Below, piece by piece: positions 1 to 34,466 of a stretch of DNA of 34,466 nucleotides. Numbering within the stretch: the first letter of the stretch is position 1; the number at the start of each line of letters is the position of its first letter. A model generated the notes under the pieces. It was not told the origin of the DNA. It did not search any database and saw nothing but the letters and a program-made list of their open reading frames with translations. Position numbers and translations under genes: made by a program. This DNA comes from Myroides odoratus DSM 2801 (GTDB lineage Bacteria; Bacteroidota; Bacteroidia; Flavobacteriales; Flavobacteriaceae): positions 4,175,958 to 4,210,423 of the forward strand of contig NZ_CM001437.1 of NCBI RefSeq assembly GCF_000243275.1, written 5' to 3'.

Positions 1-1
1 T

Positions 2-690
2 GATCAAGTCATCAACTTAGATCAACTGGTTAAAGCCAATGAGACTGTAACTACTTTACTTGCCAATACCGACGGAACCTATACCTATACATCCGAAAAT
101 GGTACCGAAACCATCATCGATATTCCTGCATCAGTAGCGAACAACTTCGAAATGATTGTCAATAACAATCCAGAGAAAGTAAAAGAGATTATCGAAAAAG
201 TAGCCAAAGACGTGGAAGGGAATGTGACTTATAATGGAACAGAGTTAGTCTACAAAGATGGCAATGGAGATGATCAAGTCATCAACCTAGATCAACTCGT
301 AAAAGCCAATGAGACCGTTACGACCTTATTGTCAAATGGTAGTGGTAAATACACATATAAATCAGAGAATGGAACTGAAACTATAATAAATGTACCTGAA
401 TCTGTAATTGAGACGTTTGAAACTATTATAGCAGATAATAATGTAAAAACAGAAATTAGAAATTTATTTACTTCAATAGGAGGAGGAAATGTATACTTTA
501 ACGGTACTGTGTTAGAATATTCAGATGAAAATGGAGATAGGCAAGCATTAAATCTTACAAGTTTTGTTAAGTCAAGCGAAACAGTGACAAAGCTTATTGA
601 TAATACCGATGGTACTTACACATACTATAATGAATCAGGAATAGATGCAACTGGACTTCCTATAGAAAATGCAGGAGTAACTTTTAAAGT
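2..690 (+). repeat. Tandem ~270-bp coding repeats in the adhesin gene
   Basis: Copies begin at 2, 272 and 539 (periods 270 and 267 nt, that is 90 and 89 codons). Copies 1 and 2 are very similar at DNA level over their first ~150 nt, while copy 3 is recognisable mainly as protein ('LNLTSFVKSSETVTKL'). Sequence becomes more AT-rich and less repeat-like from about 360 onward. The array clearly continues beyond the left edge. Confidence 0.85.
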
Positions 691-1252
691 TCCCAATATA
701 AATTCTCATATACTAACTGGATTTATTTCATCTGGTACTTATACCGAGAAAAGTTATGATTATTCTACCATGACTTATCAAGCAACAGGAGGGGTTTTTT
801 CTAATACAAATGCAATCGCAGGAGAGGTATTCAGGGCGCCAATAGCGACAAATTCAAAACCAGCAAATACTAAATATCTGCAACTTATCTTTGATGTAGA
901 GTCTAATATCACTACGATTGGAGGTTTTCTAGGAAATAGTGAAGTTTACGCAAAGGTAGAATTTAGAGTATTAGTAAATGATATTGAAGTAAAACGATTT
1001 GTTGATAGATTTTATAGATACGGAGGATACAATTTTGGTATGAATTGGGCGTATGATTCCTATTTTGCACTTATCCCCTTAGATAATGTAACTAATTTAT
1101 CCAATAATAATACTGTTAAAATAACGGTTAGACCTGCTAGTAGTACATTTAATAAAAATGTTGGTACTAGTGATGGCTCATTTAGATCGGGAGCTAACAA
1201 AGCTGTTACTTATAAAGTTAAAGATGTAGTAATACAAATTTTTGAAAAATAG
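2..1252 (+). CDS. Repeat-built surface protein (adhesin-like), 3' part only
   Basis: The reading frame is open from the left edge to a TAG stop, so the gene starts upstream of the window and the first internal ATG (152) is not its start. The visible 416 residues begin with tandem ~90-residue repeats sharing the core 'QVINLDQLVKANETVT', then G-x-YTY-x-SENGTE. The third copy is diverged and runs into a unique C-terminal region of about 190 residues rich in Asn, Ser, Thr, Tyr and Phe, probably a beta-sandwich ending in VVIQIFEK. I see no CHU_C or other sorting domain at its own C terminus. It lies 8 nt upstream of a gene that carries a T9SS sorting domain and 1.3 kb upstream of a PorP/SprF gene, which is the usual setting of flavobacterial surface adhesins. 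A role in surface attachment or gliding is inference. Confidence 0.75.
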   Translation, partial: DQVINLDQLVKANETVTTLLANTDGTYTYTSENGTETIIDIPASVANNFEMIVNNNPEKVKEIIEKVAKDVEGNVTYNGTELVYKDGNGDDQVINLDQLVKANETVTTLLSNGSGKYTYKSENGTETIINVPESVIETFETIIADNNVKTEIRNLFTSIGGGNVYFNGTVLEYSDENGDRQALNLTSFVKSSETVTKLIDNTDGTYTYYNESGIDATGLPIENAGVTFKVPNINSHILTGFISSGTYTEKSYDYSTMTYQATGGVFSNTNAIAGEVFRAPIATNSKPANTKYLQLIFDVESNITTIGGFLGNSEVYAKVEFRVLVNDIEVKRFVDRFYRYGGYNFGMNWAYDSYFALIPLDNVTNLSNNNTVKITVRPASSTFNKNVGTSDGSFRSGANKAVTYKVKDVVIQIFEK

Positions 1253-1260
1253 GAAGTATT

Positions 1261-2532
1261 ATGGTATTGAATTATAGAAAAGTAATCTGGATTTTTCTTG
1301 GAACTTTGCCAATTTATGGGCAAAATAAGGAAGAAGAAGTATTTGTCAATAAAGATAGAATATTTGTAGGTGAATCTGCTTTAATAGCTACAAATTACAC
1401 GTTTGACAATACTGAAACAGGAATTGTTGAGAATAATGGGGTTATTTATTTTTACAATTCTTTTAATAATGATAATTTATTCTATCCAGGAGCTTTAACT
1501 AAAAATGCTACAGTCTTTTTTTCACCTAAGGATGCAAAAAAAACAATCCAAATTAGTGGAAATAAACTCACTGAATTCCAAAATGTAGAATTTGATCATG
1601 CATTTTCAGACCTGGGTTTTAGCTTATCGAATGAAATTTCAGTCAAAGGAGAGTCGAACTTCGTTTCTGGTATTATTCAAGTAGAGGAGGAGAGAGGGAT
1701 GTTTACTTTTCTATCCAAATCGACAGCGATCAATGCCTCAGACCTCAGCCATGTGAGTGGACCAGTAGAAAAACAAGGTTCACAAGCCTTTGATTTTCCC
1801 ATAGGAGATAGCGGATATCATCGTCCTGCTGCCATTTCAGCTCCAGCAGAAGAAATGGATGTATTTGTGAGTCGATACCACTTAGCTACTGGTGATTTCT
1901 TTGAGAAAAAAGCCAACCTAGCAGGTGTTATTCAAACACTAAATACCAAAGAATACTGGGAATTAACCCGTTCGGATAACAAAACGAAGGATGTATTATT
2001 GACTTTGAGTTGGGACGAACGCATTACTGATCTTACATTGTTAAAAGATCCAGAGAAGGAATTACATATCGTTCGATGGGATGAAAAGCAACAATTGTGG
2101 GTGGATGAAGGAGGTGTCGTTGATATGTCCAGACGCACTATTACTACAGCAACCCAAGTTAAAGGGTACGGGTATTTTACTTTAGCATCTGTAAAAACCA
2201 ATCTGATCCTAGAAGGAGATCTCGTGATTTACAATTTTGTATCCACCAATGGAGATGGCAAGAACGACTATTTCTTGATTGACAATATCACTCGTTTTCC
2301 CAATAATACTGTAGAGATTTACAATCGATGGGGAATAAAAGTATTTGATACAACAAATTATGATAGTACGGGTAATGTATTCAAAGGATATTCGGATGGG
2401 CGAGTTACCCTGAAAAAAGGAGAGCAACTACCAAGTGGAACCTATTTTTATGTCATCACCTATGAATATGAGGATTCAAGTGGTTCTCGTAAGGTTAAGA
2501 AATCTGGGTATTTACATTTAGAAACGAATTAA
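1261..2532 (+). CDS. Secreted protein with C-terminal T9SS type B sorting domain (CHU_C family)
   Basis: A 423-aa protein with an N-terminal signal peptide (cleavage near YGQ, residue 21). The last ~110 residues match the gliding-motility-associated C-terminal domain (TIGR04131/CHU_C): 'VSTNGDGKNDYF', 'VEIYNRWGIKVF' and a 'GTYFYVI...GYLHLE' ending. This domain directs export through the type IX secretion system and usually depends on a PorP/SprF-type partner, which is the next gene. The central part is Thr/Ser/Asp-rich and I do not recognise it. The gene follows the repeat protein by 8 nt and precedes the PorP/SprF gene by 4 nt, so the three are probably one operon. Since the repeat protein shows no sorting domain of its own, this gene may act as its surface anchor or co-exported partner (inference). 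Confidence 0.85.
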   Translation: MVLNYRKVIWIFLGTLPIYGQNKEEEVFVNKDRIFVGESALIATNYTFDNTETGIVENNGVIYFYNSFNNDNLFYPGALTKNATVFFSPKDAKKTIQISGNKLTEFQNVEFDHAFSDLGFSLSNEISVKGESNFVSGIIQVEEERGMFTFLSKSTAINASDLSHVSGPVEKQGSQAFDFPIGDSGYHRPAAISAPAEEMDVFVSRYHLATGDFFEKKANLAGVIQTLNTKEYWELTRSDNKTKDVLLTLSWDERITDLTLLKDPEKELHIVRWDEKQQLWVDEGGVVDMSRRTITTATQVKGYGYFTLASVKTNLILEGDLVIYNFVSTNGDGKNDYFLIDNITRFPNNTVEIYNRWGIKVFDTTNYDSTGNVFKGYSDGRVTLKKGEQLPSGTYFYVITYEYEDSSGSRKVKKSGYLHLETN

Positions 2533-2536
2533 GGTT

Positions 2537-3469
2537 ATGGAATTGAAAAAGAGAATTATAATTTGGGGATTAAGCCTACTAGGTGTAGGCTTTCTTCCTC
2601 CCCTTTACGCACAGCAAGACCCTCAGTATACACAATATATGTACAATACCACGATGATTAATCCAGCGTATGCAGGAAGTAGAGGAACACTGAATGTATT
2701 TGGGATGTATCGCACGCAATGGGTGGGTTTAGAAGGTGCTCCTAAAACAGCGAATATATCAATATCTACGCCTCTAGGAGATAGCGGATTGGGATTAGGG
2801 GTTAACTTTATGAATGACCGATTAGGCGCTATGGAAGAAAATAATATCGCTGTGGATTTGGCGTATGCAATCAATATAAGCTACAACTATAAATTGGCCT
2901 TTGGATTAAAAGGAACGGCTAATTTACTCAACGTAGATTATACCAAATTAACAATTTATCACCCTACAGATCCTGTTGCTCAAGAAAATATCAGCAACAA
3001 GTTTAATCCCAATATAGGAGCTGGACTGTACCTTTATTCTGATCGAGCTTATTTGGGAATTTCAGTTCCCAACTTCTTAACACAAGATCGCTACGATGAT
3101 AATGAAGTCAATACCATGCGTCAAAAGGCTCATTTTTATTTGATGGGAGGTTATGTATTTGAATTAGGAAGGGACGTGCAATTCAAACCCGCTGTATTGG
3201 CCAAAGCAATTAGTGGTTCGCCTTTACAAGTAGATGCAACAGCGAACTTCTTATTCTATGAAAAATTCACACTCGGAGCAGCATATCGTTGGGATGCTTC
3301 CGTAAGTGCCTTAGCTGGATTTCAAGTAACCAAAGACTTATTTGTAGGCTACGCTTATGATTTTGAAACCACCCAACTCCGTCATTACAATTCCGGATCA
3401 CATGAAGTCTTCTTGCGATTTGAGCTATTCAAACGCGGTAGTAGAATTAATGCCCCTCGTTTCTTTTAA
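2537..3469 (+). CDS. PorP/SprF family type IX secretion outer-membrane protein
   Basis: A 310-aa outer-membrane beta-barrel protein. After a signal peptide (cleavage after YAQ) comes the PorP/SprF family signature 'QDPQYTQYMYN', then 'NPAYAGSRG' and 'RTQWVGLEGAPKT'. The remainder alternates Gly- and aromatic-rich strands ending 'EVFLRFELFKRG...'. In the T9SS, SprF-like proteins are needed for secretion or surface attachment of particular substrates with type B C-terminal domains; the CHU_C gene ending 4 nt upstream is the obvious client. Length is typical of the family (~300-340 aa). As flavobacterial genomes carry many PorP/SprF paralogues, this is probably a dedicated copy for the adhesin upstream rather than core PorP. 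Confidence 0.92.
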   Translation: MELKKRIIIWGLSLLGVGFLPPLYAQQDPQYTQYMYNTTMINPAYAGSRGTLNVFGMYRTQWVGLEGAPKTANISISTPLGDSGLGLGVNFMNDRLGAMEENNIAVDLAYAINISYNYKLAFGLKGTANLLNVDYTKLTIYHPTDPVAQENISNKFNPNIGAGLYLYSDRAYLGISVPNFLTQDRYDDNEVNTMRQKAHFYLMGGYVFELGRDVQFKPAVLAKAISGSPLQVDATANFLFYEKFTLGAAYRWDASVSALAGFQVTKDLFVGYAYDFETTQLRHYNSGSHEVFLRFELFKRGSRINAPRFF

Positions 3470-3562
3470 AGGAAAAACATCCGAAAAGAGCAGACAATTA
3501 GTACAAACCTAAAATCAGCTGGCAAAAGAGACTAGTCTTGATTTTCTTAAAAAAGAATAGAT

Positions 3563-3913
3563 ATGGATTTAAAATACAACATGATTATTGGCCTGTTTTT
3601 AATCTCTTGATTGAGTTATGCACAAAAAACAGGAATTGGCACAACAGCCCCTCTTTCAGATTTACATGGTATTTCTACCTCTAGTGATACGAAGTATAAT
3701 ATAGTAACACTTACTTCAACAGCAAGTATTTTTAGCACCTCACTAGAAACTTTAGCCAAAGCAACGGGTTGTACAGCCACATCGGGGCATACCTTATCCT
3801 ATAATGCACAAACTAAAAAGATTAGTGTTTCTTTTGCAGACTCACCTACTTATTATCCTAATGCTGGTTTATTCGTCATTAATAAAATCATGAAGGTAAA
3901 ACAAACCAATTAA
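3563..3913 (+). pseudogene. Small exported protein broken by a stop in its signal peptide
   Basis: From the ATG at 3563 the frame reads MDLKYNMIIGLFLIS, then TGA at 3608-3610, then continues in the same frame as LSYAQKTGIGTTAPLSDLHG to a TAA at 3911-3913. The two halves together form a normal signal peptide (cleavage after YAQ) followed by the 'GIGTTAPLSDLH' start that is common in exported Bacteroidota proteins. The TGA is therefore a nonsense mutation rather than a gene boundary. Reinitiation at the TTG at 3611 would give a product without a signal. The remaining ~97 residues are short for this type of protein, so the 3' part may be truncated as well. Function unknown. Confidence 0.7.
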
Positions 3914-4069
3914 GAGATAGATTATACAAGTTAAAAACTTTCTTGCAAAATAGTTATTTACAAGGTATAGAAGTACATACTTTTTATTATTGTTGTACTA
4001 TAAAGACAACGGAAGCGAAGCAGTTATTCTAGTAACTATATTAGTTTTTAAAAATAACTACATTAAAAT

Positions 4070-4104
4070 AAAAAAAAGTTGCTTAAAAAAGCAACTTTTT
4101 TTTA
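4070..4104. terminator. Bidirectional intrinsic terminator
   Basis: Stem GTTGCTT/AAGCAAC (4078-4084 with 4089-4095) is flanked by an A-run on the left and a T-run on the right, so it can end transcription on both strands, between the plus-strand pseudogene and the convergent mini-protein gene. Confidence 0.8.
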
Positions 4105-4105
4105 T

Positions 4106-4432
4106 TTAAGGCATCCACTCTAGAGGATGATTTGGATAATAAGATTTAATACGCACTCCTTCAGGGAATTCACCATGCTCACACCAATATTCTCTTACCA
4201 TTTTCCCCCAATCAGCAGTAAGAAATTCGCTAAAAAAGGGTGGACATAATTCTAAGGTGTAATTTCCCGGCTTTTGATAATAACAAAAAGCTGATTGTAT
4301 AGGACTTACTTCATACCCTAATAGATAACACCTAGAAATACCAATAGAAGGCTCTGAATCTAAACGGGATACATCTTGAGCGAATACTCCTATTGATAGC
4401 ATGAATGCTAATACTAAAAGTAAATTTTTCAT
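4106..4432 (-). CDS. Small secreted four-cysteine protein, family copy A
   Basis: I chose the ATG at 4432 (108 aa) because it begins a typical signal peptide, MKNLLLVLAF...GVFAQ; the 15 residues upstream would precede that signal. The mature part has about 89 residues with cysteines in a pattern shared with the proteins at 8299-8622 and 10899-11210: a Y-x-L-x-L-C segment, then M-V-R-E-Y-W-C, then F-P-x-x-V near the end. This copy is the most diverged, and it has an extra Cys in 'SAFCYYQ'. The paired cysteines in an exported protein suggest disulfides. About 90 bp upstream of the start codon is also conserved among the copies, so promoter and gene moved together. No function recognised. Confidence 0.75.
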   Translation of the reverse strand: MKNLLLVLAFMLSIGVFAQDVSRLDSEPSIGISRCYLLGYEVSPIQSAFCYYQKPGNYTLELCPPFFSEFLTADWGKMVREYWCEHGEFPEGVRIKSYYPNHPLEWMP

Positions 4433-4677
4433 AATAAATATTTTAAAATTGATTATCTTAAATATAAAGAATGTCAATCCAGATAAAAACTAAAACACTA
4501 GAAATTAACAAAATACATAGTTTAACTACATAAAATTTGATCCATTAGTTTTAGCATTTTGTTCAATAGCATAGAATAAAGTCCTCCCTAAATCATTATC
4601 ATCAATGAGGTAGGGATTTAAGTTATGCAAAATCAACTATCTTTCGATTGTTTAAGTCTTACTTACCTAAGTATAAC

Positions 4678-6078
4678 CTAAAAATAGGCCGTTAATCTTA
4701 TTCCTGTTGCTACATAATGCAGATCTGCTTTTGTAGCACTAGGTTTGGCACTAGGACCATTTAACAGCGGATTTTCTGGTGTATAGCGTACCATGGGTTT
4801 GGTACTAGAGTAATCCATATACAAGGACAATCCCAATTGATCTGTTATATTATACGTAAAAGCTGTACCTGCTGACCACCGAAACGAACTGTGTGGTTTA
4901 TAAGAGCTCACAGTCATATTATCTTGAATACTCGCGGGTAAAAAAAGATCTGTATCCCTTTGTTTCGCTTCAATTTTTCCAATGGCTCCAAAAGAATAGC
5001 CTGCTGTAGCTTTAAGCATTAGATTAAAATCTGAGGAAAAGTGGAAAGCATAATAAGGCCCTACACCCACATTCATAAATCCAAGAGCAGAACTTTGATA
5101 AGCAAGATTGTATTGTTCAAAAGCTTCTGATTGCTCTAGATTTTTAATACTACTCAATGATAGGGGATACCCTGATACTGTAAATTCTCCTCCAATCCCG
5201 ATAGATTTTGTAAAAAAATAAGCCCCTTCGAACCCAGCTTCCCAACCAATTTTAGCTTCGGGTCCATCTTTATGGAATTCAAGTAAGTTATTGCTATTAA
5301 AGCTAGCCCCTAATTTAATCGCCAAGAAAGAAGGATTTTCATTGCCCTCAAATTTGGATAAAATACTGAGATTATCTCCTTGATTTCCATATATTTTATC
5401 AATAAAAAAATAAGCTAGATTCGTGGATAAAATACCAAATCCGGCCCCAGCTAAAATATCAGGAGACCAGTGTCTATTATTCATACTGCGACCTACACCT
5501 GTCATGATTGCCATTCCATAACCCGAAATGGAATAAGCAGGATTAACTAATCCGTATTCTTTATCTAAAAACGCAGCATTGGTAAATGCTGTTGCCGCAT
5601 GGCCCGAAGGCCATGAGTTAGCCGTACTTCCATCAGGTCGCATGACTTTGGTTGAATATTTTAAACTGTTTACAAAGATGCCTGTAAATAACATACTTCC
5701 CGCATAATTGTATATACTTCGCTTCATGTTATTTCTACCTTTTACTCCAGCTGCTTTCAAACCAAAGGCCAAGGCTCCTGGAGCATATTGGAGGTAATCA
5801 TCAAACGTATTGGCAAACTCAGGAATATACTTATTTCTCGTCTCGAGAATGTGTTCTCTACTGTTCCAAGTTACAGCAGTAGCCCCAAAGAAAATCGTTG
5901 GAACAAAAGTCATTTTAATCGTTTCATTTTTCCAAATTGACTTTGGAAAAATCGAATCGGATACGGTATAAAAGGCATTGTTCTTTTTGTCTTCGAAATC
6001 AAACTTTTGCTGATAGGCACTGGCCTGAAAAACAGTAAATAAAAGAACTACATGCAACAAAAACTGTCTTATCCTCAT
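4678..6078 (-). CDS. PAP2-family phosphatase with C-terminal outer-membrane barrel-like domain
   Basis: A 466-aa protein with a signal peptide (to about residue 22). Residues ~50-220 form a PAP2 (type 2 phosphatidic acid phosphatase) domain with all three motifs intact: K140-x6-R147-P148, P157-S-G-H160 and R197-x5-H203-x3-D207. Family members remove phosphate from lipids such as phosphatidate, undecaprenyl pyrophosphate or lipid A. The remaining ~230 residues alternate aromatic and polar stretches ('GVGPYYAFHFSSDFNLMLKATAGYSFG') and end in YVATGIRLTAYF, the C-terminal aromatic of an outer-membrane beta-barrel. The architecture suggests an envelope phosphatase fused to a barrel. Substrate cannot be told from sequence. 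It is monocistronic, with no close neighbour on its strand. Confidence 0.85.
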   Translation of the reverse strand: MRIRQFLLHVVLLFTVFQASAYQQKFDFEDKKNNAFYTVSDSIFPKSIWKNETIKMTFVPTIFFGATAVTWNSREHILETRNKYIPEFANTFDDYLQYAPGALAFGLKAAGVKGRNNMKRSIYNYAGSMLFTGIFVNSLKYSTKVMRPDGSTANSWPSGHAATAFTNAAFLDKEYGLVNPAYSISGYGMAIMTGVGRSMNNRHWSPDILAGAGFGILSTNLAYFFIDKIYGNQGDNLSILSKFEGNENPSFLAIKLGASFNSNNLLEFHKDGPEAKIGWEAGFEGAYFFTKSIGIGGEFTVSGYPLSLSSIKNLEQSEAFEQYNLAYQSSALGFMNVGVGPYYAFHFSSDFNLMLKATAGYSFGAIGKIEAKQRDTDLFLPASIQDNMTVSSYKPHSSFRWSAGTAFTYNITDQLGLSLYMDYSSTKPMVRYTPENPLLNGPSAKPSATKADLHYVATGIRLTAYF

Positions 6079-6242
6079 ACTAAATTTATTTTATTAAACG
6101 TATTCCTATGCTGAATACGCAATCCATACGTTGCTATAAATAGAATCTTGTGTTGTGAACTTTATAAAATAGATGTACTTAAAATTATTCGTATTATAAG
6201 TCTGTTACTTGTAAAAAGCTATCAATTATAAAGTCGATAAAA

Positions 6243-6572
6243 TTAAAATCCAAGTTGAGGAGGTTGCCAGATAGAGAAATAGATACCTTGAAATATTGGA
6301 GGACAATATTGAGGAACAGCGCGAATGATTAAATCTAAACGAGAGGGAAAGGGTGTATTAAAAATTGTCACAGTATTTAGTACCGTACAACAATCGCACA
6401 CACAGAAAGGAGAACACAAATCTAGTTCCATACTAGTTTCACTTTGTTCAGCGGTGCTGTTTTCAAGAGTAGAATGAGACACAACATAGCGATCCATACA
6501 AGCGTACTGAGATAAGGCTAATGTTAGAACTAGCATAATTAGGGTGGCTATATTTTGTAAAATCTTCACCAT
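6243..6572 (-). CDS. Cysteine-rich small exported protein, DUF6660-like
   Basis: The ATG at 6572 (109 aa) is preferred because the hydrophobic segment MVKILQNIATLIMLVLTLAL follows directly; a further in-frame ATG at 6593 adds only seven residues. After the membrane or signal segment comes 'YACMD', then a cluster 'CSPFCVCDCC' and a C-terminal 'SIWQPPQL'. I recall this cluster and tail as those of the DUF6660 family of Bacteroidota, often next to heavy-metal efflux genes; the family name is from memory. The cysteine cluster suggests metal binding at the envelope. No metal transporter lies beside it here, so it may be an orphan copy. Confidence 0.65.
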   Translation of the reverse strand: MVKILQNIATLIMLVLTLALSQYACMDRYVVSHSTLENSTAEQSETSMELDLCSPFCVCDCCTVLNTVTIFNTPFPSRLDLIIRAVPQYCPPIFQGIYFSIWQPPQLGF

Positions 6573-6910
6573 ACAAATATACCAATAAACCATAAAAAGA
6601 TAGGATTTATATATTTTATTACCACTATTTGCACTATTGTTGCATTTGTTATAAACAATGTGCGATTTATTATTACATAGGCTTCTAAGAAAGGAAAATG
6701 CAAGAACCTCAAAAAATTAGGCCAAGTTGATTGGCGAATTACCCATGTCTAGTGATAGCGGTCCCCCCCCCTTATTTCGTATCAATCTGTGCTATGGATT
6801 AATTGCTTATAGAAAATGCTAAAGGCCATTCGTCATTTATATGATTTGCAAGTGAAATAGAGCAGAAAGATATTTCTATTTTTGTTCTAACGATTTAAAA
6901 AGAATCTAGT
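6573..6910. other. Intergenic region with a C9 tract
   Basis: About 340 bp without a convincing gene. It contains a run of nine C (6763-6771), striking in such AT-rich DNA, and a TATTTTTG box at 6877-6884 that fits the Bacteroidota -7 element TAnnTTTG, 26 nt before the GNAT start codon. No matching -33 TTG was found at the usual distance. Confidence 0.5.
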
Positions 6911-7366
6911 ATGGCAATTGAATTAAGAGAGATTACAAAAGACAATTTCTTTGAAGTCGGGCTGTTGACTACTAATGCTAGTGGGATGCCTACCTTCGAT
7001 GAAGAATATATTTGTGCGAATACAGTTTCAATAGCAGAATCTAAATTTTATCCTGAACTTTTACCTCAAGGTATCTATCTCGATAATCAACCTATTGGTT
7101 TTATAATGTCAGGGCCTTATAAAAACGATAATTACAAATATTGGATTCTTAGATTTATGATTGATTATAAGTTTCAGGGAAAAGGATATGGTAAGCAATC
7201 ATTTTTAGCCTTTATTGAACAAATGAGAACTAAAAAGATGGTGAATCAGATTTTTTTAGGCTTACATGAAAGTAATAAAGCTGCAATAACATTGTATGAA
7301 TCATGTGGGTTCAGATTTACTGGAGTTGAAAAAGATAATGAATTGGTTTATGCTTTAGCTTTGTAA
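6911..7366 (+). CDS. GNAT family N-acetyltransferase
   Basis: A 151-aa single-domain GNAT protein. The acetyl-CoA pyrophosphate-binding motif A is visible as 'FQGKGYGKQS' (Q89-G-K-G-Y-G94), preceded by the beta4 strand 'YWILRFMIDYKF' and followed by 'NKAAITLYESCGFRFTG', the usual C-terminal strand of the family. The overall pattern resembles diamine/spermidine acetyltransferases (PaiA/BltD type), but substrate assignment is inference. It stands alone on the plus strand, about 130 bp before the Vat/CatB-like acetyltransferase; the two are not clearly one operon. Confidence 0.88.
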   Translation: MAIELREITKDNFFEVGLLTTNASGMPTFDEEYICANTVSIAESKFYPELLPQGIYLDNQPIGFIMSGPYKNDNYKYWILRFMIDYKFQGKGYGKQSFLAFIEQMRTKKMVNQIFLGLHESNKAAITLYESCGFRFTGVEKDNELVYALAL

Positions 7367-7494
7367 GTGCTCTTTTACACTTGACCAAAGGCACCAACAC
7401 GATGCAAGACAACCGTTGATACCACGGTGAAAGCATACACCTGTACACAAACAGTTACTCGTTAATAGAAGACATTTAAAAATAAAACAGAATT

Positions 7495-8109
7495 ATGAAT
7501 ATACCGGATTGTAATGATACCTTTCCTTTAGCACCTTATGATCGATTGTGTTTTTTAAAAAACATCATAAAGAATCCAAATATCATCGTAGGAGATTATA
7601 CCTATTATGACGATTTCGAAAGCGTAGAAAACTTTGAGAAAAATGTAAAGTATCACTTTGACTTTATTGGCGATAAGTTGATCATTGGTAAATTCTGTAT
7701 GTTGGCCTCGGGTCTAACTTTTATCATGAATGGCGCTAATCATAAGATGGATGGTATTACGGCTTATCCGTTTACTATTTTTGGAAAAGATTGGAAAAAA
7801 GTAGAGCCTACCTTAGCGGAGTTGCCTTATAAAGGCGATACTGTAATCGGTAATGATGTATGGATCGGAACGAATGTAACAATTATGCCAGGCGTACATA
7901 TAGGAGATGGAGCTATTATTGCTGCTAATGCTACAGTTGTTAAGGATGTAGCTCCTTATAGCGTAGTGGGCGGTAACCCTGCAAAGGAATTAAAAAAGCG
8001 ATTTTCTGAAGAAAAAATACAAGAATTAATAGAAATGCAGTGGTGGAACTGGGATATAGAAAAGATAACAAATAAGTTAAGCTATTTAACGGAGAAGATG
8101 ACGGAGTAA
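7495..8109 (+). CDS. Xenobiotic O-acetyltransferase, Vat/CatB-like (left-handed beta-helix)
   Basis: A 204-aa hexapeptide-repeat acyltransferase of the xenobiotic acetyltransferase group. Diagnostic stretches are 'VGDYTYYDD', 'IGDKLIIGKFC', 'FIMNGANHKMDG' with the family's catalytic His at 83, 'GDTVIGNDVWIG', 'IMPGVHIGDGAIIAANA', 'YSVVGGNPAKELKKRF' and 'MQWWNWD'. The NGANH-x-MDG form is closer to streptogramin A acetyltransferases (Vat) than to chloramphenicol acetyltransferase CatB, and the length matches Vat. Members inactivate antibiotics by acetyl-CoA-dependent O-acetylation. Whether this enzyme confers resistance, and to what, cannot be read from sequence. It sits in the accessory region directly upstream of an orphan gene tail. 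Confidence 0.85.
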   Translation: MNIPDCNDTFPLAPYDRLCFLKNIIKNPNIIVGDYTYYDDFESVENFEKNVKYHFDFIGDKLIIGKFCMLASGLTFIMNGANHKMDGITAYPFTIFGKDWKKVEPTLAELPYKGDTVIGNDVWIGTNVTIMPGVHIGDGAIIAANATVVKDVAPYSVVGGNPAKELKKRFSEEKIQELIEMQWWNWDIEKITNKLSYLTEKMTE

Positions 8110-8132
8110 TTCTTAGTTGAATTATACACTAA

Positions 8133-8261
8133 TTCTTTTTGTCTAGGTATAAAATTAGAGGAAGTAATCCGAAAGAGTCGACTGTGTATAATAATGCGGA
8201 AGCCTATGTTCCAACAATGAGTGCCGTTGAAGCTTTTGGAGATGATAATACACCGTTTTAA
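8133..8261 (+). pseudogene. Orphan 3' gene tail ending in an SSB-like acidic tip (copy B)
   Basis: A frame open after a stop at 8130 reads FFLSRYKIRGSNPKES... and ends AVEAFGDDNTPF before TAA at 8259-8261. There is no start codon for it. Over the last 102 nt (8160-8261) it aligns without gaps to the tail at 10753-10854, with mostly conservative protein changes, so both once coded for the same C terminus. The end DDNTPF resembles the D-D-D-I-P-F tip of single-stranded DNA-binding proteins. Identification as an ssb remnant is a guess; that it is a truncated coding remnant is better supported. Confidence 0.5.
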
Positions 8262-8293
8262 AAAAAGCATCCTTAACGAATTAAGAATGCTTT
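8262..8293. terminator. Intrinsic terminator, likely bidirectional
   Basis: Hairpin AAAGCATcCTTAA/TTAAGaATGCTTT (about 8264-8292) with A/T runs, between the orphan tail and the convergent mini-protein gene. The same place in the other block carries a related hairpin. Confidence 0.65.
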
Positions 8294-8298
8294 ACAAT

Positions 8299-8622
8299 TT
8301 ACAATCGTACCCCTCCAGGGTATGGAGTGGTTTTATAATCTACTCTAAGTACTCTTACATAATCTGGAAATTTATTGTATTCACAAATATATTCTTGAAT
8401 CATTTCCTTTATAACATCTCGAGGTAAAGATTCTTTAAGACATATCTCTAAAACGTATTCTCCTGGAAGGGTGTATACATTACCTTGTCTTATGTGACAT
8501 TCTGGTATGAAATTGGGCATTTGTTCACATAATATCAAATCGGGATCTCTTGGGTATGTTTGATTCTGAGCAAAAGCTCCAACTGAAAGCAAAAATGCTC
8601 CCATTAACATTAATTTTTTCAT
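8299..8622 (-). CDS. Small secreted four-cysteine protein, family copy B
   Basis: A 107-aa protein with a signal peptide (MKKLMLMGAFLLSVGAFAQ, cleavage after FAQ) and a mature part of ~88 residues. It is closest to copy C (10899-11210): 'PECHI', 'GEYVLEIC', 'IKEMIQEYICEYNKFPDYV' and 'VLRVDYK' have direct counterparts there. Four cysteines are shared between B and C (positions in I-L-C, P-E-C, E-I-C and Y-I-C), consistent with two disulfides. It faces the orphan gene tail across a terminator. I recognise no known family. A secreted effector, antagonism factor or immunity protein are all possible. Confidence 0.78.
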   Translation of the reverse strand: MKKLMLMGAFLLSVGAFAQNQTYPRDPDLILCEQMPNFIPECHIRQGNVYTLPGEYVLEICLKESLPRDVIKEMIQEYICEYNKFPDYVRVLRVDYKTTPYPGGVRL

Positions 8623-8919
8623 AATAAATAATTTAAAATTGGTTATTCTAAAAGTAAAGAATGTTAATGGCTATTAAAAATAAAACACTGATAATTAGCA
8701 AAGTATATAGTTTTACTGTATTGAACGAGATCAAAAACTCCTGTATTTATATCAAACCATTTGTATTGTAGCACAACTAATGAGTTAAAAGTAAAACTTC
8801 ACGGAAGGACAGAGAAGAGCCTAACACAAAAATGATGTTCTTGAGTTATATAGGGAAAAGTTTAAAAGACATCGCATGGAACTAGTCCTAGTTTAAGCGC
8901 TATAATTAATTGAGAAATT

Positions 8920-9114
8920 TTACTGAGAAGTTACAAGGACTGTGATTAGTAAAATCAAAACAAACACAAATAAAATAGACCAAGGATTGGCAAAGTTAAT
9001 TGTGATACCCATACTAGCTATTCGTTTCGGTACGATTAGTCGTTGATCTTTGGTGTTAAAATAAAACACGCCCCATTTCCAATTAGAAGGGTCGTTAAAA
9101 TTTGAGTTATTCAT
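8920..9114 (-). CDS. Small DUF5808-like membrane protein
   Basis: A 64-aa protein. The N-terminal part 'DPSNWKWGVFYFNTKDQRLIVPKR', followed by 'ITINFANPWS', is the pattern I know from DUF5808 (NWKWG-x-FY...VPKR...NFANPWS), there usually attached to DUF1648-type or other membrane proteins. It ends with one transmembrane helix, 'ILFVFVLILLITVLV'. Function of the domain is unknown. It stands between duplicated block B and a long intergenic region. Confidence 0.72.
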   Translation of the reverse strand: MNNSNFNDPSNWKWGVFYFNTKDQRLIVPKRIASMGITINFANPWSILFVFVLILLITVLVTSQ

Positions 9115-10008
9115 CTTGTTTGTTTCTATTACTGTATTTCTTCTGACTTACCCATGCAGATTAAATATAACACTTTATTTTCAAATATAGGGTTTACTAA
9201 GTGAATGGGGAATATTTGTTTAATAGAAATAGCATTGTTATAAGATAAGCATTGTTTGTATAAATGAATAGCTATAAAATCCATTAAATCAATACGTCAG
9301 TAAAAATGCCATAAAAGCTTTAAAATAGGTTTTTATGGTTCTACGCTATACAGAAGGAAAGAATGCGGATTTAATCAATTAGTCTTAGCAGTAGCAAACT
9401 TTAAGGCTAGGAGGAGATTCACTTTTTTTTGGCTCAAAATCCATTGAGAAATTATTACTTAACGCTTATACAATGGATTCAATTTTGATTTAACAATAAA
9501 ACAACAAAATATGAATATTTACTAAACTTTTGTGTTTCAATTTTTAATATACTTTGTATTTTTGCATAAATTAAAATTAATCATCATCTGTAAATATAAT
9601 TTTAAAATCATATTTTGTTAAATTTAATTCACATTAAAAATAAATGGAGATAAGAAACCATTCAAAAACGAGGCGTAAACCGAAAAGCCAAACGAGTAGG
9701 TCATGGAATTAGAATATGTTAAAATCAAATTTAGGTTTTAGTCAAGAACCAAAACGGTTGTCTAAAGAAAATGGTGATATTCAGGAAAACTCTTCTCTTT
9801 ATCTGAAGGAAATTGAAAAAAGTAAAAAAGATATTCTTGAAAAATTTATGCAAGATTTCAGTACAGTTACTATTGATTAGCCTTTTCAAATTTTTACGGA
9901 AAAGATTTTAAAAGATACAAAAGTAGAATATCGAATTTTAGAATTGTTGCAAGGTGATTAGTACAGTAGGATACAAATAAGTTAAAGTAAGACCTCAATT
10001 AGTAAAAT
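9115..10008. other. Long intergenic region with degenerate coding traces
   Basis: Nearly 0.9 kb without an obvious intact gene. A TATTTTTG box (9557-9564) fits the Bacteroidota -7 element, with a TTTTG at 9528-9532 that is a few bases further upstream than usual. At 9649 a 22-codon highly basic frame starts (MEIRNHSKTRRK...). The only longer coding-like stretch is the 54-codon frame at 9716-9880, listed separately. Confidence 0.5.
9716..9880 (+). CDS. Possible 54-aa hydrophilic protein, perhaps a frameshifted remnant
   Basis: ATG at 9716 to TAG at 9878-9880 gives MLKSNLGFSQEPKRLSKENG..., a charged, helix-prone 54-residue product ending FMQDFSTVTID. Just beyond the stop, in another frame, a coding-like stretch 'KILKDTKVEYRILELLQGD' runs to a stop at 9960-9962. 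Together they look like one longer gene broken by a frameshift, although a true small protein cannot be excluded. No family recognised. Confidence 0.35.
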   Translation: MLKSNLGFSQEPKRLSKENGDIQENSSLYLKEIEKSKKDILEKFMQDFSTVTID

Positions 10009-10617
10009 ATGAAAATGATGAATCTTAATCTAGGTATTTCCCTTTTTACAAGTATAATCTGCTTTTTAAGTATATCATGTAAAAAAGACAATATACATTT
10101 AAGTAAAACCCATTTGGAAAAACAATATTATTCAGACAGTATTATTGAACAGAAGTATTCTATTGTATCCTATTCCTATGAAATTGAATCAGATACCGTA
10201 CCAGCTTTTTCTTTTATTGCACTTAATTTAAGTTCGGATTTTATGATTAAAACTCGCATGGCATTTTTGGAAGAGCGCTTTAGATTGGATTTTGCAAAAC
10301 AATTAGACAGTGCTCTTGTTTTTGGAATAAAAGAGAATGTAAAGGGAAAAATTAGGCATATAAATTTTGAAGTATGGCATAATGTAAATAAAAGTAATGC
10401 ACAAAAAATGATAGACTCATTGAATACGGTATTTGATAAACCTTTATATTATAAGCCTCCAGCGGAATGGCAATGGTTTATTTATAATGATAAAGTTTTC
10501 TTTATTGATGGTTATAAAGCTGGTGTAGATAGTAATCTATTACGTGAAATCAAATTAAAATATGAACGTGATACATTGTTTTTGAATTATATACTAAGCA
10601 AAGTTAAAAAAATATAG
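10009..10617 (+). CDS. Hypothetical lipoprotein
   Basis: A 202-aa protein with a lipoprotein signal peptide; the lipobox LSISC puts the lipidated Cys at residue 24, followed by KKDN. The mature part is charged and shows 'EIESDTVPAFSFIALNLSSD' and 'KPLYYKPPAEWQWFIYNDKVFFIDGY', typical of globular periplasmic or outer-membrane-facing lipoproteins. I do not recognise a domain. It stands alone upstream of duplicated block C. Start choice: MKMM at 10009; the ATGs at 10015 and 10018 would be equally good. Confidence 0.7.
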   Translation: MKMMNLNLGISLFTSIICFLSISCKKDNIHLSKTHLEKQYYSDSIIEQKYSIVSYSYEIESDTVPAFSFIALNLSSDFMIKTRMAFLEERFRLDFAKQLDSALVFGIKENVKGKIRHINFEVWHNVNKSNAQKMIDSLNTVFDKPLYYKPPAEWQWFIYNDKVFFIDGYKAGVDSNLLREIKLKYERDTLFLNYILSKVKKI

Positions 10618-10677
10618 ATTTTATTATTTGGAATATGCTGTGAAAATTGCTTGTGTAGCCTGAAGTAATTATCAAAA

Positions 10678-10854
10678 ATGAACGTTAGATTACTTCAAAT
10701 GGAGTTTTTCAGTAAAACAAAATTTGTAATTCCAACAGATAGCAACGAGAATGGAAGTAATCAGCAGGAATTGAATGTCTATGGTAATTCAGAAGCTTAT
10801 GTTCCTACAGTGAGTGTTACTGAAGTTTTTGGGAGTGATAATACACCGTTTTAA
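10678..10854 (+). pseudogene. 58-codon 3' gene remnant ending in an SSB-like acidic tip (copy C)
   Basis: ATG at 10678 to TAA at 10852-10854: MNVRLLQMEFFSKTKF, then a polar linker rich in N, S, E and Q, ending VFGSDNTPF. The shape (a beta-strand like the last strand of an OB-fold, a disordered linker and a short acidic tip with P-F at the very end) matches the C-terminal third of a single-stranded DNA-binding protein. The OB-fold itself is missing, so this is either a truncated remnant or a free SSB-tip peptide. The last 102 nt align without gaps to 8160-8261. The SSB assignment is inference from pattern only. Confidence 0.45.
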
Positions 10855-10886
10855 ATAAAAAAGCATCATTAAGGTGATGCTTTTTA
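10855..10886. terminator. Intrinsic terminator
   Basis: Hairpin AAAAAGCATCA/TGATGCTTTTT with a six-base loop and flanking A and T runs, between the orphan tail and the convergent mini-protein gene. Confidence 0.75.
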
Positions 10887-10898
10887 TATTTCTTTTTC

Positions 10899-11210
10899 TC
10901 AGAATTTCCCTAGTTTTTTATATTTTATCCTTAGTACTTCAACATAACTAGGAAAATTGTTATAAGTACACAAATAGTCTTGAATCATTTGTTTAATTGC
11001 TATAGGCGACATTGTATTTACTAAATCACCACAAATGTTGAGATCATATTGTGCATGAACACGTACCAAACCATTAATTATAATAGGACATTCAGGTTCA
11101 AATTCGATAGCTAAGTAACATAAAGTCTCTGGAGCCTTAGGAGTAGTAGTGTTTTGAGCAAATGCTCCAATTGATAGTAGAAAAGCTACTACTAAAAGTA
11201 AATTTTTCAT
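10899..11210 (-). CDS. Small secreted four-cysteine protein, family copy C
   Basis: A 103-aa protein with signal peptide MKNLLLVVAFLLSIGAFAQ and an ~84-residue mature part. It shares with copy B the four cysteines and the stretches 'PECPI', 'YDLNIC', 'IKQMIQDYLCTYNNFPSYV' and 'VLRIKYK'. The signal peptide is nearly identical to that of copy A, while the mature part is much closer to B. About 100 bp upstream of the start is conserved in all three copies, including a run like AATGTTAAT and CAAAGTAT, presumably the promoter region. Unknown function. Confidence 0.78.
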   Translation of the reverse strand: MKNLLLVVAFLLSIGAFAQNTTTPKAPETLCYLAIEFEPECPIIINGLVRVHAQYDLNICGDLVNTMSPIAIKQMIQDYLCTYNNFPSYVEVLRIKYKKLGKF

Positions 11211-11415
11211 AATAAATATTTAAAAATTGGTAGTTCTAAATATATAGAATGTTAATATCTATTAAAAATAAAATCTTGATAATTAACAAAGTATGCAGTT
11301 TTACTGTATCTATATCAGACCATTTAAGATTGTAGCACAACTAATGAATTAAAAGCAAAACTTCATGGAAGGGCAGAGAAGAGCCTAACACAAAAATGCT
11401 TTTTTTTAGATAAAA

Positions 11416-11477
11416 ATATCAAACACAACACCTGTATGTAAATTATAATAATTACATACAGGTGTTGTGTTTGATAT
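11416..11477 (-). terminator. 26-bp perfect inverted repeat closing the DprA/RecQ operon
   Basis: Arms 11416-11441 and 11452-11477 are perfect reverse complements with a 10-nt AT-only loop. On the minus strand the hairpin lies just after the dprA-like stop codon and is followed by ATTTTTATC and more T, so it can act as a terminator. The arms are much longer than in the other terminators of this window, so a second role (module boundary, recombination or protein binding site) is possible. Confidence 0.7.
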
Positions 11478-11494
11478 CGTTTAGGTAAGTAAGC

Positions 11495-12784
11495 TTAGAT
11501 TTTAAAAACCAAACTTCGTTTTCGATTTATCACATATCTAATTGGCTTTGTTTTTTTTAATAAGAACTTTTGTTCAATACCTATTTTTAACCATTCATCT
11601 ATTTGTTTAGGAGTTAAAAAAAAATGCTTCAATATTTCATCTTTTGTTATTTCGTTTGTTTCAAATGTAGCATTTAATTTATAAACAAATAATTCAAAAA
11701 AAGATGCGTCTTTAAGTGGTATAATAATTTGTTTTACTTCTCCTATGGGAGGGGGATTTTTTATAACCTTTGTATTTTGTAAAACATCATTATTTTCAAG
11801 GTTATTACTAAATAAATCTCCTTGTTTCATAGATGCTAATTCTTTATAAGAATTTGTTATTAACTCATGTATATTGATTTTTAAATTATCTGGAAGCCAT
11901 TTTGCTCCCAATTTAACAATTTCTTCATTACCTCTATTTTGATTTTTGTCAAGACAATTAACAACCCATGTAGGAACCCAATTATTTGAAATATTTTCTT
12001 TTGAACCTTCCCAAGTTCCACCTTTTGTATCTGATTTTATTACAATAGTCGTATTTGAAAGTACATAGATGAGCTTATTTCTTCCCATTGCATTTCCTAC
12101 ATTAAAACCAGCTTCAGGATTATAAGGAGATACTAAAACTAACTTATTACTAATAATATTTTCACGATAGATTTTTAAAGAAGATTTTTTTAAAAGACTA
12201 TCAGCAACAATACCTACTGAATAACCATTCAAAGACAATGCATTTAACATAGAATGTTCATCAATGCCTTTTGCGCCACCAGAAACTACTCCATATCCCT
12301 GATGAATTATTTGTTTGACAACATTTTTTGTATTATCTATATCTTCTATTGATATGTTTCTTGAACCGACAATTCCAATATATTTCTTGTTTAATAACTT
12401 GATGTTACCAATTCCAAAAAGGATAGGTGGAACTCGATCTTTTAGCTTTATTTTAAAATTTTCGGGATAGTATTTATCACTCCTATTAATTATCCAAATT
12501 CCTGCTTTAGACCATTTTTCTAACTTAATAGCAAGTGCCATTTTTCTGTCTAACAATGATATTATTCTGTCCTTTTCAATAGTCTTATCTGTCCAATTTC
12601 TTAAAATCAAATTTAAGTTAATAGTTAAAAGATCTTCTGGTTTTAAATCTTCTGATAATAGCCATCTAGCCATCCTGTTCCATTCTAATAAGGATAATGG
12701 TTTATTAAAACTATCTGTATCTTTTGAAAAATAGGCAGTTAATAGTAATATCGCTTTTGTTCTTTCTGAAATCATACTATTCAT
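11495..12784 (-). CDS. DprA/Smf-like Rossmann protein, partner of RecQ-PRTase
   Basis: A 429-aa protein. A DprA Rossmann domain spans about residues 97-310: '[11 protein letters not shown]' (135-145), '[12 protein letters not shown]' (168-179), '[11 protein letters not shown]' (234-244) and 'KGGTWEG' (254-260), all positions expected for DprA. The N-terminal ~95 residues are helical and the C-terminal ~70 resemble a winged helix ([20 protein letters not shown]). DprA loads RecA on incoming single-stranded DNA in transformation, but DprA-like proteins also serve as the antitoxin in ShosTA defence modules. It overlaps the upstream RecQ-like gene by 8 nt, implying translational coupling. The length and partner argue against this being the housekeeping dprA. 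Defence function is inference. Confidence 0.82.
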
Positions 12785-14873
12785 TTACTGATGTTGATGC
12801 TAATGCTATTGGATAAACTAAACCTGAACCAGCTTTTTTTAGTAACATTGTAGCGATTGTAAATGTCCATCTAGAATCCACAGCATCATCTAACAAAAAT
12901 ACAGGTTTATTTTGAACTATACCATCAATTTCAAATACACCATCTAAATTATTACATTGATGAAAACTATTTTCCTGTTCTTTTTGGGGGTGAGATTCTT
13001 TAACTTTTTTAATTATTGGAAAAAAAGGAATTTTTAACTTTTTAGATAAACGTTCTGCGAAATTCGAAACCAATTCAGGGTTTCTTAAGGAAGGTATACA
13101 AGTTAACCATTCTGGAAATGGATTTGGTTGCCAGCGATTTAAGATCATTTCACAAATAGCGTCAACAAGATCATCTCTAAAGTATCCCAAATGTTTATCT
13201 TCTGAAACTATTTTACCCCACCCAGAGTCTCCCCAACGAGAAAGTACTTTTCCCGTTTCTGCTTGAAAGTTTATTTTTAGATTGCCTTTTATGTTATACG
13301 TAGGTAATGCATTTGCAGCAATTTGTTTTCTAGGTAAAATATCAAATTCTGACTGTTTTAAGTAAATAGTTGCCTCAATAATGTTATTCTGAGCTACAGA
13401 AATAGGTAATTTTGTATCTGTTTGGCAGTTTGAGCATTTACCACATTTTTGAATATTAGGGTCATCTAATTCTTTTTGTAAAAATTCCATTAAACATTGT
13501 TTTGTAACTAAATAGTCTTGAACAATACTCCATTCTAATAAACGTTGATTTGTTAATCGTTCAATTTTTTCAATATCCATTTTATAATTGATAGCAGTTC
13601 TTTTCCATTGAGATCCTTCTTTTGTAATTGGTGAAAATTCTTCAACGCTAAGATATTTAATTGTTTGTTCTATTTTACCTTTTCTTAAATTTAGTATTTC
13701 CTCTATTTTTATAGTTGACAAACCATCATAATCATCCAGTACTTGCAATATACTTTCAACTATTTCTTGAGGAGGAAAAGCATGTTCTCTAAAATATTTA
13801 TGAATTTCAGCATCTTCTTGTCCTGATAAGAGTATCCCATAAGCATTATCTATAGCTCTCCCTGCACGTCCTACTTGTTGATAATAGCTTATTATGGAAT
13901 TAGGTGCTTGAAAATGAATTACAAAATTAAGATCTGGTTTATCATATCCCATTCCTAATGCTGTTGTTGAGACCAATACTTTTAATTTATTATCATATAA
14001 TGCGTCTTCTAGATATTCTCTATAAGAGTTTGAATCTTCAAAATCGTCACTTTTAACACCAGAATAATATGCTGCTGAATTTACCCCACATTTCTCTAAC
14101 CATTCTGAAACTGTTCTAACATCACGTTTTGTTAATACATAAATAATACCAGAACCTTTTAATTTGGGTATATTTTCTTTAAGCCAAGCTAATCTAGACG
14201 CTTGGTCATTTAGAATAATATTCTGTAGTTTTAAACTATCCCTGGTAAGTAATCCTTTAATTACATTGATATTTCCAATTTGTTCTTTAATATCATTAAT
14301 TACTCTATTATTAGCAGTCGCTGTAGTACCCAAGATAGGCATTCCTTTAGGCATTCCTTTTAAAATACCAACAATTCTTCTATAGTCTGGACGAAAATCG
14401 TGACCCCAATCTGAAATGCAATGAGCTTCGTCAACAACAAATAGTCCTATTTTATCAGCAATTGGATAAAGGATTTTTTCTATAAATTCTTCGCTAGCTA
14501 GTCTTTCAGGAGAAATAAGTAGGGTATCAACTTTATCGTTTAAAACTTTTTTTTTTATTTCTTCCCAATCGTCAAAATTTGCTGAGTTTATAGAAACGGC
14601 TTTAATTCCAAGTCGTTTTGCAGATTCAATTTGATTACGCATTAATGCTAATAGTGGAGATATAATAATACTTGGTCCCTTTCCTTGATCTCTTAGTATC
14701 CTTGTGCTTATAAAATAAACTAAACTTTTCCCCCAACCAGTACGTTGTATCACGAGTAGTTTTTCTTTAGCAGTAGTTAGTTTTTGTATAGACTCCCACT
14801 GGTCATCTCTAAATTGAGCATTAGGATTATTGAGGGATTTTCGAAGGAGAGTTATTGCATTATTTTTATCCAT
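12777..14873 (-). CDS. RecQ-family helicase fused to a C-terminal phosphoribosyltransferase-like domain
   Basis: A 698-aa protein. The superfamily 2 helicase core has Walker A 'QRTGWGKS' (43-50), DEAH (148-151), '[14 protein letters not shown]' (302-315) and motif VI 'QQVGRAGR' (332-339). The RecQ zinc-binding site follows: C460 and 'CGKCSNC' (C477, C480, C483). No HRDC domain is visible. Instead the end carries '[15 protein letters not shown]' (656-670) and 'YPIALAST', which fits the PRPP-binding loop and following strand of type I phosphoribosyltransferases, here about residues 540-698. The combination with a DprA-like protein in an 8-nt overlapping operon recalls ShosTA, where a PRTase toxin is paired with a DprA antitoxin; here the PRTase is joined to a 3'-5' DNA helicase. 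Codon use is AT-rich like the rest of the accessory region. Confidence 0.85.
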
Positions 14874-15570
14874 GCGATTTCTGTGTTAAAAAATATGAAT
14901 TAACTATCAAACATATGAAGTTTTTCTTTATAATCTTTACGAAAATCCGTAAACCCCGCAATATTTTGAGTCTATCAACTATTTCAACACAAAACTATCG
15001 ACTTTGGAGTAGTTTTCCAGACCTCTGCAAAAGCAAGTCGTTTTGATGGTACGAATGTAATTTCGAGTGCCTCAAAACATAACTTGCTGTTATCTTTTGA
15101 TTAGTAATTCCACCAATTTTACAACGTAAAATCTATAGTGATTTCATAGTAAGAAATCACCAACTATTAGACACTAATATGCCAAGTATTATCACAAAAC
15201 TCCATAAATCAGATTCAGCTGGTTTATAAAGTTTCTTTGTATATATAATCATATTTGCATAGGTAGATAGAGCAGTTACAGCGTACTGATGTATCTAAAA
15301 AGGTAGTAATAATGATTTTGCGTAAAGAACAACCATAAAACCGTCCCAGTAAATTAAACTTAACGTCTTTTTTATTTGTAGTTTTTTAGTTTTCCAGGCT
15401 AATAATAACAAATCATAGTATCTCTGTCTTACTTGCTTTTTTCAGGTAGATCCATAGAATGTTTTGATAGCCCGCTAATTATAGCGCTAAGTTGTGTTTT
15501 AAGAATTAGTCATATAGGAGCTAAAATACCACACACATGGTATTTTAATTATGTTAAATATGAGATAAAA
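14874..15570. other. Intergenic region upstream of the RecQ/DprA module
   Basis: About 700 bp without a supported gene. On the minus strand a TATGTTTG box (14908-14915) fits the Bacteroidota -7 element and lies 35 nt before the recQ-like start. An inverted repeat GTGATTTC/GAAATCAC with a 7-nt spacer sits at 15138-15160 and could be a regulator site. The rest is stop-rich in all frames, perhaps decayed sequence. Confidence 0.5.
14908..14915 (-). promoter_or_regulatory. -7 box of the RecQ/DprA operon
   Basis: TATGTTTG on the minus strand fits TAnnTTTG. No clear TTG at the expected -33 position, so the promoter may be weak or activated. Confidence 0.4.
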
Positions 15571-16245
15571 TTGCACTTTGTTAAATTAAAAATTAAAATT
15601 TTAAAAAAACTATTATTTACATTGTTAGGAGCTTCACTAATTATTTCTTGTTCTTCTGATGACGTTAAAATGAAAAAAGATGAATTAACTTATAATCACA
15701 ATTCTTTTGTATTAAAAGATAATATTTCAAAAGTGAATTTAGATGTTCAAACAAATTTTGTGCCTTCTCATGAAAATGCGAGGCTAATAAAATCAAATCA
15801 AAGAAGTGTTTTTTTAGAAAATAAATTTATAGACTCTTTTGGTGAAATAAGGACTGCTTTAGTTGAATATGATGGAATTGATTTGTTTACAATTTCATTT
15901 AAGGAAACAAGTTTAGTATACTACATAAAGAAAATAGCTGAAAATGAATTTTTTATTTTAAATGAAAACAATGTCAAACTTCAAAAAATAGCAATGCTTT
16001 ATGATGCTAGTAATAATTTAAACATTAAAACGATAGAGATTTACAACCATATAAATCAGAGTAAAAGTAACAATTTAATTAGCACTAGAGGTGGATGGTA
16101 TAGTTGCATGGAAGAGAGAATGTCTGATCCTTTGAATCAAGTATTGTTAGCAGGTGCCGCTGCTGCTGTCGTACCATCAGGAGGCTCTTCTTTTTTAGGC
16201 TATATGGCAGGAGTTGCAGGAATCGGAGTTTATTGTGCTTTTTAA
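15571..16245 (+). CDS. Lipoprotein with glycine/alanine-rich bacteriocin-like C terminus
   Basis: The frame is open from 15433, but the protein only becomes plausible at the lipoprotein signal 'KKLLFTLLGASLIISC' with SSDDV after the Cys. No ATG lies nearby; the best available start is TTG at 15571 (224 aa), so the true start is uncertain or was mutated. The central ~120 residues are hydrophilic and unrecognised. The end is unusual: after 'STRGG' comes WYSCMEERMSDPLNQVL and then a long stretch rich in A, G and V ('LAGAAAAVVPSGGS...LGYMAGVAGIGVYCAF') with two cysteines, as in pore-forming class II bacteriocins with a double-Gly-like junction. A 58-aa two-helix membrane protein follows after 9 nt. 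Bacteriocin-like function is inference. Confidence 0.6.
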   Translation: MHFVKLKIKILKKLLFTLLGASLIISCSSDDVKMKKDELTYNHNSFVLKDNISKVNLDVQTNFVPSHENARLIKSNQRSVFLENKFIDSFGEIRTALVEYDGIDLFTISFKETSLVYYIKKIAENEFFILNENNVKLQKIAMLYDASNNLNIKTIEIYNHINQSKSNNLISTRGGWYSCMEERMSDPLNQVLLAGAAAAVVPSGGSSFLGYMAGVAGIGVYCAF

Positions 16246-16254
16246 AGAAATAAT

Positions 16255-16431
16255 ATGAAAAAAAAAATTATATATCTATTTATAATACTAGGGGTTTTAC
16301 TACTAAATTTCGTTTTAAAGGAACTTGATCTTTTACCTAAAATCCCTAGAGAATATATTATACCTATTTCAATTTTATCTTTAATAATTGGTTCTATTAT
16401 AGGCAGAACCATAAAGAAACGATCATTATAA
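16255..16431 (+). CDS. 58-aa membrane protein with two predicted helices, possible immunity protein
   Basis: ATG at 16255 to TAA at 16429-16431. The product MKKKIIYLFIILGVLLLNFV (helix 1) is joined by a short polar loop (KELDLLPKIPRE) to 'YIIPISILSLIIGSIIG' (helix 2) and ends RTIKKRSL. It begins 9 nt after the lipoprotein with the bacteriocin-like tail and is followed by a terminator, so the two form an operon. Small two-helix proteins directly downstream of pore-forming peptides are commonly immunity proteins; that reading depends on the upstream gene being a bacteriocin-type protein. Confidence 0.65.
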   Translation: MKKKIIYLFIILGVLLLNFVLKELDLLPKIPREYIIPISILSLIIGSIIGRTIKKRSL

Positions 16432-16462
16432 AACGAAATTATTTATAAAAGCCTAACAAAAT

Positions 16463-16495
16463 AAACTCTCATCTTTTTAAGACGAGGGTTTTTCT
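16463..16495 (+). terminator. Intrinsic terminator after the two-gene operon
   Basis: Stem AAACTCTCATCTT/AAGACGAGGGTTT (two G-U pairs in RNA) followed by TTTT, 32 nt after the stop of the 58-aa gene. Confidence 0.7.
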
Positions 16496-16515
16496 ATTAT
16501 CACCCAATAATTGAT

Positions 16516-16725
16516 TTGAAGAACAAAGAAGCTGGTGAGGAATTGGAATCTGCAAAAGTAAAGGAGGAAAATACTCAATTGAGTTTTGACCAGGATGAAA
16601 AGAAAGCTGAAGAGGAGGGTGGGAGGAAAGTGGATTGAAAGCAGTTTGGTTGGTGGGGGATAATCTCCCTTATTCTGCTATTATTTATGATTTTATTATT
16701 GCTTAAAAAGCCGAAATTAATCTAG
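16516..16725 (+). pseudogene. Small single-helix membrane protein broken by an in-frame TGA
   Basis: The frame reads LKNKEAGEELESAKVKEE..., a charged coiled-coil-like stretch to GGRKVD, then TGA (16636-16638), then continues in frame as KQFGWWGIISLI, a strong transmembrane helix and KKPKLI before TAG (16723-16725). No ATG opens it; only TTG at 16516. A cytoplasmic charged segment with a C-terminal membrane anchor split by a stop is best read as a decayed gene. Identity unknown. Confidence 0.5.
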
Positions 16726-16766
16726 TGTGTCAAAGTTAAAAAACAAAAACTATACAAAAACTACTC

Positions 16767-16808
16767 ATAAAAAAAACAACCACCTGATAATCAGATGGTT
16801 GTTTTTTA
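16767..16808 (-). terminator. Terminator of the tmRNA gene (works both ways)
   Basis: Hairpin AACAACCAcCTGAT/ATCAGaTGGTTGTT with A and T runs on the two sides, immediately beyond the 3' end of the tmRNA on the minus strand. Confidence 0.85.
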
Positions 16809-16814
16809 TTTCTG

Positions 16815-17208
16815 TGGAGTCGCCGAGAATCGAACTCGGGTCCAAACAAGCAATCAGAGAGCTTTCTACACGCTTAGTTTCAACTTGAATTTTCGATCAG
16901 CAGCTTGGTTTGAAACAACCACTACTGACTTAGCCTCTAAGATTTCGGAAGATGTCCGAGACACTAACCTTCCTAGGTTTATTTTACGGTTCCCCTCAAC
17001 AAAGCGCCACAAACCAAGGCTCTTAAGGAGAATCTAGCTCTTCCACCTGGTGGAAACTAAGGCAATCTTACTATAATTCAGATTATGCAGCTAAAGCGTA
17101 ATTATTTTCGCCGTTTAAAAAGTTCGTTGTCTGATATTTACGAGCAAAACAACAACGCTCGACGTGCTTACTGACTAATTCCACTCGCTGTCAAAACCGA
17201 TCGACCCC
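16815..17208 (-). ncRNA. ssrA: Transfer-messenger RNA (tmRNA)
   Basis: The 5' end GGGGTCG (17208 downward) and the 3' CGACTCC next to position 16816 form a perfect 7-bp tRNA-like acceptor stem (one G-U), with discriminator A at 16815; CCA is not encoded. The T-arm is intact (ACCCGAGTTCGATTCTCGG region), and 'TTTTGACAG' follows the 5' stem as in other tmRNAs. The tag reading frame ends ...GENNYALAA before TAA (stop at 17083-17085, tag end 17086-17112), the usual Bacteroidota form recognised by ClpXP-type proteases. It rescues stalled ribosomes with SmpB. Long frames over this region are not genes. The accessory region begins right beyond its 3' end, a frequent integration point for mobile elements. 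Confidence 0.96.
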
Positions 17209-17234
17209 TTATAGAATAAGTTTTTAAGAGATTG

Positions 17235-17265
17235 CAAAATTACAATTTTAAAATAAAGAATACAA
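17235..17265 (-). promoter_or_regulatory. tmRNA promoter
   Basis: On the minus strand TTG (17263-17265), 20 nt, then TAATTTTG (17235-17242): a good match to the Bacteroidota sigma-ABfr consensus TTG-N19-20-TAnnTTTG, 27 nt before the mature tmRNA 5' end. Confidence 0.7.
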
Positions 17266-17291
17266 CCTTTAAGGCTGAAAAAAGTTTAGAT

Positions 17292-17324
17292 TTTTGGAAT
17301 AACAGAGAAATACAGCTATATTTG
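17292..17324 (+). promoter_or_regulatory. Promoter of the saccharopine/alanine dehydrogenase-like gene
   Basis: TTTTTG (TTG at 17294-17296), 20 nt, then TATATTTG (17317-17324), matching TTG-N20-TAnnTTTG, 48 nt before the ATG. It is divergent from the tmRNA promoter. Confidence 0.7.
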
Positions 17325-17372
17325 CCAGAACCACCCTCAAAAAAACGAAACAACTAATTTATTATACATATT

Positions 17373-18578
17373 ATGAAAATTGGCATTATTAAGGAACGAA
17401 AAAGTCCTCCTGATAGACGTGTTGTGTTTACACCTGAAATTCTAGCAAAGGCGTTGCAAACGTTTGATACCCTAGAAGCAGTCGTAGAACCTTCGCCTAT
17501 CAGAATCTTTCCTGACCAAGCGTATGCTGACAAAAACATCCCCCTTAGTGATGATCTATCCGATTGCGATGTTTTAATAGGCGTAAAGGAGGTTCCCGTA
17601 GAGGATTTAATACCCAATAAAACCTACTTTTTCTTCTCCCATACCATTAAAGAACAAGAATACAATAGAGGTATTTTACAAACTTGTTTGGCAAAGAATA
17701 TTCGCTTAATCGATCACGAAACTTTAGTGGACGAAAACAACAAGCGATTAATAGGTTTTGGGCGTTATGCAGGAATCGTAGGGGCATACAACACCCTTCG
17801 TGCTTTTGGATTGAAATATGAGCTATTTACGCTGAAAAAAGCGGAGCAAATGCTACATACAGAAGATTTAATTGCACAACTAAAAAAGCAATATTTCCCA
17901 CCAATCAAGATTGCTGTTACAGGAAATGGAAAAGTAAGTCATGGAATCATGGAGATTTTAAATGGTATGAAAGCCAAAAAAGTTTCGATTGAACATTTCT
18001 TGACACAGAAATACGATATTCCGGTTTATACGCAATTAGAGGTAATGGATTACTACAAGCGCAAAGATGGAGGAGAGGCTACAAAAGCTGATTTCTACGT
18101 TAATCCAGAACAATACGAAAGTAATTTCGAGCGTTTTACAAAAGTGACGGATGTATTAATTACTGGGCATTTCTTTAAACATGGTTCGCCGAAAATCCTA
18201 ACTAGAGCAATGTTAAATGCAATTGATAACAAGATTCAAGTAGTAGGGGATGTGTCTTGTGATGTCGATCACGGACCTATTGACAGCACATTAAGAGCCT
18301 CTACAATTGCAGATCCACTGTATGGCTATCATCCAGGTAAAAATGAAGAAGTAGCATTTGATCATCCAGCAGCGATTACTGTTATGGCGATTGACAACCT
18401 TCCTTGCGAATTACCTAAAGATGCAAGTGAAGGTTTTGGAGATGTTTTCTTAAACGCAATCCTACCTGCTTTTTTCAACAATGATAAAGATCAAATCTTA
18501 GCGCGTGCAACTGTTACACAAGACGGTCGTCTGACAGAGCGCTTTACTTATCTACAAGACTACGTAGACGGTAAATAG
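17373..18578 (+). CDS. Alanine dehydrogenase/saccharopine dehydrogenase-like NAD-dependent oxidoreductase
   Basis: A 401-aa enzyme of the AlaDH/PNT superfamily. N-terminal domain: 'MKIGIIKERKSPPDRRVVFTP', K72 in 'GVKEVP' and H90 in 'FFSHTIKEQ', the two residues that correspond to the catalytic Lys/His pair of lysine-forming saccharopine dehydrogenase (LYS1). The nucleotide-binding turn is 'GNGKVSHGIMEIL' (184-196). Later segments 'GDVSCDVDHGPIDSTLRAST' and 'VMAIDNLPCELP' also fit the LYS1-like branch better than true alanine dehydrogenase. In Bacteroidota these genes are usually labelled alanine dehydrogenase or NAD(P)-dependent oxidoreductase; the exact substrate is uncertain. It has its own promoter and no operon partner. 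Confidence 0.85.
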   Translation: MKIGIIKERKSPPDRRVVFTPEILAKALQTFDTLEAVVEPSPIRIFPDQAYADKNIPLSDDLSDCDVLIGVKEVPVEDLIPNKTYFFFSHTIKEQEYNRGILQTCLAKNIRLIDHETLVDENNKRLIGFGRYAGIVGAYNTLRAFGLKYELFTLKKAEQMLHTEDLIAQLKKQYFPPIKIAVTGNGKVSHGIMEILNGMKAKKVSIEHFLTQKYDIPVYTQLEVMDYYKRKDGGEATKADFYVNPEQYESNFERFTKVTDVLITGHFFKHGSPKILTRAMLNAIDNKIQVVGDVSCDVDHGPIDSTLRASTIADPLYGYHPGKNEEVAFDHPAAITVMAIDNLPCELPKDASEGFGDVFLNAILPAFFNNDKDQILARATVTQDGRLTERFTYLQDYVDGK

Positions 18579-18893
18579 AAATATCGTTTTTGGCGTACTT
18601 GGGACTTTAAATTGTTAAGAGTATGCCAAAAACAAATATTATTTGAAAAATTCCTAAAAAAATAGTTTTACTCCGTATATTTGTTGCGAAATTTACAATC
18701 TCAAAAAAGGACAAACTAACAATTGTGTAGCGATTGGCAGAAGATGCTTTAAAATTGTTACAAATTGAGTCTTTTTATTTCTAAATAGGTAATAAAAAGG
18801 CCCCTCAATCCAAACAATACGGATAGTTGTCTTTCAAAGAGCGCGTATTTTTCCAAACAACAAGTCTATTATTTAATTGTTCAAGATAAAACT
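18579..18893. other. Intergenic region with long putative 5' leader
   Basis: A TATATTTG box at 18676-18683 fits the -7 element, which would give the thioesterase gene a leader of about 200 nt. I see no recognisable riboswitch fold, only short A/T-rich repeats, and no terminator for the upstream gene. Confidence 0.4.
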
Positions 18894-19322
18894 ATGGAAG
18901 GTGAATTAACAAGCAAGGAGCTGCGTATTCAAAAAAAGATTAAAGATTCAGAAACTCACGTTTTTAGAACTGTTTTCCCAGGACAAACCAATCACCATGG
19001 TACCATGTTTGGGGGTGCTGTTTTAGCCATTATGGATGAAATCGCCTTTATGACCGCTACTCGCTTTTGCCGTAAACCAATTGTTACTGTTTCAAGTGAT
19101 AAAATCGATTTCAATCAACCGATTCCTGTAGGAACTTTGGTTGAATTAATTGGAACAGTGGTACGCGTAGGACGTACAAGTTTAGATGTTAGGGTAGACG
19201 TATTCGTGGAAAGCATGTATAGAGAGGGCCGTGAAAAGGCAATCTCTGGTAATTTTACTTTAGTTGCGATTAACGAAAGCAAACGTCCAGTACCTGTAAT
19301 GGATGAAATTGAAACGTTTTAA
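18894..19322 (+). CDS. Acyl-CoA thioesterase, hotdog fold (YciA/BACH-like)
   Basis: A 142-aa hotdog-fold protein. 'VFPGQTNHHGTMFGGAVLAIMDEIAF' holds the family's His-Gly-x-x-x-Gly-Gly helix start with the catalytic acid in MDE, followed by 'VTVSSDKIDFNQPIPVGTLVEL' and 'VGRTSLDVRVDVFVE', as in YciA-type acyl-CoA hydrolases. It cleaves acyl-CoA to free acid and CoA. It ends with a strong terminator and is probably monocistronic. Two genes on is a hydroxyacyl-CoA dehydrogenase, so fatty-acid metabolism is a loose common theme. Confidence 0.9.
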   Translation: MEGELTSKELRIQKKIKDSETHVFRTVFPGQTNHHGTMFGGAVLAIMDEIAFMTATRFCRKPIVTVSSDKIDFNQPIPVGTLVELIGTVVRVGRTSLDVRVDVFVESMYREGREKAISGNFTLVAINESKRPVPVMDEIETF

Positions 19323-19339
19323 GTTTATTCAAATAAAAC

Positions 19340-19377
19340 AAAAAAAGCTACTGTTTGCAAACAGTAGCTTTTTTTTG
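19340..19377 (+). terminator. Intrinsic terminator after the thioesterase gene
   Basis: Perfect palindromic hairpin AAGCTACTGTTT/AAACAGTAGCTT flanked by A and T runs, 20-55 nt after the stop codon. Confidence 0.92.
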
Positions 19378-19537
19378 TTTTAACTCCCTTCGATTATGCC
19401 TAATCTTCATGGGTCAACAATCGAAAAAATAGCTTATCATTTAAAAAATTAAAATCACTAAGAATTGGCTTCCAAAATTAGTTAATTAAATCTACTATTC
19501 GTATTTTTAAAGGACAACCTATTTTATCAAAAAAATT

Positions 19538-20434
19538 ATGAATATAAAAAATGTAACCGTTGCTGGTAGCGGTGTTTTAGGATATCAAATTGCATTTCAA
19601 ACTGCTTTTCACGGATTTAATGTGACGGTTTATGATATCAATGAGGAAGCGATTAACAAGGCTAAGGCAAAGTTTGATCCGTTGAGTGAACGCTATAAAG
19701 AGGACTTAGGTGCAACTGATGCACAAATCGAAAAGACAAAGGCAAACTTATCGTATTCAAGCGATTTAAAAGCAGCTACAGCTTCGGCTGATTTGGTTAT
19801 TGAAGCCGTTCCTGAAAGCCTGAAAATTAAAGTGAGCTTCTACCATGAATTAGCTGAAGTAGCACCTGCACATACTATTTTTGCTACAAATTCTTCTACT
19901 TTATTACCTAGTCAATTTGCAGAAGCGACGAAAAGACCCAAACAATTCTTAGCGTTGCATTTTGCCAATGAAATATGGACGCATAATACTGCAGAGATTA
20001 TGGGACATCCGCAAACTGATCCTCAAATTTTTGATCAAGTAGTAGCCTTTGCAAAAGCAATTGGAATGATTACGTTGCCCTTACACAAAGAACAACCGGG
20101 TTATATTTTAAATTCCTTACTCGTTCCTTTTTTAGATGCAGCTACGAATCTACTAGTCAATGACGTATCTGATGCACATACGATTGATAAGACGTGGATG
20201 GCTGCAACAGGGGCACCAACAGGTCCTTTTGGTATCTTAGATATTGTGGGAATCACAACGGCTTATAACATCAATAAAATGGCTGCTGATGCAACACAAG
20301 ATCCACTAAAAATCAAAACGGTGGAATACCTTAAAAAAGAATTTATTGATAAGAATAAATTAGGTGTAGGAACTGGTGAAGGATTTTATACCTATCCGAA
20401 TCCAGCGTATTTAGATAAAGATTTCTTGAAATAA
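19538..20434 (+). CDS. 3-hydroxyacyl-CoA (3-hydroxybutyryl-CoA) dehydrogenase
   Basis: A 298-aa single-function enzyme. The Rossmann turn is 'VAGSGVLGYQIAFQTA' (8-23) with an acidic residue after the second strand (VYDINEEA), so NAD is expected. 'VIEAVPESLKIKVSFY' and 'FATNSSTLLPSQFA' are family signatures; 'ALHFANEIWTHNTAEIM' carries the catalytic His and Glu. The C-terminal domain (from about residue 185) has 'QPGYILNSLLVPFLDAA' and 'GPFGILDIVG', and ends 'GEGFYTYP'. It interconverts 3-hydroxyacyl-CoA and 3-oxoacyl-CoA in beta-oxidation or butyrate metabolism. The usual HFFNP is changed to HFANE here, a feature of a subgroup. Monocistronic, closed by a terminator. Confidence 0.9.
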   Translation: MNIKNVTVAGSGVLGYQIAFQTAFHGFNVTVYDINEEAINKAKAKFDPLSERYKEDLGATDAQIEKTKANLSYSSDLKAATASADLVIEAVPESLKIKVSFYHELAEVAPAHTIFATNSSTLLPSQFAEATKRPKQFLALHFANEIWTHNTAEIMGHPQTDPQIFDQVVAFAKAIGMITLPLHKEQPGYILNSLLVPFLDAATNLLVNDVSDAHTIDKTWMAATGAPTGPFGILDIVGITTAYNINKMAADATQDPLKIKTVEYLKKEFIDKNKLGVGTGEGFYTYPNPAYLDKDFLK

Positions 20435-20453
20435 ATCACCTAGTATCAAACAT

Positions 20454-20494
20454 AAAAAAGCCTCAAATACAAGGATGTATTTGAGGCTTTTTTT
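20454..20494 (+). terminator. Intrinsic terminator
   Basis: Hairpin GCCTCAAATAC/GTATTTGAGGC with flanking A6 and T7, between two convergent genes (plus dehydrogenase, minus prmC), so it can serve both. Confidence 0.93.
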
Positions 20495-20556
20495 ACTTAA
20501 AGTTTTACTTTAATTAATATTATGTAAAACACATAATATTAGTGAATTAAATATAT

Positions 20557-21396
20557 CTAAACAACGGATTTAGTCATGCGGTCATTCTGTAGTAAATCAC
20601 GGCGTAATTCCGTGTTTTTAAACCCTATAGATGTCAATAACTCAACCATTTCTTGACCTAAATATTGATTGATTTCATAAAATAATTGCCCACCAGTTTG
20701 TAAATTATCAAAGGCTAATGTTGCAATTTTACGGTAAAAGATAAGCGGATCTTGATCTGTTACAAATAGCGCTGTATGCGGTTCATAATCCATGACATTT
20801 TTCTTTATTTCGACCTTTTCCAATTGACGAATGTAGGGCGGATTTGAAACAATCACATCGAATGTGGTAGCCAATTGGGGTAAAGCTAAAATGTCTTGTT
20901 GTATAAAATTAACTTGTACACCTAAGTTTGTTGCATTTTGTTGTGCTACTTGCAAAGCTTCTGCAGCGATATCCAAAAGGGTCACTTGACTTTGTGGCAA
21001 TTCTTTAGCCAAGGTCAATCCAATGCAACCACTGCCAGTTCCAATATCCAAGATGCGTATGGGTTGATCAGCAGGAACACTCGCTAAAATCCATTCTACT
21101 AATTCTTCTGTTTCCGGACGAGGAATTAACGTATGTTCATTCACCTGAAAGGTATAACCGTAAAAATAAGCCTTGCCAAAAATATGCTGAATGGGCTTTT
21201 GATTGCGAAGTTCTTCCAATGTATGTGCCCATTTTTCAGGATTCGCAGTTACTAAATCCGGATGCATCACCAAATCAATGCGCGTTTTCTCTTCGAGTTC
21301 TTCCAAACAGAAGAGAAACAATTGCTGAGCTTCTAACTCGTCGTAAATCGGAGTGAGCTCAGTGATAAACTGGTCTTGAAGTAATTTTATCAACAT
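20557..21396 (-). CDS. prmC: Release factor glutamine N5-methyltransferase PrmC
   Basis: A 279-aa enzyme of usual length. SAM-binding motif I is 'ILDIGTGSGCIGL' (115-127), and the catalytic 'VSNPPYI' (183-189) places NPPY at 185-188, which binds the target glutamine of the GGQ loop in release factors RF1 and RF2. The N-terminal helical domain includes 'IQHIFGKAYFYGYTFQV' and 'LIPRPETEELVEWIL', both typical of PrmC/HemK. The methylation promotes peptide release in translation. It is divergent from ribD, with 69 nt between start codons, a common pairing in flavobacteria. Confidence 0.96.
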   Translation of the reverse strand: MLIKLLQDQFITELTPIYDELEAQQLFLFCLEELEEKTRIDLVMHPDLVTANPEKWAHTLEELRNQKPIQHIFGKAYFYGYTFQVNEHTLIPRPETEELVEWILASVPADQPIRILDIGTGSGCIGLTLAKELPQSQVTLLDIAAEALQVAQQNATNLGVQVNFIQQDILALPQLATTFDVIVSNPPYIRQLEKVEIKKNVMDYEPHTALFVTDQDPLIFYRKIATLAFDNLQTGGQLFYEINQYLGQEMVELLTSIGFKNTELRRDLLQNDRMTKSVV

Positions 21397-21465
21397 AGTT
21401 TAAAAGCTAAAACCTATGAGTTTAGCTAAAAAGAATTAAATTTGTTCAAAGATACAGTTTTATCA

Positions 21466-22512
21466 ATGTTGGAAAAAGACGAATACTATATTTCTCGATG
21501 TTTACAATTAGCCAAACAAGGAACTTTTGCAGCAATGCCTAATCCTTCGGTTGGCGCCGTTATTGTACATGACAATCAGATTATAGGAGAGGGGTTTACC
21601 GCTGCATATGGGGGTGCTCATGCAGAAGTTAATGCAATTGCCAGTGTAAAGAATCAAGCATTACTCAAGAAAAGTACATTGTACGTTAGTTTAGAGCCTT
21701 GTAGTCACTTTGGCAAAACGCCACCTTGTTCTGATTTGGTCATTGCCAAACAAATTCCCCGTGTAGTGGTTGGAACGATTGATCCTTTTGCAAAGGTTTG
21801 TGGAATGGGAATTCAAAAAATGAAAGACGCTGGAATTGAAGTCGTTGTTGGTGTACTAGAACAAGCATGTCAACAAAGCAACCAACGTTTCTTTACCTTT
21901 CATCAAAAGAAACGCCCGTATATTATTCTAAAATGGGCTGCAAGTCAAGATGGGTTTATTGCCCCTTTACACCGAGATGAACAAGCTCCTGTTTGGTTAT
22001 CCAATGCATATGCAAAACAGTTGGTCCATCAATGGAGGAGTGAAGAAATGGCTTTTCTAGTGGGTACAAACACCGTATTGGACGATAATCCGTCACTCAC
22101 CACGAGAACGTGGTATGGCAAGAATCCCACTCGCATTTATTTGGATCGACAAGGAAAGATCAGCCCTTCTTTTGCTATTAACCAGCAAGAAGAACCCGCT
22201 ATTTGTATTACAGCCAATCGAGCGCTGCAATCTACAGCACATACGCAATACTATTACGCCGATTTTGATCAAGACGTAGTACAGCAAATTTGTACCATCT
22301 TGTACGACCTACAAATCATGTCTGTCGTTATTGAAGGAGGAACGCAAACCATTGAACATTTTATCGCGGCCAATCTTTGGGATGAAGCACGTATTTTTAC
22401 AAGTGATGTACGATTAGGAGAAGGTATTTCCGCTCCTGAATTACCAACCGCTGGTACAAGCAAGCGCTATATCATCGCGAATAATGAATTACATATTTTA
22501 CACGCCAAATAA
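21466..22512 (+). CDS. ribD: Bifunctional diaminohydroxyphosphoribosylaminopyrimidine deaminase/reductase RibD
   Basis: The ATG at 21466 (348 aa) is preferred over the upstream TTG at 21442 because 'DEYYISRCLQLA' close to the start is where RibD proteins begin. N-terminal cytidine-deaminase-like domain: 'GAHAEVNAI' (zinc His52 and catalytic Glu54) and 'EPCSHFGKTPPCSD' (zinc Cys79 and Cys88). C-terminal reductase domain from ~residue 145: 'PYIILKWAASQDGFIA', 'GTNTVLDDNPSLTTR' and 'VVIEGGTQTIEHFI'. It catalyses the second and third steps of riboflavin synthesis. Its stop overlaps the start of the YigZ-like gene (TAATG), so the two are translationally coupled. Confidence 0.96.
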   Translation: MLEKDEYYISRCLQLAKQGTFAAMPNPSVGAVIVHDNQIIGEGFTAAYGGAHAEVNAIASVKNQALLKKSTLYVSLEPCSHFGKTPPCSDLVIAKQIPRVVVGTIDPFAKVCGMGIQKMKDAGIEVVVGVLEQACQQSNQRFFTFHQKKRPYIILKWAASQDGFIAPLHRDEQAPVWLSNAYAKQLVHQWRSEEMAFLVGTNTVLDDNPSLTTRTWYGKNPTRIYLDRQGKISPSFAINQQEEPAICITANRALQSTAHTQYYYADFDQDVVQQICTILYDLQIMSVVIEGGTQTIEHFIAANLWDEARIFTSDVRLGEGISAPELPTAGTSKRYIIANNELHILHAK

Positions 22513-23138
22513 TGACGGAAGAAAAAGATTTTTATAAAACCATCAGTCAACCTACAGAAGAAGTACTATACAAAGAAAAAAACAGTAAATTCTTTGGATA
22601 TGCCTTTCCAATCAAAAAGGAAGAGGAGGTAAAAGAAATACTCGATCAGATTAAGAAAGTGCATTACAATGCGCGCCATTGGTGCTATGCTTTTCAGCTG
22701 GGGACTGATCCCGTTTATTATCGTGCCAATGATGATGGAGAACCGAGTAATACGGCTGGAGCGCCTATTTATGGTCAGATACAATCCTTTGACTTAACGG
22801 ATATCTTAATTGTTGTTGTGCGTTATTTTGGAGGGGTAAAACTGGGCGTTGGCGGACTTATAACGGCTTATCGCGCAGCAGCACAGATGGCCCTGGAAGA
22901 AGCGGATATTATCGAATGTACGATTGATAAAAAATTTAAAGTTCGCTTTGATTATAAAGACATGAATAATGTAATGCGCGTCATCAAAGAACGCAACTTA
23001 CAATTAGTGCAACAGAAATTAGAAATGACCTGCGAAATTGAATTATCGATTCGCAAGAGTGAATATCAACAAGCCTTAGATGCTTTTGTGCCTTATTATG
23101 AAGTCAAAGTGATCGAACCTTCGGCAGAAGGTTATTAA
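22512..23138 (+). CDS. YigZ/IMPACT family protein
   Basis: A 208-aa protein with the UPF0029/IMPACT domain: 'EVLYKEKNSKFFGYAFPIKKEEEV', 'HYNARHWCYAFQLG', 'RANDDGEPSNTAGAPI' and 'VVVRYFGGVKLGVGGLITAYRAAAQMAL'. The C-terminal domain (~140-208) is the DUF1949-type ferredoxin-like half found in YigZ. The family is linked to translation regulation in eukaryotes (IMPACT), but the bacterial role is unknown. The start codon overlaps the ribD stop by one base (TAATG), placing it in the ribD operon, and ogt follows after 36 nt. Confidence 0.94.
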   Translation: MTEEKDFYKTISQPTEEVLYKEKNSKFFGYAFPIKKEEEVKEILDQIKKVHYNARHWCYAFQLGTDPVYYRANDDGEPSNTAGAPIYGQIQSFDLTDILIVVVRYFGGVKLGVGGLITAYRAAAQMALEEADIIECTIDKKFKVRFDYKDMNNVMRVIKERNLQLVQQKLEMTCEIELSIRKSEYQQALDAFVPYYEVKVIEPSAEGY

Positions 23139-23174
23139 TTTTGCTCATATTTCAAACCTAAACTTTACATTCAA

Positions 23175-23735
23175 ATGAAAAAAAACAATCCCTTGTCTAT
23201 CATTTATTTACAAAAAATAGAATCGCCAATTGGAACGCTTGTTGTTTGTGCGAGTGAGAAGGGAATTTGTTTGGTCGAATTTGCTGATATTCAAGATTTA
23301 GAACGAGAATACCAACAAATTTGTAAAGAGAAACAAGCGCAAATTGTAGAAGGTTCCTCTGATTTAATCGAACAACTTAGGGGAGAATTAGACGCTTATT
23401 TTAAAGGAGAATTAAAAGTCTTTACTGTTCCTTTAGATCTTATCGGTACGGAATTTCAAAAGAGCATCTGGCTGGGATTACAATCGATTCCTTATGGTGA
23501 AACCAAATCCTATAAACAGCAATCTGAACTTTTACAGATTCCAAAGAGTATTCGAGCTGTAGCCAATGCCAATGGCAAAAATCGAATTGCTCTTGTTATT
23601 CCTTGTCACCGCATTATCGGAACAGACGGAAGTCTAACGGGATACAGAGGGGGAGTTTGGCGCAAAAAATTTCTCTTGGAACTAGAAAACAAGGAGTATA
23701 ATCAAACGGAACAGTTGACTTTAGCATTAGAATAA
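23175..23735 (+). CDS. ogt: Methylated-DNA-[protein]-cysteine S-methyltransferase
   Basis: A 186-aa DNA repair protein. The active-site motif 'VIPCHRIIG' places the acceptor cysteine at 144, followed by 'LTGYRGGVWRKKFLLELE'. The DNA-binding helix region reads 'FQKSIWLGLQSIPYGETKSY' and 'SIRAVANANGKN', with the arginine finger in the former region and Asn in the latter. It removes methyl groups from O6-methylguanine in a suicide reaction. It lacks an AraC/Ada regulatory half, so it is the Ogt/AGT type. The next gene, peptidase E, begins only 2 nt after the stop, indicating an operon. Confidence 0.95.
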   Translation: MKKNNPLSIIYLQKIESPIGTLVVCASEKGICLVEFADIQDLEREYQQICKEKQAQIVEGSSDLIEQLRGELDAYFKGELKVFTVPLDLIGTEFQKSIWLGLQSIPYGETKSYKQQSELLQIPKSIRAVANANGKNRIALVIPCHRIIGTDGSLTGYRGGVWRKKFLLELENKEYNQTEQLTLALE

Positions 23736-23737
23736 GA

Positions 23738-24355
23738 ATGAAAAAAATGTTTTTAGCATCATCCTTCTGTGATGTAGCGGATCTATTAGAAGCGTTTGTA
23801 GGAGAGAAATTACGAACTAAAACCGTAACTTTTATCCCAACAGCAAGTTTAGTTGAAGAATATAAAGGCCATGTAGAAAATGACAAAAATGCTTTTTTGC
23901 GTCTAGGTATGACTGTAGATGTATTAGAGTTAAGTGTGGCAAGTCCGGAAGAAATCAACACAAAACTAACGACCAATGATTATATTTTTGTGTCTGGCGG
24001 AAATACTTTCTATTTACTCGAACAACTTCGCCAATCCGGGGCTGATGCTCTTATCCAAGCTGAAATAGCAAAAGGAAAGGTTTATATTGGTACATCTGCA
24101 GGAAGTATGATAATGTCACCTGATATTACTTATGTTGAAGCTATGGATGACAAGTCTAAAGCTCATGTATTACAGGATTATAAAGGTTTGCATCTAATTG
24201 ATCAATATCCTTTGGTTCATTACCAAGATTTTCCATTTGTGGAAGCTGGAGAGCAAATTTATCAAACCTATAAAGATAGACTTCCTTTAGTCTTACTAAA
24301 CAATAAACAAGTTTTACTCGTTAATAAGGATGAGATTCAAGTCAAAACGAGATAA
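23738..24355 (+). CDS. Peptidase E-like serine peptidase (family S51)
   Basis: A 205-aa protein of peptidase family S51. The nucleophile elbow is 'YIGTSAGSMIM' with Ser120, 'FVSGGNTFYLLEQLRQSG' (85-102) is the conserved Gly-Gly-Asn region, and 'IDQYPLVHYQDFPF' supplies the likely His. The family includes aspartyl dipeptidase PepE and cyanophycinase; the short Ser-containing form here fits a PepE-like cytoplasmic dipeptidase. There is no signal peptide. It is the last gene of the ribD-yigZ-ogt-pepE cluster, with a terminator about 15 nt after the stop. Confidence 0.9.
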   Translation: MKKMFLASSFCDVADLLEAFVGEKLRTKTVTFIPTASLVEEYKGHVENDKNAFLRLGMTVDVLELSVASPEEINTKLTTNDYIFVSGGNTFYLLEQLRQSGADALIQAEIAKGKVYIGTSAGSMIMSPDITYVEAMDDKSKAHVLQDYKGLHLIDQYPLVHYQDFPFVEAGEQIYQTYKDRLPLVLLNNKQVLLVNKDEIQVKTR

Positions 24356-24365
24356 ACATACACCA

Positions 24366-24401
24366 TAAAAAAGGGATTTCTACAAAACAGAAATCCCTTT
24401 C
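24366..24401. terminator. Bidirectional terminator between convergent genes
   Basis: Hairpin AAAGGGATTTCT/AGAAATCCCTTT (24370-24381 with 24389-24400). The T-run is best on the minus strand side (AAAAAA at 24367-24372). Confidence 0.85.
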
Positions 24402-24491
24402 AGTAAATAATACAATAAAAAACAATATTTATCTACTATACTAACGGATGATTTCTAGTTTTGGTATGTAGGGATAGGAAAAGATTTCAAT

Positions 24492-25355
24492 TTAATTCAG
24501 GGATATAACCAGGAGTATAATAGCTAAAGCAGCTAATATCAATCCAATGATGTTTTTTCGATTCAGTTTCTCATTAAATAAGGTATATCCCAAAAGTGTA
24601 CCCAGGAAAATGACTCCAAAATTCATTCCTGCAAACACAATGGTAGGGTTGGAGGAGAAGTGTTGATGGGCTTTCATGTAAAAAATGATATTGACAAAAT
24701 TCAATCCTCCAATAAAAGCACCTGAAGCCAGGTTGAGTTTAGTTAGCTTAAAAATATTTTTCTTTGTGCCAATCGTATAGGCAACTAGACTCAAAATCAA
24801 AGCCGTAGCAAAAACGTAAAACAAACTTTGTGTATAGGGAATTGCCGAATACAGTGCTAATTTTTTAAAGCAAATATCAATGACACCAAATCCTAAAAAG
24901 GTTCCTAAGAGATAAAATGAACTCGTATTAGAACCCGTATTTTTTGCTGTATTTCCTTTATTCAAAATAAAATAAACTGAAACCAATCCAACGCCTAAAG
25001 CAATGTATCTCAATGTATTTAGCGCTTCATGAAAAATAAAAATAGCAGCCAAAATTGGGATCAACAGCGATAATCGTTGGGCAATATCCGTTTTAATTAA
25101 ACCGGCGTGCTTAATAGAGTAAAATTGAACCACAAAGATTGTCGGCAATAAAATCCCCAAAGCTGCAATAATTCCAAAAGGCATTGTCGCTGAGATTTGC
25201 GTAAAATCAACTTCAAAAATAAAAAAGGCCAATAACGAAGTGATGACGTAATTGACGATAATGATTTCAAAAATATTGATGGCGTACTTTTTTATGTATT
25301 TGAAAAATACACCCACAGAAACGCTTCCAAGAATACTACAAAGTAAATAGATCAT
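24492..25355 (-). CDS. EamA/DMT-family transporter
   Basis: A 287-aa integral membrane protein with about ten hydrophobic helices from residue 1 to the end and the two-fold repeat of the drug/metabolite transporter superfamily. Recognisable pieces are 'IYLLCSILGSVSVGVFFKYIKK', 'IKTDIAQRLSLLIPILAAIFIFHEAL' with 'GLVSVYFIL' (EamA repeat 1), and 'NPTIVFAGMNFGVIFLGTLLGYTLFNEKLNRKNIIGL' (repeat 2, the EKL...IIGL end). DMT proteins export or import small metabolites; substrate unknown. It is monocistronic and convergent with the pepE-like gene. Confidence 0.9.
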   Translation of the reverse strand: MIYLLCSILGSVSVGVFFKYIKKYAINIFEIIIVNYVITSLLAFFIFEVDFTQISATMPFGIIAALGILLPTIFVVQFYSIKHAGLIKTDIAQRLSLLIPILAAIFIFHEALNTLRYIALGVGLVSVYFILNKGNTAKNTGSNTSSFYLLGTFLGFGVIDICFKKLALYSAIPYTQSLFYVFATALILSLVAYTIGTKKNIFKLTKLNLASGAFIGGLNFVNIIFYMKAHQHFSSNPTIVFAGMNFGVIFLGTLLGYTLFNEKLNRKNIIGLILAALAIILLVISLN

Positions 25356-25526
25356 GATAAATGCTATAGTGGCTACAAAAATAGAAATTCTGGGAATGTA
25401 GCCAATACGAGGAGGAGTTTAAATTTTCTATTTTACATAATATTAATTATGATATAAATATATAGTTAGGAGTAGAACGTGGTTTCTTGTACATTGATTC
25501 AATATCTCCCAGCTATCGTTCTGTCC

Positions 25527-26090
25527 TTATTTAATAAATTCTTCTGCTGATATTGCATTTAAATTCCCATCCACAATAACTGTAATCTGTCTAGCTTTTT
25601 CAATGTGTGCTTTGGTTAAGTATTTTAGTACCGCTTGTACATTGTATGCGATAAATTGAACGGAATCTGCTGTTTGATAATTTGCTTCTAATGTGCGTAA
25701 TTCTTCCGTAAGCAAATCCATTTCATTTCGTAGCCTCTGGTATTCGCCTAAAACAATTCCAGCAGTTTCTTGGCTTGTATCCTCAAGATCTGCTGTTGAC
25801 GTTATGGTAATCTGATTTTCTAGTGGATTCTTCTGATTTAGTTCTTGTTGCTTTTCTTTTAAACGTCTTACTAAATCACTGGTCTTTGTTGCTAAACGGT
25901 CTTTTTCCGTTAACGTATCTATTTGAATAATAGCTACACTGGTTCCTTGTTTACTCAAATCTAATCCGATTTCATTTGCAATATAATATTGCACAACGGG
26001 CATGAATTGATTCTCTTTTATTTCTTTTTCTTTATTGCAGCTCAAACCCACAAGAACTACACATAAAAACAGTATTCTTTTCATTTTCAT
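25527..26090 (-). CDS. Lipoprotein of unknown function, paralogue 1
   Basis: A 187-aa protein with lipobox VGLSC (Cys18) and then NKEKE. The mature part is helical and charged ('LVRRLKEKQQELNQK', 'YQRLRNEMDLLTEELRTLEANYQ'). It resembles the next upstream gene (26221-26784): 'IGLDLSKQGTSVAIIQIDTLTEKDRL', 'TADSVQFIAYNVQAVLKYL' and 'ISAEEFIK' have direct matches there. Both look like products of a tandem duplication. I do not recognise the family. It is separated from its paralogue by a terminator, so each is probably transcribed alone. Confidence 0.8.
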   Translation of the reverse strand: MKMKRILFLCVVLVGLSCNKEKEIKENQFMPVVQYYIANEIGLDLSKQGTSVAIIQIDTLTEKDRLATKTSDLVRRLKEKQQELNQKNPLENQITITSTADLEDTSQETAGIVLGEYQRLRNEMDLLTEELRTLEANYQTADSVQFIAYNVQAVLKYLTKAHIEKARQITVIVDGNLNAISAEEFIK

Positions 26091-26190
26091 ACCCCAACCT
26101 TTAACAAAATTTTAAATTAAATGTACGAAAAAATCAATAATATTTACACTTTTACCGCTATATTCTATCCAATACTTACAAAAAAAAATA

Positions 26191-26216
26191 AAAAAACCAC
26201 GCATTGCGTGGTTTTA
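26191..26216. terminator. Intrinsic terminator between the two paralogues
   Basis: Hairpin AAACCACGCA/TGCGTGGTTT (26193-26214) with a long A-run to its left, which on the minus strand is the U-run after the upstream paralogue. Confidence 0.9.
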
Positions 26217-26220
26217 CTGC

Positions 26221-26784
26221 TTAATTTTTTATAAAATCTTTCCGTTTAATTACTTGTAAATCCTTACTGACAATAATGCCCAATGTATCCGTTTTAATGA
26301 TGCGATCTTGGTTTCGAATATGCAATAAGGCACTTACTTTATAGGCTACAAATTGCTTGTTATCCGCTGTTTTTTCCTTGACAATCACTTCTTCTAATTC
26401 TTTAATCAAAGGTGCTGCTTTCGCTTCTATTTCGCTATACTCCCGTACTGCTTTATCGATTTCCGTTCGCACATTTGCTACAGGGTGAATTTTGTACAAC
26501 AACATGTATTGATTTACGGCATGACGCTGTAATTCAATAAAGGGTAAATAGCCTACTTGGAATTCTTCTAGTAGATCCTGTCCTTTGATGTACAGTCGAT
26601 TTTTCTCTGTTAAGGTATCTATGCCAACAATGGTTAGGATATTTTCCTTTTTCTTCAAATCAATCCCTAACTCAGCTTCTACATAGGGAGTTACTGCAGT
26701 CCGCATGCGGTCTTTAAAAGTATCTTGCCAGGTAAAAGACGATAAAACAACAAAACTAACGAGAAGTAAAAGATTTCTTTTCAT
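26221..26784 (-). CDS. Exported protein of unknown function, paralogue 2
   Basis: Also 187 aa, but with a plain signal peptide (LLLLVSFVVLSSFTW) rather than a lipobox. Shared with the lipoprotein downstream: 'LGIDLKKKENILTIVGIDTLTEKNRL', 'TADNKQFVAYKVSALL' and the ending 'KRKDFIKN'. The central part is helical. The two genes differ in anchoring, so one product is probably free in the periplasm and the other membrane-bound. Function unknown; nothing in the neighbourhood suggests a pathway. Confidence 0.8.
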   Translation of the reverse strand: MKRNLLLLVSFVVLSSFTWQDTFKDRMRTAVTPYVEAELGIDLKKKENILTIVGIDTLTEKNRLYIKGQDLLEEFQVGYLPFIELQRHAVNQYMLLYKIHPVANVRTEIDKAVREYSEIEAKAAPLIKELEEVIVKEKTADNKQFVAYKVSALLHIRNQDRIIKTDTLGIIVSKDLQVIKRKDFIKN

Positions 26785-26894
26785 TTCTTATCTATTGGGA
26801 TATAAATTAAAGCGTAATTTACATCTTTTGTACTAATTTTCACTGAATCTCCAGCGAATTATCGTCTTCTTAAAAAACGAATGGCTTATCTACG

Positions 26895-27920
26895 CTATTT
26901 TCCACTAAATTTTACATCACTCAAGGTGTTCATAAAGGCAATCAAGGCTTCTTTTTCTGCTTCAGTCAAAGGCAATCGATTCCCATTATCCTTAAAAATA
27001 GGATCTAAATTAGCAGCATCTAATACGCCTTGATCCATATAATCCAATACCGCTCGTAGGGTCTCAAATTGTCCAAAACTCCCATAAGGTGCTGTATAGG
27101 CGATATTGCGCAAGGAAGGAACGCGAAAACTCATATAGTCATTTAAATCTCCTGTAACACGGGCTCTACCCGCCTCGTTTGAATCGCTATTCAGGGGGAA
27201 ACCAATGTTTCTAAACGTCTGATCGGTAAATAGTGCTCCACTATGACAACTAGCACAATGCTGCTGAAACAAATGATGTCCTTCTTGTTCTTGAGCTGTA
27301 AATTGAGCTTCTTTACGTTGAACCTGATCGTATTTACTGTTGGCTGAAATTAAGGTATATTCATATTGAGCGATACTTTTATAAATTCTTTGATCGGTAA
27401 TCTCACGATCTCCAAAAGTCTGAAAAAACAACTTCTGATAATCAGGATCGTTCTTTATTTTGCCAATCACCTCGACCACAGAGGAATGCATTTCTTCGGG
27501 CATGATAATAGGCACGATGACTTGGCCTTCCAATTGACGCTTACTTCCATCCCAATTGTAATATTGCATAAAGGCCAAATTTTGAATCGGCGGAACATTG
27601 CGCAAACCTACCTTCCCTTCTATTCCAATCGCTTGTTTTTGATGATCTGCATAGGCACTTGCTTGTATGTGACAAGTTGCACAAGACACCGTATTATCTC
27701 TACTTAAACGTGGATCTGTAAAAAGCTTTTCTCCTAAAATAACACCGTACTTCGTCGGTTGGTTTTTAAAAAAAGCAGCATTCAATTCAGGAAAATCTGC
27801 TGGAATCGTCAAATCCAATACGGGATTGTCTGTGATTGGTTCATACGCATCATCTGAACTACAAGAAACAAGGCCTAAAAGGAATAGCAATACACTAATT
27901 TTCTTTATTTTATTTTTCAT
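26895..27920 (-). CDS. Di-haem cytochrome c peroxidase/MauG-family lipoprotein (MbnH-like)
   Basis: A 341-aa lipoprotein (lipobox LVSC, Cys20, then SSDD). Two haem c sites are visible: C80-A-T-C83-H84 in the N-terminal half and C222-A-S-C225-H226 in the C-terminal half, the layout of bacterial di-haem peroxidases. Conserved neighbours 'LGEKLFTDPRLSRDNTVSCATCH', 'YNWDGSKRQLEGQ' and 'FRVPSLRNIAYTAPYGSFGQF' are typical. In methanotrophs a family member, MbnH, oxidises a tryptophan of the partner MbnP to kynurenine, which lets MbnP bind copper. The gene directly upstream encodes an MbnP-family protein, so the same pairing is inferred here. A plain hydrogen peroxide scavenger is the alternative. 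Confidence 0.88.
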   Translation of the reverse strand: MKNKIKKISVLLFLLGLVSCSSDDAYEPITDNPVLDLTIPADFPELNAAFFKNQPTKYGVILGEKLFTDPRLSRDNTVSCATCHIQASAYADHQKQAIGIEGKVGLRNVPPIQNLAFMQYYNWDGSKRQLEGQVIVPIIMPEEMHSSVVEVIGKIKNDPDYQKLFFQTFGDREITDQRIYKSIAQYEYTLISANSKYDQVQRKEAQFTAQEQEGHHLFQQHCASCHSGALFTDQTFRNIGFPLNSDSNEAGRARVTGDLNDYMSFRVPSLRNIAYTAPYGSFGQFETLRAVLDYMDQGVLDAANLDPIFKDNGNRLPLTEAEKEALIAFMNTLSDVKFSGK

Positions 27921-27933
27921 AGTAAAAACGAAA

Positions 27934-27955
27934 GAGCCGTTGAGACCAACGGCTC
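27934..27955 (-). terminator. Hairpin between the MbnP-like and MbnH-like genes
   Basis: Stem GAGCCGTTG/CAACGGCTC (27934-27942 with 27947-27955), followed on the minus strand by TTTCGTTTTT. It lies between two genes expected to be co-transcribed, so it may be a partial terminator that lowers expression of the di-haem protein relative to MbnP. Confidence 0.6.
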
Positions 27956-27959
27956 GGAT

Positions 27960-28829
27960 TTAATTTTTTACCTGAAGAACAGAAAACATTCCGCTTACAT
28001 CACTACGTCCATTTCCGCCTAAATTATCAACAAATTTGACCATTTGAACTGCTGTATGCACATTAGGTGTTGCGTTGCTATCCGAATCTGTCCCAGACTT
28101 CAGCTTAATTGTATTTGATTTTCCGCTTAATAAGGCGTTAAAATCAGCTTTAATCAAAATTTCAGGTGATGATTTTCCTACTTGCGCAAAAACAGGTAAG
28201 TCTAACGTAATATCGCGATAAGCATCTACTCCTTGTTTTAAATCTTCATTTTCTCCATTTTCTAGTGTACTTCCTGTGTGAATTGATAAAGGTTTGTGAT
28301 CGGCTTCATAAAAACCTTCAATCTTCGTAAAACGATATCCTGTACCCCATTCCCACATCATTTGAGTATCATTAGCTCCTGCTGCAGCATAGAAATTAGG
28401 GAATCTCACTTCATTCAATACATTTAAATCATTACGCACACCTAAACCAAACTTGATCTGTTTGTATTCTCCTTTTGGAATATCGCGTAAAACATAGCTT
28501 AAACTACTTGCTTTTGCTTGATCAATAACTGTAGCCCCTTGATCCAAATCATTGATAAAATATGGAATTTCTTTTCCGTCATTCTTGATTAGACGGATGT
28601 TGCTAATTACATATTTCAACTCGTTAAAATGGTGTACTTGTCCTTCAACAGAGGTATTAACTGTTGCTGCAGTTGACGTAGCATCCCCCAAAACAATCGT
28701 TTTATCTCCAAAGGTATTCGTGAAAGATAAAGTAATTTTATTAGCAGCTGTACTGTTATCATCACTTGAACAAGATACCATAGCTAAGGTAAGAGCAGCT
28801 AAAGCGAAGTATTTTTTTACGTTTTTCAT
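27960..28829 (-). CDS. MbnP-family copper-binding lipoprotein
   Basis: A 289-aa lipoprotein (lipobox MVSC, Cys20). It has the family features: an opening beta-strand 'KITLSFTNTFGDKTIVLGD', 'HHFNELKYVISNIRLI', 'YVLRDIPKGEYKQIKFGLGV', the double-Trp motif 'MMWEWGTGY' (157-165, W159 and W161) and 'LSIHTGST' with a conserved His184. In methanotroph MbnP a tryptophan of this protein is turned into kynurenine by MbnH and becomes part of the copper site; W159/W161 are the candidates here. It lies in one operon with the TonB receptor upstream (26 nt) and the di-haem protein downstream. A role in taking up or carrying copper at the envelope is inferred from this context. Confidence 0.85.
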   Translation of the reverse strand: MKNVKKYFALAALTLAMVSCSSDDNSTAANKITLSFTNTFGDKTIVLGDATSTAATVNTSVEGQVHHFNELKYVISNIRLIKNDGKEIPYFINDLDQGATVIDQAKASSLSYVLRDIPKGEYKQIKFGLGVRNDLNVLNEVRFPNFYAAAGANDTQMMWEWGTGYRFTKIEGFYEADHKPLSIHTGSTLENGENEDLKQGVDAYRDITLDLPVFAQVGKSSPEILIKADFNALLSGKSNTIKLKSGTDSDSNATPNVHTAVQMVKFVDNLGGNGRSDVSGMFSVLQVKN

Positions 28830-28854
28830 TTGTGTATTATTTATTGTGTTTTGT

Positions 28855-30837
28855 TTAAAAATTAAGTTTTAAGGAGGTGAAAATATTGCGCCCCATCCTT
28901 GGTATATTGCCCCAATCGGCATAAGTGGAATAATATTCATTGAGCAGGTTTTCAGCTCCGATTTGAAAAACTGCTTTGACATCTTTTACATAAAAAGAAT
29001 AATCAACAGAAGCATTCCAAATAGCATAGGAAGGCGTTTGACTTTCTCCATACTCCGGGCTATAATCGCGTTGTTTGGCATCTCCATGAACGGAAGTCTG
29101 CATACCAAAATCTCCATAACTATAATGCAATGTCGTTTGATAGCTCAAAGGTCGAATGAAAGGCAAATTGCCTTTATCATCATCTTGTCCTTTCGCATAC
29201 GTCAACGTTCCTTTCCAATGCAAGTGATCGGTTAGATTGTACGACCCTGTTAATGAAAAGTTGAACAACGTAGCATAATCCAAAGAGGTATAGCCTTTTA
29301 CACCGACAGATTGATAATTCATCGGGCTACCTAAGCTCAAAATACGTCCAATGATATAATCCTTGATGTAGAAGTAATTCGCCTTCGCTTGTAGTCCAAA
29401 GCGCTTTCCTTTATACCCTACACTGGCATTTAATTCATGGGAAACTTCATTTTTCAAATCGGGATTTCCAATGTAATCGTATCGGTCATAACTGTTGTAA
29501 ATGTAGTATCCGTAAGCTTCTGAAACAGAAGGTGCTCTATGACCATATCCCGCACCTAGTGCAAAAGTAAAAGCATCTAACGTGACTTCATAGCTCGCAT
29601 GTAAACTAGGCAAAACTCTTGTTTTTTCTTGATCAGCTCCTGGATGGAAAATCCAGTTGAATTCAACGTACTTGGATTTGTTGTAATTCACACCTAACCC
29701 CCCACCAACATGCAATTGGCTAATGGGTGAAAAGGTGATTGTATTATTTAACGATATCCCTCCATAAGTAGTTGTTACCCAAGGCCAAGTATAAGCAAAC
29801 ATGCTTTGTTTGGCGCGATCTTGTGGGTACATGCGCATCTCTGCAATCGAAAGGTTATTGTACACATTCAGCTGTAATTCAGAAGCGTAGATTCCTTTTT
29901 TAAAATCTGCTTTCGATACCAACCCATACGTAGTACTCCAACCGGGCATATCCATGTGAACTAAATTCTCCGGGCGGGTGGTATCATCCATATAATGTTC
30001 AATTGCATTGAAATACGCTTTAGAATCCCAAGCCTTAATAAATCGATCCTCAAATAACTGCTTGTAACTTATGGACGTAATAATGGCACGTGACAGCCAT
30101 AAATCCATCGGCAAGGCTGGAAACCCAACATCTTTAGCCACATCAAAAATGGCATCCACTCGTACAGAAGATAATTCACTGGTTTTATGTGCAATACCTA
30201 AGGAAGTATTGAATTTTTTATACTGAGAGTGATTGACTTCTTGGTTCTTTCCATCCTCGTAATTTTGAGCGGTACGGTAAGCGATACTGGCATCAGTTGC
30301 CCATTTCTTGGTTGAGAAGGAAATATTCCCTAGATTGTAAAATTGCTTGTTGTTGAATTCAAATCCACTTTGATACCCTCCTGTCCATTGATTATAGGGA
30401 CTAAAACCAGTGCTTTTTCTTTTTAAGTCAATACTCCCCGCAATAGTTGAACCGTGCATCCCTCCTTCTTGTCCGGATTGTATATCAACAGCGGCTAAGT
30501 TGTTACTTTCTACATAAGACGTAATCGGATCCATCTTATCTGTACAAGCCCCAAAAATATGCATCCCATCAATCGTAAGCGTTGATCGTTCCGTGCTCAT
30601 ATTATTCAATAATGGCTCCCATGCATAGGCTCCGCGTTTAATAAAGCTAATCTGTTCCGAAGAAGCTAAATACTCATCCACAGAAACCGCCATTTTTAAA
30701 TCCGTTTTAATTTTGGCTTTGGCTTGAGTCACTACCGCAATTTCATCTAGTACAGTAATACTATCTTGTTCGACACCTGGGTGTTGAGCGAAAGCTCCTA
30801 TTGATCCGAAGAACAATAAAAATGATAAACTACGCAT
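28855..30837 (-). CDS. TonB-dependent outer-membrane receptor, OprC/NosA-like copper receptor
   Basis: A 660-aa receptor with signal peptide (cleavage after FAQ), plug domain (~30-140) and 22-strand-type barrel ending 'NIFTSLKLNF' with terminal Phe. The plug holds 'LTIDGMHIFGACTDKMDPITSYVE': C98-T-D-K-M102 is the CxxxM motif of the copper site in the OprC/NosA receptors, and H281-Y-M283 in 'EHYMDDTTRP' provides the matching HxM. Having both motifs argues for Cu(I) import across the outer membrane rather than siderophore uptake. It is flanked by an Ig-like lipoprotein (3 nt upstream) and MbnP/MbnH-like genes downstream, all on one strand. Confidence 0.88.
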   Translation of the reverse strand: MRSLSFLLFFGSIGAFAQHPGVEQDSITVLDEIAVVTQAKAKIKTDLKMAVSVDEYLASSEQISFIKRGAYAWEPLLNNMSTERSTLTIDGMHIFGACTDKMDPITSYVESNNLAAVDIQSGQEGGMHGSTIAGSIDLKRKSTGFSPYNQWTGGYQSGFEFNNKQFYNLGNISFSTKKWATDASIAYRTAQNYEDGKNQEVNHSQYKKFNTSLGIAHKTSELSSVRVDAIFDVAKDVGFPALPMDLWLSRAIITSISYKQLFEDRFIKAWDSKAYFNAIEHYMDDTTRPENLVHMDMPGWSTTYGLVSKADFKKGIYASELQLNVYNNLSIAEMRMYPQDRAKQSMFAYTWPWVTTTYGGISLNNTITFSPISQLHVGGGLGVNYNKSKYVEFNWIFHPGADQEKTRVLPSLHASYEVTLDAFTFALGAGYGHRAPSVSEAYGYYIYNSYDRYDYIGNPDLKNEVSHELNASVGYKGKRFGLQAKANYFYIKDYIIGRILSLGSPMNYQSVGVKGYTSLDYATLFNFSLTGSYNLTDHLHWKGTLTYAKGQDDDKGNLPFIRPLSYQTTLHYSYGDFGMQTSVHGDAKQRDYSPEYGESQTPSYAIWNASVDYSFYVKDVKAVFQIGAENLLNEYYSTYADWGNIPRMGRNIFTSLKLNF

Positions 30838-30840
30838 AAC

Positions 30841-31746
30841 CTAAAAAAGTATATCAAGATGTAATTCACTCTTCACTCCTTCTATACCAGGAGTAAAATC
30901 TAAAGGTACTTTGGTTCCTTTTACTATACGTCCTTGGTTGTTTTGGAGAATAAAATTCAACGTCCAATTCCCTGTCATGGTGTAATTAACCACCCCATGA
31001 TAGAAACCATCTTCTTGTTGGATTAAGTCTTTATTGTTGGGAGATGAATGATTTCCCATCGAAGGTTCTGGCATTCTTGGATCTAAATACAACAAATAAT
31101 TATCAGCAATTTGATACGTCTCATGTAAGGTTGTAGCGGATTTATTCTTTTTAAAAATACTTGCTACCAATGCATTTTCAGCCACTTTAGGTTGAATGGG
31201 TGCAACAAGTGCAATAAGATACTCTTCTTGATCTTCTCCTGTAAAAGAAGTCATATTCAAGTTCTTATTGGTTTGTTTTTCTACCAAGATAGGTTGGGTT
31301 ATTTCAATCTTTTGACCTTGAATAGTCACTTCGATTGATACGTGCCAATCCCCAGCTGTACTTTGTTTGGTGAATACAGTATATCCTTTATAATAGTGTT
31401 CTTGTTTTTGATACACCAATTCATACAAATTAGGAGTTGCCTCTTTTTGTCCTTCTGTTGTAGTTAAAAAGGGAAAGAAAGTAGCTTGAGCATCTTCAAC
31501 AACTTGGTTATTCGCTACTTGAGCAATTCGCACACGAACCTCATTATATCCTTCATGCCAATGCCCTTGAAGCGCCTCTACACTTATTTTATAGGCAGAC
31601 TGGGTTACGGAAAAAACCTCCTTAAATTCACGATGATCTGGTACTACAGTATTTGTCTCCGATTCATAATCTGTTTTTTCCATAGTACAAGCGGTAACAA
31701 CAAAAAATGCTGTTAGCAAATAAATAAAATTTTTCATTGTTTTCAA
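30841..31746 (-). CDS. Lipoprotein with FixH/YtkA-like Ig domains, copper-cluster member
   Basis: A 301-aa lipoprotein (lipobox VVTAC, Cys20). The ATG at 31737 is an equally possible start. The mature part seems to be two related beta-sandwich domains: 'YKISVEALQGHWHEGYNEVRVRI...AGDWHVSIEVTIQ' and 'YLLYLDPRMPEPSMGNHSSPNN...YTMTGNWTLNFILQ'. The MP...SMGNHSS stretch with the later GNW is the YtkA/FixH-like pattern (usually MP-x-M-x-H), with Met and His that could bind copper. It ends 3 nt before the TonB receptor start, so the genes are in one operon. Periplasmic metal handling is inferred from context. Confidence 0.75.
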   Translation of the reverse strand: MKTMKNFIYLLTAFFVVTACTMEKTDYESETNTVVPDHREFKEVFSVTQSAYKISVEALQGHWHEGYNEVRVRIAQVANNQVVEDAQATFFPFLTTTEGQKEATPNLYELVYQKQEHYYKGYTVFTKQSTAGDWHVSIEVTIQGQKIEITQPILVEKQTNKNLNMTSFTGEDQEEYLIALVAPIQPKVAENALVASIFKKNKSATTLHETYQIADNYLLYLDPRMPEPSMGNHSSPNNKDLIQQEDGFYHGVVNYTMTGNWTLNFILQNNQGRIVKGTKVPLDFTPGIEGVKSELHLDILF

Positions 31747-32018
31747 TAATGGCTCTAGTAACTATAATAGGTTGACTATAGGCTTATTTCTTTATTAAAA
31801 AACAAAGTAAAGCACTTGCTGCATGCATTAACTGCATCAACTTTAGTTACCATCCAATGAGCCTTTAGCGATAGTATTCGAATACTATCTAGGGTTGAGA
31901 ACTCAATTAAAAATACGATAGATGGAATGGAATACCGTATGAAGACTATACGGAGGCAAGCGATAAAAATGCACAAAACCTCGTATACTCAAACGTAATT
32001 CCTCATCTTATTTTCAAT

Positions 32019-32381
32019 TTAGAAAACGGGAGGTCTGAACAGTAAATTAGAGAAGGAAAAAGAATATAAACTGGTTACAGCTCGATCATTTTTAATGCGA
32101 TACGGATTAAAAACAACAGCACTTATCATTTCAAGTGCCTGATAATACATAATTTGTAATTCGGCTGAAGCAAAGTTTACTTTATTTTTTTCTGTTTTGG
32201 TATCAGAAGCATGTGCCATCTCCTTTTTTAGGTGACATTTTCCATTACATTCCAGTTCTGGCTTGTCTTTATTGACACACAATTCATTTTTGATATAATC
32301 ATATAGCACTACATATTCCACAACCGGTAAGACTGGTTTGAAAAACATAAATAAGGATAATATGAGAGTGGCTATTTTCAC
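32019..32381 (-). CDS. Small exported Cys/His protein, upstream of the TonB copper operon
   Basis: A 120-aa protein. The only fitting start is GTG at 32381, giving the signal segment MKIATLILSLFMFFKPVLPV. The mature part has 'ELCVNKDKPELECNGKCHLKKEMAHASD', a three-Cys/two-His cluster, and ends 'SNLLFRPPVF'. I recall close relatives with the phrase 'YIKNELCVNKDKPEL' in flavobacteria near iron or copper TonB receptors, though no function is known to me. A gap of 272 nt separates it from the next gene of the copper cluster, so it may have its own transcript. Metal binding by the cysteines is inference. Confidence 0.7.
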   Translation of the reverse strand: MKIATLILSLFMFFKPVLPVVEYVVLYDYIKNELCVNKDKPELECNGKCHLKKEMAHASDTKTEKNKVNFASAELQIMYYQALEMISAVVFNPYRIKNDRAVTSLYSFSFSNLLFRPPVF

Positions 32382-32529
32382 CTTACAAAGGTCAGCTATA
32401 TTTTTAAAAAGACAAAATTTGGTGGTGTTTCTGTGAATTAATGGATTGAAAAAGTAAATCTAACAGCAAAAAATGGCAATACTCTATTTATTTCCATTAT
32501 TTAACCGACTATTGAAAAGCTATAAATAA

Positions 32530-32560
32530 AAAAAAGCGGATGTCTTTTACAACATCCGCT
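32530..32560 (-). terminator. Intrinsic terminator of the PorE-like gene
   Basis: Stem AGCGGATGT/ACATCCGCT (32535-32543 with 32552-32560) followed on the minus strand by T8ATTTA, about 75 nt after the stop codon. Confidence 0.92.
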
Positions 32561-32635
32561 GGGGTAAACTAACCTCTGTTTTTATTATGAACAAAGAAGG
32601 TTTATGAAAAAATTAAATTACTTATGTTACATTAC

Positions 32636-34466
32636 TTACAAGTTCACAATGATAAATTCACTTCGTCTGTTTTCTTGGTGTTGTTCATCGGTACATGCTA
32701 CGCCATTGCTACATGTATTCACCAATTGACTTTCTCCATATCCTTTACCTGTCAAGCGTTTTGCCGCTACACCCTGACTGATCATCCATTGGATCGTAGC
32801 TTGCGCACGACGTTCAGATAAAGCCATGTTATACGCGTCATTTCCGCGGCTATCGGTATGCGAACGAACGTCGATCTCCAGTTTTGGATGTTCAAGCATG
32901 ACGTCAACAACCTTTTGCAATTCAATTTGTGCATCTGGGCGAATCACTGCAGAGTCAAAATCAAAGTGAATCGGTGATAATTTCAATTTCTTGAATAAAT
33001 CATCCCCTTTCTCAATCAATTCTATTTGAATGTTTACGCGTTGCTGCGCATCGCGGTTGGTGTCTATTTCAAATTCCTTAGAAAAATACCCTTCTTTGTT
33101 AACTTGAACGCGATACTGCTGACCACAGAATAACTTCTCAGCGCTATAGTACCCTTGTTCATCGGTATACACCTTTTCAACAACTTTGTTCTGCTTGTCG
33201 TATACCGTGATTTCTACCCCTTGGATACCACCATGGGACTCGAGATCCGATACCACACCGTCCATGATTTGATAACACGGTTTTTCTACAAATAAATACA
33301 CATCATCTGCTCCATGTCCGCCTGCTTTGTTAGAAGTAACAAATCCTTTTTTCGAAGCGGCATCGATATACAAGCTAAAATCGTCAAAAGAACTGTTGAT
33401 ATCCGGTCCTAAGTTAATTGGTACTCCCATCTTCCCATCGGGATTGATCTTGGATTTGTACAAGTCCAATCCGCCAAATCCGGGATGACCATCGCTGGAA
33501 AAATACAACATATAATCACTTGAGATAAAAGGGAAAGTCTCACGTCCTGCCGTATTCACCTCATGACCCAAATGTTCAATTGGTCCAAAACGCCCCGTTT
33601 CATAGATACTCACGCGAAATAAATCCGATTGACCTAAGCTTCCCTGGCGATCCGAAACAAAATACATCCATTTCTCATCTGGGGTTAATGCTGGGTGAGC
33701 CGTATTATAATCCGCTACGTTAAAAGGCAATTCCTCTACCGATCCCCAACTTCCATCGCTTTGTTTGCGGGATTTGTAAATCTTCAACAAAGACGATTCT
33801 TCCTCGTTGTATTGGGCGCGTTTGCCCCCGCGTACCGAACCATTATTACTGGTAAAATACATCGTATTCCCATCTTTGGTAAAGATAGCCGTTCCCATAT
33901 TTAGCTCTTTAGAAGCAATCTCCTTGGCGAATAAAACTGGATCGCTAAAGCTCCCATCTTCGCCGATAGTCGTGGAATACAACTTGGTATAATGTTGATT
34001 GGTCCAACTGTGAACCTTGTTTTTCATTGCTGCGCTCTCCCGAGAAGAAGTAAAAATCAAGCGGTTGTCTAAGAGCGTAGCCCCATAGTCTGAGTGCTCG
34101 CTATTGGTAGACAGATTAACCAAGGTAAAACGAGACGATGGTAGGGTTTGATCCACTAATTCTTCGTGAGAAATGAATAACTGGGCACGAGAATCCGAAG
34201 ACTGAAGCTTCGCAAACTCTTGCAACACTTTATCGGCTTGTTCGGTATAATTCATCGCTTTTAGTGTTTGCCCATAGCGATAGTAATATTCTTTGTCTAA
34301 AGCACTTACATTCTTATCGGCATAAGAACCTTGAAACAATTCATCATACCACTTAAATGCTTCAGCAAACTTGCCATTGAAGTAATAGGAATCACCGAGT
34401 TTACTCAAAACAGAGGCGTTTGCCTCGCCTTTCTCAACCATCGTTTCATATACCTTAATTGCATCA
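32636..34466 (-). CDS. PorE-like T9SS-associated OmpA protein (TPR, PD40, CRD, OmpA), 5' end missing
   Basis: The frame stays open to the right edge (DAIKVYETMVEKGEANAS...), so the start lies beyond the window. Residues are counted from the internal Met at 34441. Domain order: TPR-like helices (1-65), a WD40-like PD40 beta-propeller (about 90-380, with repeats such as 'TPDEKWMYFVSDRQGSLGQSDLF' and 'DYMLYFSSDGHPGFGGLDLY'), a carboxypeptidase-regulatory-like domain ('GVVSDLESHGGIQGVEI...DEQGYYS', ~395-465) and a C-terminal OmpA peptidoglycan-binding domain ('IHFDFDSAVIRPDA...RSHTDSRGNDAYN', ~490-600). This is the order of PorE of the type IX secretion machinery, which tethers it to peptidoglycan. 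Paralogues often sit next to PorP/SprF genes, which may lie just outside the window. Confidence 0.9.
   Translation of the reverse strand, partial: DAIKVYETMVEKGEANASVLSKLGDSYYFNGKFAEAFKWYDELFQGSYADKNVSALDKEYYYRYGQTLKAMNYTEQADKVLQEFAKLQSSDSRAQLFISHEELVDQTLPSSRFTLVNLSTNSEHSDYGATLLDNRLIFTSSRESAAMKNKVHSWTNQHYTKLYSTTIGEDGSFSDPVLFAKEIASKELNMGTAIFTKDGNTMYFTSNNGSVRGGKRAQYNEEESSLLKIYKSRKQSDGSWGSVEELPFNVADYNTAHPALTPDEKWMYFVSDRQGSLGQSDLFRVSIYETGRFGPIEHLGHEVNTAGRETFPFISSDYMLYFSSDGHPGFGGLDLYKSKINPDGKMGVPINLGPDINSSFDDFSLYIDAASKKGFVTSNKAGGHGADDVYLFVEKPCYQIMDGVVSDLESHGGIQGVEITVYDKQNKVVEKVYTDEQGYYSAEKLFCGQQYRVQVNKEGYFSKEFEIDTNRDAQQRVNIQIELIEKGDDLFKKLKLSPIHFDFDSAVIRPDAQIELQKVVDVMLEHPKLEIDVRSHTDSRGNDAYNMALSERRAQATIQWMISQGVAAKRLTGKGYGESQLVNTCSNGVACTDEQHQENRRSEFIIVNL

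Follow-up and report, generated by a model that had tools for sequence, protein, structure and literature searches.

The window analyzed here, a 34,466-nt stretch of Myroides odoratus DSM 2801 DNA, carries two adjacent genes on its reverse strand: psyrT (rqlH; 12777..14873, 698 aa), assigned by PADLOC and Pfam/NCBIfam as a RecQ-type helicase with a ComF-like phosphoribosyltransferase (PRTase) and the toxin component of the pair, and psyrA (rqlI; 11495..12784, or from an alternative start at 12775; 429 aa), assigned by PADLOC, PF02481, and Foldseek as the DprA-like antitoxin component. By first-ATG calls the genes overlap by 8 nt, as a first-pass annotation of this DNA had stated; a second ATG in the psyrA frame lies 1 nt past the psyrT stop and is an equally plausible start, and the overlap may therefore be only apparent.

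PADLOC, which that annotation had proposed to run, recognized both proteins: the PsyrT model PDLC03928 scored 1001.8 bits (protein residues 3-697 against positions 5-687 of 689 in the model), and the PsyrA model PDLC03927 scored 444.3 bits, near full-length, on the 429-aa partner, for which the best ShosA model was a distant second at 98.1 bits. Full-length family scores of this size rule out a chance match. We are confident that the two genes are PsyrTA (RqlHI) in intact form, a module of toxin–antitoxin type that presumably acts against phages. The system is already described, reportedly by Sberro 2013 and Millman 2022, and the copy in the window is an ordinary one; a new defense system, considered at first pass, was dropped given the near full-length matches. 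The finding is thus settled as an instance of described PsyrTA, psyrT being absent from the other members of the genus that were examined. In excerpts of the literature, PsyrTA is listed as a defense system credited to Millman 2022 (PMC10121019), rqlHI and syrTA are listed with DprA-like antitoxins (PMC9122126), and the coupling of a PRTase–helicase fusion to DprA, along with the ComF parallel, had already been pointed out (PMC5512222).

Domain architecture of PsyrT and PsyrA

The N-terminal half of PsyrT is the RecQ core that the first-pass annotation had read there, an SF2 helicase spanning residues ~20-350 (13824..14816, reverse strand) with K49, a DEAH motif at 148-151, and QVGRAGR at 333-339, matched by DEAD (E 2.3e-24), Helicase_C (E 1.1e-14), and solved RecQ helicases (phmmer, best E 1e-48). 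The zinc site claimed alongside it is formed by C460, C477, C480, and C483 (residues 460-483; 13425..13496, reverse strand); the RecQ_Zn_bind match to residues 448-484 is weak and under the Pfam cut-off (E 0.014), and it is conservation that upholds the site, with K49, D148/E149/H151, R336/R339, and all four cysteines identical in at least 98% of 75 sequences, window copy included. At the family level, PsyrT resembles RecQ helicases in its SF2 core, zinc cysteines, and score for the RecQ-family subfamily TIGR00614 (234.7 bits, cut-off 219.8), and differs in that a ComF-like unit replaces the further RecQ domains and in that it falls short of the recQ equivalog TIGR01389 (277.1 bits, cut-off 640.2; both NCBIfam).

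The ComF-like unit occupies residues ~503-698 (12780..13367, reverse strand). Taken alone, the window protein gave a PRTase match below the Pfam threshold (E 0.0045, 16.7 bits against a cut-off of 26.3). Across the family, however, 70 of 74 aligned PsyrT C-termini, the window copy among them, matched PF00156 at E 0.01 or better, and the fold predicted for this part is a PRTase with ComF and ShosT as its nearest structures, ShosT being the second Foldseek match. Family-wide matches and predicted fold thus agree with the first-pass claim of a PRTase-like C-terminus in place of HRDC, a claim that had been staked on finding this fold. The alignment with ShosT and ComF begins at about residue 503, only twenty residues past the last zinc cysteine, which leaves no space for a RecQ winged-helix, so that PsyrT probably lacks a separate domain of that kind in addition to HRDC. 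The PRPP-binding loop, DDAVDSRWT (residues 662-670; 12864..12890, reverse strand), is recognized by its conserved residues, with D662, D663, S667, and T670 invariant (75/75), W669 in 74/75, and D666 in 73/75; residue 668 is G in 49/75 and R in 10/75, and because the window copy carries this R rather than the commonest G, its PRTase competence is not certain. The conservation alignments used 74 of 80 rows for psyrT (six were excluded for length) and 74 rows within length limits for psyrA, and the structure alignments comprised 74 rows (the window plus 73/74, minus L028) and 63 rows (the window plus 62/65, minus L024, L026, and L049). As a side observation, the PADLOC DpdF models PDLC02866 and PDLC02869 match PsyrT residues 462-697; some DpdF models may have been built on PsyrT-like sequences, or DpdF may have the same ending as PsyrT.

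PsyrA, correctly announced at first pass as a 429-aa DprA-like protein, contains a DprA Rossmann-type domain at residues 91-297 (11894..12514, reverse strand; PF02481, E 3.9e-39; high model confidence) and, past a linker with low-confidence stretches at 317-319 and 328-348 of the structure model, a C-terminal domain of helices and strands at residues 351-428 (11501..11734, reverse strand; model secondary structure and pLDDT), which, judged by the order of its predicted elements, is likely a winged helix. It is nearest to ShosA and DprA, with ShosA 8zva as top Foldseek match (E 8.6e-16), and scores 95.2 bits with the NCBIfam dprA equivalog TIGR00732, whose cut-off is 191.15.

What stood of the first-pass view of a ShosTA relative with a helicase-bound PRTase is therefore the kinship in kind, seen in the Foldseek matches to ShosA and ShosT; the new candidate module did not stand, as the pair is PsyrTA. 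ShosTA combines a stand-alone PRTase toxin, ShosT, with ShosA, whereas PsyrT carries a RecQ helicase and its partner fits PsyrA far better than ShosA; the matched ShosT chains, of 412 and 424 residues, appear too short to hold such a helicase. Two features that define PsyrTA are present, namely a PRTase fold with the acidic pair of the PRPP loop and a DprA-like partner of PsyrA type encoded immediately after psyrT on the same strand. The locus shares with RqlHI its gene order and its combination of helicase, PRTase, and DprA-like partner, and, going by excerpts on the E. coli system (PMC4670107), also protein sizes (RqlH 698 aa and RqlI 400 aa, here 698 and 429 aa) and the numbering of K49, D148, and D663. 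It differs in sequence, PsyrT being 55.5% identical to that of an E. coli plasmid, and in setting, since the window copy is isolated beside a tmRNA gene. From ComF (ComFC) and DprA of competence, the pair differs in being helicase-fused and accessory, and in that its E. coli homologue is toxic.

Composition and chromosomal setting

The two genes are AT-rich, as the first-pass annotation had said of their region, with GC fractions of 0.310 (psyrT) and 0.271 (psyrA) against 0.344 for the whole window and 0.372-0.423 for six other measured window genes. A perfect 26-bp inverted repeat with a 10-nt loop begins 17 nt past the psyrA stop (11416..11477, reverse strand; RNA fold −40.6 kcal/mol, z −12.35), and a search of the genome allowing up to 3 mismatches returned no other copy of it. 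This hairpin is the probable transcript end, a role as terminator that we only infer because the T run following it is short; it went unlisted in the promoter/terminator scan, its loop being longer than the scan allows. Matches to sigma-70-like promoters were not above shuffled sequence (21 found, shuffled mean 24.4), and a query with an approximate Bacteroidota-type pattern found two −7-like sites ahead of psyrT, none of them part of a full promoter. Adjoining psyrA, a cassette of ~690 bp that carries a gene for a small secreted protein (107 and 103 aa) occurs at 8160-8848 and 10753-11412, in part also at 4374-4531; its copies are 72-89% identical and flank a gene for a 202-aa lipoprotein-like protein. 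On the other side, 15433-16431 encodes a lipoprotein-like protein of 270 aa, whose end is hydrophobic and rich in glycine, and then a short frame for a membrane protein; judged by eye, the two are possibly a bacteriocin/immunity-like pair.

The conserved right-side boundary of the accessory stretch is a tmRNA gene (16814..17208, reverse strand; ARAGORN), which is followed by an AlaDH-like gene in 26 of the 30 same-genus relatives compared. To its left, the window's genes are missing in 25 of the 26 relatives with at least 12 kb of sequence on that side. A wholly foreign left side is partly contradicted by one relative (G017, locus L175), in which a PorP/SprF-like gene 39% identical to that at window positions 2537-3469 lies ~0.95 kb left of the tmRNA gene; in the window, 13 kb including psyrTA separate the two (2537-16813), and the accessory stretch may have its left border between PorP and the tmRNA gene. 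As to a possible insertion at the tmRNA 3′ end, Pfam recognized no integrase among 14 window proteins, the repeat analysis gave no direct copy of the tmRNA end, and a search with a guessed tmRNA-end pattern was empty.

With psyrT as the only query, none of 36 other same-genus genomes (five of them <90% complete) contained the gene at E 1e-60, and 23 of 395 genomes of the phylum, this one included, contained it at E 1e-100. With psyrT absent from the other genomes of the genus that were searched and sparse in the phylum, and with genes on the left that most relatives lack, psyrTA is accessory, and not the fixed core locus of close relatives that the first-pass annotation had named as evidence against its own reading. 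Two genomes of the same phylum (G338, loci L141 and L161; G452, loci L142 and L162) each contain a pair of divergent psyrT copies, which are 54-55% and 42-43% identical to the window PsyrT and are accompanied in every case by a PsyrA-like ORF. Among phage records, the 13 matches were all partial and fell short of 80% query coverage, and two relatives were found in IMG/VR.

Relatives embedded in restriction and BREX loci

More than 572 loci encoded a PsyrT relative, of which the best 80 were compared, distant RqlH proteins falling outside this scope. In all 80, a PsyrA-like ORF lies on the same strand as psyrT and 3′ of it, which makes the pairing a usable fact, as is the closeness of the toxic domain of PsyrT to ComF in structure; the spacing is within −113 to +6 nt in 76, and in the other four the gap is 135 or 130 nt (L078, L085) or the psyrT frame is interrupted (L050, L063). 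In the phylum search, some match to the PsyrA profile was present at 23 of 24 loci, as fragments only in L147 and L150, and none was found in the short locus L159.

One E. coli conjugative plasmid has psyrTA with hsdS on one side and hsdR on the other; in an Acinetobacter plasmid the pair lies within a BREX cluster, flanked by pglX and a DUF262 gene. The order hsdM-hsdS-psyrT-psyrA-hsdR on one strand recurs in at least 8 of the 80 loci (L031, L032, L038, L045, L054, L061, L081, and L023, in which one additional gene precedes hsdR), and plasmid L173 is likewise nested in a type I restriction operon; hsdR directly follows psyrA in one further locus (L044), hsd genes come directly after psyrTA in L053 and L086, and they lie further off on the other strand in L062. 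BREX genes accompany psyrTA in at least 4 of the 80 (L015, L036, L049, and L056) and in plasmid L174. All these labels derive from queries with the two plasmids and are lower bounds, many loci ending early, and two pairs of loci are near-identical (L049/L056 and L054/L173).

Using mechanically called ORFs and only the gene next to the pair on each side (77 upstream and 71 downstream genes from the 80 loci), the gene upstream of psyrT was HsdS in 8/77 and the gene downstream of psyrA was HsdR in 9/71. The control, 81 genes lying further out in these loci, is not independent; it matched 32 PADLOC families, and the 25 of these that were listed, each matching one gene, included no type I specificity or restriction subunit. 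Defense families (PglZ, KwaB, DrmD, and SngB) do occur among the control genes, so the special link of psyrTA is to restriction–modification and BREX neighbors, in outer surroundings that themselves contain defense-like hits. Evolutionarily, a quickly built tree with 78 rows, in which L174 has a long branch, required 8 changes for the nested restriction–modification label (10 rows, including L173 and L044), at least 6 of them forced by starred branches, and 4 changes, all forced, for the BREX label (5 rows), any change being a gain or a loss. The former label is mildly clustered (8 changes against a shuffled mean of 9.6, with 37 of 500 shuffles as low), and embedding in restriction or BREX loci is found on more than one branch of the tree.

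The window copy itself has no recognized defense neighbor among the ten window proteins scanned with PADLOC, a set without the genes at 152-3469 and those from 21442: matches were limited to a weak one to a GNAT protein and those of a putative methyltransferase, probably a core gene, at 20557-21396 (mad2, 5.1e-24). The defense-neighborhood link envisaged at first pass thus finds no support among the genes scanned at this locus and holds for part of the family. The hsdS–hsdR gap is, in an excerpt of PMC12255303, a known site for embedded systems and houses DarTG2, and TgvAB is described in part of PMC12409362 as embedded in a type I cluster. For PsyrTA the pattern could perhaps be new: a limited literature search returned no report of it, and Payne et al. 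2024, cited in an excerpt of PMC12255303, may contain one. A finding that weighs against a defense role comes from metagenome-assembled genomes, where, according to a passage of PMC10924106, PsyrTA is underrepresented in defense islands, yet co-localized with other systems inside them.

We regard this embedding as the part worth following. It would tie a PRTase toxin under DprA control to restriction in a way that can be tested. The repeated same-strand placement between hsdS and hsdR and within BREX, on several branches, leads us to a tentative and rather doubtful suggestion, that PsyrTA guards restriction: the helicase–PRTase would read DNA intermediates that remain after failed or inhibited restriction and would then disable nucleotide supply. 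Solitary copies, the one in the window among them, would instead guard the DNA-processing state of the cell itself.

Proposed mechanism and alternative readings

Functionally, PsyrT would be a RecQ-type DNA helicase or translocase with the ComF-like PRTase as its toxic part, kept inactive by PsyrA binding to that part. Phage infection or DNA damage, as putative triggers, would release this hold, and the freed PRTase could then use PRPP to act on nucleotides or bases, perhaps at the DNA along which the helicase travels; purine pools and DNA synthesis would be disturbed, and the cell would be expected to induce SOS, form filaments, and lose viability. The end effect would be the same as that of ShosT, a PRTase and pyrophosphatase that disturbs purine metabolism (excerpt of PMC12593503, citing Pu et al. 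2025), and the helicase would serve as a DNA-coupled regulator. By analogy with E. coli F11 RqlHI, in which RqlI neutralizes RqlH toxicity and binding goes through the PRTase part (excerpts of PMC4670107), neutralization by PsyrA and PRTase-mediated binding presumably apply here too, and we infer that the pair is active in Myroides odoratus. The same excerpts report that SOS and filamentation are induced by RqlH when RqlI is missing; that deletion of the PRTase, DIVD663EVME, and D663A abolish the effects on growth, SOS, and filamentation; that a 1-509 truncation loses co-immunoprecipitation with RqlI; and, as points against the proposed mechanism, that the PRTase alone is not toxic and that helicase mutants have complex effects. 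The literature on phage protection is mixed in the parts available, with PsyrTA listed as a defense system in PMC10121019 and no protection detectable for a native E. coli PsyrTA (NILS69) in PMC12409345.

That native system speaks for an alternative we consider unlikely, in which the pair is mainly a device for DNA repair or genome maintenance, toxicity is a by-product of PsyrA loss, and phage defense is secondary or absent. Russell and Mulvey 2015 propose a beneficial DNA function, and rqlH occurs without rqlI in many Gram-positives (both in excerpts of PMC4670107); the accessory distribution in genus and phylum and the repeated placement in restriction and BREX loci argue against it. That the window copy is a decaying or silent remnant seems very improbable: R668 in the PRPP loop, 22 departures at positions at least 90% conserved, and the high AT content would fit decay, but both frames are open and full-length, the catalytic and zinc residues are retained, and the R is shared among the 10/75 sequences noted above. 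Finally, an aid to natural transformation, with a fused ComFA/ComFC-like unit acting with DprA, is hardly credible, and a competence core locus was dropped, as the E. coli authors were unable to detect transformation (excerpt of PMC4670107), psyrT is absent from all 36 tested same-genus genomes, which is not expected of a competence core, and the genome has a separate DprA-like gene of 375 aa with 26% identity.
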